Source: Pseudonocardia hydrocarbonoxydans (GTDB taxonomy: Bacteria; Actinomycetota; Actinomycetes; Mycobacteriales; Pseudonocardiaceae). Taken from it: a stretch of DNA of 64,000 bases. Positions 1-64,000 of this stretch are shown one piece after another (the stretch's first letter is position 1; each line of letters opens with the position of its first letter). The notes under the pieces are model-generated. The model did no database searches. It was not told the DNA's origin and saw only the letters and a list, made by a program, of their open reading frames with translations. The stretch covers positions 1 through 64,000 of the forward strand of contig NZ_BJNG01000018.1 in NCBI RefSeq assembly GCF_006539565.1. The letters are read 5' to 3'. Position numbers and translations under genes: made by a program.

Positions 1-111
1 GGCGCTCGGCTCGACCGCTCCGCCTCCGGCCCGCGGTCGGCCGGCGTGGCCGGCTACCCGACCCGGCCAGCGGAAGCGACCGTGAACCAAGAGGCCGATC
101 AGGCAACGGAT

Positions 112-783
112 CTACCCGCTGCCCGTCTGTGCGGCAGATGTCGCACCTGGACGCGAGGCACTGTGCGGCGTCGACCTGCCTGCCTGCGCGGCGAGGTGAA
201 CGATCTGCGCAATCTGAACCGCATCGAGGTGATCCGAGCGGATCGCCAGCGTGAACCGACGCGGGTCCCTCAGAAGGCCCTTGGTCGACTTCTCCCACCG
301 ACGTACCCACCCGCGCTCAGGTGCCGGCTGCCCCTCGTTGGCTGTCCAACCATCGGCAAGGCGGCGTTCGGCCTCCTCGCGCGGGCACCAGAGCAGCACG
401 TGGAGCCAGTCGTCGGCCTCCCGCTCGAACGCCTCGACGGTGGCGATGTCGTCGACGCAGGCGACGGGCATACGCCCCTGCTCACGGAGCTTGCTCAGGC
501 GTTCCCGGTCGTAGACGAAGGTGTCACCGTCAGTCGTGAACCGGTGGAAGACCTGCGCCCAGGCCTGCAGGTCGTCCAGATGACGTTGGGTCGTCTGCTC
601 CGCATCGACCGGCGAACGGGCGGCCACGGTCAGCGCGGGCATGGCGGCGTAGCTCCTTCGAAGACTCGTCAGGGCGAATGCCACCGTCCGTTTGCCGCTC
701 GCCCGGGGCCCAGCCAGAACAATGCCGCCGTACGGCTGCGGTGAAGCAGATGGCTCCGTCAACGTCCCACCCCCGATGTCCAT
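112..783 (-). CDS. P-loop kinase-like protein (guanylate-kinase-like), on putative mobile element
   Basis: A glycine-rich nucleotide-binding loop (GPRASGKRT) lies about 25 residues from the N-terminus, so this is a P-loop NTPase. The length (223 aa) and general layout recall guanylate kinase-like enzymes, but I cannot identify the GMP-binding residues. Substrate and role are therefore unknown. I chose the ATG at 783 (MDIGGG). A TTG ten codons upstream (813) keeps the frame open but has no visible ribosome site. The gene sits on the element side of the tRNA-Tyr fragment at 1101-1152, so it is probably cargo of an integrated element. Bases 1-111 downstream of its stop hold no gene I can support. 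Confidence 0.6.
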   Translation of the reverse strand: MDIGGGTLTEPSASPQPYGGIVLAGPRASGKRTVAFALTSLRRSYAAMPALTVAARSPVDAEQTTQRHLDDLQAWAQVFHRFTTDGDTFVYDRERLSKLREQGRMPVACVDDIATVEAFEREADDWLHVLLWCPREEAERRLADGWTANEGQPAPERGWVRRWEKSTKGLLRDPRRFTLAIRSDHLDAVQIAQIVHLAAQAGRSTPHSASRPGATSAAQTGSG

Positions 784-900
784 GCCAAACCGACGGTACT
801 CCGGAAGCGACAAACCGGGCTCTGCCCGAACCCGACACCGCTCAGAGATCGGGGGAGGTGCGGCGGGGTGGCGATCCCCTCACGGCGCGCCCGAGGGCTA

Positions 901-962
901 CCGGGTCGAGGGGTGGGCCACAAGGCGGGACTACATGCCTTGCACCCCACCCCTCGACCCGG
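901..962. repeat. Large two-stage hairpin near the element end
   Basis: A perfect 17-bp inverted repeat (901-917 with 946-962; arm ends CCGGG and CCCGG) encloses a symmetric 3x3-nt internal loop. Inside that is a second perfect 6-bp stem (CAAGGC 921-926 with GCCTTG 937-942) capped by a 10-nt loop. There is no T-run, so it is not a classical terminator. It lies in the gene-free stretch 784-1278, between the P-loop gene and the tRNA-Tyr fragment. The rest of that stretch holds only the att-like site, the tRNA terminator and one copy of a dispersed 19-nt repeat (1030-1048). It may be a recombination or excisionase structure, a structured RNA, or a strong transcription barrier. Confidence 0.7.
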
Positions 963-1100
963 AAGGGTTCCACCCGCGCCGCGAGGAGATCACCACCGAC
1001 ACTCGGGCGCGGACGTGCAAGAACGGCCCGCGCGGACTATGCACGGACGCAGCAGGTGTGGACGCGGCTCCGCCGCAGGTCAAGGCCATGTTGACAGTGC

Positions 1101-1152
1101 ACTGTAAATCCGTCGGCTTAGCCTACGAAGGTTCGAATCCTTCACCTGCCAC
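1101..1152 (+). other. Attachment-site remnant: 3' half of tRNA-Tyr(GTA)
   Basis: The sequence reads as a tRNA-Tyr from the anticodon loop onwards: anticodon GTA at 1104-1106, a long class II variable arm, a perfect T-arm (GAAGG 1127-1131 with CCTTC 1139-1143 around TTCGAAT), and the 3' acceptor strand ACCTGCC at 1144-1150. The 5' side breaks down at once: the bases before 1101 do not pair with the anticodon stem, and no D-arm or 5' acceptor strand is present. It cannot be a working tRNA. A 3' tRNA fragment that keeps its terminator on the chromosomal side is the usual footprint of tyrosine-recombinase integration. The element would lie to the left, with the intact tRNA-Tyr at its far end outside the window (inference). 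Confidence 0.8.
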
Positions 1153-1156
1153 ACCC

Positions 1157-1207
1157 CGCAGAAGCGGCCCCTGACCAGCAGATACATGGTCAGGGGCCGC
1201 TTCTGCG
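1157..1207 (+). terminator. tRNA-Tyr terminator hairpin
   Basis: This is a perfect 20-bp inverted repeat (1157-1176 with 1188-1207) around an 11-nt loop, starting five bases after the tRNA-Tyr 3' end. The stem is very stable, with no long T-run, as is usual in high-GC actinobacteria. Its position supports the view that chromosome proper begins here. Confidence 0.85.
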
Positions 1208-1278
1208 TTGTTCACGGCTTCCACGGACTGATCTTCACGATCCGGCACGCAACGCCTCCGCCTCTGCGTGACGGTGGC

Positions 1279-1533
1279 CTACGGAAGCGGCGCCTCGTGC
1301 GGCTCTCGCCCCGCGAGTCGCAGCAGCCCGAGGCCGTCTCGATCGACACGGGCGTAGAGCACGTACGGGCGCCCGGCGTGGTCGTTCTCCGCCCACTCGA
1401 TGACGACCTGGACACTCTCGGCGCCGCGGACCTCGTACTCGTCGGAACTGGTGCCCTCGTGGAAGTGGACGCGGTAGGAGGGCGAGCCGCACTCCCACTG
1501 CTGGTCCCGTGGGTCCACTGCGACGATCTCCAT
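1279..1533 (-). CDS. Small hypothetical protein (84 aa)
   Basis: This encodes an acidic 84-residue protein beginning MEIVAVDPRDQQWECG. I do not recognise the family. It has no signal peptide and no membrane segment, and an alternating hydrophobic/charged pattern (YRVHFHE, SVQVVIEWAEN, YVLYARVDR) that suggests a small beta-rich fold. I chose the ATG at 1533; an upstream in-frame start would add 34 low-complexity residues. It is the first chromosomal gene after the tRNA-Tyr terminator and lies about 100 bp downstream of the secreted hydrolase gene, on the same strand. Confidence 0.55.
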   Translation of the reverse strand: MEIVAVDPRDQQWECGSPSYRVHFHEGTSSDEYEVRGAESVQVVIEWAENDHAGRPYVLYARVDRDGLGLLRLAGREPHEAPLP

Positions 1534-1641
1534 GGGCCCAGCCTGCCAGCGCGGGGAGTGCGAGCGCATCGCGCTGACACCGCTCGGAGACCAGGGGAGT
1601 GCGGCCCGGACGGCTGTTCGTGCGCCGGACCGCACTCCAGC

Positions 1642-2826
1642 TCAGCCGGTGGCCGGCACGACGCCCTGCAGCCAGTCCATCGAGACCTCGAAGGCCTCGG
1701 GCGCCTGGAAGAAGGCGTTGAGGTCGTGGCCGGGGCCCTGCACCACGTACGCCTCGACGGACGGGGCCTTCGGGAAGAACGGCCGCTCCTGCTCGACGAC
1801 GCGCTCGGCGGAGGAGCAGTCGGTGCCCAGGTCGATCAACTCCTGGTTGCAGAAGATGCCGTCGTTGTCCCCGTTGAGGAGGAAGACCGGGACGTCGATG
1901 TCGAGGACGGTGGTCTGGACGAGCGGGAAGTTGGCCAGCTCGCTCTGGGTGACGGTGCCCTTGGTGGCCTCGTCGCGTTCGATGATCCGCGGGTCGACGT
2001 CGGTGCCCGGCGCGTAGAACAGGCCGCGGTGGGTGCCCGGGCGCGGGGTGGCGTACCCGGGGTCGAGGGGTTCCCCGGCGAACTGGGGATCGAGGAACGC
2101 CGGGTAGATGCCGGTCTCGATGGCCACCGGCGTCCGGTTGTTCACGCGGTGGGTGTATCCGGTGAGCAGGACCGCGTCGACGTCCTGGAACCGGGACGCC
2201 GCGATCATGCTGGTGAAGCTGCCGTAGGAGTGACCGACCAGCGCGACGCGGTCGAACCCGCCCTGCTGCCCCTCGACGGAACCCTCGCGCAGGGCCTGCA
2301 CGACGTTGTGCAGGGCCGTCGAGTTGGAGGTGATGTCGACGAAGGCCGACAGCGGGCGACTGCTCTCCCCGTTGCCGATCCGGTCGATCGCGGCCGTGGC
2401 GTAGCCGGCCTCGGCCGCGGCGGCCTCCCACGAGTAGGTGTCGGCCCCGGGGTCGGCGGGGTCGGCGATGTTCCAGTAGCGGTGGTCGTAGGTGATGCCG
2501 TGGGTGAGGACCTGGACGGCGCGGGGCGCGGCACCGTCGGGCAGGCACAGCTTGACCACGACGAACTGGTCGTTGCGCTCCCGGTCGAAGGTGACACCCA
2601 GGTCGGAGCCCGGTGCCACCACCACGCCCGGCTGCAGGTCCACCGGGAGCTCGCTGGTGGTGCAGGTCCGCCCGTTGTCCGGAGCCACGGAGGCGGCGAC
2701 CACGGCGGGGTCGGAGTTCGGGCCGGCCGACGCGACGCCGGGACCGACGAGGGCCGTGACCGCGGCCAGGGCGGCGACCGTCACCAGGCCGGTCCGGTGC
2801 CGGGCCGTGCCCAGGGGGTTCCTCAT
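1642..2826 (-). CDS. Secreted alpha/beta hydrolase
   Basis: A 394-aa protein with a clear export signal: a basic start (RNPLGTARHR), a hydrophobic core at about 13-30, and an ASA cleavage site near residue 34. The mature part has the alpha/beta hydrolase nucleophile elbow GHSYG (198-202, nucleophile Ser200), a likely acid in the NGDNDG segment, and a late GHD segment supplying the catalytic His. It probably cleaves an ester, lipid or peptide outside the cell; the substrate is unknown. Three or four cysteines (including C55, C94 and one near the acid segment) could form disulfides. A GGAGG ribosome site precedes the ATG at 2826. Transcription is divergent from the 3221 gene across a 394-bp gap. 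Confidence 0.88.
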   Translation of the reverse strand: MRNPLGTARHRTGLVTVAALAAVTALVGPGVASAGPNSDPAVVAASVAPDNGRTCTTSELPVDLQPGVVVAPGSDLGVTFDRERNDQFVVVKLCLPDGAAPRAVQVLTHGITYDHRYWNIADPADPGADTYSWEAAAAEAGYATAAIDRIGNGESSRPLSAFVDITSNSTALHNVVQALREGSVEGQQGGFDRVALVGHSYGSFTSMIAASRFQDVDAVLLTGYTHRVNNRTPVAIETGIYPAFLDPQFAGEPLDPGYATPRPGTHRGLFYAPGTDVDPRIIERDEATKGTVTQSELANFPLVQTTVLDIDVPVFLLNGDNDGIFCNQELIDLGTDCSSAERVVEQERPFFPKAPSVEAYVVQGPGHDLNAFFQAPEAFEVSMDWLQGVVPATG

Positions 2827-3220
2827 CGATTCCTCCAGTCGGGGCGGCGCAGACGGGGACGACCGCGCTCACCGGATCAACGACCCCCGGAGCGGCGGGG
2901 TCCGCACCCCATCGGGTGTCTGCTCCCGGCGTCGAGATTGCCGACGCGCCTGCGCAGCGATCCTCCGCACGGATCCAGGTGCGAGCGCGGACTGTGCACG
3001 GACCCGAATGGTGTGTGCGCGGCGTCGTCGAGCCCCGTGGTCGTCGAGGTGAAATCGGGATCCCCCCACGTCATCGAGACCCCCGTGCGTCGATCGACGA
3101 GCGTCCCGTCGACGTCGAGGTCCGCAGCCGGTGGGCCGTGTGCACGCCGCGAACGGGCTTGACCGTCGACCTGCTCCAGGGTCGAGGGTGGCCACGCAGC
3201 AGTGACCGGAAGGGGTCCGG
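2827..3220. other. Intergenic region between divergent genes, no gene seen
   Basis: These 394 bases separate the hydrolase gene (leftward) and the 3221 gene (rightward), so promoters for both should lie here. I see no convincing coding frame: short open frames exist but are arginine-rich and lack ribosome sites. It holds a 19-nt stretch at 2985-3003 that matches 1030-1048 at 18 of 19 positions. The 3' end has GGAAGGGG just before the ATG at 3221, a plausible ribosome site. Confidence 0.6.
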
Positions 3221-3691
3221 ATGGACGACGACGTGATGGCCCGCGTGACCGCCGCGGTGCAGCGCGGTCGAGCAGGTGACCGGGTGGCCGCCCGGCAGGA
3301 GCTGGCGGTGATCTGGGCCGAGGTGCAGGGCGACGACTTCCACCGCTGCGTGGTCGCGCACGTCATGGCCGACCTGCAGGACGACCAGCGCGACGAGCTG
3401 ATGTGGGACGAGCGTGCCCTGGCGGCGGTCGACGGCGTGAGCGACGAGCGCGCGCAGGAGTTCGATCCGCGGCTGCGGGTGCGCGGATTCCTGCCGTCGC
3501 TCTACGCGAGCCTGGCCGACGATCACCGGCGTCTCGGTGATGCGGACCGCGCCCGCGAGTTCCTCGGCAGGGCACGAGCCGCATCCGACGCCCTGGGCGG
3601 CGATGCGTTCGGCGATCTGGTGCGAGGCGTCCTCGACAAGGTGGACAGGGCGCTGGCCGAGGGTTCGACCGGGCGACTGCCGGAGGACTGA
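3221..3691 (+). CDS. Hypothetical helical (TPR-like) protein, 156 aa
   Basis: A soluble, mostly alpha-helical 156-residue protein with repeated short helices (RGRAGDRVAARQEL, HVMADLQDDQRDEL, LADDHRRLGDADRAREFL). This resembles tetratricopeptide-type packing and suggests protein binding rather than catalysis. It has no signal peptide, membrane segment or recognisable active site. The ATG at 3221 follows GGAAGGGG. It stands alone, convergent with fhs across a 101-bp gap that holds an inverted repeat. I do not recognise a specific family. Confidence 0.65.
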   Translation: MDDDVMARVTAAVQRGRAGDRVAARQELAVIWAEVQGDDFHRCVVAHVMADLQDDQRDELMWDERALAAVDGVSDERAQEFDPRLRVRGFLPSLYASLADDHRRLGDADRAREFLGRARAASDALGGDAFGDLVRGVLDKVDRALAEGSTGRLPED

Positions 3692-3719
3692 TCCGGCGTG
3701 ACGTGCGCCGGGCCCGCGT

Positions 3720-3773
3720 GAACGGAACCTCATCGCTGTCGTGGGCGGGACGGACGACGACCGGGTTCCGTTC
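3720..3773. terminator. Bidirectional terminator between convergent genes
   Basis: A perfect 10-bp inverted repeat (GAACGGAACC 3720-3729 with GGTTCCGTTC 3764-3773) with a GC-rich 34-nt interior lies exactly between the convergent stops at 3691 and 3793. The position, rather than any T-run, argues for a shared terminator. Confidence 0.5.
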
Positions 3774-3792
3774 GAGGCGGGAGTACCCGGGC

Positions 3793-5490
3793 TCAGGAGA
3801 GGTTGACGATGTTGCCGTCCCGGTCGATGTCGATCAGGTGCGCGGCGGGGGTGGCGCCCAGGCCCGGCATGGTGCGCATGTCGCCGCAGATCGGGTAGAT
3901 GAACCCGGCGCCGACCGACGCGCGCACCTCGCGCACGGGCAGTCGCCAGCCCGTCGGCGCGCCCGTCAGCGACGCGTCCGACGACAGCGACAGGTGGGTC
4001 TTGGCGATGCAGACCGGGAGGCCGCCGTAGCCGTTCGCCTCGTAGGTCGCGAGCTGGCGGGCGGCGAGCAGGTCGTAGTCCACCCCTGCCGCCCCGTAGA
4101 CCTTCGTGGCGATCGTCTCGATCTTCTCCCGGAGCGGGGCGGAGTCCGGGTAGAGGAAGCGGAAGGCCGACGGCTCGTCGGCGGCCTCGGCGACCGCCTC
4201 GGCCAGCTCCCGGGCCCCGCGACCGCCGTCGGTGAAGTGCGTGCAGACCGCCGCCCGCGCCCCCGCCTCCGCGGCGATCTCGGCGATCGCCGCGTGCTCG
4301 GACGGGTGGTCGCCGGGGAAGGCGTTGATCGCGACGATCGGCGAGACCCCGTGCAGCCGGATGTTCTCGATCTGCTTGCGCAGGTTGGCCCCGCCGATGT
4401 GGACCTCGTCGGGGTTCTCGGCGAACAGCGCGTCGGGCAGCGGCTGCCCGGCGACGATCCGGTGCCGCCCGGAGTGCGCCTTCAGCGCCCGCACCGTCGC
4501 CACGACGACCGCGGCGTCCGGGACGAGCCCCGACGCCCGGCACTTGATGTTGAAGAACCGCTCCGCACCCATGTCGGCCCCGAACCCGGCCTCGGTGACG
4601 AGGAACTCGCCGCTGTGGATGCCGATGAGGTCGGCGACGACCGAGGAGTTGCCGTGGGCGATGTTGCCGAACGGGCCGGCGTGCACGAGGACCGGCGTGT
4701 TCTCCAGCGTCTGCATGAGGTTGGGCTTGAGCGCCTCCCGCATGATGACGGTCATCGCGCCCGCGCCGCCGATGTCCTCCGCGGTGACCGGTGTGCGGCC
4801 CTTCGTGTAGCCGACGACGATGCGCCCGAAGCGTTCGCGCATCTCCTGCAGCGAGCGGCTGAGCGCGAGGATCGCCATCACCTCGCTCGCGGCGGTGATG
4901 TCGAACCCGGTCTGCCGCGGGATGCCGTCCATCCGGCTGCCCAGGCCGACGATCACGTTGCGCAGCGCGCGGTCGTTGACGTCGAGCACCCGCCGCCAGG
5001 TGATGTCGTGCGGGTCGATCCCGGTGGTGTTGCCCTGGAAGAGGTGGTTGTCCAGGACGGCCGAGAGCAGGTTGTGCGCGGCGGTGACCGCGTGGAAGTC
5101 ACCGGTCAGGTGCAGGTTGAGCGTCTCCATGGGGACGACCTGGCTGTAGCCGCCGCCCGCCGCGCCCCCCTTGATCCCGAACGTCGGGCCCATCGACGGC
5201 TGCCGGATCGCCACCGTGGCCTGCCGCCCGGTCGCGCACAGCGCCTGCCCGAGCCCGACGGTGGTGGTGGTCTTGCCCTCGCCCAGCGGTGTGGGGGTGA
5301 CGGCGGACACGACGACGTACTTCGCCCGGGGCCGGCCCGCGAGCTCGTCGACGGCGGAGAGCTTGATCTTGGCGACGTGCTCGCCGTAGGCCTCCATCAG
5401 GTGGGGCCCGATGCCCATGGCGGCGGCGACGTCCCCGAGCGGCTTGAGCGCGGCGCCCTGGGCGATCTGCAGGTCGGACGGGAAGGGCAT
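3793..5490 (-). CDS. fhs: Formate-tetrahydrofolate ligase
   Basis: A 565-aa protein of normal family length (about 556). It carries the ATP loop TPTPLGEGKTTTT at 65-77 and highly conserved blocks throughout (for example QPSMGPTFGIKGGAAGGGYSQ split across about 108-128, and NIKCRASGLVPDAAV). The enzyme links formate, THF and ATP to give 10-formyl-THF. Run in reverse it releases formate and makes ATP. It is the last gene of the six-gene leftward operon starting at mttB, 15 bp after metF. This context suggests the reverse, formate-releasing direction, disposing of methyl groups taken from methylated amines (inference). Confidence 0.97.
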   Translation of the reverse strand: MPFPSDLQIAQGAALKPLGDVAAAMGIGPHLMEAYGEHVAKIKLSAVDELAGRPRAKYVVVSAVTPTPLGEGKTTTTVGLGQALCATGRQATVAIRQPSMGPTFGIKGGAAGGGYSQVVPMETLNLHLTGDFHAVTAAHNLLSAVLDNHLFQGNTTGIDPHDITWRRVLDVNDRALRNVIVGLGSRMDGIPRQTGFDITAASEVMAILALSRSLQEMRERFGRIVVGYTKGRTPVTAEDIGGAGAMTVIMREALKPNLMQTLENTPVLVHAGPFGNIAHGNSSVVADLIGIHSGEFLVTEAGFGADMGAERFFNIKCRASGLVPDAAVVVATVRALKAHSGRHRIVAGQPLPDALFAENPDEVHIGGANLRKQIENIRLHGVSPIVAINAFPGDHPSEHAAIAEIAAEAGARAAVCTHFTDGGRGARELAEAVAEAADEPSAFRFLYPDSAPLREKIETIATKVYGAAGVDYDLLAARQLATYEANGYGGLPVCIAKTHLSLSSDASLTGAPTGWRLPVREVRASVGAGFIYPICGDMRTMPGLGATPAAHLIDIDRDGNIVNLS

Positions 5491-5505
5491 GGGTGTCTCC
5501 AGAGC

Positions 5506-6399
5506 TCAGGCGGTCACGCGCAGTCGGTCTCTGTCGTCGACGACGAAGTGGCCGTCGCGGATGTCGCCCGCCCACGCGGCGGTGGGCGCGAGCGCGCCGA
5601 ACGGGAAGAAGTGGATCCCCCGCAGCAGGCAGGCCGGGTCGGCGGCCGCGGCCGCCGCGACGCCGACGAGGGTGGCGTCGGGATGGTGGACGGGGGAGGT
5701 GGCCAGGCGCAGCACCCCGCCCGCCTGCTGGCGCAGCACCTTCAGCGACGCCCCCACCCCGCAGCGCAGGCCGAACCGCAGCAGGCGGGCGGGCGTCGTC
5801 AGGCCGGGCAGCCCGACGTGCACCGGCACGTCGACGCCGTGGGCCCGGATCCGGCGTTCCCACGCGACGATCGGCTCGGGGGCGAAGGCGAACTGGGTGA
5901 CCAGGTGCAGGTCCAGGCCGCGCTCCCGGGCGATGCGGCACTTGGCCAGCAGCGCGCGCAGCAGCTCGTCGTCGTCGACGTCGGGATGGCCCTCCGGATG
6001 GCCGACGATCCCGACGCGGGTGATGCCGGCGTCGGCCAGCAACCCGCTGTCGAGGACCTGGGCCGCCTCGTGGAACTCGCCGACCGGTGTGGTGAGCGAG
6101 CCGGCGAGGACCAGCAGGTCCCGCACGCCCACCGCGGCGAGGTCGGCGAGCATCCGCCGCAGGGTGGCGTGGTCGGGCACGGCCCGGGCCGCGAGGTGCG
6201 GCACCGGCCGCATCCCGGCGTCGCGGACCGACCGGGCGACCGCCACGGTGTCGGCCCACGGCGTGTGCGGCAGGAACGTGAGGTACACGGCCGTCCCGGG
6301 GGCCAGGACGTCGGCCAGGGGCGGGAGCGTCGGCGCCTCCCGCGGGGTGATCTCCACGCTGAACCGCGCCATCAGCTGCCGCACCACGGCGGGATCCAT
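5506..6399 (-). CDS. metF: 5,10-methylenetetrahydrofolate reductase family protein
   Basis: This 297-aa protein has the MTHFR TIM-barrel pattern: an N-terminal FSVEITP segment (in place of the usual EFFPP), PHLAARAV, DLLVLAGS, and a C-terminal GIHFFPFGAL block. It interconverts methyl-THF and methylene-THF using FAD. In this operon it most likely oxidises methyl-THF made by the pterin methyltransferase at 13683 (inference). It starts 3 bp after the etfA stop and ends 15 bp before fhs. It is a divergent relative of biosynthetic MetF, probably a catabolic paralogue. Confidence 0.9.
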   Translation of the reverse strand: MDPAVVRQLMARFSVEITPREAPTLPPLADVLAPGTAVYLTFLPHTPWADTVAVARSVRDAGMRPVPHLAARAVPDHATLRRMLADLAAVGVRDLLVLAGSLTTPVGEFHEAAQVLDSGLLADAGITRVGIVGHPEGHPDVDDDELLRALLAKCRIARERGLDLHLVTQFAFAPEPIVAWERRIRAHGVDVPVHVGLPGLTTPARLLRFGLRCGVGASLKVLRQQAGGVLRLATSPVHHPDATLVGVAAAAAADPACLLRGIHFFPFGALAPTAAWAGDIRDGHFVVDDRDRLRVTA

Positions 6400-6402
6400 C
6401 CC

Positions 6403-7359
6403 TCAGCCCCGCCGTCGCCGGATCTCGGCGTTGATCGCGGGGACGACCTCGTGCATGTCGCCGATCACCGCGTACGTCGCCTTGGTGACCATCGGCGCGG
6501 CCTCGTCGCTGTTGATCGCCAGGATCGTCCTCGAGCTCGCGCAGCCGGCCCAGTGCTGGATGGCCCCGCTGATGCCGCACGGGATGTAGACGTCGGGGGA
6601 GATGCGGCTGCCGGTCTGGCCGATCTGCTCGTGGTGGGGGCGCCAGCCCAGGCTGGTGACGACCCGGGAGACCCCGAGCGCGCCGCCGAGCAGCTCGGCC
6701 AGCTCGACGGTCGCGTCGAACCCGGCCGCCGACCCGGCCCCGCGCCCGGCGCCGACGACGACCCGCGCCGAGGTGAGCGCGTCCGACCGGCCGGCGTCGT
6801 CGACGGGCTCGACCGACACCACCCGGGCCACGAGGTCGGCGTCGGCGACCTGCGGGGTGAACGTGCGCAGCGTCGCCGTGACCCCGTCGCCGGGCTCGTC
6901 CTCGACGGCGTGGCCCGCGACCGTGAGCACGGCGGGGCGCGCGGGCAGCTCCATCTCCTCCAGCACCGAGCCGCCGACGACCTGACGGGTGACCCGCAGC
7001 GGGTCGCCGGCCCCGGCGGCCACGACGTTCGCGGCCATCGGCACGTCGAGGCGGGCGGCCAGGTGGGCGGCGACCTCCATGCCGCGCGGGGTGCCGGGGG
7101 CGACGACGACCCCGGCGTCGCCCGCCGCGTCCTGGACCGCCGCGGCCCAGGCGGCCCCGCCGAAGGCCGCGACCGCGTCGCCGACGGCGTGGTGGACGAC
7201 CTCGACGCCGTAGCGGCCGAGCTGCTCGACCACCCCGTCCGGCAGGGCCCCGACGACCACCGCGTGCAGCGGGGCGCCCATGCGCGCGGCGAGGGTGAGG
7301 GCCTCGCGCGAGACCTCGGTGGCGCCGGAGGCGTCGGTCTCCACGAACGCGAGAATCAT
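6403..7359 (-). CDS. etfA: Electron transfer flavoprotein alpha subunit
   Basis: A 318-aa protein. The C-terminal third is the canonical FAD domain: GQTGSRISPDVYIPCGISGA followed by IQHWAGCASSRTILAINSD. The N-terminal half is the more variable ETF domain. It pairs with EtfB to carry electrons from flavoprotein dehydrogenases to ETF:quinone oxidoreductase. The ATG at 7359 overlaps the etfB stop by 4 bp, so the two are translationally coupled. The direct neighbour upstream of etfB is the DMGDH-like dehydrogenase, its likely electron donor. Confidence 0.95.
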   Translation of the reverse strand: MILAFVETDASGATEVSREALTLAARMGAPLHAVVVGALPDGVVEQLGRYGVEVVHHAVGDAVAAFGGAAWAAAVQDAAGDAGVVVAPGTPRGMEVAAHLAARLDVPMAANVVAAGAGDPLRVTRQVVGGSVLEEMELPARPAVLTVAGHAVEDEPGDGVTATLRTFTPQVADADLVARVVSVEPVDDAGRSDALTSARVVVGAGRGAGSAAGFDATVELAELLGGALGVSRVVTSLGWRPHHEQIGQTGSRISPDVYIPCGISGAIQHWAGCASSRTILAINSDEAAPMVTKATYAVIGDMHEVVPAINAEIRRRRG

Positions 7360-8105
7360 CGCGCCACCCCCAGCTTCTCCAGCAGGTCGACCACCGACTT
7401 CGCCGCGTCCGGCCCCTCGCCGAGCACCTCGACCACGTTCGGTCGGGCGGGCGGCAGCAGCAGCCGCACCCGGCCCGGGCCGTCCGGCCCGCGTTGCGGT
7501 GTCACCGTCTCGACCCGCACCTTCTTCGCCTTCATCCGGCCGGTGATCGTCGGGTAGCGCGGCTCGACACCGCCCTCCAGCACGGTGACGACGGCGGGCA
7601 GCGGCACCGCGTAGTTCTCGATGCCGTCGGGCCCGTCGACCTGCGCGGTCACCGCGCCGTCCGCCACCTCGACGGTCCGCGCCCCGTTGACCACCGGGCG
7701 GCCCAGCGCGTACGCGAGCCGGATGCCGACCTGGAAGTCGCCGGTGTCGGCGGCGTCGTTGCCGAGCAGGACGACGTCGTGCTCCCGGGCCACGGCCGCG
7801 ATCTCGCGCGCCACGTCGGCCGGGCCGAACCCGGACGGGTCCGCCTCGATCAGCACCGCCCGGGAGCACCCCAGTGACAGGGCCGTCCGCAGCTGCTCGA
7901 CCGCGTCGTCGGTGCCCAGCGTCAGCACGGTCGCCGCGCCCCCGGTGCCGGTGGCGATCCGCACCGCCAGCTCCACCGCGCAGCTCTCGTGCGCGCTGAT
8001 CGTGTACCCGACGTGGCGGGCGTCGACGCCCTGCGCGTCGTCGGTGAGCGCCACCTCGCCCGCGACCTCGGGCACGCGCTTGATGCACACCAGCACGTCC
8101 GCCAT
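7356..8105 (-). CDS. etfB: Electron transfer flavoprotein beta subunit
   Basis: A 249-aa protein, normal for EtfB. It has the N-terminal CIKRVPEVAGE segment and the conserved later block GIENYAVPLPAVVTVLEGGVEPRYPTI (seen over roughly 160-187), and it would bind AMP. It lies 3 bp after the DMGDH-like gene and overlaps etfA by 4 bp. A dedicated ETF inside the cluster indicates that demethylation electrons go to the respiratory chain. Confidence 0.95.
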   Translation of the reverse strand: MADVLVCIKRVPEVAGEVALTDDAQGVDARHVGYTISAHESCAVELAVRIATGTGGAATVLTLGTDDAVEQLRTALSLGCSRAVLIEADPSGFGPADVAREIAAVAREHDVVLLGNDAADTGDFQVGIRLAYALGRPVVNGARTVEVADGAVTAQVDGPDGIENYAVPLPAVVTVLEGGVEPRYPTITGRMKAKKVRVETVTPQRGPDGPGRVRLLLPPARPNVVEVLGEGPDAAKSVVDLLEKLGVAR

Positions 8106-8108
8106 GGC

Positions 8109-10619
8109 TCAGCCCCGGATCCGCTCGTTGGTGGGGTCGAACAGCGGTGTGGCGTCGTTCGACCGCACGGTGACCGGGTAGAGCTCCTCCATGTAGGACA
8201 CGGCGAGCCGGTTGCCGACCACGGCCTCGTCCGGCGGCAGGTAGGCCATGAGCACGTGGGCGCCCAGCGACGGCGCCGACCCGGCGGAGGTGACGTAGGG
8301 GTGACGGCCGTGGCCGTCGGTCAGCGGGCCGCCGTCGCGGGTGAGGATCGGCTCGCCGCCGAGCATGTAGCGCCTGCCCCCGCTCGCCGACGTGTGGTCG
8401 TCGACGGTCATCGTGCACAGCACCGAGAGCGGCGCCGCCTCCCGCTGGGCGAGGTAGGCGTCGCGGCCCACGAAGCCGGCGTCCTTGACCTTCGGGCGGG
8501 CCATCCCCGCCTCGACGATGGACCGCTCGCCGTCGAGCTCGAACCCGTAGGCCCGGTAGCCCTTCTCCAGCCGGCCCGTCGTGCCGTACACGCCGATCCC
8601 GACCGGGACGGCGCCGTCCGGCCGCCCGGCCTCGTGCAGCAGGTCCCACACCCGGGCGCCCTGCTCCATCGGCACGTAGAGCTCCCAGCCCAGCTCGCCG
8701 ACATACGAGATCCGCGACGCCAGCACCTCGACGTTGCCCAGCTCGATGCGCCGGCAGGTGAGGAACGGGAAGCCCTCGTGCGAGATGTCGGCGTCGGTGA
8801 GGCGACCCAGCACGTCGCGGGCCCGCGGGCCCCACAGCCCGATCGTGGTGAACGCCGAGGTCTGGTCGACGACCGCGGCCCCCGCGGGGAGGTGGTCGGC
8901 GAACCACTTGAGGTCGGCCATGCCGTGCGCGCCGCCGGTGACGACGCGGTAGCGGTCGTGGGCCAGCCGCATGACGGTGAGGTCGGAGCGGAAGCCGCCC
9001 TTGGCGTCGAGCACCGGTGTGTAGATCACCCGGCCGTCGGCGACCGCGGCCTGCGCGACGACGATGCCCTGCACGGCCTGCTCCGCCGCGGGCCCGACCA
9101 CGTCGAAGATCGCGAACGCGGACAGGTCGACGATGCCGGCCCGCTCGCGCATCGCGAGGTGCTCGGCGTTGATGATCGGCGACCACCAGCGGGCGTCCCA
9201 CTCGTGCTCGCGCGGCATGACCCGGTCGCCGTACTCGCCGAGCAGCGCCTCGTTCGAGCGGTACCAGAACGGCCGCTCCCAGCCGACGGTCTCGAAGAAC
9301 TCCGCGCCCGCGGCCTGCTCGGCGGCGTGCATGGGCGCGAGGCGCTTGCCGCGCTCGCCGGACCACTGCTCGGCCGGGTGCACGATGCCGTAGGTCTTGT
9401 TGAACGCCTCGGACGTGCGCGACCGCACGTAGGCCCGGGTGCGCTGGTGCGGGTAGAAGCGGGCGATGTCGGCGTGGTGCACGTCGATCTCGGAGTGGCC
9501 GTGGGTCATCCACTCGGCGACCGCGCGCCCGACCCCGGGCCCCTCCTTGATCCACACCGCGGCCGCCGACCACAGGCCCTTGACCTCGGGGGTCTCGCCG
9601 AGCAGCGGCCCGCCGTCCGGGGTCAGCGAGAGCAGGCCGTTGATCGCGTAGCGCATCTCGGCCCCCTCGGCGCCGAGCGCGTCGGGCATCAGCTCGTAGG
9701 CCTGCTCCAGCTGCGGGTCGAAGTCGTCGGCGGTGAAGGGCATCTCGGTGGGGGAGAGCTTGGCCTGCTCGATGGACGGGATCTCCTCGGCGTCCATGAG
9801 GATCGGGCGGTGGGCGTAGGAGCCGACCTCCATGTCGGCGCCGTGCTGGCGCTCGTAGCAGAAGGTGTCCATGTCGCGGACGATCGGGAACGAGATCTCG
9901 CCCGGACGCTCGGCGAGCTGCGGGATCGGCCCGACCGAGATCATCTGGTGCACCGCGGGGGTGAGCGGGATCGACGCGCCCGCCATCGCGGCCAGCTTCG
10001 GGCTCCACACGCCGCAGGCGACGAGGACGGTGTCGGTCTCGATGTCGCCGCCGGTGGTGCGCACGCGGGCGATCCGGCCCGCCTCGACGTCCATGCCGAC
10101 GACCTCGACGGTCGGCACGACGGTGAGCGCGCCCATGGCCAGCGCGGACTCGCGGAACAGCGTGCCCGCGCGCAGCGAGTCGACGACGCCGACCGACGGG
10201 CACCAGAACGCGCCCAGGATCGTGTCCTTGTCCAGGAACGGCACGCGCGCGACGACCTGCTCCGGGGTGACCAGCTCGGCCTCGACCCCCCAGGCGCGCG
10301 CCGACGACATCCGCCTGCGCAGCTCCTCCATCCGCTCCTCGGTGCGGGCGACCTCGAACCCGCCGGACTCGGTGAACACGCCCAGCTCCTTGTACTGGCG
10401 CACCGAGTCCAGGGTGAGGTCGGCCAGCTCGCGGGAGTGGTCGACGGGGAAGATGAAGTTCGACGCGTGCCCGGTGGAGCCGCCCGGGTTGGGCAGCGGG
10501 CCCTTGTCGATCTGCACGATGTCGCGCCAGCCGAGCCGCGCGAGGTGGTGCACGAGGCTGTTGCCGACGATGCCGGCGCCGATCACGACGACGCGGGCGG
10601 TGGCGGGGACGGTGGCCAT
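8109..10619 (-). CDS. DMGDH/sarcosine dehydrogenase-like flavoprotein with GcvT domain
   Basis: This is an 836-aa fusion of an FAD-dependent amine oxidoreductase and a GcvT (aminomethyltransferase) domain, the architecture of dimethylglycine and sarcosine dehydrogenases. The dinucleotide motif GAGIVG is at 14-19. GGSTGHASN around 46-54 places His51 where DMGDH attaches FAD covalently. The C-terminal half (about 430-836) is GcvT-like and would load the released C1 unit onto THF as methylene-THF. Electrons pass to the adjacent ETF. An 11-bp gap separates it from mttB and 3 bp from etfB. The exact substrate (dimethylglycine, sarcosine or another N-methyl amine) is not readable from the sequence. 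Confidence 0.9.
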   Translation of the reverse strand: MATVPATARVVVIGAGIVGNSLVHHLARLGWRDIVQIDKGPLPNPGGSTGHASNFIFPVDHSRELADLTLDSVRQYKELGVFTESGGFEVARTEERMEELRRRMSSARAWGVEAELVTPEQVVARVPFLDKDTILGAFWCPSVGVVDSLRAGTLFRESALAMGALTVVPTVEVVGMDVEAGRIARVRTTGGDIETDTVLVACGVWSPKLAAMAGASIPLTPAVHQMISVGPIPQLAERPGEISFPIVRDMDTFCYERQHGADMEVGSYAHRPILMDAEEIPSIEQAKLSPTEMPFTADDFDPQLEQAYELMPDALGAEGAEMRYAINGLLSLTPDGGPLLGETPEVKGLWSAAAVWIKEGPGVGRAVAEWMTHGHSEIDVHHADIARFYPHQRTRAYVRSRTSEAFNKTYGIVHPAEQWSGERGKRLAPMHAAEQAAGAEFFETVGWERPFWYRSNEALLGEYGDRVMPREHEWDARWWSPIINAEHLAMRERAGIVDLSAFAIFDVVGPAAEQAVQGIVVAQAAVADGRVIYTPVLDAKGGFRSDLTVMRLAHDRYRVVTGGAHGMADLKWFADHLPAGAAVVDQTSAFTTIGLWGPRARDVLGRLTDADISHEGFPFLTCRRIELGNVEVLASRISYVGELGWELYVPMEQGARVWDLLHEAGRPDGAVPVGIGVYGTTGRLEKGYRAYGFELDGERSIVEAGMARPKVKDAGFVGRDAYLAQREAAPLSVLCTMTVDDHTSASGGRRYMLGGEPILTRDGGPLTDGHGRHPYVTSAGSAPSLGAHVLMAYLPPDEAVVGNRLAVSYMEELYPVTVRSNDATPLFDPTNERIRG

Positions 10620-10630
10620 GGTGTCCTCTC

Positions 10631-12085
10631 TCAGTCGCCGAGTTCGCGGCGGCGGCGGGTCACGTACGCGGCGAGCTCCTCGCGGACCGCGTCGTCCAGC
10701 GGCGGGGGCTCGTACTCGTCGATCTTCCTGCGGGCCAGCTCGCCGGCGCGGGTGGCGGCGTCCTTGCCGCCGCCCCGCATCCAGCGGTCGTAGTTGTCGG
10801 AGCTGTTGACGAACGGCCGGTAGAAGCAGGTCCGGAACCGTTCCATCGTGTGGGCCGCGCCGAGGAAGTGGCCGCCGTGGCAGACCTCGTCGTGCGCGTC
10901 GAAGGCCAGCGACGCCTCGTCGATCTCCAGCGGGGTGAACTCGTGCTGCAGCATCTCCAGCACCTGGCAGTCCAGGACGAACTTCTCGTAGCTCGCCACC
11001 AGCCCGCCCTCCAGCCAGCCCGCGGAGTGCATCACCCAGTTGATGCCCGCGAGGAACGTCGGGAGCATGGTCATCAGCGACTCGTAGCCGGCCTGGGCGT
11101 CGGCCGTCTGGCTCGACGTCAGCCCGCCGCCCGAGCGCACCGGCAGCCCGAAGTGCCGCGCGATCTGCCCGGTGCACAGCAGCCCGACCGCCGACTCGGG
11201 GGTGCCGAAGCACGGCGACCCGGACTGCATGTCGATGTTGGACAGGAACGACCCGAAGACCACCGGGCAGCCCGGGCGGATCAGCTGGGACAGCGCGATC
11301 CCGGTGAGCGCCTCGGCCATCTGCTGGGCCAGCGCCGCCGGGATCGACACCGGCGACATCGCCCCCATCAACAGGAACGGCGTGATGACGACGGCCTGGC
11401 CGGCCTCGCAGTAGGCGAACTGCGCCTCCAGCATGCGCTCGTCCCAGCGCAGCGGGGAATTACAATTGATCAAGGAGATGGTGGCGGGCGTGCGCTCGAT
11501 GGACTCCCGGCCGCCGAAAAGGATCTCCGTCATGGCCAGGGTGTCGGCGGCATTCACGCCGGAGACGACGTTGCCCATATAGATCTTGTCGGTGAGCGTC
11601 TGCAATGCGAAGGTCATGTCGAGGTGCCGTGAATCGAGCGGGGTGTCCTCCGGCTCGCACACGATCCCGCCCGCCGAGTCGAGCACGCCGAAGCCCTGCG
11701 ACAGGCGGGCGAAGTTCTCGAAGTCGTCCATCGTGGCGTCGCGGCGGACCTCGCCCTCGCGCACGAACGGCGGGCCGTAGACGGCGCCGAACGCCATGGC
11801 GTCGTCGCCGATGTGCACGGAGTTCGCCGGGTTGCGGGCCTGGACGTCGAACGAGCGCGGCGCCTTCGCGACCTGCTCCAGGACGAAGTCCGGGTCGAAC
11901 CGGACGATCCCGGCGCCTTCTTCGGACTCCTCGACCTTCTGCCCGGCCCGGCGGAACAGCTCCAGCGCCCGCTCGTCGCCGAACTCGACCCCGATCTCCG
12001 ACACCAGCCGTCGCCAGCCGCCGTCGAGGGTGGCCATCGCGTCCTCGGAGAGGATCTCGTAACGGGGCATCCGATTGCGGAACAT
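10631..12085 (-). CDS. MttB-family methylamine/betaine:corrinoid methyltransferase (non-pyrrolysine)
   Basis: A 484-aa protein, matching the usual MttB length. It aligns by eye with the trimethylamine methyltransferase superfamily (for example ISLINCNSPLRWDERML, GGGLTSSQTADAQAGYE, and HEVCHGGHFLGAAHT near the C-terminus). The frame is uninterrupted, with no amber codon, so this is a pyrrolysine-independent member, like enzymes acting on glycine betaine, proline betaine or carnitine. It would transfer a methyl to the corrinoid protein at 12996. I chose the ATG at 12085 (GGAGAAG upstream) over a frame extending to 12211, which would run through the divergent promoter. It is the first gene of the leftward operon. 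Confidence 0.9.
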   Translation of the reverse strand: MFRNRMPRYEILSEDAMATLDGGWRRLVSEIGVEFGDERALELFRRAGQKVEESEEGAGIVRFDPDFVLEQVAKAPRSFDVQARNPANSVHIGDDAMAFGAVYGPPFVREGEVRRDATMDDFENFARLSQGFGVLDSAGGIVCEPEDTPLDSRHLDMTFALQTLTDKIYMGNVVSGVNAADTLAMTEILFGGRESIERTPATISLINCNSPLRWDERMLEAQFAYCEAGQAVVITPFLLMGAMSPVSIPAALAQQMAEALTGIALSQLIRPGCPVVFGSFLSNIDMQSGSPCFGTPESAVGLLCTGQIARHFGLPVRSGGGLTSSQTADAQAGYESLMTMLPTFLAGINWVMHSAGWLEGGLVASYEKFVLDCQVLEMLQHEFTPLEIDEASLAFDAHDEVCHGGHFLGAAHTMERFRTCFYRPFVNSSDNYDRWMRGGGKDAATRAGELARRKIDEYEPPPLDDAVREELAAYVTRRRRELGD

Positions 12086-12153
12086 GCGCTTCTCCGCTCG
12101 TGACCGAATTCTGCTCGGGCCATCCGGCCTCTTGACGGGCCGGGCGACCGGCG

Positions 12154-12199
12154 TCACAGTAACCGCGTTTCCAGGAACAGCGGTTCCATACTGTGAAAC
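12154..12199. promoter_or_regulatory. Symmetric divergent promoters with palindromic operator
   Basis: Two perfectly mirrored boxes, TCACAGTA (12154-12161) and TACTGTGA (12189-12196), each contain TACTGT, which fits the actinobacterial -10 pattern TAnnnT, pointing outward to mttB and to iclR. Between them, centred on 12173, is an imperfect 25-bp palindrome (12161-12185) with 10 of 12 arm pairs matched: outer halves AACCGC and GCGGTT, inner TTCC-A-GGAA. A second inverted repeat, GGAAC-N4-GTTCC (12174-12187), overlaps it. -35 boxes are weak. The IclR protein encoded next door is the obvious ligand (inference). Confidence 0.7.
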
Positions 12200-12228
12200 T
12201 TTTGCCGACACAGGTTTAGAGGCGGATC

Positions 12229-12999
12229 GTGATGGCTACGCATACGGGCAGCCAGGCCGTCGAACGCGCGGGCGCCCTGCTCGGCGTCATCGTCGAGTCG
12301 GGGACGCCGCGCACCTTCAGCTCGCTCGTCGACGAGCTCGGCATGGCGAAATCCACCACCTCCCGGCTCCTGCACGCCCTGGAGCGCAGCAGGTTGGTGC
12401 ACCGCGACCGGGCGGGGGCGTTCCGCCCGGGCGCGCTGTTCTCGCTGCACGCGGCCCGGCCCAGCGCGCTGCACGACCTCTCCGAGCTCGCCCGGCCGAC
12501 GATGGAGCACCTGTCGGAACTGTCGCGGGAGACGGTGAACCTCGCCGTCCCGCGCGGCGGCACGCCCGTGCAGATCGACCAGGTGGAGAGCCGCTACCTG
12601 CTCGGGGCCGTCAGCTGGGTCGGGGTCGACGTGCCCGCGCACTGCACGGCGCTGGGCAAGGTGCTCTACGCCTACGGGGCGCTCGACCTGCCGCGCGGGG
12701 CGCTCGAACGCCGCACCGCGCACTCCCCGGTCGACCGTGCGCAGTTCGACCACGCCCTGATCGAGGTGCGGCGCCGGGGCTGGGCCGCCTCGCTCGACGA
12801 GCTGGAGCTGGGGCTCGCCGCCGTCGGTGCACCGGTGCGGACGGTCGACGGCACCGTCGTCGCGGCCGTCTCGGTGTCCGGCCCGACGAGCCGGGTCAAC
12901 GAGTACGGCATCACCCGCCTCGGCGACCTGCTGGTCGCCGAGCTCCGCGGCCTGTCGGCGCTGCTGGGCCACTACCCCGCTCGAAGGGACGTGTCATGA
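12229..12999 (+). CDS. IclR-family transcriptional regulator
   Basis: A 256-aa protein with an N-terminal winged helix (SLVDELGMAKSTTSRLLHALE at about 31-51) and a C-terminal IclR effector domain (PAHCTALGKVLYAY; GWAASLDELELGLAAVGAPV). It starts GTG-ATG at 12229/12232 behind GAGGCGG. It is the first gene of the rightward arm and overlaps the corrinoid-protein gene by 4 bp. It probably controls both arms through the palindrome at 12161-12185, with a methylated substrate or its product as effector (inference). Confidence 0.92.
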   Translation: MMATHTGSQAVERAGALLGVIVESGTPRTFSSLVDELGMAKSTTSRLLHALERSRLVHRDRAGAFRPGALFSLHAARPSALHDLSELARPTMEHLSELSRETVNLAVPRGGTPVQIDQVESRYLLGAVSWVGVDVPAHCTALGKVLYAYGALDLPRGALERRTAHSPVDRAQFDHALIEVRRRGWAASLDELELGLAAVGAPVRTVDGTVVAAVSVSGPTSRVNEYGITRLGDLLVAELRGLSALLGHYPARRDVS

Positions 13000-13679
13000 C
13001 CGACCACGCTGCGACAGAACACGCGGCGATCCTGCGCGGGCTCTACGACGAGACCCTCGTCGGCAACCGGCCGCGCGTGCTGGAGCTGACCCACGAAGGG
13101 CTCGCCGCCGGGCTGACGCCGGAGACGATGCTGTTCGACGCGCTCATCCCCTCGCTGGAGGAGGTCGGCGCCCGCTTCGAGCGCGGCGACTTCTTCGTCC
13201 CCGAGATGCTGGTGGCGGGCAAGGCGATGAGCGGAGCGCTGGACGTGCTGCGCCCGCTGCTGGCCGAGACCGGCGCCCGCACCGTCGGCACGTTCCTGAT
13301 GAGCACCGTCAAGGGCGACGTGCACGACATCGGCAAGAACCTGGTCAACATCATGCTGGAGGGCGCCGGCTTCCACGTGATCGACCTGGGCGTGCAGGTC
13401 TCGCCGGAGAAGGTGGTCGCCGGCATCCGCGAGCACAACCCGGACATCGTCGGCTTCTCGGCGTTCCTCACCACGACCATGCCGATGTTCAAGGCCAACA
13501 TCAACGCGCTGCAGAAGGCGGGCCTGCGCGACCAGGTGATCGTGATGGTCGGCGGCGCCCCGGTCACCCAGGAGTACGCCGACGCCGTCGGCGCCGACGG
13601 GTACGCCGCCGACGCCGCCACCGCCGTCCGCCGGGCCAAGGAGCTGCTCGCCGCCCGTCGCGCCACCGTGGGGGTCTGA
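12996..13679 (+). CDS. Corrinoid (B12-binding) methyl carrier protein, MttC/MtbC type
   Basis: A 227-aa protein with the two domains of methyltransferase corrinoid proteins: a helical cap (about 1-90) and a Rossmann-like B12 domain (about 95-215). It has the base-off ligand motif DVHDIG (108-113, His110), the TTTMPMF region and GGAPV. It shuttles a methyl between the MttB-family enzyme and the pterin methyltransferase. The ATG at 12996 overlaps the iclR stop by 4 bp, and the next gene starts 3 bp after its stop. Confidence 0.95.
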   Translation: MTDHAATEHAAILRGLYDETLVGNRPRVLELTHEGLAAGLTPETMLFDALIPSLEEVGARFERGDFFVPEMLVAGKAMSGALDVLRPLLAETGARTVGTFLMSTVKGDVHDIGKNLVNIMLEGAGFHVIDLGVQVSPEKVVAGIREHNPDIVGFSAFLTTTMPMFKANINALQKAGLRDQVIVMVGGAPVTQEYADAVGADGYAADAATAVRRAKELLAARRATVGV

Positions 13680-13682
13680 GAC

Positions 13683-14546
13683 GTGCACACCGTCCTGCGT
13701 TCCGCGACCCGCGAGGTCGTCATCGGCGGCGACCAGCCGTTCTGCCTGATCGGGGAGCGCCTCAACCCGACCGGCCGCAAGATCTTCGCCGAGCAGCTGC
13801 GCCGCGGCGACCTCTCGCGCATCGCCGTCGACGTCGAGGAGCAGGTCGCCGCGGGCGCGACGATGCTGGACGTCAACATGGGCATCCCGCTCGTCGACGA
13901 GGCCGAGCTGCTCGCGACGGCCGTCACGATGGTGCAGGACCTCACCGACCTGCCGCTGGTCATCGACTCGTCGGTCGTCGAGGCGCTGGAGGCCGGGCTC
14001 GCGGTCTACCGGGGCAAGGCGCTGGTCAACTCGGTCACCGGCGAGCGCGAACGGCTCGACGCGATCCTGCCGATCGTCGCCCGGCACGGGGCGGCGGTGA
14101 TCGCCCTGCCCAACGAGGAGGACGAGATCCCCGACGAGCCGGAGCGGCGGCTGGAGATCACCAGGAAGATCGTCGACATCGCGGTCGGCGAGTACGGCAT
14201 CCCGGTCGAGGACATCGTGATCGACCCGCTGGCGATGCCGGTGGGCGCCGACACGTCGCTGGTGCGGACGACCCTGCGCACCATCGAGCTGATCCACGAC
14301 GAGCTCGGCCTCAACATGACCCTCGGCGCCTCCAACGTCTCGTTCGGCATGCCCGGACGCGCCGCGCTGGGCGCGGGGTTCCTGGCCATGGCGATGCACG
14401 CGGGCCTGACCAGCGCGATCATGGACGTGCGCTCCCCGCAGATCGTCGAGGCGGTCAAGGCGGCCGACCTGCTGCTGGGCAACGACGACTGGGGCGCGGC
14501 GTGGATCGCGCGGTTCCGGGCCGCCCAGGCCGCGGCGGGGACCTGA
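13683..14546 (+). CDS. Methyltetrahydrofolate:corrinoid methyltransferase (MtrH/AcsE-like)
   Basis: A 287-aa pterin-binding TIM barrel. It opens with IGERLNPTGRK (the conserved INERxN-type motif), then VAAGATMLDVNMG, VIDSSVVEALEAGL and VNSVTGE, the folate-binding face of the MeTr/DHPS fold. It would move methyl between the corrinoid protein and THF. The start is GTG at 13683, 3 bp after the corrinoid gene. It is single-domain, unlike MetH, and matches partners of MttB-type systems. Confidence 0.93.
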   Translation: MHTVLRSATREVVIGGDQPFCLIGERLNPTGRKIFAEQLRRGDLSRIAVDVEEQVAAGATMLDVNMGIPLVDEAELLATAVTMVQDLTDLPLVIDSSVVEALEAGLAVYRGKALVNSVTGERERLDAILPIVARHGAAVIALPNEEDEIPDEPERRLEITRKIVDIAVGEYGIPVEDIVIDPLAMPVGADTSLVRTTLRTIELIHDELGLNMTLGASNVSFGMPGRAALGAGFLAMAMHAGLTSAIMDVRSPQIVEAVKAADLLLGNDDWGAAWIARFRAAQAAAGT

Positions 14547-14548
14547 TC

Positions 14549-14623
14549 CCCGTGCCCGACCTCCCCGTGCCCGACCTCCCCGCGCCGGACCCTCCTGTGC
14601 CGGACCCTCCTGCCCCGGACCGG
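14549..14623 (+). repeat. Five degenerate 15-bp tandem repeats encoding a Pro-Asp tail
   Basis: Units begin CCCGTGCCCGACCTC (twice), then drift to CCCGCGCCGGACCCT, CCTGTGCCGGACCCT and a fifth partial form. In the RACo reading frame they encode repeated P-V/A-P-D-L/P blocks. Three of the units contain an in-frame GTG, so the repeat array both lengthens the N-terminus and offers several start codons. Confidence 0.75.
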
Positions 14624-16456
14624 GTGCGGATCCGCTTCGAGCCCGACGGCGCGCAGTCGCGGGAGGTGCGGGTGCCCGCCGGGGCCACCCTGTTCGACGC
14701 CGCCAGCTGGAACGGCATCGCGGTCGACTCCACCTGCGGCGGGCACGGCACCTGCCGCAAGTGCCGGATGCGGGTCGTCGAGGGCGCCGTGCCGGTGTCG
14801 CGGCTCGACCCGCGGGCGTTCGGCCCCGACGAGCTGCGGGCCGGGTGGCGCCTGGCGTGCGTCGCGCACGCCGAGGGGGACCTGCGGGTCGAGGTGCCCC
14901 CGCTGGTCACCCGGCCGAAGGCGGCGACGGTCGGCGTCGGGCGGCAGGTGATCCTGCGGCCCGCCGTGCAGAAGCGGTGCGTCACGCTGACCGAGCCCAC
15001 GCTCGCCGACCAGCGCACCGACGTCGAACGCCTGCGTGACGCGCTGCCGGACCTGGAGCTGCGGATCGGGCTGCCGGTGACCCGCGACCTGTCCCGGGCG
15101 TTCCGGGCCGATCCGGTCGTCACCGCCGTCGTGGTCGACGACGTGCTCGTCGACGTCGAGCCCGGCGACACGGCCGCGCGGCTGTTCGGCATCGCCTTCG
15201 ACCTCGGCACGACCACCGTCGTCGCGACGCTGCTCGACCTCGCCACGGGCACGCCCGTCGCCGTCGCGTCCCTGCTCAACCCCCAGCAGCCCTTCGGCGC
15301 CGACGTGATCACCCGGATCAGCGCGACGATGATGGACCCCGACGCGCTCGGCAGGCTCACCGCGCTCGCCCATTCCGCCCTCGACCAGCTGGCCGGTGAG
15401 GTGTGCGCCGACGGGGGCGTCGACCGGCGCGAGGTCTACGAGATCGCGGTCGCCGGCAACGCGACGATGTGCCATCTCGCGCTCGGGCTCGACCCGGAGC
15501 CGCTGGGCGTCGCCCCGTTCGTCATGGCCGCGCGGTCCTTCGACGACCTCGGCGCGGCCGACCTCGGCGTCGCGGTGCACCCGCGGGCCCGCGCGTACGT
15601 GTTCCCGGCGCTGGGCGCCTACGTCGGCGGCGACATCGTCGCGGGCGCGCTGGCGTCGGGGATGGACCGCGACCGGCGGGTCCGGCTGTTCGTCGACATC
15701 GGCACGAACTGCGAGATCCTGCTCGCGGCGGGCGACCGGCTGCTCGCCACCGCCGCCCCGGCCGGACCGGCGTTCGAGGGGGCGGCCATCCGCTGCGGGA
15801 TGCGCGCCGCGCCGGGCGCCGTCGAGGGCGTCAAGATCAGCGACGAGGACGTGCTGCTGGAGGTCATCGGCGACGTCGCGCCGGTCGGGCTGGCCGGGTC
15901 CGGGCTCGTCGACGCCGTCGCCGCGATGGCCGCGGCCGGGCTCGTCGACCCGTCGGGGCGGCTCGTCGCGGCCGACGCGCCCGCGGTGCCGCCCGGCCTG
16001 GCCGCGCGGCTGCGCCTGGTCGGGAAGGAGCGGGTGTTCGTCCTGGCGACCCGGGAGGGGTACGCCACCGACGACCCGGCCGGCTGGCTCTACCTGTCCC
16101 AGCGCGACATCCGCGAGCTGCAGTTCGCCAAGGCGGCCATCGCGACCGGCTGGACGCTGCTGCTGGAGGGGCAGGGGCTCACCCCCGACGACGTCGCGCA
16201 GGTGCTGCTGGCCGGGTCGTTCGGCAGCTTCCTGTCCCCGGCCGCCGCGGTGCGGATCGGCCTGGTGCCCGACGTCGCGCTGCTGCGGATCGTGAGCGCG
16301 GGCAACGTCGCGGGGGAGGGGGCGAAGATGGCGCTGCTGTCGCTGCGCGAGCGCGCGGCGGCGCAGGCGCTGCTGGAGGAGGTGCACTATGTCGAGCTCT
16401 CCGACCGCGCCGACTTCAACGACCGGTTCGTCGACCGCCTCGCCTTCCCGGGCTGA
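14552..16456 (+). CDS. RACo-like reductive activator of corrinoid protein (2Fe-2S plus ASKHA ATPase)
   Basis: A 634-aa protein from the first GTG. Residues about 1-23 are a Pro-Asp repeat. Residues about 25-115 form a 2Fe-2S ferredoxin with Cys62, Cys68, Cys71 and Cys103 (C-x5-C-x2-C-x31-C). The rest is the RACo/ASKHA ATPase: DLGTTTV at 217-223, AVAGNATMCHL, FVDIGTNCEI, and LAGSFGSFLSP near the end. Such proteins use ATP and a low-potential electron to return inactive Co(II) corrinoid to Co(I). The start is uncertain: in-frame GTGs at 14552, 14567, 14597 and 14624 are all possible, and the last gives VRIRFEPDG, a typical ferredoxin start. Confidence 0.93.
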   Translation: MPDLPVPDLPAPDPPVPDPPAPDRVRIRFEPDGAQSREVRVPAGATLFDAASWNGIAVDSTCGGHGTCRKCRMRVVEGAVPVSRLDPRAFGPDELRAGWRLACVAHAEGDLRVEVPPLVTRPKAATVGVGRQVILRPAVQKRCVTLTEPTLADQRTDVERLRDALPDLELRIGLPVTRDLSRAFRADPVVTAVVVDDVLVDVEPGDTAARLFGIAFDLGTTTVVATLLDLATGTPVAVASLLNPQQPFGADVITRISATMMDPDALGRLTALAHSALDQLAGEVCADGGVDRREVYEIAVAGNATMCHLALGLDPEPLGVAPFVMAARSFDDLGAADLGVAVHPRARAYVFPALGAYVGGDIVAGALASGMDRDRRVRLFVDIGTNCEILLAAGDRLLATAAPAGPAFEGAAIRCGMRAAPGAVEGVKISDEDVLLEVIGDVAPVGLAGSGLVDAVAAMAAAGLVDPSGRLVAADAPAVPPGLAARLRLVGKERVFVLATREGYATDDPAGWLYLSQRDIRELQFAKAAIATGWTLLLEGQGLTPDDVAQVLLAGSFGSFLSPAAAVRIGLVPDVALLRIVSAGNVAGEGAKMALLSLRERAAAQALLEEVHYVELSDRADFNDRFVDRLAFPG

Positions 16457-17069
16457 CCGGGTCGCCGTCGTCGCCTGCGGGGCGATCGCCCGGCACGTGG
16501 CCGACGTCGCCGTCCGCCGCGGCTGGCCCGTCGACGTGCACCCGCTGCCGCCGTTGCTGCACAACCGCCCGGAGCGGATCGCCGCCGCGGTCGAGCGGCG
16601 CGTGCGCGAGCTGGGGCCGCACTACGCGCGGGTGGCGGTCGGGTACGCCGGCTGCGGTACCCGCGGGGCGCTGGACGAGGTGTGCCACCGGCTCGGCGTG
16701 CCCCGGCTCCCCGGCTCCGACTGCTACGAGGTCTTCGCCGGGGCCGCCCGCCTGCGTGCGGTCCTGGAGACCGAGCCCGGCACCTACCTGCTCACCGACT
16801 ACCTGGTGACCTCGTTCCACCGCTCGGTGGTGGTCGAACTGGGTCTCGACCGGTTCCCGCAGCTGCGCGAGGACTACTTCGGCCACTACCGCCGCGCCGT
16901 CTGGCTGGCCCAGCACCCGACCGCCGCCCTGCGCGCGGCGGCCGGACGGGCGGCGGGCGTGCTCGGCCTGCCGCTGGAGGAGGTCGTCGTCGGTGACGCC
17001 CTGCTGGAGCGGGCGCTGGAGGAACTCCTGGCGATGGGGCGCCGGCGTCAGCGGCGGGCCAGCAGGTAG
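16389..17069 (+). CDS. DUF1638 family protein
   Basis: A 226-aa protein with the DUF1638 features: VAVVACGAIARH, VGYAGCGTRGALDE and LPGSDCYEVFAG, including conserved cysteines that may bind metal or act catalytically. The function is not established, but the family repeatedly accompanies MttB-type corrinoid systems, and its position as the last gene of the rightward arm agrees. The only start codon before the conserved region is the ATG at 16389, which gives an unusually long 68-bp overlap with the RACo gene. Its 3' end overlaps the convergent methyltransferase gene by 22 bp. Confidence 0.85.
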   Translation: MSSSPTAPTSTTGSSTASPSRADRVAVVACGAIARHVADVAVRRGWPVDVHPLPPLLHNRPERIAAAVERRVRELGPHYARVAVGYAGCGTRGALDEVCHRLGVPRLPGSDCYEVFAGAARLRAVLETEPGTYLLTDYLVTSFHRSVVVELGLDRFPQLREDYFGHYRRAVWLAQHPTAALRAAAGRAAGVLGLPLEEVVVGDALLERALEELLAMGRRRQRRASR

Positions 17070-17701
17070 GCCTGCGGCGTCCGTTCGTCGGGACCGGGCT
17101 GCCGGACGGTGTGCGACCGCACCGACAGGCCCGCCGCCTCGAGCAGGGCGGCCATCCGCTCCGGGCGTCGGCGCAGGAAGGCCAGCTCGACGGCGTGCCC
17201 GAGCACGTCGGTCAGGACCAGCGGCTCGTCACCGACCTGGAACACGAGCAGGGCGTGGCCGCCGGGGGCCAGGACGCGGTGGAACTCCGCCAGCGCGCCG
17301 GGGAGCTCGTCGTCGGGCACGTGGATCGTCGAGTAGTAGGCGAGCAGCCCGCGCACCGAGGCGTCCGGCAGCGCCAGGTCGGTCATCGAGCCCACGGAGA
17401 ACCGCAGGCCGGGATGCGCGGCGCGGGCGAGGTCGACCATGCGCGGCGAGAGGTCGATCCCCGAGGCGTCGACGCCCAGCGCGTGCAGGTGCGCGGTGAT
17501 CCGCCCGCCGCCGCACCCGACGTCGACGACCGGCCCGTCCCCGACGAGCTCGGCGAACCACCCCAGCAGCGCCCGGTCCAGCGGCCGGGCGGCGAGGTCG
17601 TCGCGGGCCCACGGGACGTAGTCGGCGGCCACCGCGTCGTAGGACTCCCGCGTCCGGCGCACGTGCTCGGACTCGCCCACGGCGGCGACGCTACCGCTCA
17701 C
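17048..17701 (-). CDS. Class I SAM-dependent methyltransferase
   Basis: A 217-aa protein with the Rossmann methyltransferase core: motif I VVDVGCGGGRI, an acidic strand GIDLSPRMVDLARA, and LAPGGHALLVFQVGDE. The substrate is unknown. The GTG start at 17701 forms a 4-bp GTGA overlap with the upstream HemK-like gene, so translation is coupled. An in-frame GTG at 17680 is the alternative. It is the last gene of the patatin / HemK-like / methyltransferase operon. Confidence 0.85.
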   Translation of the reverse strand: MSGSVAAVGESEHVRRTRESYDAVAADYVPWARDDLAARPLDRALLGWFAELVGDGPVVDVGCGGGRITAHLHALGVDASGIDLSPRMVDLARAAHPGLRFSVGSMTDLALPDASVRGLLAYYSTIHVPDDELPGALAEFHRVLAPGGHALLVFQVGDEPLVLTDVLGHAVELAFLRRRPERMAALLEAAGLSVRSHTVRQPGPDERTPQAYLLARR

Positions 17702-18465
17702 CCTCCGGCCCCCGTTCCGACCACCACCGTCGCGTCCCGCTCCTCGTCGGCGACGATCCGGGTGGCGAGCCCGTGGCTCCGCACCGCCGCCGCCGTCGAG
17801 GGGGCCTGACGGTCGCTGGTCTCGATCAGCAGGTGCCCGCCGGGGGCGAGCCAGCGCGGCGCCGCGGCCGCCACGCGCCGCTGCACGTCGGTGCCGTCGG
17901 GCCCGCCGTCGAGCGCCACCCGCGCCTCGTGCAGCCGGGCCTCCGGCGGCATCAGCGGGATCGCGGCGGTCGGCACGTAGGGGGCGTTGGCCACCAGCAC
18001 GTCGACGCGCCCGCGCAGGTCGGCGGGCAGCGGGGCGTCGAGGTCGCCCTCGTGGACCCACCCGCCGGGCAGGTTGCGCCGGGCCAGCGCGACCGCGGCC
18101 GGGTCGACGTCGACGGCGTGCACCCGCGCACCGGGGACGGACGCGGCCACGACCGCACCGACGGCGCCCGTCCCGCAGCACAGGTCGACGAGCACGCCGC
18201 CCGGCGGGGTCAGCGCCACGGCCTGCTCGGCGAGGAACCCGGTGCGCCGCCGCGGCACGAACACCCCCGGGCCGACGGCGATGCGCAGCCCGCAGAACTC
18301 CGCCCACCCGAGCACGTGCTCCAGCGGCTCCCCGGCCACCCGCCGCGCGACGAGGGCGTCGAGTCCGGCGGGGTCCGTGGCGGCCGCGAGCAGCAGGCGC
18401 GCCTCGTCCTCGGCGAACACGCAGCCCGCGGCCCGCAGCCGCGCCACCACCTCCTGGCCGGTCAC
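17698..18465 (-). CDS. Putative protein N5-glutamine methyltransferase (HemK-like)
   Basis: A 255-aa protein resembling PrmC/HemK: an N-terminal helical domain (VARLRAAG...EDEARLL), RVAGEPLEHVLGWAEFCGL, VGPGVFVPRRRT, SAM motif VDLCCGTGAVG, and a catalytic segment VANAPYVP. The usual NPPY motif is NAPY here, as in an actinobacterial HemK-like subgroup, so release-factor methylation cannot be assumed. It has GTGA overlaps with both the patatin gene upstream and the methyltransferase downstream. Confidence 0.85.
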   Translation of the reverse strand: MTGQEVVARLRAAGCVFAEDEARLLLAAATDPAGLDALVARRVAGEPLEHVLGWAEFCGLRIAVGPGVFVPRRRTGFLAEQAVALTPPGGVLVDLCCGTGAVGAVVAASVPGARVHAVDVDPAAVALARRNLPGGWVHEGDLDAPLPADLRGRVDVLVANAPYVPTAAIPLMPPEARLHEARVALDGGPDGTDVQRRVAAAAPRWLAPGGHLLIETSDRQAPSTAAAVRSHGLATRIVADEERDATVVVGTGAGG

Positions 18466-19418
18466 GTCCCGGTACGCGGTGTCGGGTCGACCCGCTCCAG
18501 TGCCTCCTGCAGCGCGGCGTAGCCGACCCGCGCGGCCCGCTCCACCCGGGCCGGGTCGATGGTCAGCCCCCGCACGCCGACGTCGTGGCCGGGCAGCACG
18601 GCCAGCAGGTGCGCGCCCGTGCGCGACGGGTGCGCGGCGTCGTCGAGCACCGTCATCGACGGCCCGTGCCGCGCGCTCTCCTGCGCCATCGCGCCGAGCC
18701 CGGGTGCGAGGCGGTCCAGCGCCCGCGCCCAGCGGGCGGGCCCGGCGCCGGGGTCGGTGGCGCGCAGCTCGGGCAGGGTGCGGTTGAGCAGCGCGAGGAC
18801 GTGCGTGGCGCCATCGCGCAGCGCGCGCAGGACGGGCAGCGGCTCGGCCACCGACCCGTCGATCCAGCGGCGGCCGTGCAGCCGCACCGCGGGTCCGGCC
18901 AGCACCGGGATGGCCGCGGTGGCGCGCATCGCGAGCCGCCACTCCGGCACCGAGCGCGGCTCCAGGACGTGCGGGGTGAGGTCGTCGGCCGCGGTCGCGA
19001 CGACCCGCAGCGGCACCGGGGAGTCGCGCAGCCGCTCCCACGACATCGGCTTGGCGACGGTGAGGATGTGGCCGAGCAGGTGGTCCAGCGACACCATCGG
19101 CCGGCGGCTGCCGAGGCGCCGCGGGTCGACGAACGCGCGGCAGGCCATGTCCTCGAAGAAGATGTGCGCCGCGCCCCGGCCGTCGCCCAGCAGCAGCGCG
19201 CCGCCGATGTAGGCCCCGGCCGAGCTGCCGTAGACGACGTCGAAGCAGCCGCCGAGCCCGGCGTCGTCGAGCGCGTGGGCCATGCCGCCCGCGTACACCC
19301 CGCGCATCCCGCCCCCGCTGACGACCAGAGCGATGCAGTGGCCGTCGTCGCGCACCCCGGTGTCGCGGCGGCGGACGAGCGCGCGGAGCACCTCGTCGTC
19401 ACCGGGGAGCGGGAGCAC
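18462..19418 (-). CDS. Patatin-like phospholipase
   Basis: A 318-aa protein with the full patatin signature: oxyanion loop GGGMRG (35-40), nucleophile GSSAG (64-68, Ser66), and catalytic DGS (187-189, Asp187). It would hydrolyse phospholipid or other acyl esters. No signal peptide is visible, so it probably acts in the cytoplasm or at the inner membrane face. It is the first gene of a three-gene coupled operon. Confidence 0.93.
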   Translation of the reverse strand: MLPLPGDDEVLRALVRRRDTGVRDDGHCIALVVSGGGMRGVYAGGMAHALDDAGLGGCFDVVYGSSAGAYIGGALLLGDGRGAAHIFFEDMACRAFVDPRRLGSRRPMVSLDHLLGHILTVAKPMSWERLRDSPVPLRVVATAADDLTPHVLEPRSVPEWRLAMRATAAIPVLAGPAVRLHGRRWIDGSVAEPLPVLRALRDGATHVLALLNRTLPELRATDPGAGPARWARALDRLAPGLGAMAQESARHGPSMTVLDDAAHPSRTGAHLLAVLPGHDVGVRGLTIDPARVERAARVGYAALQEALERVDPTPRTGT

Positions 19419-19445
19419 GGCCGGATCATCCCCCGCGGGCGCCGG

Positions 19446-20981
19446 TCAGACCAACACGCCCGGGTTGAGGACGCCGTGCGGGTCGAGCGTCGCCTTCACC
19501 GCGCGCAGCGCCGCCGCGAACGGCTCAGGCCGCTGCCGGTCGTAGCCGGGGCGGTGGTCTCGGCCGACGGCGTGGTGGTGGGTGACGCTCGCGCGGTGCC
19601 GGGTCAGCACCTCCATCGCGGCGGTCTTGATCTCGTCCCACGCGCCGAGCTGCATCCCGGGACGCCCGCCCGCGAGGACCGTGAAGTAGGGCGCGGGGCC
19701 GTCGGGGTAGACGTGGGTGATCCGGCAGTTCACGATCCCGTCGACGCCGCAGACCTGCCGCACCGCCGCCCCGACCTCGCTGCGCACGGCCTCGATCAGC
19801 GCGTCGGCGGCGTCCCAGGTGCAGGCGGTCTCGAAGGTCTCGACGATCCCGCCGCATCGCGTGATCCCGTCGCGCAGGTAGGGCATCCGCAGGAACGCCG
19901 AGCGCCAGGTGCCGACCGCGTCGCCCTGCTCCTCGACGGCGCCGCCGTGCGCCTGCGCGATCGCCACCGGCCCCGCGACGTCGACGGGCGCGACCGCCGA
20001 CTCCGCGCCGAGCACCAGCACCGTGTGCCCGCCCTGCGCGGCACCGGAGAAGTGCGCCTCGCCGTGGTCGAGCAGCCGGCAGTTGGCCAGGGTGACCCCC
20101 GACTGCACGATCTCCCGGACCGCGGCCAGCCCGTCGTCGAAGCGGACGAACCGCACCGCGGCCGACGCCCGGTGCACCGGGCGCGCCTGCACCCGCAGCC
20201 ACGCCTCGGTGAGGACGCCGAGCGCGCCCTCCGAGCCCAGGAACAGCCGGTCCGGCGACGGGCCCGCACCCGAGGCGGGCAGCCGCCACGACTCGTTCAC
20301 CCCGGCCGGGGTGACCACCCGCAGCGACTCCACGAAGTCGTCGACGTGCGTGCCGCCCATCGCGTAGTGCCCGCCGGAGCGGGTGGCGAGCCAGCCGCCG
20401 ACGGTGGAGAACTCGAAGCTCTGCGGGAAGTGCCGCATCGTGAGGCCGTGCGGGCGGAGCTGGTCCTCCAGCCCCGGCCCGAGCGTGCCGCCCTGCACGC
20501 GGGCGGCCCGGCTGGTGGCGTCGATCTCGAGGACGCGGTCGAGCCGGGTGAGGTCCAGCGACACGACCGGGCCCTCGCCGCGGTACTCGGTGCCGCCCAC
20601 CACCGAGCTGCCGCCGCCGTAGGGGACCACCGCGACACCCGCCCCGCCCGCCCAGTCCAGCACCGCGGCCACGTCCTCCTCGGAGCGCGGGAACGCGACC
20701 AGGTCGGGCGCGGCCGAGAGGTCACCGGCCAGCGCGCGCACGACGTCGCGGAACGCCTTGCCGTAGGTGTGCCCGGCCCGGACGTGGGGATCCGCGGTGA
20801 ACCGGTCGGCCAGCGCGGCGGGCGGGTCGACCCGCGGCGCGCGCAGCGCGGGGACCGCAGGCACCGGCACGGGGTCGGTGGCGCAGCCGGGCAGCCCCGC
20901 GGCCAGGCCCGCGCAGGCGTCGTCGGCCAGCGCCTCCTGCGTCCAACCCCAGCCCCACCACGACCGTGTCCGCTCGTCCAT
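19446..20981 (-). CDS. FAD-binding oxidase, alkyl-DHAP-synthase-like
   Basis: A 511-aa VAO/PCMH-type flavoprotein. It has the FAD loop VVPYGGGSSVVGG, FSTVGGWLATRSGGHYAMG, and C-terminal TVLAGG and VTHHHAVGRDH, closely matching alkyldihydroxyacetonephosphate synthase relatives common in actinobacteria. Whether it makes ether lipids or oxidises another alcohol is unknown. I chose the second Met (20981, MDERTRSWWGWGW), the typical N-terminus of the group; a start at 20990 adds three residues. It is divergent from the 21077 gene with under 100 bp between starts. Confidence 0.9.
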   Translation of the reverse strand: MDERTRSWWGWGWTQEALADDACAGLAAGLPGCATDPVPVPAVPALRAPRVDPPAALADRFTADPHVRAGHTYGKAFRDVVRALAGDLSAAPDLVAFPRSEEDVAAVLDWAGGAGVAVVPYGGGSSVVGGTEYRGEGPVVSLDLTRLDRVLEIDATSRAARVQGGTLGPGLEDQLRPHGLTMRHFPQSFEFSTVGGWLATRSGGHYAMGGTHVDDFVESLRVVTPAGVNESWRLPASGAGPSPDRLFLGSEGALGVLTEAWLRVQARPVHRASAAVRFVRFDDGLAAVREIVQSGVTLANCRLLDHGEAHFSGAAQGGHTVLVLGAESAVAPVDVAGPVAIAQAHGGAVEEQGDAVGTWRSAFLRMPYLRDGITRCGGIVETFETACTWDAADALIEAVRSEVGAAVRQVCGVDGIVNCRITHVYPDGPAPYFTVLAGGRPGMQLGAWDEIKTAAMEVLTRHRASVTHHHAVGRDHRPGYDRQRPEPFAAALRAVKATLDPHGVLNPGVLV

Positions 20982-21076
20982 CCGGCCCACCCTGCCGCAC
21001 GGCCGTCCACGCCCGTTCGGGTGTCCCCGCCGCGCGCCGCCGGGGCGCGGCGGGGGACGGCGGTGAGGATCGCGCC

Positions 21077-22231
21077 GTGAAGATCCGGACTCTCGGGGTG
21101 GCCCTCGCGGTCGTGCTCGCCGGCCCGCTCACGGTGGCGGCCGGCACGCCCGCACTGCCGCCCCTGCAGGTGACACCCGACGGCCGCTCCTTCACCGCGG
21201 GCGGCGAGCCGTTCCTGTGGCTGGCCGACTCGGCGGCGGGGCTGCTGTCGGCCGACGACCCGGCCGAGGTCGCGCACTACCTCGACGTCCGCGCCGCGCA
21301 GGGCTTCACCGTCGTGCGGGCGCCGGCACCCGAGGGCGTCGACTGGACCCGGGTCGACGCCGCGGTCGACGGGGCCGCGCAGCGCGGCCTGCGGCTCGCG
21401 ATCACCCCGGCGTCCCCCCGGCCGGGGCTGGGGGAGTTCCTCGGCGCGCGCTACGGCGACCGGGTCGTCTGGGTGCTGGGCGACGGCACCGGCCACGACG
21501 GCGGGCCGTGGTCGGCGGTCGCGTCCGGCATCGCGGCGGCCGCGGGCGACGACCCGCTGATGACCTTCACACCGGCCCCCGGCCGCGCGTCGGGCGACAC
21601 CGTCGGCGACGCACCGTGGCTGTCGTTCGCGCTGGTCCGCAGCGGGCTGTGCCAGGGCCTGCTCACCCGCGTCGTCGACGCCCACCGCCCGTTCCTCGAC
21701 GCCCGCCCGGCCCACGAGGACGGCTGCGCGGGCCCCACCGACGCCCTCGGCGTCCGCCGCGCCGCCTACGCCGACGTCTTCTCCGGCGCCGCGGGCCACA
21801 CCTACGGCCACCCCGGCGCCTGGGCCGAGGACGCGGACGTCCGCGCCGCCGCGCTGCGCGACGAGGGCGCCACCCAGCTCGTGCACCTGCGGGCCCTGAC
21901 CGACTCGCGCAGCGCCCGCACGCCCGCCCCCGAGCTGCTCACCGAGGGCGACGCCGGGGTACTGCGCGGCCCCGACCACCTGCTCGCCCACGCCCCCGCG
22001 GCCGACGGCTTCGCCCTGGACACCACCGCCCTGCCCGGTGACGAGCTGCGCGCCTGGTGGTTCGACCCGCGCACCGGGGAGCCGGTGGACGCCGGGACGG
22101 TGCCCCGCTCGCCGTCGACGGCGTTCTTCCCGCCCGTCACCGGGCCCGCGGACGCCGACCAGGACTGGGTGCTGGTCGTGGACGCGGTGGACGGGGCCGC
22201 GGTCCCGCTCGCCCCGCCCGGATCCCCGTAG
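21077..22231 (+). CDS. Secreted DUF4038 (apiosidase-like) glycoside-hydrolase-fold protein
   Basis: A 384-aa protein with an N-terminal export signal (VKIRTLGVALAVVLAGPLTVAAG). It has DUF4038-type features: a SFTAGGEPFLWLADSA opening, a TIM-barrel pattern (GFTVVRAPAPEG, YGDRVVWVLGDGTG) and a C-terminal beta region (AWWFDPRTGEP). The family includes apiosidases and other exo-glycosidases; the substrate here is unknown. I chose the GTG at 21077 because the signal peptide begins there; an ATG 111 bp upstream would overlap the divergent gene. Its stop lies inside a 20-bp tandem repeat. Confidence 0.75.
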   Translation: MKIRTLGVALAVVLAGPLTVAAGTPALPPLQVTPDGRSFTAGGEPFLWLADSAAGLLSADDPAEVAHYLDVRAAQGFTVVRAPAPEGVDWTRVDAAVDGAAQRGLRLAITPASPRPGLGEFLGARYGDRVVWVLGDGTGHDGGPWSAVASGIAAAAGDDPLMTFTPAPGRASGDTVGDAPWLSFALVRSGLCQGLLTRVVDAHRPFLDARPAHEDGCAGPTDALGVRRAAYADVFSGAAGHTYGHPGAWAEDADVRAAALRDEGATQLVHLRALTDSRSARTPAPELLTEGDAGVLRGPDHLLAHAPAADGFALDTTALPGDELRAWWFDPRTGEPVDAGTVPRSPSTAFFPPVTGPADADQDWVLVVDAVDGAAVPLAPPGSP

Positions 22232-22291
22232 GCCCGCCCGGATCCGCGTAGGCCCGCCCGGATCCCCATAGGCCCGCCCGGATCTCAGTAG
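22212..22291. repeat. Four tandem 20-bp repeats
   Basis: Four near-identical 20-bp units (form GCCCGCCCGGATCCCCGTAG, with 1-4 changes in each) run head to tail from the last codons of the DUF4038 gene to 9 bp before the next start. The unit length is not a multiple of three, so only the first copy is coding. Each copy ends in TAG. Confidence 0.9.
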
Positions 22292-22300
22292 GGTGGTGGC

Positions 22301-23527
22301 GTGGCGCAGCTGAAGGTGGACGCGGAGCCGGCGGAGGTCGGGTTCGACCCGCAGCGGCTCGCCCGGATCGACGAGCACTTCGCCCGCTACGTCGACGACG
22401 GGCGGCTCGCCGGGTGGACGGTCGCGGTCGCCCGCCGCGACCGGGTCGTGCACCTGACCCACCACGGCCTGGCCGACGTCGAGGCCGCCCGCCCGGTCGG
22501 CGACGACACGCTGTGGCGGATCTACTCGATGACCAAGCCGATCACCTCGGTGGCCGCGCTGATGCTGCTCGAGCGTGGCCTGCTCGCCCTGACCGACCCG
22601 GTGTCGCTGTATCTCCCGGCGTTCGCCGACCTGCGGGTCTACCGCGGCGGCGCCGCGGCGAACCCGGGCACCGAGCCCGCGACCGAGCCGGTGCGGATCT
22701 GGCACCTGCTCACCCACACCGCCGGCCTGACCTACGGCTTCCACCACGCGCACCCCGTCGACGAGATGTACCGCAGCCGCGGCTTCGAGTTCGGCGTCCC
22801 CGCCGGGATGGACCTGGCGGCGGCCTGCAACGCCTGGGCGGCCATCCCGCTGGTGCACCAGCCCGGCGCGGAGTGGAACTACTCGGTGGCCACCGACGTG
22901 CTCGGCCGGGTCGTCGAGGTGGTGTCGGGCCGCCCGCTCGACGCGTTCCTCGACGAGGAGGTCCTGCGCCCGCTCGACATGACCGACACCGGCTTCGGCG
23001 CCGCCGACCCCGACCGGCTCGCCGCGCTCTACGTCCCGAAGCCCGGCGGCGGCCTGCACCGCCACGACCGGATGGGCGACGCCGCGCTGCGCGATCCCAC
23101 CTTCCTCTCCGGCGGCGGCGGGCTGGTCTCCTCGGCCGCGGACTACCACGCCTTCACCCGCATGCTCGCCCGCGGCGGCGAGCTCGACGGCGTGCGCCTG
23201 CTGTCGCCGCGCACCGTCGCCTACGCCACCCGCAACCACCTGCCCGGGGGCGCCGACCTGCAGGAGTTCGGCCGCCCGATCTTCGCCGAGTCCGCGTTCC
23301 AGGGCGTCGGGTTCGGGCTGGGCTTCTCCGTGGTCGTCGACGCCGCCGCCGGGAAGTCGCTCACCAGCGCCGGCGAGTACGCCTGGGGCGGGCTGGCCAG
23401 CACCGCGTTCTACGTCGATCCCACCGAGGAGATCACCGCCATGTTCCTGACCCAGCTCATGCCCTCCAGCACCCATCCGATCCGGCCGCAGCTGCGCACG
23501 CTGGTGACCTCGGCGCTGGTGGACTGA
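22301..23527 (+). CDS. Beta-lactamase-fold serine hydrolase (EstB-like esterase)
   Basis: A 408-aa class C beta-lactamase/penicillin-binding fold. The catalytic SxxK is SMTK at 76-79, and the tyrosine motif is YSV at 194-196. Late GGGGLVSSAADY and GFGLGFSVVVD are typical of the esterase branch. It has no signal peptide, so it is probably a cytoplasmic esterase or amidase rather than a resistance enzyme. The GTG at 22301 immediately follows the 20-bp repeat array. It overlaps the next gene by one base. Confidence 0.9.
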   Translation: MAQLKVDAEPAEVGFDPQRLARIDEHFARYVDDGRLAGWTVAVARRDRVVHLTHHGLADVEAARPVGDDTLWRIYSMTKPITSVAALMLLERGLLALTDPVSLYLPAFADLRVYRGGAAANPGTEPATEPVRIWHLLTHTAGLTYGFHHAHPVDEMYRSRGFEFGVPAGMDLAAACNAWAAIPLVHQPGAEWNYSVATDVLGRVVEVVSGRPLDAFLDEEVLRPLDMTDTGFGAADPDRLAALYVPKPGGGLHRHDRMGDAALRDPTFLSGGGGLVSSAADYHAFTRMLARGGELDGVRLLSPRTVAYATRNHLPGGADLQEFGRPIFAESAFQGVGFGLGFSVVVDAAAGKSLTSAGEYAWGGLASTAFYVDPTEEITAMFLTQLMPSSTHPIRPQLRTLVTSALVD

Positions 23528-23922
23528 TGTCGAACGCACTGGCCTTCGTCGTCCGGGTGGCGGTCGTCGCCGTCAGCCTCTGGGTGGCCACCCTCGTCGT
23601 CCCCGGCATCGACAACGACGCCGGCGGCACCGGCGCCCGGATCGGCACCCTCGTCGGCGTCGCACTGATCTTCGGGCTGGTCAACGCCGTCATCAAGCCG
23701 ATCGTCAAGGTCGTCGGCTGCCCGTTCTACATCCTCACGCTGGGGCTGGTCGGGCTGGTCGTCAACGCGCTGCTGTTCCTGCTCGTCGGGTTCATCGCGG
23801 GCGGGCTCGGGCTGCCGTTCACCGTCGGCGGGTTCGGGGCGGCGTTCGTCGGCGCGATCGTGGTGGCCGTGGTCGGGTTCGTGCTGCACGTCGTCATCCC
23901 CGACCGGATCGACCAGCGCTGA
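23527..23922 (+). CDS. Phage holin family 4-like membrane protein
   Basis: A 131-aa protein, almost entirely membrane: four hydrophobic segments (about 5-26, 38-60, 68-91, 99-124) and the family pattern LVNAVIKPIVKVVGCPF. It belongs to the widespread actinobacterial four-TM (holin 4_2-like) family, whose role outside phages is unknown. The ATG shares one base with the upstream stop (TGATG), so it is coupled to the esterase gene. Its stop abuts the convergent tenA stop. Confidence 0.85.
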   Translation: MSNALAFVVRVAVVAVSLWVATLVVPGIDNDAGGTGARIGTLVGVALIFGLVNAVIKPIVKVVGCPFYILTLGLVGLVVNALLFLLVGFIAGGLGLPFTVGGFGAAFVGAIVVAVVGFVLHVVIPDRIDQR

Positions 23923-24570
23923 TCAGACCGGCCAGCGCTCCTGCCGGTAGGCCCCGTCCCAGAACATCCACTCGTAGCGCGACGTCGTGGTGAAGTGGCG
24001 CCGCATGCGGGCGAGGTCGGGCTCGGACAGGGCGCCCGCCGCGCGGTCGGTCTCGGCGAGGACGGCGTCGACGACGCCCTGGAAGTCCTCGCCGCCGTAC
24101 ATCGCGATCCAGCGCGCGTAGAGCGGGTCGGGGGAGCCGGCGGCCAGCAGGTGCTCGCCGACCCGGGCGTAGATCCAGTAGCAGGGCAGCACCGCGCCGA
24201 CGGCGTCGGCGTAGGAGCCGCCGTGGGCGGTGGCGAGCAGGTAGCTCAGGTAGGCCTGCGTCGCCGGGGCGACCTCGTCGTCGAGGGTGCCGAGCTCGTC
24301 GAGCAGGGACGCGTGCAGGTCGCGCTCGGCCGCGATCGCGCCCGCGGCGTGCCCGGCGAACATCAGCGTGGCGTCCTCGGTCGGGGCCTTCGCCGCACAC
24401 ACCGCGAGCGCCTTCGCGTACCCGCGCAGGTAGTGCGCGTCCTGCACGATGTAGTGCCGGAACGCCTCGCGCGGCAGCGTGCCGTCGGCGAGGCCGGTGA
24501 GGAACGGGTGGGCGAGGATCGCCCCGTAGATGCCGGTGATGTCGGACCAGAGTACGTCGCGGGGAGCCAC
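23923..24570 (-). CDS. tenA: Thiaminase II / aminopyrimidine aminohydrolase (TenA)
   Basis: A 215-aa protein of normal TenA length. It has the substrate Asp in YIVQDAHYL (Asp44), active-site Cys130 within VLPCYWIY, and the C-terminal RYEWMFWDGAY carrying the catalytic Glu region. It salvages degraded thiamin pyrimidine. The GTG start at 24570 sits 7 nt after a TAACCT -10 box, so the mRNA is probably leaderless. There are no other thiamin genes nearby. Confidence 0.95.
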   Translation of the reverse strand: MAPRDVLWSDITGIYGAILAHPFLTGLADGTLPREAFRHYIVQDAHYLRGYAKALAVCAAKAPTEDATLMFAGHAAGAIAAERDLHASLLDELGTLDDEVAPATQAYLSYLLATAHGGSYADAVGAVLPCYWIYARVGEHLLAAGSPDPLYARWIAMYGGEDFQGVVDAVLAETDRAAGALSEPDLARMRRHFTTTSRYEWMFWDGAYRQERWPV

Positions 24571-24577
24571 GAAGATC

Positions 24578-24583
24578 AGGTTA
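24578..24583 (-). promoter_or_regulatory. -10 box for leaderless tenA
   Basis: TAACCT on the minus strand fits TAnnnT and is followed by 7 nt and the GTG start codon, placing the transcription start at or within a base or two of the start codon. Confidence 0.5.
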
Positions 24584-24765
24584 GCGCCGGGTCACGGTGT
24601 CCGTACGGGGTGTGCGCAGAGTGTGAGATCCTGGTCACTCTTCGGGTACGATGGGGTGTGCGGGCAGTGCAGCCGGCCGGAACATGTACGCAGAAGCACG
24701 GATCGATCCCCCAGGGTGGCCCCTCAACGCTGAGAGCCCCGCATCGCACGCGGAGGTGAGTCGGA

Positions 24766-24981
24766 ATGAGCCCCGTACCCATGGATCATCACGAGAAGGT
24801 GCGGCTGCGTGCAGCCGCTTTCCGGGTGACCCGCCTGTACCCCGGCCCGGTCGGTGAGCTGCTCTCGCGGGAGCTGCTGACCTGGGAGGAGTTCGGGTAC
24901 CGCCTGGGCGGCGGCCAGCTGGTCATGCGGCTGGTCGACCACGTCCTCAAGACGCCGCTCGGGCAGGCGGAGGCGGCCTGA
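24766..24981 (+). CDS. Small conserved actinobacterial hypothetical protein (71 aa)
   Basis: A 71-aa soluble protein beginning MSPVPMDHHEKVRLRAAAF. A strong ribosome site (GGAGGTGA) precedes the ATG, and a TACGAT -10-like box lies at 24647-24652, implying a leader of about 110 nt. The helical pattern (VGELLSRELLTWEEFGYRLG) is the kind seen in small actinobacterial regulatory or adaptor proteins. I do not recognise a characterised family. Confidence 0.7.
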   Translation: MSPVPMDHHEKVRLRAAAFRVTRLYPGPVGELLSRELLTWEEFGYRLGGGQLVMRLVDHVLKTPLGQAEAA

Positions 24982-25002
24982 CCTGCGGCGCCGTCCGCGG
25001 GG

Positions 25003-25227
25003 TCAGCGTCCGAACGTCGCCGTCACGGTGGCGTTCTCGGTCTCCGACGTGCCGTCGAACAGCCCGCCGACGGCCGCGCCGACGACCAGCAGGGACGCGA
25101 GCGTCACGACCGTGCCCAGCCGGCCCACGAGGTCGAGGGCGCGCACGGCGCGGTCGCGGGGCGTGGCGGTGCGGTGATGACGACCGATGGGCCGGTGTCC
25201 GGCGGGGGCGGGCGGGGATGAGGACAT
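25003..25227 (-). CDS. Small single-pass membrane protein (74 aa)
   Basis: A basic, Pro/His/Arg-rich N-terminus (about 1-30) is followed by one hydrophobic segment (LVGRLGTVVTLASLLVVGAAVGGLF, about 33-57) and a short polar tail. No known family. There is no good ribosome site before the ATG at 25227, so the start is uncertain. It lies downstream of the acyl-CoA synthetase operon, beyond a long inverted repeat. Confidence 0.45.
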   Translation of the reverse strand: MSSSPPAPAGHRPIGRHHRTATPRDRAVRALDLVGRLGTVVTLASLLVVGAAVGGLFDGTSETENATVTATFGR

Positions 25228-25241
25228 GGCGGCACCGTCTT

Positions 25242-25327
25242 CGATCGGTGGGGCGGGAGGTGTCCGGTCCGGTGCGCGCGTGCCGGGTGGACGTACACCC
25301 GGAACATCGCCGCCGCCCCACCGATCG
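25242..25327. terminator. Long inverted repeat with nested hairpin, probable terminator of the P450 operon
   Basis: Perfect 15-bp arms (25242-25256 with 25313-25327) are separated by 56 bp. Inside is a second perfect 7-bp hairpin (CCGGGTG 25283-25289 with CACCCGG 25296-25302). The outer arm starts 11 bp past the acyl-CoA synthetase stop. A terminator fits, but the large spacing could also serve as a protein site or processing structure. Confidence 0.5.
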
Positions 25328-25338
25328 TTAGCTGTGCG

Positions 25339-27003
25339 TCACCCGATCGTGTCAGTCCGTAGCCGCTCCCGCAGCTCCCGCTTGAGCACCTTCCCCGCCG
25401 CCGACACCGGGATCGCGTCCACCAGGTGCAGCTCGCGGAGCCGCTTGTACGGCGTGACCTGCGCGTTCACCGCTTCCCGCAGCGCGTCGGCGTCGGCCCC
25501 GGGGGCCACGACGAACGCCACCGGCAGCTCCCCGACCTCTGGGTCCGGCCGCCCGACCACCGCCGCGCCCGCCACCCCGGGCTGCGCGTGCAGCAGCTCC
25601 TCCAGGTCGCGCGGATAGACGTTGTAGCCCTTGTAGATCAACATGTCCTTCTTGCGGTCGACGATGGCGAGGTAGCCGTCCTCGTCGAGGACGCCGATGT
25701 CCCCGGTACGCAGCCAGCCGTCGACGAGGGTGGCCGCGTTCTCCTCGGGGCGGTCCTTGTAGCCGACCATCACCTGCGGACCCCGGATCACCACCTCGCC
25801 CGGCTCGCCCGCGGGCAGCGGGGCCAGGTCCTCGCCCGCCGGGTCGACGACCCGTACCTCGGTGTCGTACACCGGCAGCCCCACGGTGCCGACCTTCCGC
25901 ACCGCCGACCGCGCGGCCGGGCCGATCGTGGCGCCCATCGTCACCTCGGTGAGGCCGTAGCCCTCGGCCACGACGACGTCCTCGCCGAAGCGGCGCTGCA
26001 ACCCCTGGATCATCTCCACCGGCAGCGGCGCCGCGCCGGAGGTGAGCGTGCGGACGCTGGACAGGTCCCGGGTGGCGAGGTCGGGATGGCGCAGCAGCGC
26101 CGCGAAGATCGGCGGCGCCCCGCCCATCCCGGTGACGGCGAACCGTTCGGCGTCGGCGAGGTAGGCGGCGGGGTCGAAGCGCTCGTGCAGCACCGTCGTG
26201 GAACCGGTCAGGGTGGGGACGTTCAGCGCGCCGACCGTGCCCATCGCGTGGAACCACGGCGTCAGGTTGACGGCCACGCCGGCGCCCAGCCGCGTCGGGT
26301 ACTCCTCCGGCGACCCGACCTGGTCGAGCACCACCCCGCCCGCGTCGTCCAGGGCCGGGACCGAGCCGGTGCCCCAGCAGGCGTACTGCAGGGTGTTGAC
26401 GACGACGTTGCGGTGCGGCAGCTGCACGCCCTTGGAGCGCCCGGTGGTGCCGCCGGTGTAGGCGAGGTGGGCGAGGTCGCGGTGCACGTCGATCTCGACG
26501 GCCGGTGCGCCCGTCGGGGCGTCGGCGTGGAAGGCCTCGAAGTCCGCCATCCCGTCGACGGCCGTGCGGTGCGCCGGGTCCAGCGCCTGCTCCCGGTCGG
26601 TGACCAGCACCAGCCGGATCGCGGTGCGGTCGCGCACGGCGGCCAGCGCGGGCGCGGCCGGGCCCCAGGTCACCGCCGCGACGGCGCCGCAGTCGGTGAG
26701 CTGGGCGGCCAGGTCCGGCGGCGGGAGCAGCGGGTTGGTGGGGGAGAACGTGGCGCCGGAGAGCAGGATCCCGTAGTAGGCGATCGCGTACTGCGGGCAG
26801 TTGGGCAGGTGGACCGCGACGACGTCGCCGCGGCCGATCCCCGCCCCGCCCAGCGCGTTCGCGAAGGCGCAGGCGCGCTCGTACAGCGCCGTGAAGGACA
26901 GCTCGCGGCCGGCGAAGTGGATCGCGGTGCGGTCGCCGAAGCGCCGCGCGGAGCCGGCGAGCAGCGCACCGACCGGGACCTCCGGGTAGGTCAGCGTCGT
27001 CAT
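25339..27003 (-). CDS. Long-chain acyl-CoA synthetase / AMP-dependent ligase
   Basis: A 554-aa ANL-family enzyme: AMP-binding motif AYTGGTTGRSKGV (about 180-192), adenylate motif EGYGLTE, hinge region GYLAIVDRKKDMLIYKGYNV, and the C-terminal catalytic lysine in GKVLKREL. It activates a carboxylic acid to its acyl-CoA; chain type is unknown. The ATG at 27003 overlaps the P450 stop by 4 bp. The pair suggests oxidation of a lipid or terpenoid followed by CoA activation (inference). Confidence 0.93.
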   Translation of the reverse strand: MTTLTYPEVPVGALLAGSARRFGDRTAIHFAGRELSFTALYERACAFANALGGAGIGRGDVVAVHLPNCPQYAIAYYGILLSGATFSPTNPLLPPPDLAAQLTDCGAVAAVTWGPAAPALAAVRDRTAIRLVLVTDREQALDPAHRTAVDGMADFEAFHADAPTGAPAVEIDVHRDLAHLAYTGGTTGRSKGVQLPHRNVVVNTLQYACWGTGSVPALDDAGGVVLDQVGSPEEYPTRLGAGVAVNLTPWFHAMGTVGALNVPTLTGSTTVLHERFDPAAYLADAERFAVTGMGGAPPIFAALLRHPDLATRDLSSVRTLTSGAAPLPVEMIQGLQRRFGEDVVVAEGYGLTEVTMGATIGPAARSAVRKVGTVGLPVYDTEVRVVDPAGEDLAPLPAGEPGEVVIRGPQVMVGYKDRPEENAATLVDGWLRTGDIGVLDEDGYLAIVDRKKDMLIYKGYNVYPRDLEELLHAQPGVAGAAVVGRPDPEVGELPVAFVVAPGADADALREAVNAQVTPYKRLRELHLVDAIPVSAAGKVLKRELRERLRTDTIG

Positions 27004-28256
27004 CGGATGCTCACCGGCATCGACTTGATCCCGTTGATGAACATCGACTGCAGCCTCCTGGGCTCGGCGGTGGCGTGGATGTCGGGCACCCGGGTGAGCA
27101 GCTCGCGGAACATCACCGCCATCTCCCGGCGGGCGAGGTGCGCGCCGAGGCAGAAGTGCGGACCGGCGCCGCCGAACCCGACGTGCGGGTTGGGGGAGCG
27201 GCGGACGTCGAACGCGTCGGGGTCGCGGAAGTGCGCGGGGTCGCGGTTGGCGGCCCAGTAGAACAGCAGCACCTTGTCGCCCGCGGTCATCGGCTGGCCG
27301 CCCAGCACGGCGTCGACGGCGAGCGTGCGGCGCATGAAGATCACCGGCGACGCCCAGCGCACGATCTCCTCGACCGCGGTCGGGGTGACGCCGTCGAGGT
27401 CGTCGAGCCAGACGCGGCGCTGCTCGGGATGGTCGGTGAGCAGCTTGAGACCCCAGCTGACGGCGTTGCGGGTGGTCTCGTTGCCGGCCACCACCAGCAG
27501 GATGAAGAAGCTCGCCAGCTCGTCGGGGGTGAGCCGCTCGCCGTCGATCTCGGCGTTCACCAGTGCCGAGGTCACGTCGTCGGTGGGGTGTCGCTCGCGG
27601 TGGCGGCCCAGGTCGCGCATCAGCTCGGCCAGCTCGTTGCCGGCGTTGAGCAGCGCCACCAGGATGTTGTCGGCGTCCGGGACGTACTCCGGGTCGCTCG
27701 CCCCGAGGATCACGTTCGAGGTGCGGAACACGAAGTCGTACTGGCTCTCCGGCACGCCCATCATGTCGCAGACGATCTTCAGCGGGAGCCGGGCGGAGAT
27801 GGCGCTCACGGCGTCGCACTCCCCGGCGTCGACCAGGTCGTCGACGATCCGTGTGGCCGTCGCCTGCACCTCGTCGGTGAGGCCGGCGAGGCGCTTCGGG
27901 GTGAACCCGCGCGAGACGATGCGGCGCAGCCGGGCGTGCCGCGGGTCGTCGGTGTTGATCATCGAGCCGTAGAACTCCAGGAACTCCGGCGGCATGTCGG
28001 CGACGTTCGTCGCGCCCGGCCCGGAGGTGAAGACCTTGGCGTTGCGGCTGGCCTCGACCAGGTCGTCGAGGCGGGTCAGGGCCCAGTAGCCCGGGCCCTG
28101 CGGGAGGTAGGCGAACTCCGGCTCGGCGAAGAACGGCACCGGCTCCCGCTCCCGCAGCGCGGCGAACGCCGCCGCCCGCTCGTCGATCGGCGCCGTCCAG
28201 AACCGTTCGATGTCGGACAGGTCCGGGCGGGTGGCCCAGGTCGTGCTCGGCGGCAT
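27000..28256 (-). CDS. Cytochrome P450
   Basis: A 418-aa bacterial P450 with all hallmarks: I-helix AGNETTRN (257-264), ExxR in EEIVR (Glu297/Arg300), and heme loop FGGAGPHFCLGAHLA (361-375, heme ligand Cys369). It hydroxylates an unknown substrate, probably lipid- or steroid-like given the acyl-CoA synthetase partner. No ferredoxin gene is adjacent. The ATG at 28256 has a GAGGAGG ribosome site; an upstream frame start at 28286 would lie at or above the predicted transcription start. Confidence 0.96.
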   Translation of the reverse strand: MPPSTTWATRPDLSDIERFWTAPIDERAAAFAALREREPVPFFAEPEFAYLPQGPGYWALTRLDDLVEASRNAKVFTSGPGATNVADMPPEFLEFYGSMINTDDPRHARLRRIVSRGFTPKRLAGLTDEVQATATRIVDDLVDAGECDAVSAISARLPLKIVCDMMGVPESQYDFVFRTSNVILGASDPEYVPDADNILVALLNAGNELAELMRDLGRHRERHPTDDVTSALVNAEIDGERLTPDELASFFILLVVAGNETTRNAVSWGLKLLTDHPEQRRVWLDDLDGVTPTAVEEIVRWASPVIFMRRTLAVDAVLGGQPMTAGDKVLLFYWAANRDPAHFRDPDAFDVRRSPNPHVGFGGAGPHFCLGAHLARREMAVMFRELLTRVPDIHATAEPRRLQSMFINGIKSMPVSIR

Positions 28257-28289
28257 CGCCGGCCTCCTCGGAGTGGTTCGGATCACCCC

Positions 28290-28317
28290 ACCCTAGTTAC
28301 CAGGGGGTAGCACTCAA
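28290..28317 (-). promoter_or_regulatory. Promoter with embedded operator for the P450 operon
   Basis: On the minus strand a TTGAGT -35 (28317-28312), a 16-bp spacer and a TAGGGT -10 (28295-28290) lead to a start about 27 nt before the P450 ATG. The spacer holds an inverted repeat TACC-N4-GGTA (28298-28309), a likely repressor site. Confidence 0.5.
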
Positions 28318-28384
28318 GGGTCCGCGCGGGCCGGGTCCGGGCCCGCAGGGGCCAGCCTCCCGACGCACGCGTGACGCGAGTCGG

Positions 28385-31339
28385 TCACGCCGACACCCGC
28401 GGGGCGAGCAGCCCGCGGGCGTAGGCGATGCCGACGGCCTCGGTGCGGCTGCCCGCGCCCAGCTTCGCCATCACCCGGGACAGGTGCACGCTCACGGTCT
28501 TCTCGCTGATGAACAGCGCCGCGCCGATCTGCCGGTTGGTGTGGCCCTGCGCCACCTGCTCCAGCACCGACCGCTCCCGCGGGGTGAGGACGTCGGGCGC
28601 CGGGGCGGCTCCTTCCCGTGCCACGCCCGCGCGGGCGGCGAGCGCGTCGACGGCCGCCAGCAGCGGGGCGGCCCGCAGCGCGGCGGCGGTGCGCCGGGCG
28701 GAGTGCAGGTCGTCGGCCACGTCGGAGCCATGGTGCCCGGTGGCGAGCCGGGCTTCGGTGCGGCGCAGCGCGGCGTGGGCGCCGCGGTAGCCCAGGCCCG
28801 CGGGCTCGTAGGCGAACGCGTCGACCACGGCGTCCCACGCCGACGGGTCGGGCCCGGTCAGCCGGGTGAGCTCGGCCCGCGCGCGGAGCAGCCAGGCGTG
28901 CCCCTCGGGCCCCATCTCCGCCCCGCGGGGCAGCCCGCGCAGCGCCGTCTCCTCCGCGTGGGCGAGCATCCGTCCGGCGTCGCGCAGCGCGTCGGCGGCG
29001 TCGGCCCCCGCGGCGACGCGGTCGGCGTGGGCGGCGATCCCGAGCGCCGCGAGCGCGATCCCGCCGAACGCGTACCCCTCGATCGCGTCGAGCGCGGCCT
29101 GCGCGGCGAGCGAGCGCGCCACGGCGTCGTCGGCCCGGCCCTGCCAGAGCGCGGCCTCGGTGGCGGCCGTGCCCAGGTACACCGCGGCCTGCACGCCCTC
29201 CACGAGGTGGCCACCGAGCTCGGCGTAGCGGCGCTCGACCACCTCGAACCGCCCGCGGGCGGCCGCCACGAGCAACCCGGCCGCGACCAGACGGGCCGAC
29301 ACCGACGCGGGGACCGCCGCCCCTGCGAGGTCGGCGGCGGTCTCGGCGGCGTCCCAGTCGCCCCCGAGGAACCGGGCGATCACGTGGGCGACCCGGACGT
29401 CGAGCCCCGGCATGCTCCAGCGCAGGCCGGTGACGGCGGCGCGCTCCTCCCCGGCGGCCAGCTCGGCGGCGGCGTCGGCGAACCGGCACTCCTCCAGCAG
29501 CGAGAACCCGACGCCGGAGTAGGTGCGCAGCTCCGCGCCGAGATCACCCGCGCGACGGGCCAGCGAGCGGGCGGTGGCCAGCCGTGCCCGCGCCTGCTGC
29601 GGCCGCCCGGAGTAGGCCTCGCAGCCCGCCGTGGTGACGAGCGCGTCGGCCGCGGCGGCATGGGCGAAGCGGTCGGCGTCGGGCAGGGCGCCCGCGGTGC
29701 GCACGGCCAGCTCGGCCTCGCGCACGGCGTCGGGGAACTCGTCGACGCGGTAGTGGGCCCTGGCCAGCACCGCGTGGCACCAGGCGAGGTGACCCGAGGG
29801 TGCGCGCGTCGCGAACACCGCCATCGCCTGTTCGGCGGCGTCGCGGGCGGCGCGCAGGTCGCCGTCGAGCTCCAGCAGGCGCAGCGCGTACTTCAGGCGC
29901 AGCGTCGCGGTGAGCACGGGGTCGGCCCGGAGCTCGGCGAGCTCCAGCGCGCGCCTGCCGAGCGCGCTGCCGCGTTCGGGGTCGCCCGTGGCGCTGGCGG
30001 CCCACGCCGCCAGGCCGGTGAGCTCGTACTCCGGCGCACCGGCGACCGCCTCGGCGTCCTCGACCGCGGGCCACAGCTCCAGCGCGCGTTCGGCGTGCAC
30101 GAGCAGCTCGGCGGGGGCCTCCTGCTCGTCGGCCTCGCGGGCGGCACCCTCCGAGGCGGCGAGTGCGGTGGGCAGGTCGTGGGCGGCCAGGGCGTGGTGG
30201 GCCAGCAGCGCGGCGCGGCCCGGTTCGTCGGGTGCGGCCGGGTCGGCGAGCAGCGCGGCGAACGCGGCGTGCAGGCGGCTGCGCTCCCCGGGCAGCAGGT
30301 CGTGGTGGATGGCCTCGCGCAGCAGGGCGTGCCGGAAGACGTAACCGCCGCCCGCGTGCTCGTCGGCGACCAGGACGTGGTGGTGCACGGCCTCCCGCAG
30401 CCCCAGCTCCAGCTCGTCGACCCCGAGCCCGGCCACCGCGGCCAGCTGGTCGTGCCGGACCCGGCGCCCGGCCACCGAGGCCACCCGCAGCAGCCGCTGC
30501 GTCGTGGGGCCCAGGCTCTCGACCCTCCCGAGCAGCACCTCGACGAGGCTGTGCGGCAGGCCGTCGGAGCAGGCCGAGACCAGTTCCTCGGCGAAGAACG
30601 CGTTGCCCTCGCTGCGGCGGGCGACGCCGTGCAGCAGCTGCGGGGTGAGCGCACCGTCGGCGAGCAGGCGGACCAGTGCCAGCGCGTCGGCGTCGCCGAG
30701 GGGCTCCAGCTCCACCCGCTCGACGGCCGGCAGCCGCACGAGCTCGGCGAGCACGGGCCGCAGCGGGTGGCGGCGGTGCAGGTCGTCGGAGCGGTAGGTG
30801 GCCAGCACGACCAGGCGTTGCGCGTCGAGCCGGGAGAGCAGGAAGACGACGAGGTCGCGGCTGGACCGGTCGGCCCAGTGCAGGTCCTCGAGGACGACGA
30901 GCGCGGGCCGTTCGGCGGTGAGCCCGTCGAGCACCGACAGCACGGCGTCGAACACCCGGAGCTGGCCCAGGGAGCGGTCGGACTCCGGCTCGGCCCGCGG
31001 TGGACCGCCGGGCTGCAGGTGCCGCAGGGACCCGTGCGCGGCGACCAGCTCGGGCGGCTCCGCCGCGAGGGCGCCGACGATCTCGGTGAACGGGAGGTAG
31101 GGCAGCGCGGCCTCGGCGGTGTCGAGGCAGCGCCCGGTGAGCACGGCGAAACCCGCCGCACCGGCCCGTGCCACCGCCTCGGCCACCAGCCGGGACTTCC
31201 CGACGCCCGCGTCGCCGGAGAGCAGCACCCCCGTCGGCGAGCCCGCGGCGGCGCGGTCGAGCGCGGCGACCAGCGCGGCGACCTCGCGCCGGCGCCCGAC
31301 CAGCTCGATGCCCGCCCCGATCCGCGCCACGCCGGTCAT
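28385..31339 (-). CDS. Large LuxR-type ATPase regulator (LAL/MalT-like)
   Basis: A 984-aa protein with an N-terminal AAA/NB-ARC-like ATPase (Walker A GDAGVGKSR at 42-50, Walker B region ALVVLEDLHWAD), a long helical TPR-type middle, and a C-terminal LuxR helix-turn-helix (LTPRERSVLEQVAQGHTNRQ then IGAALFISEKTVSVHLSRV) over about the last 70 residues. LAL regulators often activate secondary-metabolite or catabolic operons. The target here may be the neighbouring P450/ligase operon or its own operon. The ATG overlaps the stop of a mini-protein gene by 4 bp. Confidence 0.95.
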   Translation of the reverse strand: MTGVARIGAGIELVGRRREVAALVAALDRAAAGSPTGVLLSGDAGVGKSRLVAEAVARAGAAGFAVLTGRCLDTAEAALPYLPFTEIVGALAAEPPELVAAHGSLRHLQPGGPPRAEPESDRSLGQLRVFDAVLSVLDGLTAERPALVVLEDLHWADRSSRDLVVFLLSRLDAQRLVVLATYRSDDLHRRHPLRPVLAELVRLPAVERVELEPLGDADALALVRLLADGALTPQLLHGVARRSEGNAFFAEELVSACSDGLPHSLVEVLLGRVESLGPTTQRLLRVASVAGRRVRHDQLAAVAGLGVDELELGLREAVHHHVLVADEHAGGGYVFRHALLREAIHHDLLPGERSRLHAAFAALLADPAAPDEPGRAALLAHHALAAHDLPTALAASEGAAREADEQEAPAELLVHAERALELWPAVEDAEAVAGAPEYELTGLAAWAASATGDPERGSALGRRALELAELRADPVLTATLRLKYALRLLELDGDLRAARDAAEQAMAVFATRAPSGHLAWCHAVLARAHYRVDEFPDAVREAELAVRTAGALPDADRFAHAAAADALVTTAGCEAYSGRPQQARARLATARSLARRAGDLGAELRTYSGVGFSLLEECRFADAAAELAAGEERAAVTGLRWSMPGLDVRVAHVIARFLGGDWDAAETAADLAGAAVPASVSARLVAAGLLVAAARGRFEVVERRYAELGGHLVEGVQAAVYLGTAATEAALWQGRADDAVARSLAAQAALDAIEGYAFGGIALAALGIAAHADRVAAGADAADALRDAGRMLAHAEETALRGLPRGAEMGPEGHAWLLRARAELTRLTGPDPSAWDAVVDAFAYEPAGLGYRGAHAALRRTEARLATGHHGSDVADDLHSARRTAAALRAAPLLAAVDALAARAGVAREGAAPAPDVLTPRERSVLEQVAQGHTNRQIGAALFISEKTVSVHLSRVMAKLGAGSRTEAVGIAYARGLLAPRVSA

Positions 31340-31542
31340 CGTGACACGGCGTACCGACGGTTCGGGTCCGTGTTCGCGGCGGGGGTGGGGGCGGCACCGG
31401 GTGGCGCGGGCGGCCGCTCCGCGCGGCGGGCCCGGCGTGCGGCCCTGGCGAGGCGGCCGAGCCGGAACCGCTCGGCCTCCGCGACGAGCTCGCGGTGCCG
31501 GAGGTCGGCGACGAGGGGCAGGTCCGGGATGTCGAAGAACAT
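31336..31542 (-). CDS. Mini-protein co-transcribed with the LAL regulator (68 aa)
   Basis: A 68-aa protein beginning MFFDIPDLPLVADLRHREL. A short amphipathic helix is followed by a very basic stretch ([17 protein letters not shown]) and a Pro/Ala-rich tail. No known family. The 4-bp overlap with the LAL start indicates translational coupling, so it could modulate or localise the regulator (inference). I chose the ATG at 31542; upstream sequence in frame is low-complexity and overlaps the operator-like repeat. Confidence 0.6.
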   Translation of the reverse strand: MFFDIPDLPLVADLRHRELVAEAERFRLGRLARAARRARRAERPPAPPGAAPTPAANTDPNRRYAVSR

Positions 31543-31617
31543 GGCACGAGCCTCGTGCTGAGGCCCGGACCCGGGCATCGGGCGATCACGTCGTGTCCGC
31601 CCGCCCGGGCAGGGGGT

Positions 31618-31652
31618 CGCGGGTAAGGCCCCGGGCCCGGCCCTTACCCGCG
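31618..31652. promoter_or_regulatory. Operator-like inverted repeat upstream of the LAL operon
   Basis: Perfect 11-bp arms CGCGGGTAAGG (31618-31628) and CCTTACCCGCG (31642-31652) flank a 13-bp GC spacer, about 75 bp upstream of the mini-protein ATG. Spacing and symmetry suit a dimeric regulator. Confidence 0.5.
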
Positions 31653-31722
31653 GTCCCGCCACCCGGCGTCGGCGGCGGCGTTCGCGCGCGTTCCCAGGTC
31701 TCGCGCGCCCCCGGGGCCGCGC

Positions 31723-31770
31723 GGGACCCGGCTGTGCGCGCGGGACCCGGCTGTGCGCGCGGGACCCGGC
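31723..31770. repeat. 19-bp tandem repeat (2.5 copies)
   Basis: GGGACCCGGCTGTGCGCGC occurs twice in direct succession (31723-31741, 31742-31760), and a third copy starts at 31761 and diverges after 10 bp. It is non-coding, lying in the 259-bp gap between the LAL operon and rpmF. Confidence 0.85.
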
Positions 31771-31774
31771 GGGG

Positions 31775-31798
31775 GCGCGGGGCCAACGGCCCCGGCGC
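31775..31798 (-). terminator. Terminator of the MRF-rpmF operon
   Basis: A GC hairpin (7-bp perfect core 31778-31784 with 31788-31794 around AAC, extended by 3 bp past a one-base bulge) starts 4 bp after the rpmF stop on the minus strand. There is no T-run. Confidence 0.55.
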
Positions 31799-31801
31799 GG
31801 G

Positions 31802-31972
31802 CTACTCCGGCGCCGGGAGCAGGCCCCGCTGGTAGGCCCGCAGCAGCCGTCGCGGCACGCGGTACTCCCGCCCGTCGATCCGCACCGGCACCAGGTCGGG
31901 CGCGGTCGCCTTCCACTGCGCCCGGCGGCTGCGGGTGTTGGACCGGGACATCCGGCGCTTGGGGACGGCCAT
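31802..31972 (-). CDS. rpmF: Ribosomal protein bL32, zinc-free paralogue
   Basis: A 56-aa protein beginning [20 protein letters not shown], the bL32 signature. No cysteine pair is present, so it is the zinc-independent (C-minus) type. It follows the MRF-like gene with a one-base TGATG overlap, placing it in the zinc-limitation set together with the divergent C-minus operon. Confidence 0.95.
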
Positions 31973-33192
31973 CAGTGCTCCTCCTCGGAACGGTGCTCGG
32001 GGCCCGCCACCGCGTCGGCGGCAGGAGAACAGGGGTCGGTGTGCCACCAGCCGAAGGGGTCGGGCAGCTCCCGCCACGCGTCCTCGCCCGCCGCCAGCTC
32101 GAGATCGGTCAGCAGGGCCTCGCGCAGGACGGCGTCGATCTCGTCGGGGTCGGCGGCGTGGGAGAGGACGACGAGCTCCTGGGCCCGGTCCCCGAAGCGC
32201 GGGTGCCAGCCCAGCGCGGCGATGGCCCGCCGCTCGTCCGACGCCGCCTCCCACACCTCGGGGCCCGCACCGTCGAGCCAGTCGCCCGCGTGCCCGACCT
32301 TCAGCCCGCCGCCCGCCGACTCCAGCCACAGCACCGCGTCCGGACGGGTGGCGAGCCAGATCCGGCCCCGGGTGCGGACGACGCCGTCGAGCAGCACGTC
32401 GAGCGCGTCGTGCAGCCGCTCGGGATGGAACGGACGGCGCGCGGAGAACAGCACCAGCCGCACGCCGCAGTCGCCGTCGAGCGGGGGAGTGCCGCGCAGC
32501 AGGGCGGCGTGCACGTCGTCGGGGCGCCCGCGCCGGGCCGCGCCCGGGGCGAACACCCGCTCGTCCAGCTCCCGGATCCGCACGCGCGGGGCGGCGGGGG
32601 CGAGCCGGGCCAGCACGGCGTCGAGGCGGGCAAGCTCCCAGGCGTCGGCCGTGTCGACGGGCACGATCAGGTCGGCGAACTCCGCCTGGGCGACGGCCAC
32701 CTGCGCCACGGTCCGCTCGTCGTCCGGCAGGTCGGAGAGCCCGCGCTCGGGGAGTGCGGCCTCGCCGGTGGCGTCGTCGAACCACGTCGCCGTGTCGACG
32801 ACGGTCACGACGCCCCGCAGGTCCACCGCGTCGACGACGGGCGCGCCGTCGACGAGCACGTGCAGCAGCGACCAGCAGACGTGTTCGGGCTCGAGCGCGG
32901 CGTCGAGGTGCAGCACGATCCGCGCGGGCCCGTCCGGCCCGGCCAGTGCGACGAGCTGCGGCAGCAGGTCCTCGCGCATCGTGCAGGACACACAGCCGTG
33001 GGCCAGTTCGACGGTGGTGGTGACGTCGTCGTCACGGGTGCGCAACCGGCGTCGCACGACGCCGCGGCCGACGTCGCGCAGGTCGTGGTGCAGCACCGCG
33101 ACGGACGGGTCGAGGGCACGGATGCGGGTGACGACGGCCTCGACGCCGGGCGGGGTGAGCCCGGAGAGCACGAGGAGCTCGGGGCGGGACAC
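31972..33192 (-). CDS. mrf: CobW/COG0523-like protein, MRF-type ribosome hibernation factor recruiter
   Basis: A 406-aa protein with COG0523 (CobW) layout: a CVSCTM segment in place of the CxCC metal motif, and a C-terminal CobW domain ([42 protein letters not shown]). The expected Walker A (GxxGxGKT) is replaced by [15 protein letters not shown], so GTP binding is doubtful. In mycobacteria the protein encoded beside C-minus ribosomal genes is MRF, which brings the hibernation factor to zinc-starved ribosomes; context makes that the best call. The GTG at 33192 is preceded by GGAGGTCC. It is divergent from rpmG across a Zur-like box. Confidence 0.82.
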
Positions 33193-33225
33193 GGGACCTC
33201 CAGGGGTGGGGTACCGTCCACCGTA

Positions 33226-33242
33226 GATGAAAACGAATGTCG
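33226..33242. promoter_or_regulatory. Candidate Zur box between MRF and C-minus ribosomal operons
   Basis: TGAAAACGAATGTCG (33228-33242) matches the actinobacterial Zur palindrome TGAAAACGATTTTCA at 12 of 15 positions and lies in the 69-bp divergent gap. The genes on both sides are classical Zur targets. Confidence 0.6.
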
Positions 33243-33261
33243 TTACGCAGGGAGGTGGGCG

Positions 33262-33429
33262 ATGGTCCGCAGCAACGAGCTCCGGCCGATCGTGAAGATG
33301 CGCTCGACGGCCGGCACCGGCACCACGTACGTCACGCGGAAGAACCGGCGCAACGACCCGGACCGGATGACGCTGCGCAAGTACGACCCGGTGGTCCGCC
33401 GCCACGTCGAGTTCCGGGAGGAGCGCTGA
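33262..33429 (+). CDS. rpmG: Ribosomal protein bL33, zinc-free paralogue
   Basis: A 55-aa protein with the L33 pattern ([22 protein letters not shown]) and no cysteines, so it is the zinc-independent form. It is the first gene of the C-minus operon, behind GGGAGGTGG. It overlaps rpsR by one base. Its zinc-binding counterpart is at 34497. Confidence 0.95.
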
Positions 33430-33665
33430 TGGCCCGCCCCGAGCGGACGCCGCGGAAGAAGGCCAACCCGCTGCACGCGAAGAAGATCACCCACGTGGAC
33501 TGGAAGGACACGAACCTGCTCCGCCAGTTCGTCTCCGACCGCGGCAAGATCCGCGCCCGCCGCGTCACCGGGCTGACCCCGCAGCAGCAGCGGCAGGTGG
33601 CCACGGCCATCCGCAACGCCCGCGAGATGGCGCTGCTGCCCTACCCGCGTCCCGGGAGGGCGTGA
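33429..33665 (+). CDS. rpsR: Ribosomal protein bS18, zinc-free paralogue
   Basis: A 78-aa S18 protein ([40 protein letters not shown]) with no cysteine. It is chained by TGATG one-base overlaps to rpmG and rpmB. Confidence 0.95.
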
Positions 33666-33895
33666 TGTCGCGCCGCTGCGAGCTGACGGGCCGCGAGCCC
33701 GGTTTCGGCAGGAACGTGTCCCACTCCCACCGCCGCACGAGCCGACGGTGGGACCCCAACATCCAGGTGAAGCGCTACCGGTTCGAGGGCCGCACGGTGC
33801 GGCTGCGCCTGTCCACCGACGCGATCCGGACGATCGACCGGATCGGTATCGACGCGGCGGTGGCCCGCATCCGGGCCCGCGGAGGGAAGGTCTGA
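33665..33895 (+). CDS. rpmB: Ribosomal protein bL28, zinc-free paralogue
   Basis: A 76-aa L28 protein ([31 protein letters not shown]) with a single N-terminal cysteine instead of the paired zinc cysteines. I chose the ATG at 33665, in TGATG overlap with rpsR; a GTG one codon earlier is possible. Confidence 0.95.
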
Positions 33896-34200
33896 TGGCC
33901 AAGACGAGCAAGATCGTGAAGAACGAGCGTCGCAAGGCGATCGTCGCGAAGCACGCGCAGCGGCGGGCGGAGCTCAAGGCGGTGATCGCCCGGCCCACGA
34001 CGCCCGAGGACGAGCGCGCCGCCGCGGTCCGCGAGCTCAACCGCCAGCCGCGCGACGCGAGCGCCACCCGCGTCCGCAACCGCGACGCCGCCGACGGCCG
34101 ACCGCGCGGCTACCTGCGCAAGTTCGGGGTGTCCCGGGTCAAGCTGCGCGACCTCGCGCACGCCGGCTACCTGCCCGGGGTGCACAAGTCGAGCTGGTGA
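33895..34200 (+). CDS. rpsN: Ribosomal protein uS14, zinc-free paralogue
   Basis: A 101-aa S14 of the long zinc-free type ([40 protein letters not shown]), with no CxxC motifs. It is the last gene of the four-gene C-minus operon; one-base overlap with rpmB. Confidence 0.95.
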
Positions 34201-34281
34201 CGGGAGGCGATTTCGGGCCGCCGCGGGAGGTGTGTAGCATCTTCAACGGCCGCGGGGAGTGACCGTCCGCAGGCCCGTGCC

Positions 34282-34354
34282 GCCCCTTTAGCTCAGTCGG
34301 CAGAGCGTCTCCATGGTAAGGAGAAGGTCTACGGTTCGATTCCGTAAAGGGGCT
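34282..34354 (+). tRNA. tRNA-Thr (anticodon GGT)
   Basis: A complete cloverleaf: acceptor GCCCCTT with AAGGGGC, D-stem GCTC/GAGC, anticodon stem TCTCC/GGAGA with loop ATGGTAA (anticodon GGT), and T-arm TACGG/CCGTA. No encoded CCA. A TAGCAT -10-like box at 34235-34240 lies upstream. Confidence 0.97.
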
Positions 34355-34382
34355 CGGTGAGGCGGCGTGAGCAGCCTCGCAT

Positions 34383-34458
34383 AGCGGTGTAGCTCAGCTG
34401 GTAGAGCAAGCGGCTCATAATCGCTGTGTCGCCGGTTCAAGTCCGGCCACCGCTACCA
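34383..34458 (+). tRNA. tRNA-Met (anticodon CAT), elongator type
   Basis: A cloverleaf with acceptor AGCGGTG/CACCGCT, anticodon loop CTCATAA (CAT), T-arm GCCGG/CCGGC, and an encoded CCA at 34456-34458. The paired A1-T72 end argues against initiator tRNA. tRNA-Ile2 shares this anticodon, but an elongator Met upstream of rpmG fits the conserved locus. Confidence 0.95.
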
Positions 34459-34496
34459 GTTCGACTCAGTGACAGACAAGCATGGAGGCACCCGCG

Positions 34497-34664
34497 ATGG
34501 GTAAGGCCACGGACGTCCGGCCGAAGATCACGCTGGCGTGCGAGCAGTGCAAGCACCGCAACTACATCACGAAGAAGAACCGGCGCAACGACCCCGATCG
34601 CCTCGCGATCAAGAAGTTCTGCGCCAACTGCGGCACGCACCGCGAGCACCGCGAGACCCGCTGA
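34497..34664 (+). CDS. rpmG: Ribosomal protein bL33, zinc-binding form
   Basis: A 55-aa L33 with both zinc motifs (CEQC and CANC): the C-plus paralogue of the protein at 33262. I chose the ATG at 34497 ([13 protein letters not shown]); an ATG 15 nt upstream adds five residues. It heads the hadA-hadB stretch, as in mycobacteria. Confidence 0.96.
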
Positions 34665-34666
34665 CG

Positions 34667-35104
34667 GTGCCCGACGCCTCGTTCGTCGGCATGGCACTGG
34701 CGCCCTCGGCGCCGTACCTCGTCGGCCGGGAGAAGATCAGGGAATTCGCCCTCGCCATCGGCGAGGGCGCTTCCGTGTGTACCGACGTCGACGCGGCCCG
34801 GGCCGCGGGCCATCCCGACGTCGTCGCGCCGCCCACCTTCGCCGTCACGTTCACGATGCCGCTGATCGAGGGCTTCCTGCGCGACCCGGCGTTCGGCTGG
34901 GACTACTCGCGGATGGTCCACGGCGACCAGTCGATCGTGCTGCACCGCCCCATCCACGGCGGTGACGAGCTGGTCACCGTGATCCACGTCGAGGAGCTGA
35001 GCACCCGCGGCGGCAGCCACCTGCTGACGCTGCGCTGCGAGGTCGCCGACTCCGGCGGGTCCCCCGTCGCCACGACGAAGGCCCTGCTGGTGACGGCCGC
35101 ATGA
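34667..35104 (+). CDS. hadA: (3R)-hydroxyacyl-ACP dehydratase subunit HadA
   Basis: A 145-aa hot-dog-fold protein with an N-terminal MaoC-like half (DASFVGMALAPSAPYLVGRE; VAPPTFAVTFTMP). In mycobacteria HadA is the structural subunit of the FAS-II dehydratase that elongates long acyl chains. The GTG at 34667 lies 2 bp past the rpmG stop, and its stop overlaps hadB by 4 bp. Confidence 0.93.
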   Translation: MPDASFVGMALAPSAPYLVGREKIREFALAIGEGASVCTDVDAARAAGHPDVVAPPTFAVTFTMPLIEGFLRDPAFGWDYSRMVHGDQSIVLHRPIHGGDELVTVIHVEELSTRGGSHLLTLRCEVADSGGSPVATTKALLVTAA

Positions 35105-35523
35105 GCGTCGAGAAGGGCCCCGTCGAGAAGGGCACCGAGCTGCCCCCGCTGGAGCTGCGCGTCACCCGGGCCGACCTGGTCCGCTACGCCGGCGCCTCCG
35201 GCGACCTCAACCCGATCCACTGGAGCGACCGCGTCGCCACCGGGGTCGGCCTGCCGGGCGTCATCGCCCACGGGATGCTGACGATGGCGCTCGCCGGCCG
35301 GTTCGTCACCGACTGGGCGGGCGACCCGACCGCGGTCCGCAGCTTCGGCGTCCGCTTCACCCGCCCGGTGGTCGTCCCAGACGACGACGAGGGGGCGCTG
35401 GTGGAGCTCTCCGGCAAGGTCACCGACGTCGCCGACGGCGTCGCGAAGGTCGCCGTCACCGCACGGTTCGACGGGAAGACGGTGCTCGGCCGGGCCGTCG
35501 CCGAGGTCGTCCTCCCCGCCTGA
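35101..35523 (+). CDS. hadB: (3R)-hydroxyacyl-ACP dehydratase subunit HadB
   Basis: A 140-aa MaoC-type hot-dog protein with the catalytic hydratase motif (YAGASGDLNPIHWSDRVA, containing the Asp and His, followed by GVIAHGMLTM). It is the catalytic partner of HadA. No hadC follows: the next gene at 35601 is unrelated. This points to a single HadAB dehydratase. Confidence 0.94.
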   Translation: MSVEKGPVEKGTELPPLELRVTRADLVRYAGASGDLNPIHWSDRVATGVGLPGVIAHGMLTMALAGRFVTDWAGDPTAVRSFGVRFTRPVVVPDDDEGALVELSGKVTDVADGVAKVAVTARFDGKTVLGRAVAEVVLPA

Positions 35524-35600
35524 GCGCCCCGAGTTGCCCGCGTCCCCGCGCCGGGTCGATGCTGCCGGGCGTCAGCACCACCGACCGGAGGGAGCACGAC

Positions 35601-35810
35601 GTGAAGTTCGGCAAGCTCGTGGACAAGGCGTGGGAGGACAAGAGCGCGGCGGAGATCCTCGCCGCGCCGCCGTCCGCGCTGGAGGGGCTCACCGAGAAGC
35701 ACGACCAGGTCCTCGCGGGCCTGGGCATCAAGACCGTCGCCGACCTCGGCAACTGGAAGTACGCGCAGCGCGCGGCCGCGCTGGTCGCGCTCGGCCCGCT
35801 GGACAAGTAG
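35601..35810 (+). CDS. Small helix-hairpin-helix-like hypothetical protein (69 aa)
   Basis: A 69-aa protein: VKFGKLVDKAWEDKSAAEIL, then a helix-hairpin-helix-like segment (VLAGLGIKTVADLGNW). I chose the GTG at 35601, which follows GGAGGGAGCAC; an ATG at 35559 would extend it without a ribosome site. The fold hints at nucleic-acid or protein binding. It takes the place of hadC between hadB and tRNA-Trp. Confidence 0.75.
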   Translation: MKFGKLVDKAWEDKSAAEILAAPPSALEGLTEKHDQVLAGLGIKTVADLGNWKYAQRAAALVALGPLDK

Positions 35811-35915
35811 GGCGGGCGGAACCGCTCCGTCGGGTGCCGTACACTCGTCGTGCTGGGTGCGTCGTCATGCGACGTACCTCTCCGCAGGCGGGCAGGTCTC
35901 CCGGCGGAGTGGTCT

Positions 35916-35988
<73 letters not shown>

Positions 35989-36070
35989 CACTGCGTACAG
36001 GAACGGAAGCAGCGGATCCGGCCGGCAGTCCCTGCCGGTCGACATCCGACGGTGAGCTGGAGGACGGGTC

Positions 36071-36412
36071 GTGACGGACGAGCGCGAGGCGAGCGGAGAC
36101 GGGCGGGAACGCCCGGATTCCGCTGCCGACCGTCGGGGTCGACGAGCCGGCTCCACGCCGGCCGGCGACGGCGACAAGGGTCGGGCCACCGCGGTCCGGG
36201 ACGGCCGTCCCGAGAAGGCATCGCTGCCGAGCAGGCTGATCCGGTTCCTGCGCGAGGTGATAGCCGAGCTGCGCAAGGTCATCTGGCCCACGCGCAAGCA
36301 GCTCATCACCTACACGATCGTCGTGCTGGTCTTCGTGTCCTTCATGGTCGCGTTCGTCGCACTGCTGGATCTGGTGTTCGCGCAGGGTGTCACGTACCTG
36401 TTCGGCACGTGA
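36071..36412 (+). CDS. secE: Preprotein translocase subunit SecE
   Basis: A 113-aa protein: a hydrophilic, charged N-terminal extension (about 1-50) usual in actinobacteria, the conserved [20 protein letters not shown] segment, and one membrane helix ([23 protein letters not shown]). It stabilises SecY in the export channel. The GTG at 36071 follows GGAGGACGG. Confidence 0.97.
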
Positions 36413-36446
36413 CCCGGCACGACACGGAGAAGGAAGCGAGACGTAC

Positions 36447-37319
36447 GTGAGTTCCCCAGACGGCGGCACACAGCTGTCCGACAGCCAGATCGAGGCCGAC
36501 GAGGCCGCGCTCGACGCCACGGCCGAGGCCACTCCCGACGCTGATCTCCCCGAGCAGGCCGTGCAGGACGCCGACGTCGAGGCCGCCCACGGCGCCGACG
36601 CGGTCGGCGACGGCTACACCGACGACGCCGTCGACTCCGAGGGCACGCCCACCGCCGACGTCGCCGTTGACGAGGGCGTCGCCGGTGACGAGCCGGAGGC
36701 GGAGGTCGACCCGGTCGAGGAGATGCGTGCCGCCCTGCGCCGCGCCCCCGGCGACTGGTACGTCGTGCACTCCTACGCCGGCTACGAGAACAAGGTGAAG
36801 ACCAACCTCGAGACGCGGGTGCAGACCCTCGACGTCGAGGACTACATCTTCCAGGTCGAGGTGCCCACCGAGGAGGTCACCGAGATCAAGAACGGCCAGC
36901 GCAAGCAGGTGCAGCGCAAGGTGCTGCCCGGCTACATCCTGGTCCGGATGGATCTCAACGACCAGTCGTGGGGCGCCGTGCGCAACACCCCCGGCGTCAC
37001 CGGGTTCGTGGGCGCGACGAACAAGCCGTCGCCGCTGAGCCACGACGACGTCCTCAAGTTCCTGCTGCCCAAGGTCGAGCCGAAGCAGGCCGCCGCGGGT
37101 GGCAAGGCGGAGGCCGGCACGAGCACCGGTGCCAAGCCCACGGTGGAGGTCGACTTCGAGGTCGGCGAGTCCGTCACCGTCATGGACGGGCCGTTCGCCA
37201 CGCTCCCGGCCACCATCAACGAGGTCAACGTCGACGCCCAGAAGCTCAAGGTGCTGGTGTCGATCTTCGGCCGCGAGACGCCCGTCGAGCTGGCATTCAG
37301 CCAGGTCTCCAAGATCTAG
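36447..37319 (+). CDS. nusG: Transcription termination/antitermination protein NusG
   Basis: A 290-aa protein. The first ~95 residues are a strongly acidic extension found in actinobacteria. They are followed by the NGN domain ([33 protein letters not shown]) and a C-terminal KOW domain ([17 protein letters not shown]). It binds RNA polymerase and couples transcription to Rho or ribosomes. GTG start at 36447. Confidence 0.98.
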
Positions 37320-37333
37320 TACGAGGAACAGAG

Positions 37334-37768
37334 ATGCCCCCCAAGAAGCGGAAGCTCTCCGCGATCATCAAGCTCCAGATCAAGGCCGGGGCCGCGACCC
37401 CGGCCCCGCCGGTCGGCCCCGCGCTCGGCCAGCACGGCGTCAACATCATGGAGTTCTGCAAGGCCTACAACGCGGCCACCGAGTCCCAGCGCGGCGACAT
37501 CGTCCCCGTCGAGATCTCGGTGTTCGAGGACCGGTCGTTCACGTTCGCGCTGAAGACGCCGCCGGCCGCGCGCCTGCTGCTCAAGGCCGCGGGCGTCGAC
37601 AAGGGCAGCGGCACGCCGCACACCACCAAGGTCGCCTCGGTGACCATGGACCAGGTGCGCCAGATCGCCCAGACCAAGATGGCCGACCTGAACTCCGACG
37701 ACATCGAGCAGGCCGCGAAGATCATCGCCGGCACCGCGCGCTCGATGGGCATCACGATCAAGGGCTGA
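37334..37768 (+). CDS. rplK: Ribosomal protein uL11
   Basis: A 144-aa L11 of normal length ([35 protein letters not shown]). It forms the GTPase-associated stalk base. It lies 14 bp after nusG and 72 bp before rplA. Confidence 0.98.
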
Positions 37769-37840
37769 CCAGCCCCCCTGCACGCGTGGGAGAGCCGGGC
37801 GCGGCTCGCACCACGACCTGAACGAGACCGAGGATTTCAG

Positions 37841-38560
37841 ATGGCACAGCGCAGCAAGGCCTACCGCGAAGCCGCGGCGAAGATCGACAAGGACAACCTG
37901 TACACCCCGCTCCAGGCCGCCAACCTGGCCAAGGAGACGTCGAGCACGAAGATGGACGCCACCGTCGAGGTGGCCATGCGGCTGGGCGTCGACCCCCGCA
38001 AGGCCGACCAGATGGTCCGCGGCACCGTCAACCTGCCGCACGGCACCGGCAAGACCGCCCGCGTCATCGTGTTCGCCACCGGTGACAAGGCCGCCGAGGC
38101 CGAGGCCGCGGGCGCCGACGTCGTCGGCGCCGAGGACCTCATCGAGCGGATCCAGGGCGGCTGGCTCGACTTCGACGCCGCCATCGCCACCCCGGACCAG
38201 ATGGCCAAGGTCGGCCGGATCGCCCGCATCCTCGGCCCGCGTGGCCTGATGCCGAACCCGAAGACCGGCACCGTGACGCCCGACGTCACCAAGGCCGTCA
38301 ACGACATCAAGGGCGGAAAGATCAACTTCCGCGTCGACAAGCAGGCCAACCTGCACATGGTGATCGGCAAGGCCTCGTTCGACACCGCCAAGCTGGTGGA
38401 GAACTACGGCGCCGCGCTCGACGAGATCCTGCGCGCCAAGCCGAGCGCCGCCAAGGGCAAGTACATCAAGAAGATCACGGTGAGCACGACGACGGGCCCG
38501 GGCATCCCCGTCGACCCACTGCGCACCCGCAACCTCCTGGTGGACGAGCCCTCGGCCTGA
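37841..38560 (+). CDS. rplA: Ribosomal protein uL1
   Basis: A 239-aa L1 with typical motifs ([40 protein letters not shown]). It binds 23S rRNA at the E site and usually represses its own operon mRNA. A strong terminator follows, so rplJ/rplL are not co-transcribed within this window. Confidence 0.98.
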
Positions 38561-38574
38561 TCCCCGCACCACCC

Positions 38575-38610
38575 CGACACCCCGTCGCCCTCCCGGGCGG
38601 CGGGGTGTCG
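38575..38610 (+). terminator. Terminator of the secE-nusG-rplK-rplA block
   Basis: A 15-bp stem (38575-38589 with 38596-38610, one G-U pair) with a short loop starts 14 bp after the rplA stop. Confidence 0.85.
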
Positions 38611-38648
38611 TCGTCGTCGCGCCCCCCGTTCCGGGCGGCCGGCGGCGG

Positions 38649-39737
38649 TCAGGACCAGTCGGCGAGCACCGCGTCGACGGACTCGGCCTCGCCCGCCGTG
38701 CCGGGGACGGTGGAGGGCGTGCGGGAGAAGCGGGGGGCGGGCGCGGCCTGCGGCACCCCGTCGGACTCGACGATCGTCGAGCGCGCGGCGATGTGCGGGT
38801 GCGCGGCGACCTCGCCGAACGCCAGCACCGGGGTGACGCAGGCGTCGGTGCTCTCGAACACCGCGGCCCACTCGTCGCGGGTGCGGCTCGCGAACGCCTC
38901 GGTGAACCGGGCGCGCAGCTCCGGCCACCGCTCGCGGTCGAACTGCGCGGGCAGCTCGGCGGGGTCGATGCCCAGGCCGGCGAGCAGCGCCGCGTAGAAC
39001 TGCGGCTCCAGCGAGCCGACGGCCACGTGCCTACCGTCGGCGCAGGTGTAGGTGTCGTAGAAGGGCGCGTGGCCGTCGAGCAGGTTCGAGTCCGGCTCGT
39101 CGATCCAGAACTTCTGGGCCAGGAAGCCCCAGAACATCTGGCTCAGCAGCGACGCACCGTCGACCATCGCCGCGTCGACGACCTGCCCCTGCCCGGAGCG
39201 GCCGGCCTCCCACAGCGCCGACAGCACGCCGACGACCAGCAGCATCGAGCCACCGCCGAAGTCGCCGACCAGGTTCAGCGGCGGCACCGGCCGCTCCCCG
39301 GCCCGGCCGATCGCGTGCAGTGCGCCGGTCAGCGAGATGTAGTTGATGTCGTGCCCGGCGCGCGGGGCCATCGGGCCGTCCTGGCCCCAGCCGGTCATCC
39401 GGGCGTAGACCAGCTTCGGGTTGCGCGCGTGGCACTGCTCCGGACCGACGCCGAGCCGCTCGGTGACGCCGGGCCGGTAGCCCTCGATCAGCACGTCGGC
39501 CTTCTCGACGAGTCGCAGGACCGTCTCGACGCCCTCGGGCGACTTGAGGTCGGCCGCCACCCGGCGGCGCCCGCGCAGCGTGGGGTCGGGCGCGCTCGCG
39601 TCGCCGAGCTGCAGCCCGCCCGGCCGGTCGACGCGGACGACCTGGGCGCCCAGGTCGGCGAGGATCATCGCGGCGTGCGGGCCCGGTCCGATCCCGGCCA
39701 GCTCCACGACCTTGCATCCTGCCAGCGGTCCAGCCAC
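38649..39737 (-). CDS. CaiB/BaiF family CoA-transferase, alpha-methylacyl-CoA racemase-like
   Basis: A 362-aa family III protein. The N-terminal [40 protein letters not shown], and [20 protein letters not shown] are typical of the racemase (AMACR/MCR) branch, which epimerises 2-methyl acyl-CoAs in branched-lipid and sterol side-chain breakdown. Catalytic His and Asp are expected in AGHD and the GDFGGGSM region. I chose the GTG at 39737 because GAGGAGGC lies 5 nt upstream; a start seven codons earlier lacks this. Confidence 0.92.
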
Positions 39738-39777
39738 GTACTGCCTCCTCGTCGACACCGTGTCGTCGCCGCGAGCG

Positions 39778-39783
39778 TAACGT
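39778..39783 (+). promoter_or_regulatory. -10 box, leaderless epimerase transcript
   Basis: TAACGT fits TAnnnT and is followed by 7 nt and the GTG start at 39791, so the transcript probably begins at the start codon. Confidence 0.5.
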
Positions 39784-39790
39784 CCGCGCG

Positions 39791-40849
39791 GTGCGCATCC
39801 TGATCACCGGCGGGGCCGGGTTCGTCGGCTCCCACATCGCGGACCGGCTCGTCGCCGACGGTCACGACGTGCTGCTGCTGGACGCCCTGCTGCCCCAGGC
39901 GCACGGCGACGGCCCGCCGCCGTGGACCGGTGACCACGAGCTCGTCGTCGGCGACGTCCGCGACGCCGACCTGCTCGCCCGCCTGCTGCCCGGCATCGAC
40001 GCGGTGTGCCACCAGGCGGCGATGGTCGGCCACGGTGTCGACCCGTCCGACGCCCCCGACTACGCCGCCCACAACGACCTCGGCACCGCGGTGCTGCTGG
40101 CCGGGATGCACGCGGCAGGCGTCGCGCGCCTGGTGCTGGCCGGGTCGATGGTGGTCTACGGCGAGGGCCGCTACGACTGCCCGGAGCACGGTCGCGTCGC
40201 CCCCGGCGCCCGCTCGGTCGCCGACCTCGACGCCGGCCGGTACGAGCCGGCGTGCCCCGCCTGCGGGCGCGATCTGGTGCCCGGCCTGGTCGGTGAGGAC
40301 GCCCCGCTCGACCCGCGCAGCACCTACGCCGCGACGAAGGCCGCCCAGGAGTTCCTGGCGTCGGCGTGGGCGCGGCAGACCGGCGGCACGGTGTGGTCGC
40401 TGCGCTACCACAACGTCTACGGCCCGCGGATGCCCCGCGACACCCCCTACGCCGGGGTGGCGTCGATCTTCCGGTCCGCGCTGGAGCGCGGCGAGGCCCC
40501 GCGGGTGCTGGAGGACGGCCGGCAGCGCCGCGACTTCGTCCACGTCACCGACGTGGCGGCGGCGAACGCGCTGGCGCTGGCGGTCCCGCCGCCCGCGCCC
40601 GGGCTGACGGCGCTCAACGTCTGCTCCGGGGAGCCGCACACGATCGGTGACCTGGCCGGCGAGCTCGCGGCCGTGACGGGCGGTCCGCAGCCCGTGGTGG
40701 TCGGCGGGGCCCGGCCCGGCGACGTCCGGCACGTGGTGGCCGACCCGGCACGGGCCCGGGAGCTGATCGGCTTCCGCGCCGCCACGTCCTTCGCCGACGG
40801 GGTGCGCGCCTTCGCCACGGACCCGCTGCGTGCCCCCTCCCGCACCTGA
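39791..40849 (+). CDS. NAD-dependent epimerase/dehydratase with zinc-ribbon-like insert
   Basis: A 352-aa extended [12 protein letters not shown] (7-15), an acidic end to strand 2, and catalytic Tyr179-x3-Lys183 ([10 protein letters not shown]), then a sugar-binding half ([11 protein letters not shown]). It would act on an NDP-sugar. Unusually, between the nucleotide half and the catalytic Tyr there is an insert with Cys130-x2-His133 and Cys155-x2-Cys158, a probable zinc knuckle. It is the first gene of the glycan/sulfite-oxidase-like island. Confidence 0.9.
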
Positions 40850-40850
40850 C

Positions 40851-40868
40851 GTCACGCTCTCGTAAGGC
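40851..40868 (+). promoter_or_regulatory. Island motif copy 1 (upstream of the GT2 operon)
   Basis: GTCACGCTCTCGTAAGGC. It matches the copies at 44613-44630 and 47733-47750 (consensus GTCACSSNNNCGGTAAGGC-like: GTCAC, 11-bp phase, GTAAGGC). It starts 2 bp after the epimerase stop and 44 bp before the GT2 start. Confidence 0.6.
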
Positions 40869-40911
40869 CGAACGGCCGACAGAACGCCGCCCGGCGGCCG
40901 AAGATCAGGAC

Positions 40912-41565
40912 GTGAACGGCTCCCCCCAGATCGTGCTGCCCTGCCTGGACGAGGCGCAGGCCCTGCCGTCGGTGCTCGCCGCCCTGCCCGCCGGCTGGCC
41001 CGTCCTGGTCGTCGACAACGGCTCCACCGACGGCACCGCGGACGTCGCCCGGTCGCTGGGCGCCACCGTCGTCGTCGAGCCCCGCCGCGGTTACGGGGCG
41101 GCGGTCCACGCCGGGCTGGTGGCGGCGCGGACCGAGCTGGTGGCCGTCCTCGACGGCGACGGGTCGCTCGACGCGGACGTCCTGCCCGCGATGGCCGCGA
41201 CGGTCGCCGACGGCCGCGCCGACCTCGCCGTGGGACGGCGGGTGCCGGTGTCGGCCGGGGTGTGGCCCTGGCACGCCCGCGCCGGCAACCTGGTGATCGC
41301 CGCCCTGCTGCGCCGTCGGGGCGTCCCGGTCCACGACATCGCGCCGATCCGGGTGGCCCGTCGGCAGGCGCTGCTCGACCTCGCGGTGGCCGACCGCGCG
41401 TTCGGCTACCCGCTGGAGCTGCTGCTGCGGGCGGGAGCGGCGGGGTGGCGGATCGCCGAGTCCCCGGTGGCGTACCGGGCCCGCGCGGGCGGGCGGTCGA
41501 AGGTGTCCGGTTCGGTGCGCGGCACCGTGCGGGCCGCGCGGGACATGGCCGGGCGGCTCCGGTGA
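40912..41565 (+). CDS. GT2-family glycosyltransferase
   Basis: A 217-aa GT-A fold enzyme with VVDNGSTDGTADV and a DGDGSLD metal site, resembling dolichol-phosphate-mannose-synthase-type transferases but without membrane helices. It would transfer sugar to a lipid carrier or other acceptor (inference). It is the first gene of a three-gene operon and overlaps the DUF2064 gene by 4 bp (GTGA). Confidence 0.9.
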   Translation: MNGSPQIVLPCLDEAQALPSVLAALPAGWPVLVVDNGSTDGTADVARSLGATVVVEPRRGYGAAVHAGLVAARTELVAVLDGDGSLDADVLPAMAATVADGRADLAVGRRVPVSAGVWPWHARAGNLVIAALLRRRGVPVHDIAPIRVARRQALLDLAVADRAFGYPLELLLRAGAAGWRIAESPVAYRARAGGRSKVSGSVRGTVRAARDMAGRLR

Positions 41566-42254
41566 GCGGCGTGACCCTCGTCGTGCTCGCCAAGGCCCCC
41601 GAGCCCGGCCGCGTCAAGACCCGCCTGTGCCCGCCGGTGACCCCGGGACAGGCCGCGGACCTGGCCGCCGCCGCGCTGCTCGACACCCTCGACGCCGCGC
41701 GTGCCGTCCCCGGCGCGACGGTGCTCGTCGCGCTCACCGGCGACCTGGGCCCGGCGGCCCGGTCCGGCGAGCTGGCGGCCGCGCTGCGCGGGACCGTCGT
41801 CGTCGCCCAGCGCGGCGACGGGCTGGGTGAGCGCATCGCCGCGGCGCACGCCGACGCGGCCGCGCGGGCGCCGGGCCTGCCGTCCCTGCAGGTGGGCATG
41901 GACACCCCCCAGCTCGACGGCCCGCTGCTTGCCGCTGCGGCCGCGCGGCTGCACCGGGAGGGCGGGCCGGACGCCGTCCTCGGCCCGGCGTCCGACGGCG
42001 GGTGGTGGGCGCTGGGCCTGCGCGACCCCCGGCACGCCGCGCTCGTCGCCGGGGTGCCGACCTCGCGCGCCGACACCGGCGAGCGCACCCTCCACGCGCT
42101 GCGCGCCGGCGGGCTGCGCGTGGAGCTGCTCGCCGAGCTGCGCGACGTCGACACCGCGGCCGACGCCGTCGCCGTGGCCGCCGCGGCGCCGCACTCCCGC
42201 CTCGCGGCGGCCGTGGCCGCGCTGCCGTCCCTGAACACGGTCGTGCGGTGCTGA
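41562..42254 (+). CDS. DUF2064 (TIGR04282-type) glycosyltransferase/nucleotidyltransferase-like protein
   Basis: A 230-aa protein with the family opening LAKAPEPGRVKTRLCPPV, then GDGLGERIAAAHADA and GMDTPQLDGPLL. The fold is related to nucleotide-diphospho-sugar transferases. Some members are named for arsenosugar biosynthesis, but the family is broad and no arsenic genes are present here. The GTG start overlaps the GT2 stop. It overlaps the next gene by 7 bp. Confidence 0.88.
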   Translation: MSGVTLVVLAKAPEPGRVKTRLCPPVTPGQAADLAAAALLDTLDAARAVPGATVLVALTGDLGPAARSGELAAALRGTVVVAQRGDGLGERIAAAHADAAARAPGLPSLQVGMDTPQLDGPLLAAAAARLHREGGPDAVLGPASDGGWWALGLRDPRHAALVAGVPTSRADTGERTLHALRAGGLRVELLAELRDVDTAADAVAVAAAAPHSRLAAAVAALPSLNTVVRC

Positions 42255-42871
42255 CCGTCGTCCCCGGGTTCGACGCGGCACTGTCCGGGTCGACCGCCCG
42301 GCTGCGACGCAGCGACGGCGTCGAGGTCGAGCTGGCCGTCGCCCGCTGGCACGACCCCGCCTCCGAGGGCGACGGGTGGCTGCTCGACCGGTGTTCCGGC
42401 GCCGTGATCGACCTGGGCTGCGGCCCGGGCCGGCTCGTGGAGGCCCTGCTGGGTCGCCGCCTGCCGGCGCTGGGCGTGGACGCCTCGGCGGCCGCCGAGG
42501 CGCTGTGCCGTCGTCGCCGGGCACCGATGGTGCGCCGCGACGTGTTCGCGCCGCAGCCCGCCGAGGGCTGCTGGGACCACGTCCTGCTCGCCGACGGCAA
42601 CATCGGCATCGGGGGCGACCCGTTGCGGCTGCTCCGGCGGGCCGCGGCGCTGCTGGCGTCCGGCGGCACCGTGCTGGTGGAGACCGACCCCGACCCCGGG
42701 ATGTGGTGGCGGGGCAGCGTGCAGGTGTGCACCGCGGACGCCGACGGCGCCGCGGTGCCGTGGGCGTGCGCCGGGGCGGACGCGCTGACCCGGCTCGCAC
42801 CACGGGCCGGGCTGGTGCGGACCGGCGGGCTCGCCGGTCCGCGCAGCTTCGTCGAGCTCAGGCGGAGCTGA
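42248..42871 (+). CDS. SAM-dependent methyltransferase of the glycan island
   Basis: A 207-aa class I methyltransferase: [15 protein letters not shown] motif [12 protein letters not shown], and [14 protein letters not shown]. The start is GTG at 42248, 7 bp inside the DUF2064 gene. Its stop overlaps the convergent histidine kinase gene by 14 bp. Its place after two glycosyltransferase-like genes suggests methylation of a sugar or lipid intermediate (inference). Confidence 0.87.
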
Positions 42872-43889
42872 CGCCCGCGGTCCGGGCGGCCGGGGGCAAC
42901 GTCAGGGTGAACCGGCAGCCGGGCCCGTGGTTGGCCACGTCCAGCGCGCCGCCGTGCGCCTCGGCCAGGGCCCTGGCGATCGCCAGCCCCAGGCCGGCCC
43001 CCGAGTCGGGGCCGGGGGTACGGGCGGGGGTGCCGCGGTAGCCGACGTCGAAGACCCGCTCGAGATCGGCCCCGTCGATGCCACCGCAGCCGTCCTGCAC
43101 GTGCAGCCACGCCGCCCCGTCGCGGACGCCTGCGGTCAGCCGCACCTCCCCGCCGGGCCGGGTGTGGCGCAGCGCGTTGGACAGCAGGTTGCGCACCACC
43201 CGGGTCAGCTCGGTGTCGCTGCCCAGCACCGTGGGCCAGTCCTCGGGGTCCTCCGCGACGACGTCCACGTCGGCGCGCCCGGAGGCCGTCTCGGCGGCGA
43301 CGGCGTCGGAGACCACCTCGCCGAGCGCCACCGGCGCGACGTCCAGGCGCAGGGTGGGGGAGGTGGCCCGGGAGAGCTGGAACAGGTCCTCCACCATCGC
43401 CGCCATCCGCACGGTCTCCCGCCGGATCCGGGCCAGGTACTCGGCGACCTCGGCCGGCTCGCGCACCACGCCGTCGGCCAGCGCGTCGGTCATGCCGCGG
43501 ATCCCGGCCAGCGGGGAGCGCAGGTCGTGGCTCATCCCGCTGACCAGCGAGCGCCGCGCCTCCTCCGCGCGCCGCTCCGACTCCCGCATCTCCCGGGCCC
43601 ACAGGGCGTCGCGGGCGAAGCCGCGGCCCAGCAGCATCGCGGCGGGCACCGTCACCACGGCGACGACGCCGACCACCGCGACGGTCCCCACGAGCTGCGG
43701 GGTGTACATGAACCCGCTGACCGCGACCACCCCGGCGAGGGCGGCGGCCAGCGGCACGACGCCCAGCGCCGTCATCGCCGCGGTCATCGAGCGGCGGCGC
43801 AGCCGGTGCAGCACGAGGCCGCCGAGCGCGGCGACGGGCAGCGCGAACAGCAGCGCCAGCGGCGCCGCACGGGTCAGCTCCGCGATCAC
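42858..43889 (-). CDS. Sensor histidine kinase (OmpR-system partner)
   Basis: A 343-aa kinase with three or so N-terminal membrane segments (about 8-30, 37-60, 64-85) and almost no extracytoplasmic domain, then the H-box [12 protein letters not shown]-box [10 protein letters not shown], and [18 protein letters not shown]. It probably senses an envelope or membrane signal. GTGA overlap with the response regulator gene. Confidence 0.93.
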
Positions 43890-44572
43890 GCGGCACCGTC
43901 GTAGCGGTACCCGGTGCCCCAGATCGTCGCGATCCGGCGCGGCTGCGTCGGATCGGCCTCGATCTTCTCCCGCAGCCGCCGCACGTGGACGGTGACCGTG
44001 GAGTGGTCGCCGAAGTCCCAGCCCCACACCTGCGCGAGCAGCTCGGCCCGGGTGAACGCGCGGCCGGGCCGGGCGAGGAGGAAGGCCAGCAGGTCGAACT
44101 CGCGGGTGGTCAGGGCCAGCTCGACGGCGCCGAGGAATGCGCGCCGGGCCGCCGGTTCGACGCGCAGGTCGCCGTCCACCAGCGGGGCGTCGGGTCCGTC
44201 GACGGGGGCGGTCCGGCGCAGCACGGAGCCGACCCGCAGGACCAGCTCGCGGGGGCTGAACGGCTTGGTGACGTAGTCGTCGGCGCCCAGCTCCAGACCC
44301 AGCACCCGGTCGTCCTCCTCGCCGAGCGCGGTGAGCATGACGATCGCGGCGTTCGTGCGCCGCGCCCGCAGTGCCCGACAGACCTCCAGGCCGGACAGGC
44401 CGGGCAGCATCAGGTCGAGCACCACCACGTCGGGCTCCCCGCGCACGGCCGCCTCCAGCCCGGACGGGCCGTCGCCGGCGAGCTCGACGCGGTGCCCGGC
44501 GTCGCCGAGGTAGCGGGCGACGACGTCGCGGACGGTGGCGTCGTCCTCGACGACCAGCACATGGGCGTTCAC
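43886..44572 (-). CDS. OmpR/PhoB-type response regulator
   Basis: A 228-aa protein with a receiver domain (acidic EDD near 9-11, phospho-acceptor Asp in [10 protein letters not shown] near 53, Lys in VTKPFSP) and a C-terminal winged helix ([36 protein letters not shown]). The GTG start lies 6 nt after a TACCCT -10, so it is probably leaderless. It is the likely ligand of the 18-bp motif found at its own promoter and at two other island promoters (inference). Confidence 0.95.
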
Positions 44573-44578
44573 GAGGTC

Positions 44579-44584
44579 AGGGTA
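44579..44584 (-). promoter_or_regulatory. -10 box, leaderless response regulator transcript
   Basis: TACCCT on the minus strand, 6 nt before the GTG at 44572. The island motif at 44613-44630 lies 28 bp further upstream, suitable for activation. Confidence 0.5.
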
Positions 44585-44612
44585 GGCGCGGCCCCGCCCC
44601 CCGACGGCCGTC

Positions 44613-44630
44613 GTCACCGTTCGGTAAGGC
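44613..44630. promoter_or_regulatory. Island motif copy 2 (divergent response regulator / sulfite-oxidase-like gene)
   Basis: GTCACCGTTCGGTAAGGC. GTCACC and GTAAGG start 11 bp apart, the direct-repeat phase of OmpR-type sites; a weaker TCACGG follows at 44635. It can serve both divergent promoters. Confidence 0.65.
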
Positions 44631-44688
44631 GGCCTCACGGAACGATGACCGATCGGCCGGATCGGGGACGCCGGGCCGCCCCCGTTCC

Positions 44689-44694
44689 TAGGGT
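44689..44694 (+). promoter_or_regulatory. -10 box, leaderless sulfite-oxidase-like transcript
   Basis: TAGGGT followed by 7 nt and ATG at 44702. This favours 44702 over the in-frame GTG at 44696. Confidence 0.5.
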
Positions 44695-44701
44695 CGTGAT
44701 C

Positions 44702-45946
44702 ATGTCGCCGAACGAGCCCGAGTACGGGTTCCCCGCCACGCTGTGGCGGGCCGTGGAACGCCGTCGCCCACCCCTGCCGCGCTTCCGCAGCTCCGTGCGC
44801 GGGCCGCGGTTCACCGCCTGGCTGGGCCTGGTGCTGCTGGTCGGGATGCCGGTCGTGATCGTCACCGGGCTGCTGTCCTACGTCGCGTACGGGTCGGCGC
44901 CCATCCCCGGCGACGTCGGCTTCCTGCGCCCGCCGGCGTTCGACTGGCCCACCTCCCCGGCCTGGCTCTACCGCGTCAACCAGGGCACCCACGTCCTGCT
45001 CGGGCTGGTGCTGGTGCCGGTGGTGCTCGCGAAGCTGTGGTCGGTGGTGCCGAAGCTGGTGGCCTGGCCGCCCGCACGCTCGCTCACCGACGCCCTGGAG
45101 CGCGGCACCGTGCTGCTGCTCGTCGGCAGCCTGCTCTTCGAGATCGTCACCGGCGTGCTGAACATCCAGTACGACTACGTGTTCGGGTTCAGCTTCTACG
45201 CCGCGCACTACGTGGGGGCGTGGGTGTTCATCGGGGCGTTCGTCGCGCACGTCGTGCTCAAGCTGCCGCACATGGTGGCCGGCCTGCGCCGCCGGGAGGA
45301 CCCGCCCGACCACGACCTGGTCGCCGACGACCCGCTGCCGCCCACGATCAGCCGCCGCGGCGCGCTCACCCTCGTCGGTGGGGGAGCGGCGCTGGTCGGG
45401 TTGCTGTCGGTGGGCCAGGTGCTCGACGGCCCGCTGCGCGGCACCGCCGTCCTGCTGCCCCGGGGGCGCACCACCGCGGCGGGCGACGGCGGCCCCAACG
45501 ACTTCCCGGTGAACCGCACGTTCGTCTCGACAGGGATCGCGGCGGCGGCCACCGGCGCGGCCTGGCGGCTGGACGTGGGCGGCATCCGCCTCGACCGGGC
45601 CGCCCTGCTCGCCATGGACCTGCACACCGCGGACCTGCCGATCTCCTGCGTCGAGGGGTGGTCGACCCAGCAGACGTGGACGGGCGTGCGGCTGCGTGAC
45701 CTGGCCGCGCTGGCCGGGGTGCCCGAGCCGACGTCGGCGGTGGTGCGGTCGCTGGAGACCGGGCCGTTCGCGCAGGCGGAGCTGCACGAGGGGCAGGTGC
45801 TGCACCCGGACTCGTTGCTCGCGCTGCGCGTCAACGGGGCGGACCTCTCGCCCGACCACGGGTTCCCCGCCCGGCTGATCGTCCCGGCGATACCGGGTGT
45901 CCGCTGCACCAAGTGGGTGCGGTCCGTCGAGTTCCGGAGCGTCTGA
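44702..45946 (+). CDS. Membrane sulfite-oxidase-like molybdoenzyme fused to cytochrome b domain
   Basis: A 414-aa protein. Four membrane helices (about 39-61, 94-112, 136-154, 168-190) with histidines at 97, 170, 183 and 190 form a cytochrome b561-like heme domain. Then comes an RR pair (218-219) and a fifth hydrophobic segment (221-241). The rest is an oxidoreductase molybdopterin domain with LPISCVEGWSTQQ, where Cys316 is the expected Mo ligand. The Mo domain would face outside and exchange electrons with the quinone pool through the heme part. Substrate unknown. The next gene follows after one base. Confidence 0.9.
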   Translation: MSPNEPEYGFPATLWRAVERRRPPLPRFRSSVRGPRFTAWLGLVLLVGMPVVIVTGLLSYVAYGSAPIPGDVGFLRPPAFDWPTSPAWLYRVNQGTHVLLGLVLVPVVLAKLWSVVPKLVAWPPARSLTDALERGTVLLLVGSLLFEIVTGVLNIQYDYVFGFSFYAAHYVGAWVFIGAFVAHVVLKLPHMVAGLRRREDPPDHDLVADDPLPPTISRRGALTLVGGGAALVGLLSVGQVLDGPLRGTAVLLPRGRTTAAGDGGPNDFPVNRTFVSTGIAAAATGAAWRLDVGGIRLDRAALLAMDLHTADLPISCVEGWSTQQTWTGVRLRDLAALAGVPEPTSAVVRSLETGPFAQAELHEGQVLHPDSLLALRVNGADLSPDHGFPARLIVPAIPGVRCTKWVRSVEFRSV

Positions 45947-45947
45947 C

Positions 45948-46412
45948 GTGCGGTTCGTGCGCCCTGTGGTCCTGCTCGGCTGCGTCGCCCTGGCCGGCTA
46001 CGCGGCCACGATCGTCGCCGGTGACCCGTCGTGGGTGCGGATGGCGGTGTGGTTCCTCGCCGGCGTCGTCGTGCACGACGCGCTGCTGCTGCCGCTCTAC
46101 GCCGGCGCCGACCGTGCGCTCGTGGCGCTCGCACCACGCACCCGCGTGCCGGTGGTCAACCACGTCCGCGCCCCCGCGCTCGGGGCCGGGCTGACGCTGC
46201 TGCTGTTCCTGCCCGGGATCGTCCGCCAGGGCGAGGGCGCGGTGATCGGGGCGACCGGGCTGGACCAGTCCCCGTTCCTGGGCCGCTGGCTGCTGCTGGT
46301 CGCGACGCTGTTCGCGGTCTCCGCCGCGGTCTACGGCCTGCGGGTGCTCGCCGGTCTCACCAGACCGTCACTCACCAGACCGTCAACAGCAGGTGGTTCA
46401 CGGCCAGCGTGA
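45948..46412 (+). CDS. Four-TM membrane protein paired with the molybdoenzyme
   Basis: A 154-aa protein with four hydrophobic segments (about 3-22, 28-48, 73-90, 113-135) and a short basic tail. No recognisable catalytic motif. The GTG start lies one base after the molybdoenzyme stop, so the two are co-translated and may form one membrane complex. Its 3' end carries a 15-bp direct repeat and overlaps the convergent gene by 41 bp. Confidence 0.75.
   Translation: MRFVRPVVLLGCVALAGYAATIVAGDPSWVRMAVWFLAGVVVHDALLLPLYAGADRALVALAPRTRVPVVNHVRAPALGAGLTLLLFLPGIVRQGEGAVIGATGLDQSPFLGRWLLLVATLFAVSAAVYGLRVLAGLTRPSLTRPSTAGGSRPA
46356..46385. repeat. 15-bp direct repeat across overlapping gene ends
   Basis: CTCACCAGACCGTCA occurs twice in succession. 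It encodes a repeated LTRPS in the 4-TM protein, and its second copy carries the stop codon of the convergent gene, so a duplication event seems to have shaped both ends. Confidence 0.85.
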
Positions 46413-47700
46413 ACGCCGCCTGCGCCGCCAGCCACGGCCGGACCCGGGGGAGCAGCGCACACGGGATCACCAGCCACACGCCGAACGGCAGCCAGATCCG
46501 TTCCACCTCGGCCTTCGACAGGCCGGACAGGTCCGCCGCCAGCAGGGCGGCGAGCCCGCCGGCGGCCAGTAGCAGCGCCCCCAGCGGCAGCGCCCGCGGC
46601 GACGCGGCGGCCCGCCGGATCCCGGCCAGGACGGCAGGCCCGACGGCGAACGCGACGGCCGCGAGGTTGGCCCACACGAAGTAGGCGTAGGGCCGGGTGG
46701 CCGCGACGCTGGCGGCGTAGATCACCCGGGTGCGCTCCAGCCCGGTGAACCACCAGAACCCGGCCAGGGTGAACGCCAGCACCACCAGCCCGACGCCCAG
46801 CGCCGCGAACCCGACCGCGCGCCACCGCCGGGTGGCGGCCACGACCGCGAGCGCCACGAGCCCGCCGAGCACGAGCCCGTAGGACTGGTACAGCGCCCAG
46901 CCCAGCAGCACCCCGCCCGCGAGCGCGGCGCCGTCGGCCCGCCCGCCGTGCCCCGTGGCGCCGACGGCCAGCAGCGCGACGCCCCAGGCGAGCACCGCGG
47001 CGAACATGCCGTCCGCGGACACCCCGACCCAGACCGCGCCGGGGAACAGCACGGCGAACGGCAGCACCCGGCGGGCCAGGTCCTCCCCGGACAGGGCGCG
47101 CACGGCCACCGCGACGGCGATCCCGGCCGAGGCCCCGATCAGCACGGTCACGACCCCGGCCGCGCCGCCGTCGCCCAGGCCGAGCCGGTCGAGCACGACG
47201 TAGAACAGGAACACCCCGGGCGGGTGGGCGCCGACGTGCGTCGTCCAGTGGACCGGCTGGTCGGTGAGGATGAACTGGTCGAAGGTGCGCAGCACGGCGC
47301 CGATGTCGGTCACCCGCGGCACGTCGTGCAGGTACTCCTGGTCGCTGGAGAGGCGCTCGACCACGCCACGCGTCCAGCCGTCGACGAGCGCGAGCCCGAG
47401 GGTCCACACGGCGGACGCGGCGTACCCGGCTGCCAGCAGCGGGCGCCACCCCGCCCGTTCCGCGAGCTCGGGGCCGCGGGCCACGACGAGCACCGCGACG
47501 GCGACCGCGACCGGCGTGCCGGGCCCGACGTGCGGCAGCCAGACCGCCAGCAGGGGAGGCCAGCCGAGGAAGAGGTCGACCCCGTCCGCCAGCAGGGCTC
47601 GGCCGACGAGCGCCGCGGCGCCGACGAGTGCCACCCCGGCCGCCACGGCGAGCAGGTCGGCGGTGGTGCCGGAACGGGTGCGGAGCGAGGGGGGAGCCAC
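46372..47700 (-). CDS. Polytopic membrane glycosyltransferase-like protein (GT-C type)
   Basis: A 442-aa protein with about ten or more hydrophobic helices. A polar loop after the first helices (LSSDQEYLHDVPRVTDIGAV) holds acidic residues, and there is an HPPG motif (VGAHPPGVFLFY) typical of polyprenyl-phosphate-sugar-dependent GT-C mannosyltransferases. It would move a sugar from a lipid carrier on the outer face. The start is GTG at 47700, 6 nt after a TACCGT -10, so probably leaderless. It shares the island motif. Confidence 0.85.
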   Translation of the reverse strand: MAPPSLRTRSGTTADLLAVAAGVALVGAAALVGRALLADGVDLFLGWPPLLAVWLPHVGPGTPVAVAVAVLVVARGPELAERAGWRPLLAAGYAASAVWTLGLALVDGWTRGVVERLSSDQEYLHDVPRVTDIGAVLRTFDQFILTDQPVHWTTHVGAHPPGVFLFYVVLDRLGLGDGGAAGVVTVLIGASAGIAVAVAVRALSGEDLARRVLPFAVLFPGAVWVGVSADGMFAAVLAWGVALLAVGATGHGGRADGAALAGGVLLGWALYQSYGLVLGGLVALAVVAATRRWRAVGFAALGVGLVVLAFTLAGFWWFTGLERTRVIYAASVAATRPYAYFVWANLAAVAFAVGPAVLAGIRRAAASPRALPLGALLLAAGGLAALLAADLSGLSKAEVERIWLPFGVWLVIPCALLPRVRPWLAAQAAFTLAVNHLLLTVW

Positions 47701-47706
47701 CGGCCC

Positions 47707-47712
47707 ACGGTA
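47707..47712 (-). promoter_or_regulatory. -10 box, leaderless GT-C-like transcript
   Basis: TACCGT on the minus strand, 6 nt before the GTG start; the island motif lies 20 bp further upstream. Confidence 0.5.
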
Positions 47713-47732
47713 GGGATGATCACCCGGGCCGG

Positions 47733-47750
47733 GCCTTACCGTCCGGTGAC
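47733..47750 (-). promoter_or_regulatory. Island motif copy 3 (upstream of the GT-C-like gene)
   Basis: The minus strand reads GTCACCGGACGGTAAGGC, identical to copy 2 except for two bases in the spacer (GA for TT). It lies in the 54-bp gap between the MocR stop and the GT-C-like start. Confidence 0.65.
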
Positions 47751-47754
47751 GCTC

Positions 47755-49212
47755 TCAGGCGACGGCCACCGGGTCGGGCCGGACGCCCGCGTCGAGGTGA
47801 TCGAGGGTGTTCCAGGCCGTCGCGAGCCGGTCCAGCGCCTCGTCGACACGATCCGGGCGCAGCGTCCAGGGCAGGCGGAGGTACCGCTCGAACGCGCCGT
47901 CGATGCCGAACCGCGGGCCCGCGGCGAGCAGCACGTCGTGGCGCCGGGCGGCCACCGTCAGCCGGCTGGACACCGGATCGCCCAGGTCGATCCAGAAGCT
48001 CAGCCCGCCCGTGGGTGCCGAGGGCCGCCAGGCCGGGAACCGCGTGGCGAGCGCGGCCCGCAGGCCGTCGCGTGCGGTGACCAGCGCGGCACGCCGCCCG
48101 GCCGTCACCGCGGGCAGGTCGTGCACCAACCGGGCGGTGAGCAGCTGTTCGAGCGCGGGGCTGCCGAGGTCGACGGCCGCGCGCAGGGCGGCCAGGCGGC
48201 GCACGGTCGGCGCGGTCCCGCGGATCCAGCCCACCCGAAGCCCGCCCCAGAACACCTTGCTCGCGGACCCGAGGGTCAGTACCCCCGCCGCCTCGGCCGC
48301 CCCGAACGACGCCGCGGGCGGCGGGACGGGACCGTCGAGCCACAGCTCCGACAGCGTCTCGTCGAGCACGAGCGGGGTGCCGGTGCGCCGGGCGAGCTCC
48401 ACCAGCCGGGCCCGGCCCCCGGGGTCGAGGACGGCACCGGTCGGGTTCTGGAAGTCCGGGATCACGTAGGCCAGGCGCGGGGCGGCGTCCCGCAGCGCCG
48501 CGGCCACGAGGTCCAGGTCCCAGCCGTCCGACAGCGGCAGCCCGACCGGCCGTGCGCCGCGGGCGGTGATGGCCTCCAGCGCGTTGGGGTAGGTGGGCTG
48601 CTCGACGAGGACGCGGTCGCCCGGCCCGGTGAACCCGGCGAGTGCCAGGGCGATCGCCTGCTGCGCCCCGGCCGTCACCAGCACCTGGTCGGGGTTCGTG
48701 GGCAGGCCGCGCTCGGTGTAGCGGCGGGCGACCGCGGCGCGCAGTTCCGGCAGGCCGAGCAGGTCGTAGCCGTGGCCGCCGAGCAGCCCGTCGAGGTCGT
48801 GCAGCGCGCCGGCGGCGGCCGCCCGCAGCTCCTCGGACGGGGCCGGCAGCGCGGCGTGCGCGAGGTCGAACAGCGCGCGGTCGCCGTGCGGGGAGAACGG
48901 GGACGGGGCGACCGTCCCGGCCCGGTCGGCGGGCAGGCGGGTCCAGCTGCCCGAGCCGCGCCTGCTGTGCAGCACGGCGGCGTCGCGCAGCGCGTCGTAG
49001 GCGGCCGCGACCGTCGTGCGGCTGACGCCCAGCGCGCCCGCCAGCTCGCGCTCGGCGGGCACGCGGGTCTGCAGCGGCAGGCGCCCGTCGAGGACGAGGA
49101 GGCGGACGCGGTCGGCGAGCGCGCCGGCCAGGCCGCGGCCGTCGGGCGGGCGCCAGTCACCGAGTAGCCGGGCGAAGCTGCGCGCACCGATCCGGCGGTC
49201 CAGGGCCTCCAC
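47755..49212 (-). CDS. MocR-type regulator (GntR helix-turn-helix fused to aminotransferase)
   Basis: A 485-aa protein: an N-terminal GntR winged helix (VPAERELAGALGVSRTTVAAAY at about 54-75) and a PLP fold-type I aminotransferase domain with the Lys motif LGSASKVFWGGLRVGW. MocR proteins sense PLP or an amino compound. The GTG start lies 18 bp from a symmetric operator-like site at 49230-49254, suggesting autoregulation. Target could be its own gene or the small divergent gene at 49273. Confidence 0.93.
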   Translation of the reverse strand: MEALDRRIGARSFARLLGDWRPPDGRGLAGALADRVRLLVLDGRLPLQTRVPAERELAGALGVSRTTVAAAYDALRDAAVLHSRRGSGSWTRLPADRAGTVAPSPFSPHGDRALFDLAHAALPAPSEELRAAAAGALHDLDGLLGGHGYDLLGLPELRAAVARRYTERGLPTNPDQVLVTAGAQQAIALALAGFTGPGDRVLVEQPTYPNALEAITARGARPVGLPLSDGWDLDLVAAALRDAAPRLAYVIPDFQNPTGAVLDPGGRARLVELARRTGTPLVLDETLSELWLDGPVPPPAASFGAAEAAGVLTLGSASKVFWGGLRVGWIRGTAPTVRRLAALRAAVDLGSPALEQLLTARLVHDLPAVTAGRRAALVTARDGLRAALATRFPAWRPSAPTGGLSFWIDLGDPVSSRLTVAARRHDVLLAAGPRFGIDGAFERYLRLPWTLRPDRVDEALDRLATAWNTLDHLDAGVRPDPVAVA

Positions 49213-49229
49213 GGGTCCACCTTCCCGGA

Positions 49230-49254
49230 ATTGGCCCTCGATGCCAAGGCCAAT
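49230..49254. promoter_or_regulatory. MocR operator candidate
   Basis: Outer inverted repeat ATTGGCC (49230-49236) with GGCCAAT (49248-49254), and inner TTGGC-N7-GCCAA (49231-49247). On the minus strand this also reads as a direct repeat of TTGGC. Combined direct and inverted repeats are typical of MocR/PdxR sites. Confidence 0.6.
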
Positions 49255-49272
49255 CAGGGTGAGGGTGGACGC

Positions 49273-49488
49273 ATGGAGATCTGGGTGTACGCGGTGCTCG
49301 TCCTCATCGCCCTCGCGGCCCCCCGCTACGGCGCCGACAGCCGGTGGTCACGGCCCGGCGAGGCCCCGCGGCGCCGCGCGACGGTGCGGGGTGACCTCAC
49401 GCGCCTGCGTCACGTGCTCCAGTCCCAGGTGCCGCGGGCGAAGACGGCGAGCGTGTGCCCGCCGTCGTCACGCTGTTCCGCGCTGTAG
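49273..49488 (+). CDS. Small membrane-anchored protein (71 aa)
   Basis: One N-terminal hydrophobic segment (MEIWVYAVLVLIALAAP) and a basic cytoplasmic tail (EAPRRRATVRGDLTRLRHVL). No known family. The ATG at 49273 follows a GGGTGAGGGTGG stretch. Its 3' quarter overlaps the antisense gene at 49410-49673 by 79 bp, so one of the two may be shorter than drawn. It is divergent from mocR. Confidence 0.5.
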   Translation: MEIWVYAVLVLIALAAPRYGADSRWSRPGEAPRRRATVRGDLTRLRHVLQSQVPRAKTASVCPPSSRCSAL

Positions 49489-49673
49489 TGGTAGCGGCCC
49501 GGCTGCCACCCCTCGTGCGAGGCGATGGCACCCAGGTACCCCGCCGCCCACTCCTGCCAGCCGTCGACCAGGTCGGGCAGCGGATCGGGCGCGTCGCACA
49601 CGACGTCGGTGAACGGGTGGAAGTTGCCCTGCAGGCCGGTCCACATCCGCACGTCCAGCCACACCTGGTCCAT
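49410..49673 (-). CDS. Small hypothetical protein (87 aa)
   Basis: An 87-aa, Trp-rich soluble protein (MDQVWLDVRMWTGLQGNFHP; GRYHYSAEQRDDGGHTLAVF). Composition and codon pattern look coding. No known family. It lies downstream of, and on the same strand as, the SCP2 gene, separated by a GC hairpin (GGGCCGC/GCGGCCC, near 49690). Confidence 0.6.
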   Translation of the reverse strand: MDQVWLDVRMWTGLQGNFHPFTDVVCDAPDPLPDLVDGWQEWAAGYLGAIASHEGWQPGRYHYSAEQRDDGGHTLAVFARGTWDWST

Positions 49674-49724
49674 GGGCCGGGAGTATCGGGCCGCCGGGGC
49701 GGCGCGGCCCGGCGGGTCACCCGA

Positions 49725-50135
49725 TCAGGCGTCGAGCAGGTCCTGGCGTCCGGCCGAGGCCAGGTGCTCCCGGTAGGGCCCGAACATCTGCTTGGCCAGC
49801 GGCAGCACCTTGAGCAGCTTCGCGACCGGGCCCTTCGCCCGCACCGTGCCCTTGGCCAGTGCCACCGGCAGGACGACCTTGCCCAGCCAGAACCGGTTGC
49901 CGGTGTCGGCGGTCATGAACAGCTCGACGTTCGGGTCCGGCCCCGCGCCCGCGCCCTCGTGGATCTCCTTGCCCGGCATGTCGACGGTGATCACCGCGTC
50001 GGGATCGGTGTAGGTGATGCGCAGGACGATGCCGGTGGGTTCGAGCTTCGCCACGAGGTCGGCGTCGTCCATCCCGCGCCGGAACACCCCGCCCAGGAAC
50101 TCGTAGACCTCTTGCTCGCTGCTGAACGCCGCCAC
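49725..50135 (-). CDS. SCP2-type sterol/lipid-binding protein
   Basis: A 136-aa protein with the SCP2 fold pattern: GIVLRITYTDPDAVITVDMP, VELFMTADTGNRFWLGK, VALAKGTVRAKGPVAKLLK, then a PLAKQMFGPYREHL tail. It would bind acyl chains or sterols. I chose the GTG at 50135 with AAGGGG upstream; an open frame to 50207 lacks this. It could work with the mce-type lipid importer at 54835 onward (inference only; not adjacent). Confidence 0.85.
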   Translation of the reverse strand: MAAFSSEQEVYEFLGGVFRRGMDDADLVAKLEPTGIVLRITYTDPDAVITVDMPGKEIHEGAGAGPDPNVELFMTADTGNRFWLGKVVLPVALAKGTVRAKGPVAKLLKVLPLAKQMFGPYREHLASAGRQDLLDA

Positions 50136-50245
50136 GTCGGCCCCTTTGCTGATGTCGGTGCTGGTCGGGGCAGTCTGGCGCACCCGGGCGGCCGGGCGCA
50201 GGACCACGAACGGGCCATGTGCGGCCCGTGCGGGCCAGCGGCGGA

Positions 50246-50917
50246 TCAGCGCGGGGCGGGGTCGTCGGTGTCGTCGAGCAGGCCGTAGCGCCCGGCCAGT
50301 GCGGCCGCCTCCACGCGGTTCGCCGCGCCGAGCCGGTGCAGCAGCGAGGCGATCATCCGCTTCGCGGTGCGCTCGCTGACCAGCATCGGCCGGGCGATCT
50401 CACTGGTCTCCAGTCCCCGGGCGAGCAGCCGCCACAGCGCCACCTCGCGGGGGCCGAGCCGCTCCAGCAGGCCGTCACCGGTGCGGTCGCCCGCGGCGAG
50501 CAGGGCGTCGAGGAGATCGGGACGCACCACCCGCACCCCGGCCACGATCGCCAGCAACGGCGCGACCAGCACCTCGGGGTCGGCCGACTTGCCCAGGAAC
50601 CCGGCCGCCCCGGCCTGCAGCGCGGCGGTGGCCAGTCCCAGGTCGTCGGTGCCCGACAGGGCCAGCACGTGGGTCCGCGGGTAGGCGGCGGTGACCCGCC
50701 GGATCGTCTCGACGCCGCCGAGCGGGGGCAGTGCGAGGTCGACGATCGCGATGTCGGCGGCCTCCCGCCCGACCAGGGCCACCGCGTCCTCGCCCCGGGT
50801 GGTGGACCCGGCCACGACGAACCGGTCGCCCGCGCGGGACTCCAGGAGCAGGGCGAGCCCCTGGGCGAAGAGGGCGTGGTCGTCGACGATGACCACGACG
50901 TAGCGGCCGTCGCGCAC
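50246..50917 (-). CDS. NarL/FixJ-type response regulator
   Basis: A 223-aa protein with a receiver domain starting VVVIVDDHALFAQGL (phospho-acceptor in IAIVDLALPP) and a C-terminal LuxR helix-turn-helix (LGPREVALWRLLARGLETSE then IARPMLVSERTAKRMI). I chose the GTG at 50917, which places the receiver at the N-terminus and lies 8 nt after a TACAGT -10 (50931-50926); an ATG at 50953 would leave only 9 bp to the divergent kinase start. It is the partner of that kinase. Confidence 0.9.
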   Translation of the reverse strand: MRDGRYVVVIVDDHALFAQGLALLLESRAGDRFVVAGSTTRGEDAVALVGREAADIAIVDLALPPLGGVETIRRVTAAYPRTHVLALSGTDDLGLATAALQAGAAGFLGKSADPEVLVAPLLAIVAGVRVVRPDLLDALLAAGDRTGDGLLERLGPREVALWRLLARGLETSEIARPMLVSERTAKRMIASLLHRLGAANRVEAAALAGRYGLLDDTDDPAPR

Positions 50918-50962
50918 GATCGGCGACTGTAGCGGCTCCGGGCGACCGGTCATGCTGTCCGC

Positions 50963-52219
50963 GTGGAACCGACCCTCGAGCACGCCCGGGAGGACCGGTC
51001 GGCCGTCGTCATCCGGGTCGTGGCGGTGGCGGCGGTCGGGCTGGCGCTGGTGCTGGGCCCGCAGCTCGCCCGTGGCCCGGTCGGGCCGCTCGCCGCGCTG
51101 GTCGCGGCGGCGTTCGGCTACGCCGTGGTGCTCGCCGTCGCCGACTTCCGCGGACGGCAGCTGCTCCCCCCGCGGGTCGCCACCGCGATCGACGGCGTGC
51201 TGGTCGTCGTCGCCTGCGGGCTGACCGGGGGCGCCGAGAGCATCATGGTCGCGCTGCTGCCGCTGGTGGTGATCGCCGCGTCGGTGCGGGGCGGGGCGGT
51301 GGTCGGGCGGCTGGCCGCGGTCGTCGCGGGGGCCGGGTTCACGGTCGGCGCGGTGCTCGGGTCCGACGCCGACGTCCCGCTCGCCGACCGCTGGCTCGCC
51401 GGTGCCTGGTGGACCGGCTTCCTGGTGGCGGCCTCGGTGCTGGTCGGGGTGCTGGTGCAGGCGCTGGAGCGGCAGCTGGAGGCGGCCGCGCTCGCCCGGG
51501 CCGAGCACGAGGCGTTCCTGGAGGAGCGCGACCTGCGCGCCCGGCTGCTCGCCGCCCAGCAGGCCCGTCTCGACGGGGTGCGGGTCGTGCTGCACGAGTT
51601 CCGCACCCCCGTCGCCTCGCTGACGGCGCTGAGCACCGATCTCGCCGCGGGCCGGCTGTCCGGGGCGTCGCGCGAGACGGCCACCCGGCTGCTCGCCGAG
51701 CACGCCGTGCACCTGCGCGACATGCTCGACGGCCTCGCCGACGTCGCGGTCGCCCAGGGGAGCCCGGTCGGCCGGGTGCGGGCCCGGGTGGTGCCGCTGT
51801 CGGAGCTGGCCGACGCCGTGCTGGACGCGGCGGGGGTCGCCGCGGCGCGCCGTCGCCCGTCGGTCGTCCCGGACGGGGCGGCGGTGCGCTGCGACCCCCA
51901 GCGGCTGCGCCGGGTGCTGACCAACCTCGTCGAGAACGCGGCCCGGCACAGCGGCGACGCGCCCGTCGAGCTGGACCTGCGCCACGCCGACGGCCGGCTG
52001 GTCGCCGAGATCCGCGACCGCGGCCCCGGCCTGCCGCCGGGGCAGGAGGGCGTGGTGACGGCGAAGGGCGTGGCGCTGGGGGAGCGGCGCGGCACGGCGG
52101 GGCTGGGGCTGTGGATCGTCGAGGCGCTGGTGGCGTCGATGGACGGCGAGCTGAGCCTGGTCCCGCGCGACGGCGGCGGCCTGGTGGCCCACCTCGACCT
52201 CCCCCTCCCCGCGCCCTGA
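50963..52219 (+). CDS. Sensor histidine kinase (divergent from the NarL regulator)
   Basis: A 418-aa protein with five or six N-terminal membrane helices (about 17-165), a coiled-coil-like linker (QALERQLEAAALARAEHEAF), H-box VLHEFRTPVASLTAL, N-box NLVENAARH, and a degenerate GLGLWIV ATP lid. The H-box looks like HisKA rather than the HisKA_3 type usual for NarL partners, an unusual pairing. The GTG start is 6 nt after CATGCT, a near-consensus -10, so it may be leaderless. Confidence 0.88.
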   Translation: MEPTLEHAREDRSAVVIRVVAVAAVGLALVLGPQLARGPVGPLAALVAAAFGYAVVLAVADFRGRQLLPPRVATAIDGVLVVVACGLTGGAESIMVALLPLVVIAASVRGGAVVGRLAAVVAGAGFTVGAVLGSDADVPLADRWLAGAWWTGFLVAASVLVGVLVQALERQLEAAALARAEHEAFLEERDLRARLLAAQQARLDGVRVVLHEFRTPVASLTALSTDLAAGRLSGASRETATRLLAEHAVHLRDMLDGLADVAVAQGSPVGRVRARVVPLSELADAVLDAAGVAAARRRPSVVPDGAAVRCDPQRLRRVLTNLVENAARHSGDAPVELDLRHADGRLVAEIRDRGPGLPPGQEGVVTAKGVALGERRGTAGLGLWIVEALVASMDGELSLVPRDGGGLVAHLDLPLPAP

Positions 52220-52229
52220 CCCGTGACCC

Positions 52230-52305
52230 GGGACTCGCGGCCGCGGAACGGGGGACTCGCGGCCGCAGAACGGGGGACTCGCGGGGGAGACCCGCGAGTC
52301 CCCCG
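52230..52305 (+). terminator. 22-bp tandem repeats ending in a perfect hairpin terminator
   Basis: Two 22-bp units (GGGACTCGCGGCCGC then RGAACGG; 52230-52251 and 52252-52273) run into a third that becomes the left arm of a perfect 15-bp hairpin (52271-52285 with 52291-52305, loop GGAGA). The hairpin begins about 50 bp after the kinase stop. The repeat unit itself thus supplies the terminator stem. Confidence 0.75.
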
Positions 52306-52423
52306 TATCCCGGCCCCGAGTCCGGGTCGCGGCCCACCCGGTCGGGTGAACTGGCACGTGGGGGCCAGGGGCGGACCCTCCGGACCGGTGTGGTGCGGCC
52401 GGTCGCCGGTGCATGCTCCCCCC

Positions 52424-53530
52424 ATGCGGACGCAGGCGGCGGTGTTGTGGGAGCAGGGCGGCAAGTGGGAGGTCGAGGAGGTCGAGCTCGACCCGCCGAA
52501 CGCGGGCGAGGTGCTCGTCGAGCTCGCCGCGAGCGGGTTGTGCCACTCCGACGAGCACCTGGTCACCGGTGACCTGCCGGTCGGGTTCCCGATGGTCGGC
52601 GGGCACGAGGGCGCGGGGCGGATCCTGGAGGTCGGGCCCGGCGTCACCGACGTGGCGGTCGGCGACCCGGTCGTCATGACCTTCCTGCCGAGCTGCGGGC
52701 GCTGCTCGTACTGCGTGCGCGGCTACACCGCCCTGTGCGACGACGGGGCGGGCGCCACCCTGGGCCCGCAGCTCGACGGCACCTACCGCTTCCACTCCCG
52801 GGGCGAGGACGTCGGCCAGATGTGCCTTCTCGGCACGTTCGCACGGCACACCGTGGTCCCGGTCAAGTCCGTCGTGAAGATCGACGAGGGGTTCCCGCTG
52901 CACCTCGCCGCGCTCGTCGGGTGCGGGGTCACCACCGGGTTCGGCTCCGCCGTGCGCACCGCCGAGCTGCGCGCGGGCGACACGGCCGTCGTCATCGGGA
53001 TCGGGGGGATCGGGGCCAACGCCGTGCAGGGCGCCCGGATCGCCGGCTGCCGCTACGTCGTGGCCGTCGACCCGGTGGAGTTCAAGCGGGAGAAGGCGCT
53101 GGAGCTGGGCGCCACGCACGTCGCGGCGAGCATGGACGAGGCCTGGAACACCGTGTCGAGCCTGACCCGCGGCCAGCTCGCCGACGCCGCCATCCTGACG
53201 ACGGGCGTCGCCGAGGGCTCCTACCTGCAGCCCGCGCTGCAGCTCGTCGGCAAGAAGGGCCGCGTGGTCGTCACCGCGCTGGGCCACCCCGACGAGGAGA
53301 CCGCCACGCTGTCGCTGCTCGACCTCACCCTCTACGAGAAGCAGATCCGCGGCGCCCTGTTCGGCAGCTCCAACGGCCAGCACGACGTGCCCCGGCTGCT
53401 GGAGATGTACAACCTCGGCCAGCTGCGGCTCGACGAGCTGATCACCCGCGAGTACTCCCTGGAGGAGATCAACCAGGGCTACGACGACATGCGCGAGGGC
53501 CGCAACATCCGCGGGCTCATCCGGTACTGA
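52424..53530 (+). CDS. NDMA-dependent (zinc) alcohol dehydrogenase
   Basis: A 368-aa medium-chain dehydrogenase: catalytic zinc site GLCHSDEHL and GGHEGAG, structural zinc loop with Cys in [15 protein letters not shown], and Rossmann [14 protein letters not shown]. It closely fits the actinobacterial group that regenerates a tightly bound cofactor through an artificial acceptor (NDMA) in vitro; the natural acceptor is usually a mycofactocin-type system. It ends 17 bp before the R2lox gene. Confidence 0.92.
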
Positions 53531-53547
53531 CGAAGGGATCCACCGCA

Positions 53548-54513
53548 ATGACGCGATCGATCGAGCACGGCAAGCGCACCGGTTTCGCCACCCTGGGCAA
53601 GGGCGGGCTGAACTTCGACTCGTTCCCGATGAAGCTGTTCGCCAAGGGCAACGCCAAGCACTGGAACCCCGCCGACATCGACTTCTCCCAGGACGCCCGC
53701 GACTTCGCCGCGATGACCGACGGCGAGCGCTGGTGGACCACGATGCTCGCCACGCAGTTCATGGCGGGGGAGGAGTCGGTGACGCAGGACCTGCAGCCGT
53801 TCGTCGCCGCGATGGCCGCGGAGGGCCGCCTGGCCGACGAGATGTACCTGACGCAGTTCGTGTTCGAGGAGGCCAAGCACACCGAGGGCTTCCGGCGGTG
53901 GTTCGACGCCGTCGGGATCACCGAGGACCTGCACCCCTACATCGCCGACAACGGCTCCTACCAGCAGATCTTCACCCACGAGCTGCCCGACAGCCTCTAC
54001 GCCCTGGGTGCGGACCCCTCGCCGCGCAACCAGATCCGCGCGTCGGTCACCTACAACCACATCGTCGAGGGCACGCTCGCGCTCACCGGCTACTACATCT
54101 GGGCGAAGATCTGCAAGAGCCGGGGGATCCTGCCCGGCATGCAGCGGCTCATCAAGCACATCGGTGACGACGAGCGCCGCCACATGGCGTGGGGGACGTT
54201 CACCTGCCGGCGCCACGTCGCCGCCGACGACACCCTGTGGGACACCGTCGACGAGCGCATGCAGGAGCTGCTGGTCCCGGCCATGGGCGTGGTCGCCGAG
54301 CCGTTCGACCGGCTCGCCGAGGGCGAGGACCCCCCGTTCGCGATCGAGCTGAACGAGCTGGCCGAGTACGCGATGGACAAGATCGGCCGCCGGCTGGGCG
54401 CGATCGAGTCGGCCCGCGGTGCCGATCTGCACGTGATCGACGTGGACGCCACCCCGGAGGCGCTGGAGGAGAGGTTCCACGCCGAGGATCAGGCGGAGCT
54501 GGCGGCGGCCTGA
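53548..54513 (+). CDS. R2-like ligand-binding oxidase (R2lox)
   Basis: A 321-aa ferritin-like protein. The Mn/Fe ligands align with the mycobacterial R2lox (Rv0233) at a constant offset of 7: Glu75, Glu108, His111, Glu174, Glu209, His212. The residues of the unusual Val-Tyr ether cross-link are also kept (Val78 and Tyr169). It binds a long-chain fatty-acid-like ligand at the metal site; the reaction is unknown. It is co-oriented with the alcohol dehydrogenase upstream and the mce operon downstream. Confidence 0.95.
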
Positions 54514-54526
54514 GCCGTCCCCACCG

Positions 54527-54592
54527 CCCCGCGCACCTCCCACCGCGCCGCGCGCGTTCGAACGTGCGCGCGCGGCCGCGAGGTGCGCGGGG
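54527..54592 (+). terminator. Two-stage GC hairpin after R2lox
   Basis: Outer arms of 13 bp (54527-54539 with 54580-54592) enclose an inner 10-bp stem (GCCGCGCGCG 54547-54556 with CGCGCGCGGC 54567-54576). It separates R2lox from the mce operon. The remaining 242 bp of the gap (54593-54834) should hold the mce promoter; I see only a weak GGTTAC/GTAACC pair (54663, 54730) and no gene. Confidence 0.75.
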
Positions 54593-54834
54593 CACGTTCG
54601 GTGCCGACCCGGCGCACGCTGAGTGATCGATGGTGACCCCGCCGTGACCTGCGGGTACCGTCGGTTACACCTGCTGGGGGATGGCCCTCGCGCGAACGGT
54701 CCAACTTCGACTTCCTCCGCAACTGGTCAGTAACCCACCTCACGATTCCTCGTTGGGCTGTTGTGGGCAGTCGGCCGCCCGCTCCCCGCATCGCGGCCGC
54801 GACTCGCCCGGAACCCGAACGAGGAGGCGGCGCC

Positions 54835-55941
54835 GTGGCCGGTGTCGAGGTGCAGGTCGAGGGGCTCTCGAAGTCCTTCGGCCGGGCGAACATCTGGTCG
54901 GACGTCTCGCTGACGCTGCCGCCCGGTGAGGTGTCGGTGTTGCTCGGCCCCTCGGGCACGGGCAAGTCGGTGTTCCTCAAGACCCTGATCGGGCTGCTCA
55001 AGCCGGAGAAGGGCTCGATCGTCATCAACGACACCGACCTGGTGAAGTGCTCGGAGTCGCGGCTCTACGAGATCCGCAAGCTGTTCGGGGTGCTGTTCCA
55101 GGACGGCGCGCTGTTCGGGTCGATGAACCTGTTCGACAACATCGCCTTCCCGCTGCGCGAGCATACCAAGAAGTCCGAGGCGCAGATCAAGGACATCGTC
55201 GCGGAGAAGATGCACCTGGTCGGGCTCACCGGCGACGAGAAGAAGCTGCCCGGTGAGATCTCCGGCGGGATGCGCAAGCGGGCCGGCCTGGCCCGCGCGC
55301 TGGTGCTCGACCCCGAGATCATCCTGTTCGACGAGCCGGACTCCGGCCTGGACCCGGTGCGCACGGCGTACCTGAACCAGCTGATCATCGACCTGAACGC
55401 GCAGACCGACGCCACGTTCCTGATCGTCACCCACGACATCAACACCGCGCAGACCGTGCCCGACAACATCGGCATGCTCTACCGCAAGCACCTGGCGATG
55501 TTCGGGCCGCGGGAGGTGCTGCTGACCAGCGAGGAGCCGGTCGTCTCCCAGTTCCTCAACGGCCGCCGTCAGGGCCCGATCGGGATGAGCGAGGAGAAGG
55601 ACACCGCCCAGGCGCAGCGCGAGATGGCCGAGGCGGGCGAGCTGGCAGGGCTGCCGGAGATGAAGCCGCAGCTGGAGGTCAGCGCGGGGATGCCGGAGCG
55701 CAAGGCCGTCGGCCGCCGCCGCGACCGGGTGCAGCAGATGCTGCACACCCTGCCGCCCGCGGCGCAGGAGGCGATCCGCCGCAGCTACGCGGCCGAGCCC
55801 GCGATGGCGGGCGCGGGTGCGCCGCTGCCCCGCCGGGGGCTGCTCGGGGGCCCCGGCGGCGCCGCCGACACCGACGTGTTCGACCGCCCCGGGCTCCAGT
55901 CACCCCCGCCCGGCCCCGGCCGCCACCGGCCGCAGGGGTAG
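54835..55941 (+). CDS. mkl: Mce ABC transporter ATPase (Mkl/MlaF-like)
   Basis: A 368-aa ABC ATPase: Walker A GPSGTGKS (38-45), signature ISGGMRKRAGLARAL, Walker B IILFDEPDSGLDP, and switch VTHD. A C-terminal extension of about 100 residues (ending in a Pro/Gly-rich tail) is typical of actinobacterial Mkl. It energises lipid or sterol import by the Mce complex. The GTG at 54835 sits 7 nt after GAGGAGG; an ATG 72 bp upstream has no such site. Having the ATPase inside the mce operon differs from mycobacteria, where it is unlinked. Confidence 0.93.
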   Translation: MAGVEVQVEGLSKSFGRANIWSDVSLTLPPGEVSVLLGPSGTGKSVFLKTLIGLLKPEKGSIVINDTDLVKCSESRLYEIRKLFGVLFQDGALFGSMNLFDNIAFPLREHTKKSEAQIKDIVAEKMHLVGLTGDEKKLPGEISGGMRKRAGLARALVLDPEIILFDEPDSGLDPVRTAYLNQLIIDLNAQTDATFLIVTHDINTAQTVPDNIGMLYRKHLAMFGPREVLLTSEEPVVSQFLNGRRQGPIGMSEEKDTAQAQREMAEAGELAGLPEMKPQLEVSAGMPERKAVGRRRDRVQQMLHTLPPAAQEAIRRSYAAEPAMAGAGAPLPRRGLLGGPGGAADTDVFDRPGLQSPPPGPGRHRPQG

Positions 55942-55948
55942 CGCCGTC

Positions 55949-56722
55949 GTGACCGCTCCCCTCACCCGCGCGCTGACGCCCGTCGGCCGCCTGTTCTCCC
56001 TCGGCGTCGACGTCGTGGTCAACACGTTCAAGCCGCCGTTCCAGCTGCGCGAGTACATCGAGCAGACCTGGTTCGTCACCAAGGTCTCCGCGCTCCCGAC
56101 GGCGCTGTTCACGATCCCCTTCGGCGCGACGATCGCGCTGCTGCTCGGTGAGCTCACCCGCCAGTTCGGCGCGCAGAGCCAGACCGGGGCGGGCAGCGTC
56201 CTGGCGATCGTCCAGCAGGCCGCGCCCATCGTCACCGCGCTGCTGATCGCCGGGGCCGGCGGGAGCGCGGTCTGTGCCGACCTGGGGGCCCGCACCATCC
56301 GCGAGGAGATCGCGGCGATGGAGGTGCTCGGGATCTCGCCGATCCAGCGCCTGGTCGTCCCGCGGGTGCTGGCCATGGCCACCACCGCCGTCGTGCTCAA
56401 CGGGCTCGCCACCGTCGTCGGCGTGGCGGGCGGCTACTTCTTCAACGTCATCGTCCAGGGCGGCACCCCGGGCGCCTACATCGCGGCGTTCTCCTCGATC
56501 GCGCAGGTCAGCGACATTCTGGTCAGCGAGCTCAAGGCGCTGCTGTTCGGCTTCACCGCCGGCGTTGTCGCGGCGTACCGGGGCCTCAACCCGCCCCCCG
56601 GCCCCAAGGGCGTGGGCGACGCGGTGAACCAGGCCGTCGTCATCTCCTTCGTGCTGGTGTTCTTCCTCAACCTGGTGCTGACGACGCTCTACCTCGACCT
56701 CGTCCCGCCGAAGGGCTCCTGA
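55949..56722 (+). CDS. yrbEA: MlaE/YrbE-type permease A
   Basis: A 257-aa protein with about five or six helices and the family block GGSAVCADLGARTIREEIAA followed by MEVLGISPIQRLVVPRVLA, the ATPase-coupling region. GTG start 7 bp after mkl. It forms the inner-membrane channel with YrbEB. Confidence 0.94.
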   Translation: MTAPLTRALTPVGRLFSLGVDVVVNTFKPPFQLREYIEQTWFVTKVSALPTALFTIPFGATIALLLGELTRQFGAQSQTGAGSVLAIVQQAAPIVTALLIAGAGGSAVCADLGARTIREEIAAMEVLGISPIQRLVVPRVLAMATTAVVLNGLATVVGVAGGYFFNVIVQGGTPGAYIAAFSSIAQVSDILVSELKALLFGFTAGVVAAYRGLNPPPGPKGVGDAVNQAVVISFVLVFFLNLVLTTLYLDLVPPKGS

Positions 56723-56723
56723 C

Positions 56724-57563
56724 ATGGCGACCCTCACGACCCGGGCCCGCAGCCTCGTCCGCGGCCCGCTGGACCAGCTCGACGAGTTCGGCGACCAGCT
56801 GTCCCTCTACGGCCGCGCGATCGGCTGGATCCCGCGCACCCTGCGCCGGTACCGCTCGGAGATCGCGCGGCTGCTCGCCGAGGTGAGCTTCGGCTCCGGG
56901 GCGCTCATCGTCATCCTGGGCACGGCCGGCGTGATGCTGTCGCTGTCGCTGTTCGTCGGCTCGCTGGTCGGCCTGCAGGGCTTCCGTGCGCTCGACTCGC
57001 TCGGCGTCGAGGCCCTCACCGGGTTCATCACCGCGTACTTCAACACCCGCGACATCGCGCCGCTGGTCGCCGCCGCGGCGCTGACGGCCACCCTCGGCGC
57101 GGGCTTCACGGCGCAGCTCGGCGCGATGCGGATCTCCGAGGAGGTCGACGCGCTGGAGGTCATGGCGGTGCCGTCGGTGCCGTTCCTGGTGACCACCCGC
57201 GTGATCGCCGGGACGATCGCGATCATCCCGATCTACACGATCGGCCTGCTCGCCAGCTTCCTGTCCTCCCGGCTCAACGTCACGCTGATCAACGGGCTGC
57301 CGGGTGGCACGTACGACCACTACTTCGACCTGTTCCTGCCGGTCAGCGACGTCCTGTACTCCTACCTCAAGGTCATCGTCTTCGCGCTGGTGATCATCCT
57401 GATCCACTGCCACTACGGCTACACGGCGAAGGGCGGGCCCGCGGGCGTGGGGATCGCGGTGGGCCGGTCGGTCCGGCTGTCGATCGTCTCGACGGCGATC
57501 CTCGACTTCTTCCTCACCCTCGTGATCTACGGGACGGAGACCTCGGTGCGGGTGGCCGGATGA
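56724..57563 (+). CDS. yrbEB: MlaE/YrbE-type permease B
   Basis: A 279-aa MlaE-family permease with the coupling segment GFTAQLGAMRISEEVDALEV then MAVPSVPFLVTTR, and five or six helices. It starts one base after yrbEA and overlaps mceA by 4 bp. Confidence 0.94.
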   Translation: MATLTTRARSLVRGPLDQLDEFGDQLSLYGRAIGWIPRTLRRYRSEIARLLAEVSFGSGALIVILGTAGVMLSLSLFVGSLVGLQGFRALDSLGVEALTGFITAYFNTRDIAPLVAAAALTATLGAGFTAQLGAMRISEEVDALEVMAVPSVPFLVTTRVIAGTIAIIPIYTIGLLASFLSSRLNVTLINGLPGGTYDHYFDLFLPVSDVLYSYLKVIVFALVIILIHCHYGYTAKGGPAGVGIAVGRSVRLSIVSTAILDFFLTLVIYGTETSVRVAG

Positions 57564-58981
57564 TCAAGCGTCGACTCCAGGGCCTCGCGTTCGTCCTGGT
57601 CATCGCGTCCCTGCTCGGGCTGGCCGTCGCCGACTACCGCGGCGTGTTCGAGCGCGGCGTCCCGGTCACCCTCGAGGTCGACCGCGCGGGCAACCAGCTC
57701 ACCGAGCGCTCCGACGTCAAGGTCCGCGGGCTGATCGTCGGCACCGTCTCGCAGATCAGCACCACCGGCTCGGGCGCGCAGGTGGAGCTCTCGCTCGAAC
57801 CGGACATGGTCGAGCTGATCCCCGCCGGGGTCTCCGCCCGGCTGCTGCCCAAGACGCTGTTCGGCGAGAAGTACGTCTCGCTCGTCGCCCCCGAGAACGG
57901 CGGCGGGGGAACGACGATCGCGGCGGGCGACGTCATCCCGATGGACCGCAGCGAGACCGCCCGCGAGATCGACGCCGCGCTCGACGGGCTGCTCCCGCTG
58001 CTGCAGGCCGTCTCCCCGGACGACCTCGCGACGACCCTCGGCGCGCTGTCGCAGGCGCTGGCGGGTCGCGGCGAGCGGCTCGGCGACACCCTCGTGCGGC
58101 TCCAGGAGCTCACCGGCGGCCTGCGCCCGGGCATCCCGGACCTGCAGGAGGACATCACCCAGCTCGCCGACTTCGCGCGCAACCTCGACTCCGCCGCCCC
58201 CGACCTGCTCGACGCGCTGGAGGACTTCACGGTGACCAGCCGGACGGTGGTGGAGCAGCGCGACCAGCTCCGCGCGCTGATCGGCGGCGTCACCACGGCG
58301 TCGGACGACCTGCGCGGCTTCCTCGACCGCAACGGCGAGAACATCATCTCGCTGTCCGCGGCCTCGCGGCCGACGCTGGAGAGCCTCGCGCGCTACTCGC
58401 CGGAGTTCCCCTGCTTCTTCGAGCAGCTCAACGGCCTCATCCCGCGCCTGGACGAGGTCTACGGCGCGAACAACGGCCGCCCCGGCGTCTACGTGACGGT
58501 CGAGATCGTCAACAACAAGGGCAAGTACGTCCCGAACCAGGACGAGCCCGAGTACCTCGACGACCGCGGCCCGCGCTGCTACCCGATCCTCCCGCTCGGT
58601 CCGCAGGAGCCGCCGGACGGGCCGTTCTGCGACGGCTCGCTGGCCCCGCCCCCGCCCGCCGACTCCCCCCGCGGGGACGTCGACGACCTCGGCGGCGACA
58701 CCTTCGGCACCGGCGACGCCTCCTACACCTGCGAGGACGGGTCGAGCGCCCGCGGCGAGGCACCCGAGGGCCCGGCACTGCCGGGGCTACCGGGGCTGCC
58801 GGAACTGCCCATCGAGGCCATCGCCTACGACGGCATGGGCCTGCCCAACTCGCCCGGCGAGCAGGCGCTGGTCGCCGAGCTGGTCGCGGCCCAGGACGGT
58901 GGCGACCCGGCGGCCGTCCCGAGCTGGAGCTCGATGATGGTCGGCCCGCTCTACCGCGGGTCCGAGGTGACGTTGACGTGA
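57560..58981 (+). CDS. mceA: Mce family protein A
   Basis: A 473-aa protein: one N-terminal anchor helix (LAFVLVIASLLGLAVADYRG), an MCE/MlaD beta-barrel domain (VTLEVDRAGNQLTERSDVKV then RGLIVGTVSQI), and a long helical region with repeated leucine heptads that builds the lipid tunnel. The tail is Pro/Gly-rich with several cysteines. It is the first of six Mce subunits; 4-bp overlaps on both sides. Confidence 0.95.
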   Translation: MIKRRLQGLAFVLVIASLLGLAVADYRGVFERGVPVTLEVDRAGNQLTERSDVKVRGLIVGTVSQISTTGSGAQVELSLEPDMVELIPAGVSARLLPKTLFGEKYVSLVAPENGGGGTTIAAGDVIPMDRSETAREIDAALDGLLPLLQAVSPDDLATTLGALSQALAGRGERLGDTLVRLQELTGGLRPGIPDLQEDITQLADFARNLDSAAPDLLDALEDFTVTSRTVVEQRDQLRALIGGVTTASDDLRGFLDRNGENIISLSAASRPTLESLARYSPEFPCFFEQLNGLIPRLDEVYGANNGRPGVYVTVEIVNNKGKYVPNQDEPEYLDDRGPRCYPILPLGPQEPPDGPFCDGSLAPPPPADSPRGDVDDLGGDTFGTGDASYTCEDGSSARGEAPEGPALPGLPGLPELPIEAIAYDGMGLPNSPGEQALVAELVAAQDGGDPAAVPSWSSMMVGPLYRGSEVTLT

Positions 58982-60114
58982 GGAACCTGCCGCTCGCGCC
59001 CCTGCTGAAGTTCCTGGCCCTGGCCGTCGTCGTCGCGCTGGCCACCACCGTGCTCGGCGTGACCATCGCCAACGGCTCCGGTGGGGAGCGCGCGACCTAC
59101 AGCGCGCGGTTCGACGACGCCGCGGGCCTGCTGGTCGGCGACGACGTGCGCATCGCCGGTGTCGTCGTCGGCGCCGTCGAGGCCGTGCGGATCGTCGACC
59201 GTCGCTTCGCCGAGGTCTCCTTCACCGTCGACGAGGCGCAGAACCTGCCCGCCTCGGTGTCGGCGGCGATCAACTACAAGAACCTCGTCGGCCAGCGCTA
59301 CCTCGGCCTGACGCAGGGCTCCGGCCCGACCGGGGCGATGCTCGCCGAGGGCGACACCATCCCGCTGGAGCGCACCCGCGGCCCGCTGAACCTGACCACG
59401 CTGTTCAACGGCTTCAAGCCGCTGTTCGCCGCGCTGGACGCCGAGCAGGTCAACAAGCTGTCCTTCGAGATCATCGAGGTGCTGCAGGGCCAGGGCGGCA
59501 CGATCCGCAGCCTGCTCGCGAGCACCGCGTCGCTGACCAACGAGATCGCCGACCGCGACGCCGTCATCGGCCAGGTCATCGACAACCTCAACCTCGTGCT
59601 CGACACCGTCAACCAGCGCGACGAGGAGCTGTCGGCCCTGGTGATCTCGCTGCAGGAGCTGGTGTCGGGGCTCTCGGAGGACCGCGAGCCGATCGGCGAG
59701 GCGCTGGCCTCCATCGGCGACCTCACGCAGGTGACGGCCGACCTCGTCGAGGAGGGCAGGCCCGCCCTGCGCGACGACATCGCCGCGCTCGGCGACCTGT
59801 CCGACAACCTCAACGCGAGCGAGCCCGCGCTGGAGAGCTTCCTGGTCAACTGGCCCGGCAAGCTCAACACGATCACCCGCGCGGGCAGCTACGGCAGCTG
59901 GTTCAACTTCTATCTCTGCCAGGCCAGCGGCACGGTCGGGCTCACGCCGTTCGTCCCGTCCTTCCAGTTCGACGCCTACACCAACACCCAGGCGCGCTGC
60001 GGGGCCGACCCGGCCGGCAGCGGGGAGGGCGACACCACCCTGCTCGGCGGTCCGCTGCCCGCTCTGCCCTCGTCGCCGGACCTGCCCGCCATCCCGCTGC
60101 TGGGGGAGAACTGA
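58978..60114 (+). CDS. mceB: Mce family protein B
   Basis: A 378-aa Mce protein with an N-terminal helix (LLKFLALAVVVALATTVLGV), an MCE domain (YSARFDDAAGLLVGDDVRIA), a helical stalk, and the conserved Mce end SYGSWFNFYLCQASG. GTG start overlapping mceA; one-base overlap with mceC. Confidence 0.95.
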   Translation: MRNLPLAPLLKFLALAVVVALATTVLGVTIANGSGGERATYSARFDDAAGLLVGDDVRIAGVVVGAVEAVRIVDRRFAEVSFTVDEAQNLPASVSAAINYKNLVGQRYLGLTQGSGPTGAMLAEGDTIPLERTRGPLNLTTLFNGFKPLFAALDAEQVNKLSFEIIEVLQGQGGTIRSLLASTASLTNEIADRDAVIGQVIDNLNLVLDTVNQRDEELSALVISLQELVSGLSEDREPIGEALASIGDLTQVTADLVEEGRPALRDDIAALGDLSDNLNASEPALESFLVNWPGKLNTITRAGSYGSWFNFYLCQASGTVGLTPFVPSFQFDAYTNTQARCGADPAGSGEGDTTLLGGPLPALPSSPDLPAIPLLGEN

Positions 60115-61079
60115 TGCCCGAGAAGCGCGGACCCGTCCCCGTCGCCCTGATCGGCATCGCGGTCATCATCGGGATCCTGGTCGCGGCGTTCACCGTCCCG
60201 GCCGCGGTCACCCGCGGGGAGATCCACCGCGCCGAGTTCAGCGAGGCCGCCGGGCTCCAGTCCGGTGACCTGGTCACCGTCGCCGGCGTCGAGGCGGGCC
60301 GCGTGGAGTCCGTCGAGCTGGCGGGCGACCGCGTGCTGGTCACCTTCGACGTCAAGGACGCCTGGGTCGGCGACCGCACGACGGCGTCGATCGAGGTCAA
60401 GACGCTGCTCGGCGCGAAGTACCTGGAGCTCGACCCGCAGGGCGACGCCGAGCTCGCCTCCGACGCGGTCATCCCGCTCGAGCGCACCGCGTCCCCGTTC
60501 GACGTCGTCGAGGCGTTCAACGGCCTGTCGAGCACCATCGACGGCCTCGACACCGACCAGCTCGCCACCAGCCTGGACACGCTGTCGGAGACGTTCTCCG
60601 GCACCGCGCCCGAGGTCCGCGGCGCGCTCGACGGCCTGTCCCGGCTCTCGCAGACCATCGCGAGCCGCGACGAGGAGATCCGCAGGCTGCTCGCCGGTAC
60701 GCAGAACCTGTCCGGGGTGCTCGCCGACCGGGCGCCGGAGTTCGAGCGGCTGCTGCGCGACGGCAACCTGCTGCTCGCGGAGATCCAGCGCCGCAAGGAC
60801 GCGATCAGCGCCCTGCTCGACGGCACCCGCGCGCTGTCGGTGCAGCTGCGCGGCCTGGTCGCCGACAACCAGGAGCAGCTCACGCCCACCCTGGAGGCGC
60901 TCGACGGGGTCGCGGAGATCCTGCAGCGCAACCGCGACAACCTCGACCTGGCCCTGGAGCGGCAGGCGGTGTTCACCCGCCTGTTCAGCAACGCGGTAGG
61001 CAACGGCCGCTGGTTCGACAACTACATCTGCGGTCTCGTGCTCCCGCCGCTCGGTCCGATCAACGAAGGCGGCTGCTGA
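60114..61079 (+). CDS. mceC: Mce family protein C
   Basis: A 321-aa Mce protein, shorter tail than its neighbours: signal/anchor (VALIGIAVIIGILVAAFTVP), MCE domain (FSEAAGLQSGDLVTVAGVEA), helical stalk, and the C-terminal NGRWFDNYICGLVLPP. One-base overlaps on both sides. Confidence 0.95.
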   Translation: MPEKRGPVPVALIGIAVIIGILVAAFTVPAAVTRGEIHRAEFSEAAGLQSGDLVTVAGVEAGRVESVELAGDRVLVTFDVKDAWVGDRTTASIEVKTLLGAKYLELDPQGDAELASDAVIPLERTASPFDVVEAFNGLSSTIDGLDTDQLATSLDTLSETFSGTAPEVRGALDGLSRLSQTIASRDEEIRRLLAGTQNLSGVLADRAPEFERLLRDGNLLLAEIQRRKDAISALLDGTRALSVQLRGLVADNQEQLTPTLEALDGVAEILQRNRDNLDLALERQAVFTRLFSNAVGNGRWFDNYICGLVLPPLGPINEGGC

Positions 61080-62299
61080 TGGCGCTCAACGCAACCGACC
61101 GCCGGCAGTTCCAGCTGGTCGGCCTGGTCGCGGTCATCGCGGTGCTGCTGGCGACGGCGTTCGTCGTCATCGCCCGCCCGCCGGGCCGCTCGGTCGTCGC
61201 CTACTTCACCTCGGCCACCGCGGTGTTCGAGGACAACTCGGTGCGGGTGCTCGGCGTCGACGTCGGCTCGATCGACCGCGTGATCCCCGAGGGCACGCGG
61301 GTCCGCGTCGAGATGACGATCGACGACCCCGACCTGCGGCTCCCGGCCGACGCGCGGGCCGTGGTGATCTCGCCGAGCCTGGTCACCGGCCGGTACGTGC
61401 AGCTCACGCCCACCTACTCGGGCGGGCCCGAGCTCGTCGACGGGGCGGTGATCCCGGTGGAGCGCACCGCGGTCCCGCTCGACGTCGACGACCTGGCCCG
61501 CACCGCCACCGACCTCACCGACGCGCTCGGCCCGAACGGCGTCAACGCCGACGGGTCGCTGTCCCGGGTGCTCGACGTCGGCGCCGCCAACCTGGGCGGC
61601 AACGGCCAGGCCCTCAACGACACGATCACCGACCTCGGCGAGCTGTCCGGCACGCTGGCCGACTCCCGCGAGGAGCTGTTCGGCACGGTCACCGAGCTGC
61701 AGCGGTTCGTCGCGGTGATCGCGGCGAACGACGCCGAGGTCCGGGAGTTCAACACCCGCCTGGAGGACGTCGCCGCCTTCCTGGCCGACGAGCGCGGCGA
61801 CCTCGGCGACGCCCTGCGCGAGCTGTCGATCGCCCTCGGCGAGGTCGCGGTGTTCGTCCGCGACAACCGGGAGATCCTGGCGTCCAACGTCGACCGGCTC
61901 ACCGAGGTCACCGGCGTGCTGGTCGGCCAGCAGCGGGCGCTGGCCGAGACCCTCGACACCGCCCCCAACGCGCTGAGCAACCTCGCGAACGCCTACAACG
62001 GCTCCTCGGGCACCCTCGACACCCGGGCCAACATCAACGAGCTGACGTTGCCGCCGCTCGTGCTGATCTGCGAGCTCCTCGAGCGGGGCACGCCCGAGGC
62101 GCTGGCGGAACTGCCGGTGGGTGTCGCCGACGCCTGCGAGGCGCTCGGCCCGCTGGAGGCGCTCCCCCTGCCGTCCGCGGCCGAGGTGATCACCTCGCTG
62201 CAGGCGGGCGAGGTGCCACCGGTCCCCGGTCTGGCCCTGCCCACCGCTCCGGCCGGCCCGGCCGCGGCCCAGCCCGCCCGTCCCCTGGATGGTGAGTGA
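61079..62299 (+). CDS. mceD: Mce family protein D
   Basis: A 406-aa Mce protein: anchor helix (LVGLVAVIAVLLATAFVVIA), MCE domain (YFTSATAVFEDNSVRVLGVD), a long helical stalk, and a Pro/Ala-rich tail. Its stop shares a base with the mceE start. Confidence 0.95.
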   Translation: MALNATDRRQFQLVGLVAVIAVLLATAFVVIARPPGRSVVAYFTSATAVFEDNSVRVLGVDVGSIDRVIPEGTRVRVEMTIDDPDLRLPADARAVVISPSLVTGRYVQLTPTYSGGPELVDGAVIPVERTAVPLDVDDLARTATDLTDALGPNGVNADGSLSRVLDVGAANLGGNGQALNDTITDLGELSGTLADSREELFGTVTELQRFVAVIAANDAEVREFNTRLEDVAAFLADERGDLGDALRELSIALGEVAVFVRDNREILASNVDRLTEVTGVLVGQQRALAETLDTAPNALSNLANAYNGSSGTLDTRANINELTLPPLVLICELLERGTPEALAELPVGVADACEALGPLEALPLPSAAEVITSLQAGEVPPVPGLALPTAPAGPAAAQPARPLDGE

Positions 62300-63597
62300 T
62301 GACCGCACGGACGCTGCGGCTGGCCGCCGTGCTGACGGCCGCGACGATGGTCACGACCGGCTGCGGCCTGCTGTCCGACGGCCTGCGCGGCGTCACCCTC
62401 CCCGGTGGTGCCGACCTCGGTGAGACCCCGTTCGAGGTGACCGCCGAGTTCACCGACGTCGTCGACCTGGTGCCCCAGTCGCTGGTGACCGTCGACGACG
62501 TGCCGGTCGGCACCGTCACCTCCATCACGGTCAGCGACCGCTGGACCGCGATGGTGACGATGCTGGTCAACGACGACGTCGAGCTGCCCTCCGACGCCTC
62601 GGCCCGGGTGCGCACGACGAGCCTGCTGGGGGAGAAGTTCGTCGAGCTGGGCGCGCCCGCCGACGGGGCGGGCTCCGGCACGCTCACCGACGGCGCCGTG
62701 ATCCCGCTGGAGCGCTCCGGCCGGGCCGCCGAGGTCGAGGAGGTGCTCGGCGCGCTGTCGATGCTGCTCAACGGCGGCGGCGTCGCGCAGATCCGCACCA
62801 TCGCGAACGAGCTGAACCTCGCGCTGGAGGGCAACGAGCCGGAGATCCGGGCGCTGCTCGACGACGTGGACACCCTCGTCGGCGCGCTCGACGAGCGGAA
62901 GACCGAGATCACCCGCGCGCTCGACGAGATCAACCGGCTGGGCATCACGCTGGCCGACCGCCGCGGGCAGATCGAGGTCGCCCTCGACGACCTGGAGCCC
63001 GGGCTCACCGAGCTGGAGGACCAGCGCGCCCAGCTCGTCGACATGCTGCAGGCGCTCGACCGGCTCTCCGCCGTCGGCACCGACGTGATCAACCGCAGCC
63101 GCGACGACCTCCTGGCCGACCTGGAGCTGCTGCGCCCGGTCCTGCAGAAGCTCGCGGAGTCCGGCGCCGACCTGCCCGAGTCGCTGCAGCTGCTGTTCAC
63201 CCCGCCGTTCACCGACGCGGGCGAGGCCGCCTTCGCGGGCGACTACGCCAACCTCTACGCCACGGTCGATCTGGACCTGGGGTCGGTGCTGGCGAACCTG
63301 ACGCGGTCCAACCAGCCGCTGCTGGGCCCGGACAGCCCGCTCGCCGCGCTGCCGCCCACCGGCCAGCTGCTCGGGCCCCTGCTCGGCCCGACCGGCGCGC
63401 TGCAGGGCCTGCAGGAGTTCCCGCTGCTGGGCGAGGCCGTCCCGATCCTGCCCGGCCAGGTGCAGCCGCTGCCCGACCGCGCACCCGAGGGCTCCACCCG
63501 GGCCCCCGAGCCGGGGCAACCGACCGAACTCGAACAGCAGGAGGCCGAGCAACGCGGCGGCGGCCTGCTCGGCGGCCTCCTGGGAGGCGGACGATGA
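62299..63597 (+). CDS. mceE: Mce family lipoprotein E
   Basis: A 432-aa Mce protein. The signal ends in a lipobox (TTGCGLL, lipidation at the Cys near residue 20), as expected for the E (Lpr) subunit. MCE domain FTDVVDLVPQSLVTVDDVPV, helical stalk, and a C-terminal Gly-rich GGGLLGGLLGG tail. The start is ATG 62299 (TGATG) or GTG 62296 (GTGA). Confidence 0.95.
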   Translation: MTARTLRLAAVLTAATMVTTGCGLLSDGLRGVTLPGGADLGETPFEVTAEFTDVVDLVPQSLVTVDDVPVGTVTSITVSDRWTAMVTMLVNDDVELPSDASARVRTTSLLGEKFVELGAPADGAGSGTLTDGAVIPLERSGRAAEVEEVLGALSMLLNGGGVAQIRTIANELNLALEGNEPEIRALLDDVDTLVGALDERKTEITRALDEINRLGITLADRRGQIEVALDDLEPGLTELEDQRAQLVDMLQALDRLSAVGTDVINRSRDDLLADLELLRPVLQKLAESGADLPESLQLLFTPPFTDAGEAAFAGDYANLYATVDLDLGSVLANLTRSNQPLLGPDSPLAALPPTGQLLGPLLGPTGALQGLQEFPLLGEAVPILPGQVQPLPDRAPEGSTRAPEPGQPTELEQQEAEQRGGGLLGGLLGGGR

Positions 63598-64000
63598 TCA
63601 CCCGGTCGACGAGGATCCAGCTGGTGGCGTTCCTGCTGCTCACCGTCATCGGCGTCGGGTACACCGGCTTCCGGTACGCGGGCTTCGGCGACGTCGTCGG
63701 CACCACGACCTACCCCGTGACGATGCGCCTGGCCGACTCCGGCGGCATCTTCACCGGTGCCGACGTCACCTACCGCGGCGTGTCCGTCGGACGGGTGGGG
63801 CCGCTGACGCTGACGGCCGACGGCGTCGACGTGCGGCTCGACGTCGAGCGCAGCGCCCCGGACATCCCCGCCGACGTCGACGCGGCGGTCCGCAACCTGT
63901 CCGCGATCGGCGAGCAGTACGTCGACCTGCAGCCCGCCTCCGACGGCGGGCCGCTGCTGGAGGGCGGCTCGGTCATCCCGGTCGACCGCACCACGGTCCC
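63594..64000 (+). CDS. mceF: Mce family protein F (partial, cut by window end)
   Basis: About 135 codons are visible, starting ATG at 63594 in 4-bp overlap with mceE. An N-terminal anchor helix (IQLVAFLLLTVIGVGYTGF) is followed by an MCE domain (MRLADSGGIFTGADVTYRGV). The frame is still open at the window edge. Confidence 0.9.
   Translation, partial: MITRSTRIQLVAFLLLTVIGVGYTGFRYAGFGDVVGTTTYPVTMRLADSGGIFTGADVTYRGVSVGRVGPLTLTADGVDVRLDVERSAPDIPADVDAAVRNLSAIGEQYVDLQPASDGGPLLEGGSVIPVDRTTV

Follow-up and report, generated by a model that had tools for sequence, protein, structure and literature searches.

A putative B12-dependent glycine betaine catabolic island with ETF-linked and folate branches in Pseudonocardia

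Gene content of the divergent cluster

The window, a stretch of 64,000 nucleotides from Pseudonocardia hydrocarbonoxydans, harbours eleven intact open reading frames at positions 3793-17069, which form two tightly packed divergent operons with six genes on the minus strand and five on the plus strand. A first-pass annotation had described the same genes, strands and operons, and the families that it named were borne out by Pfam and NCBIfam profile matches. Neighbouring genes of an operon are separated by at most 15 bp or overlap by as much as 4 bp; the last two plus-strand genes, RACo and DUF1638, are the exception, with an overlap reaching 68 bp when DUF1638 is read from its first start.

The minus-strand operon opens with an mttB/mtgB-like gene (10631-12157, with 12211, 12157 or 12085 as candidate starts; MTTB, 607 bits), coding for a putative non-pyrrolysine glycine betaine (GB):corrinoid methyltransferase. 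It is followed by the gene for a dimethylglycine dehydrogenase (DMGDH) of the ETF-linked type, carrying FAD and folate domains (8109-10619; DAO, FAO_M and GCV_T), etfB (7356-8105; ETF domain), etfA (6403-7359; ETF and ETF_alpha), metF2, for a divergent methylene-THF reductase proposed to act in methyl-THF oxidation (5506-6399), and fhs, for formate-THF ligase (3793-5490; FTHFS, 812 bits). On the plus strand lie the genes for an IclR-family regulator (12229 or 12232 to 12999; IclR_C and HTH_IclR), an MtgC-like corrinoid protein (12996-13679; B12-binding domains), an MtgD-like methyl-THF:corrinoid methyltransferase (13683-14546; Pterin_bind, and NF005719 at 287 bits against a cut-off of 259), a RACo/RamA-like corrinoid reactivase (14552-16456; RACo and [2Fe-2S] domains in Pfam) and a DUF1638 protein (16389, or a later start, to 17069; 73 bits), a proposed accessory of corrinoid reactivation. 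An MtgB, a cobalamin carrier and a pterin-binding methyltransferase, the set that defines MtgBCD systems, thus occur together, and both the RamA-like reactivase and DUF1638 are present.

The corrinoid protein is MtgC/MtbC-like by NCBIfam, with scores below the cut-offs, and its DxHxxG motif was found in all 88 aligned rows (5 of them duplicates). RACo aligned with 3zyy along residues 26-630 of its 634 (321 bits); it combines an N-terminal [2Fe-2S] domain with ASKHA domains, as reactivases do. The [2Fe-2S] cysteine motif is present in the window protein, and 75 of 82 rows have it, duplicates included. Three cysteines and one histidine are invariant in DUF1638 (74/74 rows, 4 of them duplicates). 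The predicted DUF1638 model (pLDDT 96.7) had no Foldseek match at E <= 0.001; its best VIA Z of 9.5, to Rossmann-, lumazine-synthase- and racemase-like folds, was left uninterpreted, and a sequence search of the PDB returned chance-level matches only (best E 0.11). A RamA-like protein and DUF1638 have been implicated through fitness data in Phaeobacter; the part of DUF1638 in B12 reactivation rests on genetics, and the available portion of the study offers no specific proposal for this protein (PMC5764234).

A palindrome, GGAAC-agcg-GTTCC, lies between mttB and iclR at 12174-12187, a position inside the mttB frame if the latter starts at 12211. The form GGAAC-N4-GTTCC recurs between these two genes in 24 of 43 divergons; genome-wide it occurs in five places, with about four expected from base composition and none for a reversed-pattern control. 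We infer that IclR would bind the palindrome and govern the divergon. A wider regulon was considered and set aside, no convincing second site having been found at the flanks of the other four palindromes or in four transporter regions of the same genome.

Conservation of the locus and the methylated substrate

Conservation was assessed within the genus on 14 loci, the window (its first 26 kb) plus those from 13 of the 15 other Pseudonocardia genomes encoding the protein, and more broadly on a clade of 61 actinobacterial loci, 26 of which are shorter than 17 kb. Genes were called with a GC3-based script, by which small genes may be missed; duplicates (L092-L095, L124) and loci in which no MttB was called (L125, L154) were left out before counting, and some further duplicate genomes possibly persist in the counts. 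The order IclR, corrinoid protein, methyltransferase, RACo and DUF1638, facing MttB, was found in 14/14 Pseudonocardia loci (in L064 with IclR detected by tblastn only), and nine of these continue after MttB with DMGDH, EtfB and EtfA; such a gene order is therefore not a matter of chance. In some members of the genus DMGDH-EtfBA gives way to a DMG-oxidase-like protein (1pj5, 952 bits), while the MttB core is retained. In P. bannensis, MttB, DMGO, SoxB, SoxD and SoxA are consecutive. The complete core from corrinoid protein to DUF1638 is present in 42 of the 61 clade loci. Genera that carry the cluster and include named strains are Pseudonocardia, Nocardioides, Phycicoccus and Trebonia.

Where M. 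barkeri MttB carries pyrrolysine, both the window protein and D. hafniense MtgB show a leucine in the alignment, which agrees with the earlier description of the former as a non-pyrrolysine homologue. It proved nearer to solved MtgB-type proteins (41% identity to D. hafniense MtgB 2qne, 44% to 4yyc; 388-409 bits) than to pyrrolysine-containing MttB (7xcl; 26%, 118 bits). The 61 actinobacterial rows fell on one side of a branch with an SH-aLRT of 100, in a quick tree with SH-aLRT support only, flagged long branches and the characterised MtpB, MtcB and MtyB absent. An identity of 41-44% is too low to fix the substrate; the paralogues MtcB and MtyB, 53% alike, differ in substrate use according to the consulted part of one report (PMC8604678).

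Neighbour context points to glycine betaine. A pair of GMC oxidoreductase and aldehyde dehydrogenase genes was found in 17 of 61 clade loci vs 0 of 53 more distant MttB loci, which served as the reference set in place of random loci, and any of GMC, OpuA-type permease, OpuAC or BCCT in 27/61 vs 11/53. This broader signal comes from 25 of the 47 clade loci outside Pseudonocardia and 2 of the 14 inside, the other 12 having none of these genes in view; a scan around the window's own cluster (1642-2826 and nine of ten called genes at 17048-28256) showed no gene for choline oxidation or GB transport. In the window's closest relative, L052, genes for an ABC ATPase, a permease and OpuAC adjoin DUF1638. 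Three BCCT and three OpuAC matches above cut-off occur in the window's genome, one BCCT being 74% identical to a BCCT of the compared loci. A looser count of any betaine or choline gene (38/61) was discarded, as its ABC-ATPase cluster includes oligopeptide-type ATPases and aldehyde dehydrogenases are unspecific.

The same machinery might instead serve one or more other quaternary amines (proline betaine, carnitine or gamma-butyrobetaine), with the DMGDH-like enzyme acting on the matching N-methyl amino acid. The limited identity to solved proteins, the varied substrate use of related MttB proteins and the scarcity of betaine context within Pseudonocardia favour this reading, yet it is made unlikely by the GMC and aldehyde dehydrogenase pair seen in 17/61 clade loci vs 0/53 others, by the DMG-oxidase-like and tetrameric sarcosine oxidase genes of congeners, and by the single MttB copy in the genome. 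The first-pass proposal of betaine-type methyl groups was upheld by gene content and context as quaternary-amine methyl transfer, and narrowed by context to GB.

Electron transfer and folate branches

The DMGDH-like protein scores 530 bits against Arthrobacter DMG oxidase (DMGO) and 269 against mammalian DMGDH, and retains the HQ, GSYAHRP and RSDLTV motifs. DMG oxidase has a Pro and a Val close to the flavin, according to the accessible part of PMC5082570. The window protein carries Ser53 and Ile357 at the corresponding positions, and so lacks the residue pair of an O2-dependent DMG oxidase, the columns having been assigned as the single P/A column near the flavin His and a V/I column picked from four; among ETF-linked homologues, Ser replaces Pro in 21/21 and Ile replaces Val in 18/21. 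Wherever the downstream end of the gene is visible (21 loci), EtfB directly follows the ETF-type DMGDH, as against 0 of 17 with other types; over all it does so in 21 of 24, EtfB being the first gene in view in the remaining three. Because of this arrangement EtfBA was assigned to DMGDH and not to MetF: EtfBA as acceptor for MetF2, which adjoins EtfA in 10 of 37 loci, was set aside, and DMGDH appears to be ETF-linked, with its cognate EtfBA encoded beside it. The genome also encodes an EtfD-like protein. The genome gave no match to ETF-QO (PF05187), which was recovered in three genomes searched as a control, nor to SoxD, for which the control genomes gave none either; nor was a second DMGDH/SoxA-type gene found, except for one short folate-domain match. 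Across the clade, genes for tetrameric sarcosine oxidase are seldom seen, the SoxA type being present in 1/61 loci.

MetF2 is not a canonical MetF but a divergent relative, with 31 bits to Pfam MTHFR (cut-off 24), 38.9 bits to the NCBIfam fadh2 profile (cut-off 293.7) and 7xg9 as its best solved match (203 bits). At the position equivalent to what we take to be Asp120 of MetF in E. coli numbering, the window protein and those of other Pseudonocardia with this operon type have Ser (8/36 rows, duplicates removed), and MetF2 activity is for that reason not certain. Among the 61 clade loci other folate genes comprise PurU in 13, Fhs in 15 and a MetF type in 38. We infer that Fhs would run towards formate and may yield ATP; PurU would free formate without ATP.

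MetF2 and Fhs are reversible in principle, and they could work in the assimilatory direction, from formate to methyl-THF, feeding one-carbon units to the corrinoid protein, PurU in 13/61 relatives being able to remove formyl-THF instead. We regard this as very improbable in view of the metabolic logic with DMGDH, of the canonical second MetF elsewhere in the genome, and of Ruegeria MetF2 being the most differentially synthesised protein on N-osmolytes (PMC12478193). Similarly, the corrinoid protein, methyltransferase, RACo-like protein and DUF1638 belong to the families of the split MetH system described, in the part of the study at hand, for Phaeobacter (PMC5764234), which would suit a split system on the Ruegeria pattern, part methionine synthase and part GB methyltransferase, with methionine synthesis as its main role. 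Such a main role is in turn highly doubtful: Pfam detected no MtgE-type homocysteine-binding domain among the cluster genes; DMGDH, ETF and Fhs are co-operonic; and a MetH reactivation domain lies in a 1306-aa open frame elsewhere in the genome, a separate gene which suggests that the cluster is catabolic.

Proposed pathway and comparison with known systems

The cluster is very probably a B12-dependent GB catabolic island with an ETF-linked DMGDH and a folate branch, for which substrate, direction of flux and any ATP yield are predictions. The MtgB-type enzyme would take one methyl from GB, which becomes DMG, and place it on the Co(I) corrinoid protein; the MtgD-type enzyme would pass this methyl to THF, while RACo, with DUF1638, would re-reduce Co(II). 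MetF2 would oxidise methyl-THF to methylene-THF; DMGDH would convert DMG into sarcosine, loading the carbon onto THF and passing electrons to EtfBA and then, through the EtfD-like membrane protein, to menaquinone. Methylene-THF could proceed via a putative FolD to formyl-THF, from which Fhs would release formate, possibly with ATP. The wiring to ETF and folate first proposed fits gene content and context, with the ETF partner refined to DMGDH. Most of the original interpretation was right, although the pathway is partly supported and less novel than stated: MttB-type transfer in an aerobe, presented as a surprise, has a precedent in the Ruegeria MtgBCD system (PMC12478193).

A broader reading, somewhat less likely than not, is that many aerobic Actinomycetota respire GB free of oxygenases and oxidases, that the DMGDH belongs to a hitherto undescribed branch of the DMG oxidase family which is ETF-linked and lost O2 reactivity through replacement of the flavin-side Pro, and that the invariant Cys3-His set lets DUF1638 assist RACo as a partner in metal or redox chemistry. 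If so, the quinone pool or NAD(P)H would receive the electrons of GB and DMG methyl groups, and GB could be consumed when oxygen is very scarce, with no H2O2 formed. We know of no demonstrated answer to how actinobacteria might remove the first methyl of GB without an oxygenase, and a literature search at the level of titles found no actinobacterial MtgB study. The cluster offers a concrete B12-dependent candidate for this step, ties GB demethylation to a testable dehydrogenase/oxidase switch within one enzyme family, and draws attention to the conserved Cys/His set of DUF1638.

At the level of sequence, what is new is the actinobacterial MtgB clade of 61 loci, an apparently ETF-linked DMGDH nearer to the Arthrobacter oxidase than to the mammalian dehydrogenase, a MetF-Fhs pair resembling ligM-metF-ligH, and the common GGAAC-N4-GTTCC palindrome. 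The ligM-metF-ligH system draws its methyl groups from aromatic methoxyl and, to our knowledge, involves no corrinoid protein. As described in the available part of the report on Sphingobium SYK-6, it sets MetF beside a formate-THF ligase to dispose of methyl-THF, like MetF and Fhs here (PMC6888825). The Arthrobacter globiformis DMG oxidase (1pj5) shares the FAD and folate architecture and the motifs HQ, GSYAHRP and RSD-TV, but has Pro/Val where the window type has Ser/Ile, with EtfB next to the latter wherever visible. Mammalian mitochondrial DMGDH likewise delivers DMG carbon to folate and electrons to ETF; it is, however, less similar in sequence than DMGO, and the window's genome has the EtfD-like protein rather than a PF05187 match. 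D. hafniense MtgB (2qne, 9yce), a fellow non-pyrrolysine homologue, is an anaerobe's enzyme and falls outside the actinobacterial and Pseudomonadota groups of the tree. A close parallel in aerobic hosts acting on GB is MtgBCD(E) of Ruegeria pomeroyi, Phaeobacter and Sinorhizobium, which, as far as the consulted portions of the two reports extend, has MtgB, MtgC, MtgD, a RamA-like protein, DUF1638 and MetF2 in common with the window (PMC12478193; PMC5764234). The Ruegeria demethylase, published in 2025, is supported by mtgC and mtgD mutants and proteomics (PMC12478193); in contrast to that type, the window has a single IclR divergon with no MtgE in it, an ETF-linked DMGDH and Fhs within the operon, and an MtgB that the tree places in a separate actinobacterial clade.

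Cluster architecture and MttB phylogeny

The first-pass annotation had described eleven genes in two operons for the demethylation of betaine-type methyl groups, and eleven intact, closely packed ORFs in divergent arrangement were indeed found at 3793-17069, with mttB, dimethylglycine dehydrogenase (DMGDH), etfB, etfA, metF2 and fhs on the minus strand and iclR, corrinoid protein (CoP), methyl-THF:corrinoid methyltransferase (MeTr), RACo and DUF1638 on the plus strand. The gene families it assigned were all backed by Pfam (with NCBIfam) matches, weakly so for MetF (31 bits, cut-off 24). A profile search detected one MTTB protein in the own genome, which also encodes a canonical MetF (298 bits) in addition to the cluster copy and a MetH reactivation domain within a 1306-aa open frame. 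Elsewhere in the window, DUF1638 is immediately followed by two SAM-dependent methyltransferase-like genes on the other strand (17048-18465), and a CobW-like GTPase gene (31972-33192) lies some 15 kb away from the corrinoid genes, with no evidence of a link. The plus-strand run at 52424-63998, whose products include a zinc alcohol dehydrogenase, an ABC ATPase, an MlaE permease and members of the MlaD/Mce4_CUP1 families, is an mce-type lipid/sterol uptake operon.

The MttB protein was found in 17 of the 120 relatives searched, namely the own genome, 15 of the same genus and one from another family of the order. PF06253 matched in 65 of 396 genomes of the phylum, with no match in any of the 15 other genomes of the order that were listed in that search. 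Among the best 80 loci from a scan of named genomes, 50 shared 65-88% identity, all labelled Actinomycetota or merely bacterium (Pseudonocardia, Nocardioides, Pimelobacter, Phycicoccus, Planobispora, Trebonia, Solirubrobacterales and Acidimicrobiaceae MAGs, and others), and 30 shared 43-49%, mostly Pseudomonadota and Chloroflexota. In a 119-row MttB tree, the 61 rows at least 60% identical to the window protein, hereafter the clade, were separated from all others by a single branch (SH-aLRT 100). Other rows from the window's phylum lay outside the clade, either mixed with Pseudomonadota or in a third grouping. The solved structure 4yyc (44% identity to the window MttB) fell within the Pseudomonadota group. 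The D. hafniense glycine betaine (GB) methyltransferase 2qne (41%), which PMC9842639 names as MtgB, lay outside both that group and the clade; 9yce, deposited as a glycine betaine methyltransferase, has the same aligned sequence as 2qne. Identity to Pyl-MttB 7xcl was 26%. One contig titled Bifidobacterium breve (isolate MaH-09apr19-236, L119) contains the actinobacterial MttB cluster and falls beside MAG rows of Actinomycetota in the tree, and its species label is probably wrong.

Gene neighbourhoods and the candidate route

The comparison of gene context drew on 121 sources, made up of the window's first 26 kb, 40 further loci and 80 loci from named genomes. The half comprising IclR, CoP, MeTr, RACo and DUF1638 stands opposite MttB in all 14 Pseudonocardia loci (the window and 13 genomes), and the downstream half varies. 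DMGDH-EtfB-EtfA occurs in nine, followed, where in view, by MetF2 and Fhs except in one (L062). Three others (L058, L059, L063) have a dimethylglycine (DMG)-oxidase-like protein and no ETF; directly downstream of that gene, L059 carries an EF-Tu-like gene (7002-8207). In P. bannensis, a DMG-oxidase-like gene precedes SoxD and SoxA, with a SoxB-like gene directly after the oxidase, and MetF2 and Fhs lie on the far side of DUF1638. The last of the 14, L060, showed no DMG gene within the part that was in view.

Across the 61 clade loci, of which 26 span less than 17 kb, we counted GMC oxidoreductase in 21, aldehyde dehydrogenase in 26 and both in 17, together with OpuA-type permease in 17, OpuAC in 14, BCCT in five, PurU in 13 and Fhs in 15. 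At least one of GMC, OpuA-type permease, OpuAC or BCCT was present in 27/61 clade loci (25/47 outside Pseudonocardia, 2/14 inside) versus 11/53 more distant loci, and the GMC-aldehyde dehydrogenase pair in 0/53 of the latter. ABC ATPase, permease and OpuAC genes adjoin DUF1638 in L052, the closest relative of the window. Read from these neighbours, choline would be converted to GB, DMG and then sarcosine; the combined context fits this route, most of the evidence coming from relatives rather than from the window. A small PF13769 'Virulence_fact' protein was also observed in the corrinoid operon of 21/53 more distant loci (L078, L066 and others) and of 0/61 clade loci.

Flavin, folate and corrinoid components

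EtfB directly follows the window-type DMGDH (at least 50% identity to the window protein) in all 21 loci that show this end of the gene, four more being cut off; among other DMGDH proteins whose end is visible it is next in 0/17, one more being cut off. The window DMGDH scored 530 bits against the Arthrobacter oxidase versus 269 against mammalian DMGDH, and the ETF-less variant is clearly oxidase-like (952 bits to Arthrobacter DMG oxidase). Passages of a human enzyme study tie O2 reactivity to flavin-side Pro and Val in oxidases versus Ala and Ile in dehydrogenases, a link for which mutagenesis is, by their own account, still needed (PMC5082570). At the matching columns, which we inferred from these passages without residue numbers as the sole Pro/Ala column near the flavin-binding His and a Val/Ile column chosen among four, the ETF-linked group has Ser in 21/21, with Ile in 18 and Val in three (the four cut-off rows have Ser in four and Ile in three), and the L059-type group has Pro and Val in 5/5, matching the solved oxidase. 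No single pair prevails throughout the remaining 13 rows (Pro + Val 3, Ala + Leu 7, Ala + Ile 1, Ser + Val 1, Ala + Val 1). A profile search of the own genome gave no match to PF05187. An EtfD-like ORF with CCG and Fer4 domains is encoded there, 47% identical to one adjoining EtfA in the compared locus L127; mycobacterial EtfD connects ETF to menaquinone (PMC13083937). Searches of the own genome, one of them lacking a working control, identified no sarcosine-demethylating enzyme.

The best solved relative of MetF2 is 7xg9 (203 bits; next MTHFRs at most 34), which we take to come from Sphingobium SYK-6. The column that we take as equivalent to E. coli Asp120 holds Ser in the window protein and in its counterparts from other Pseudonocardia with this type of operon (8/36 rows without duplicates) and Asp in 25/36. 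A MetF and MetV-like pair replaces MetF2 in 13/61 clade loci, and both MetF types occur together in 0/61. In these 13 (L111, L119, L126 and others), the MetV-like DUF5981 protein and MetF lie inside the corrinoid operon; MetVF enzymes are known in acetogens (PMC8760232). The ligM-metF-ligH operon of SYK-6 is regarded as a route for disposing of the methyl-THF that O-demethylation produces (PMC6888825), and in Ruegeria no protein was more differentially synthesised on N-osmolytes than MetF2 (PMC12478193). We infer that Fhs would yield ATP here.

Almost the full length of the window RACo aligns with the solved RACo 3zyy, and the protein carries the four cysteines of the [2Fe-2S] pattern. In DUF1638, three Cys and one His are invariant in 74/74 aligned rows (four of them duplicates) and could tentatively be suggested as a metal or redox site; its confident predicted model (pLDDT 96.7) found no clear match among solved structures.

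The intergenic palindrome and known aerobic systems

GGAAC-N4-GTTCC lies between mttB and iclR in 24/43 divergent loci, and appeared in none of 200 rounds of dinucleotide-preserving shuffles. One further locus has a 3-bp spacer, and seven of the 43 gave no match even at one mismatch. The bearing loci range from Pseudonocardia to Solirubrobacterales and, being related, are not independent. The pattern occurs at five places in the own genome, one of them at mttB-iclR. We propose the palindrome from sequence as a putative IclR operator.

Open-access literature, surveyed largely by listing, yielded no report of the actinobacterial divergon, of its ETF-linked branch of DMG dehydrogenases or of the palindrome between mttB and iclR. 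The aerobic core of MtgB, MtgC, MtgD, RamA-like protein, DUF1638 and MetF2 is already published, often co-located with later demethylation steps, and Actinomycetota account for 5% of ocean mtgC reads, according to PMC12478193. The Ruegeria-type aerobic system shares this core with the window cluster.

Follow-up and report, generated by a model that had tools for sequence, protein, structure and literature searches.

A predicted bidirectional promoter with an adjoining predicted three-box IclR operator between mttB and iclR in an actinobacterial gene cluster

The window analysed here, a stretch of DNA of 64 kb, carries a gene for an MttB-superfamily methyltransferase (mttB) and a divergent gene for an IclR-family regulator (iclR) on either side of a 140-bp intergenic region. 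The initial annotation had proposed mirror-image promoters flanking a 25-bp palindrome to which an IclR dimer or tetramer could bind. Comparison with orthologous loci points to a predicted control site that is conserved across many actinobacterial families and is asymmetric: relative to a common -10 element, the operator would be downstream for transcription of iclR and upstream for that of mttB.

The gene cluster and the loci compared

The genes next to the intergenic region are as follows.

10631..12088, minus strand: mttB, MttB-superfamily methyltransferase, 485 aa (Pfam PF06253, E=1.4e-181; ATG at 12088; no in-frame TAG)
12229..12999, plus strand: iclR, IclR-family regulator (ORF from GTG 12229; PF01614, E=7.7e-35, and PF09339)
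13002..13679, plus strand: corrinoid protein gene, directly after iclR in the same operon (B12-binding domains; best NCBIfam match MtgC, below cut-off)
13683..14546, plus strand: methyl-tetrahydrofolate:corrinoid methyltransferase type protein (PF00809; PRK07535 above cut-off)

The mttB start is kept in orthologs and is preceded by a GGAG-type ribosome site. For iclR the ATG at 12232 is a more likely start than the GTG at 12229, as orthologs begin at the equivalent ATG. The regulator belongs to the IclR family, with 38.1 bits for the PF09339 HTH (cut-off 22) and 120.4 bits for the PF01614 C-terminal effector domain (cut-off 24); assignment to the PcaR/PcaU/PobR subfamily (TIGR02431) was rejected at 97.3 bits against a cut-off of 284.75. 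A pyrrolysine trimethylamine methyltransferase (TIGR02369) was likewise rejected for MttB, on a score of 269.9 bits against a cut-off of 525 and an open frame without TAG. By E-value, MttB is nearer to the glycine betaine methyltransferase 9yce than to the TMA enzyme 7xcl.

The cluster also encodes a RACo-like protein, ETF subunits, an FAD/GcvT dehydrogenase, an MTHFR-like protein and formate-tetrahydrofolate ligase. The mttB side extends on the minus strand at 3793-7359 with the genes for ETF alpha, the MTHFR-like protein and formate-tetrahydrofolate ligase, which suggests that the removed methyl groups undergo C1 oxidation. This gene content suggests that the regulator's ligand is a betaine-type compound. 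The MtgBCD-type glycine betaine demethylation clusters (PMC12478193) similarly contain an MttB-superfamily methyltransferase, a corrinoid protein, a methyl-tetrahydrofolate methyltransferase and a RACo-like protein, together with a dimethylglycine/sarcosine-type dehydrogenase and C1-folate enzymes; the cluster described here differs in that its substrate is putative and in its predicted IclR control from a divergent promoter. A literature search of open-access papers found no IclR regulator of MttB clusters.

The closest named relatives of the window's locus are in Pseudonocardia. A protein search for IclR orthologs gave identities of 64-89% for Pseudonocardia and a second family, 46% for one ortholog from a different family of the order and 44-53% across the class, and the regulators of four Geodermatophilaceae loci are 51-53% identical. 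About 50 orthologous loci were found in all, most with mttB divergent and the corrinoid protein gene after iclR. Geometry and pairing were counted in 40 loci, comprising 17 of Pseudonocardia type and 23 others; L108 and L112 were omitted as likely paralogs (regulator relatives with neither the cluster, box 1 nor TTGAC), and L010, L109 and L113 as near-identical. Operator, promoters and spacing are kept in the 17 Pseudonocardia-type loci and in about 25 more distant ones (regulator 44-53% identical, seven further families), although these loci share ancestry, so that the counts overstate the number of independent events.

Inverted repeats and the predicted operator

Three repeats can be found in the intergenic sequence. 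The outer repeat exists as annotated, with TCACAGTA at 12154-12161 and TACTGTGA at 12189-12196 complementary at 8/8 positions and 27 nt apart. The palindrome arms AACCGCGTTTCC (12161-12172) and GGAACAGCGGTT (12174-12185) are complementary at 10/12 positions, and the palindrome, said to be centred between the outer arms, is displaced from their centre by 2 bp (12173 against 12175). The third repeat, GGAAC-N4-GTTCC, lies at 12174-12187. In dinucleotide shuffles of the 140-bp region, a perfect 8-bp inverted repeat (loop 3-40) arose in 6%, a palindrome with 12-nt arms, at least 10/12 paired (loop 0-8), in 2.6%, and GGAAC-N4-GTTCC in 0.2%. Across the window there are 276 8-bp repeats of the outer-repeat kind, and 19-35 palindromes of comparable quality per loop length.

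Conservation separates the three. The outer repeat is perfect in one of the 17 Pseudonocardia-type loci, the window's own, and in none of the 23 other actinobacterial loci, and a search for the 25-bp palindrome upstream of the homologous clusters gave a perfect copy in 0/40. Pairing within that palindrome occurs in 47% and 32% of cells in the two locus groups, with about 31% expected from base composition, and its left arm, which would have formed half of the annotated operator, is without conservation. GGAAC/GTTCC is paired in 91% and 97% of cells, and, on this comparison, is the only conserved element among the three repeats. The sequence TACTGTGA is, by alignment, this species' own variant of a spacer and a third operator box, and its match to TCACAGTA is most readily taken as coincidental. 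Mirror symmetry as a design feature fails in every relative; as judged from these loci it is mostly chance, yet it sits on a real conserved control site, for which the following elements are predicted.

12174..12178, plus strand: operator box 1, GGAAC (conserved)
12183..12188, plus strand: operator box 2, GTTCCA (conserved in all groups)
12194..12199, plus strand: operator box 3, TGAAAC, consensus TGGAAC (conserved in both main groups, poor in Geodermatophilaceae)
12174..12199, no strand assigned: predicted complete three-box IclR operator, GGAAC-N4-GTTCCA-N5-TGGAAC (unique in genome)

An IclR-type operator between mttB and iclR, anticipated by the initial annotation, is supported by the comparison, with binding predicted from the association of the site with its cognate regulator, as the site precedes the iclR ortholog in the loci examined. 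Boxes 2-3 are paired in 82% and 88% of cells in the two locus groups. Three-box IclR sites of alternating direction have been predicted for 32 orthologous groups (Suvorova and Gelfand 2021) and are known for PcaU (PMC8222616). The present operator has the same three alternating boxes as those of PcaU, PobR and HmgR (PMC8222616): boxes 2-3 (GTTCCA-N5-TGGAAC across loci) fit the group 1 motif GTTYCRYW3RYGRAAC, the window's own copy deviating in the right arm (GTGAAAC for ATGGAAC), and boxes 1-2 (GGAAC-N4-GTTCCA) resemble the group 2 motif TGRAACAN1-2TGTTYCA, with only partial retention of its inner A and T. Unlike the PcaU, PobR and HmgR operators, it belongs to a cobalamin-dependent methyltransferase cluster, not to aromatic or sugar catabolism, and is predicted to stand beside a common -10. 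The regulator group may already be among those in the supplementary tables of PMC8222616.

The site at 12174-12199 is the sole one with fewer than three mismatches to the consensus in the 5.29-Mb genome, which argues for a local switch. A wider regulon was considered and rejected, as the three-box site is unique and three-mismatch matches occur at background level. The shorter GTTCCA-N5-TGGAAC, searched across the genus, gave many scattered matches.

Two predicted promoters on shared bases

Alignment of the loci indicates the following promoter elements.

12132..12137, plus strand: -35 of the iclR-facing promoter, TTGACG (TTGAC aligned in 17/17 Pseudonocardia-type loci; match of at least 5/6 in 37/40)
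12155..12160, plus strand: -10 of the iclR-facing promoter, CACAGT (17 bp past the -35; nAnnnT invariant in 17/17; predicted start 12167)
12156..12161, minus strand: -10 of the mttB-facing promoter, TACTGT (TAnnnT, no -35; predicted start 12149)

Divergent promoters for mttB and iclR are borne out by the comparison, as is the minus-strand -10 (12161-12156) that had been annotated for mttB, which is conserved as TAnnnT. A plus-strand TACTGT at 12189 had been assigned to iclR; the conserved promoter is instead TTGACG-N17-CACAGT at 12132-12160, overlapping the mttB -10. It was obtained from the alignment, a sigma-70 consensus scan having found no promoter, because the -10 CACAGT departs from TATAAT. 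Separate -10 elements on the minus strand at 12161 and the plus strand at 12189, symmetric about a palindrome bound by an IclR dimer or tetramer, are most improbable: the repeats do exist in the window and some close relatives have a TAnnnT-like sequence at the 12189 position, but a plus-strand promoter there would be without a -35, the conserved iclR promoter lies elsewhere, and neither repeat is kept among the loci.

In 36/40 loci exactly 13 bp separate the minus-strand TAnnnT from box 1, and no other offset (2-39) occurs in more than 3; at the fixed position the element is missing in the four Geodermatophilaceae loci and in L023. A -35 for mttB was sought in the 40 loci and none reaches even 4/6 matches, a level attained by 10% of background positions. 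In all 17 Pseudonocardia-type loci the block nAnnnTA is invariant, so that -11A and -7T are reciprocally paired on opposite strands and both -10 elements occupy the same bases, with the predicted starts at 12167 (plus) and 12149 (minus) 18 bp apart. Part of the conservation of the mttB -10 in Pseudonocardia is not independent because of these shared bases: the iclR -10 itself accounts for A2 and T6 of the block but not for A7. In the remaining loci the iclR -10 lies 5 bp closer to the operator, the two -10 elements overlap by TA only (AnnnTAnnnT) and the predicted starts are about 23 bp apart; the A at -18, which falls outside the iclR -10, is kept in 21/25, and this lends independent support to the mttB -10.

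Two Pseudonocardia sp. CNS-004 entries (L021/L044) provide what may be regarded as a natural control for the mttB -10, though this is a single locus and would not suffice by itself. There the ORF upstream of iclR has the same direction as iclR, with no divergent gene, and the 8.8 kb examined contained no cluster gene. The mttB -10 has degenerated to GACCCTG (CAGGGT on the minus strand; TA to TG), with TTGACG and all three boxes intact. This bears on the suggestion that the AnnnTA block belongs to the binding site of the regulator and that mttB starts elsewhere, which we regard as very unlikely. A fixed distance to the operator would be expected in that case too, but the block matches a TAnnnT -10 and not the GGAAC or GTTCC of an IclR box, the three bases inside it are free to vary, and it is lost where no divergent gene exists, though the operator is kept.

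Bidirectional promoters, with two start sites 7-25 bp apart on opposite strands, have been described by Warman, Grainger and colleagues, including reciprocally paired -11A and -7T with starts 18 bp apart (PMC10268837), and their regulation has been studied only recently, in E. coli (PMC12825309). The present locus shares with them the -11A/-7T pairing and, by prediction, mutually exclusive polymerase binding and the 18-bp distance, and like acrR/acrA it would place a regulator gene and its target on one promoter. It differs in being actinobacterial, with predicted starts, and in combining a -35 for one direction with an operator at the corresponding position for the other. Among the further families the -10 elements overlap by the TA step only, with about 23 bp between predicted starts. 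All components are of known kinds, and their arrangement and target appear undescribed.

Proposed control and variant loci

Comparison establishes the elements, their conservation and their spacing; from these we infer IclR binding, where transcription starts, whether regulation is positive or negative, and the ligand. On an evenly balanced judgement, 12132-12199 would be a bidirectional promoter with an adjoining three-box IclR operator, with the regulator repressing its own gene and most likely activating mttB with ligand. RNA polymerase would open one set of -10 bases (12155-12161) for transcription either way: rightward into iclR and the corrinoid-protein operon, from the promoter with the TTGAC -35, and leftward into mttB, where the -35 is absent and the operator takes its place. 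The IclR protein on 12174-12199, just downstream of the iclR start, would block the iclR promoter, and would at the same time occupy positions of roughly -25 to -50 relative to the mttB start, with constant spacing, so that the ligand-bound protein would most likely recruit or position polymerase at mttB, repression there being less likely. The ligand would be the cluster's substrate or product. One IclR-type protein would probably switch both halves of the methylated-amine gene cluster, and polymerase would occupy one promoter or the other, both as first annotated.

Many IclR-family proteins are repressors. A serious rival, if less likely, is that within the same architecture the unliganded IclR protein represses both promoters and is released from the DNA on ligand binding, a weak mttB promoter then working from its -10 alone. 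Joint induction of the two arms would be expected, as each contributes to one pathway, and the operator overlaps or adjoins both promoters. The corrinoid protein is required by that same pathway and is encoded behind the autorepressed iclR, so that plain repression of both arms fits as well. However, steric block needs neither the missing mttB -35 in 40 loci nor the rigid spacing between operator and mttB -10.

That spacing contrasts with the iclR side, where the distance from the start of TTGAC to box 1 is 42-43, 37-39 or 31-33 bp by group (L011 has also a second, nearer TTGAC and L111 a nearer one, the usual ones being present in the alignment). A variable distance for iclR and a fixed one for mttB would be expected if only the mttB side needs contact between regulator and polymerase. 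A further, rather doubtful extension is a direction switch, in which the bound protein, on an operator rigidly tied to the -35-less mttB promoter that shares its -10 with iclR, sets the direction of polymerase, the iclR promoter having shifted in evolution by roughly half-helical-turn steps (TTGAC about 42, 37-38 or 32 bp from box 1).

The arrangement would offer a model, testable at the level of single bases, of how cobalamin-dependent use of methylated amines is controlled in actinobacteria, a few small-genome ones among them. It would also be a natural, conserved case of a bidirectional promoter with different elements for each direction, a -35 on one side and an operator on the other.

Several loci depart from the common arrangement. 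In L011/L039 and L016 a dehydrogenase gene is apparently divergent instead of mttB, and TAnnnT is kept. In P. xinjiangensis (L039/L011) mttB appears deleted or degraded, with only an mttB-like start remnant and a weak corrinoid protein match (42%), and the operator and both promoter elements are intact. In the Geodermatophilaceae (L047-L050) the operator is down to boxes 1-2, which read TGTGGAAC-N4-GTTCCACA in L048-L050, and the third box is poor; the promoter is about one helical turn nearer the operator, and TTGACG abuts the likely mttB ribosome-binding site in 3/4. A second perfect GTTCCA-N5-TGGAAC is found at G015:C221:48848-48864 (L086), past the 3' end of the iclR ortholog and about 1.2 kb from the first. 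Two such sites lie 37 bp apart at G019:C20:49366-49419 (L064), in a genome without a close ortholog of the regulator, and are perhaps a tandem operator of another IclR protein.
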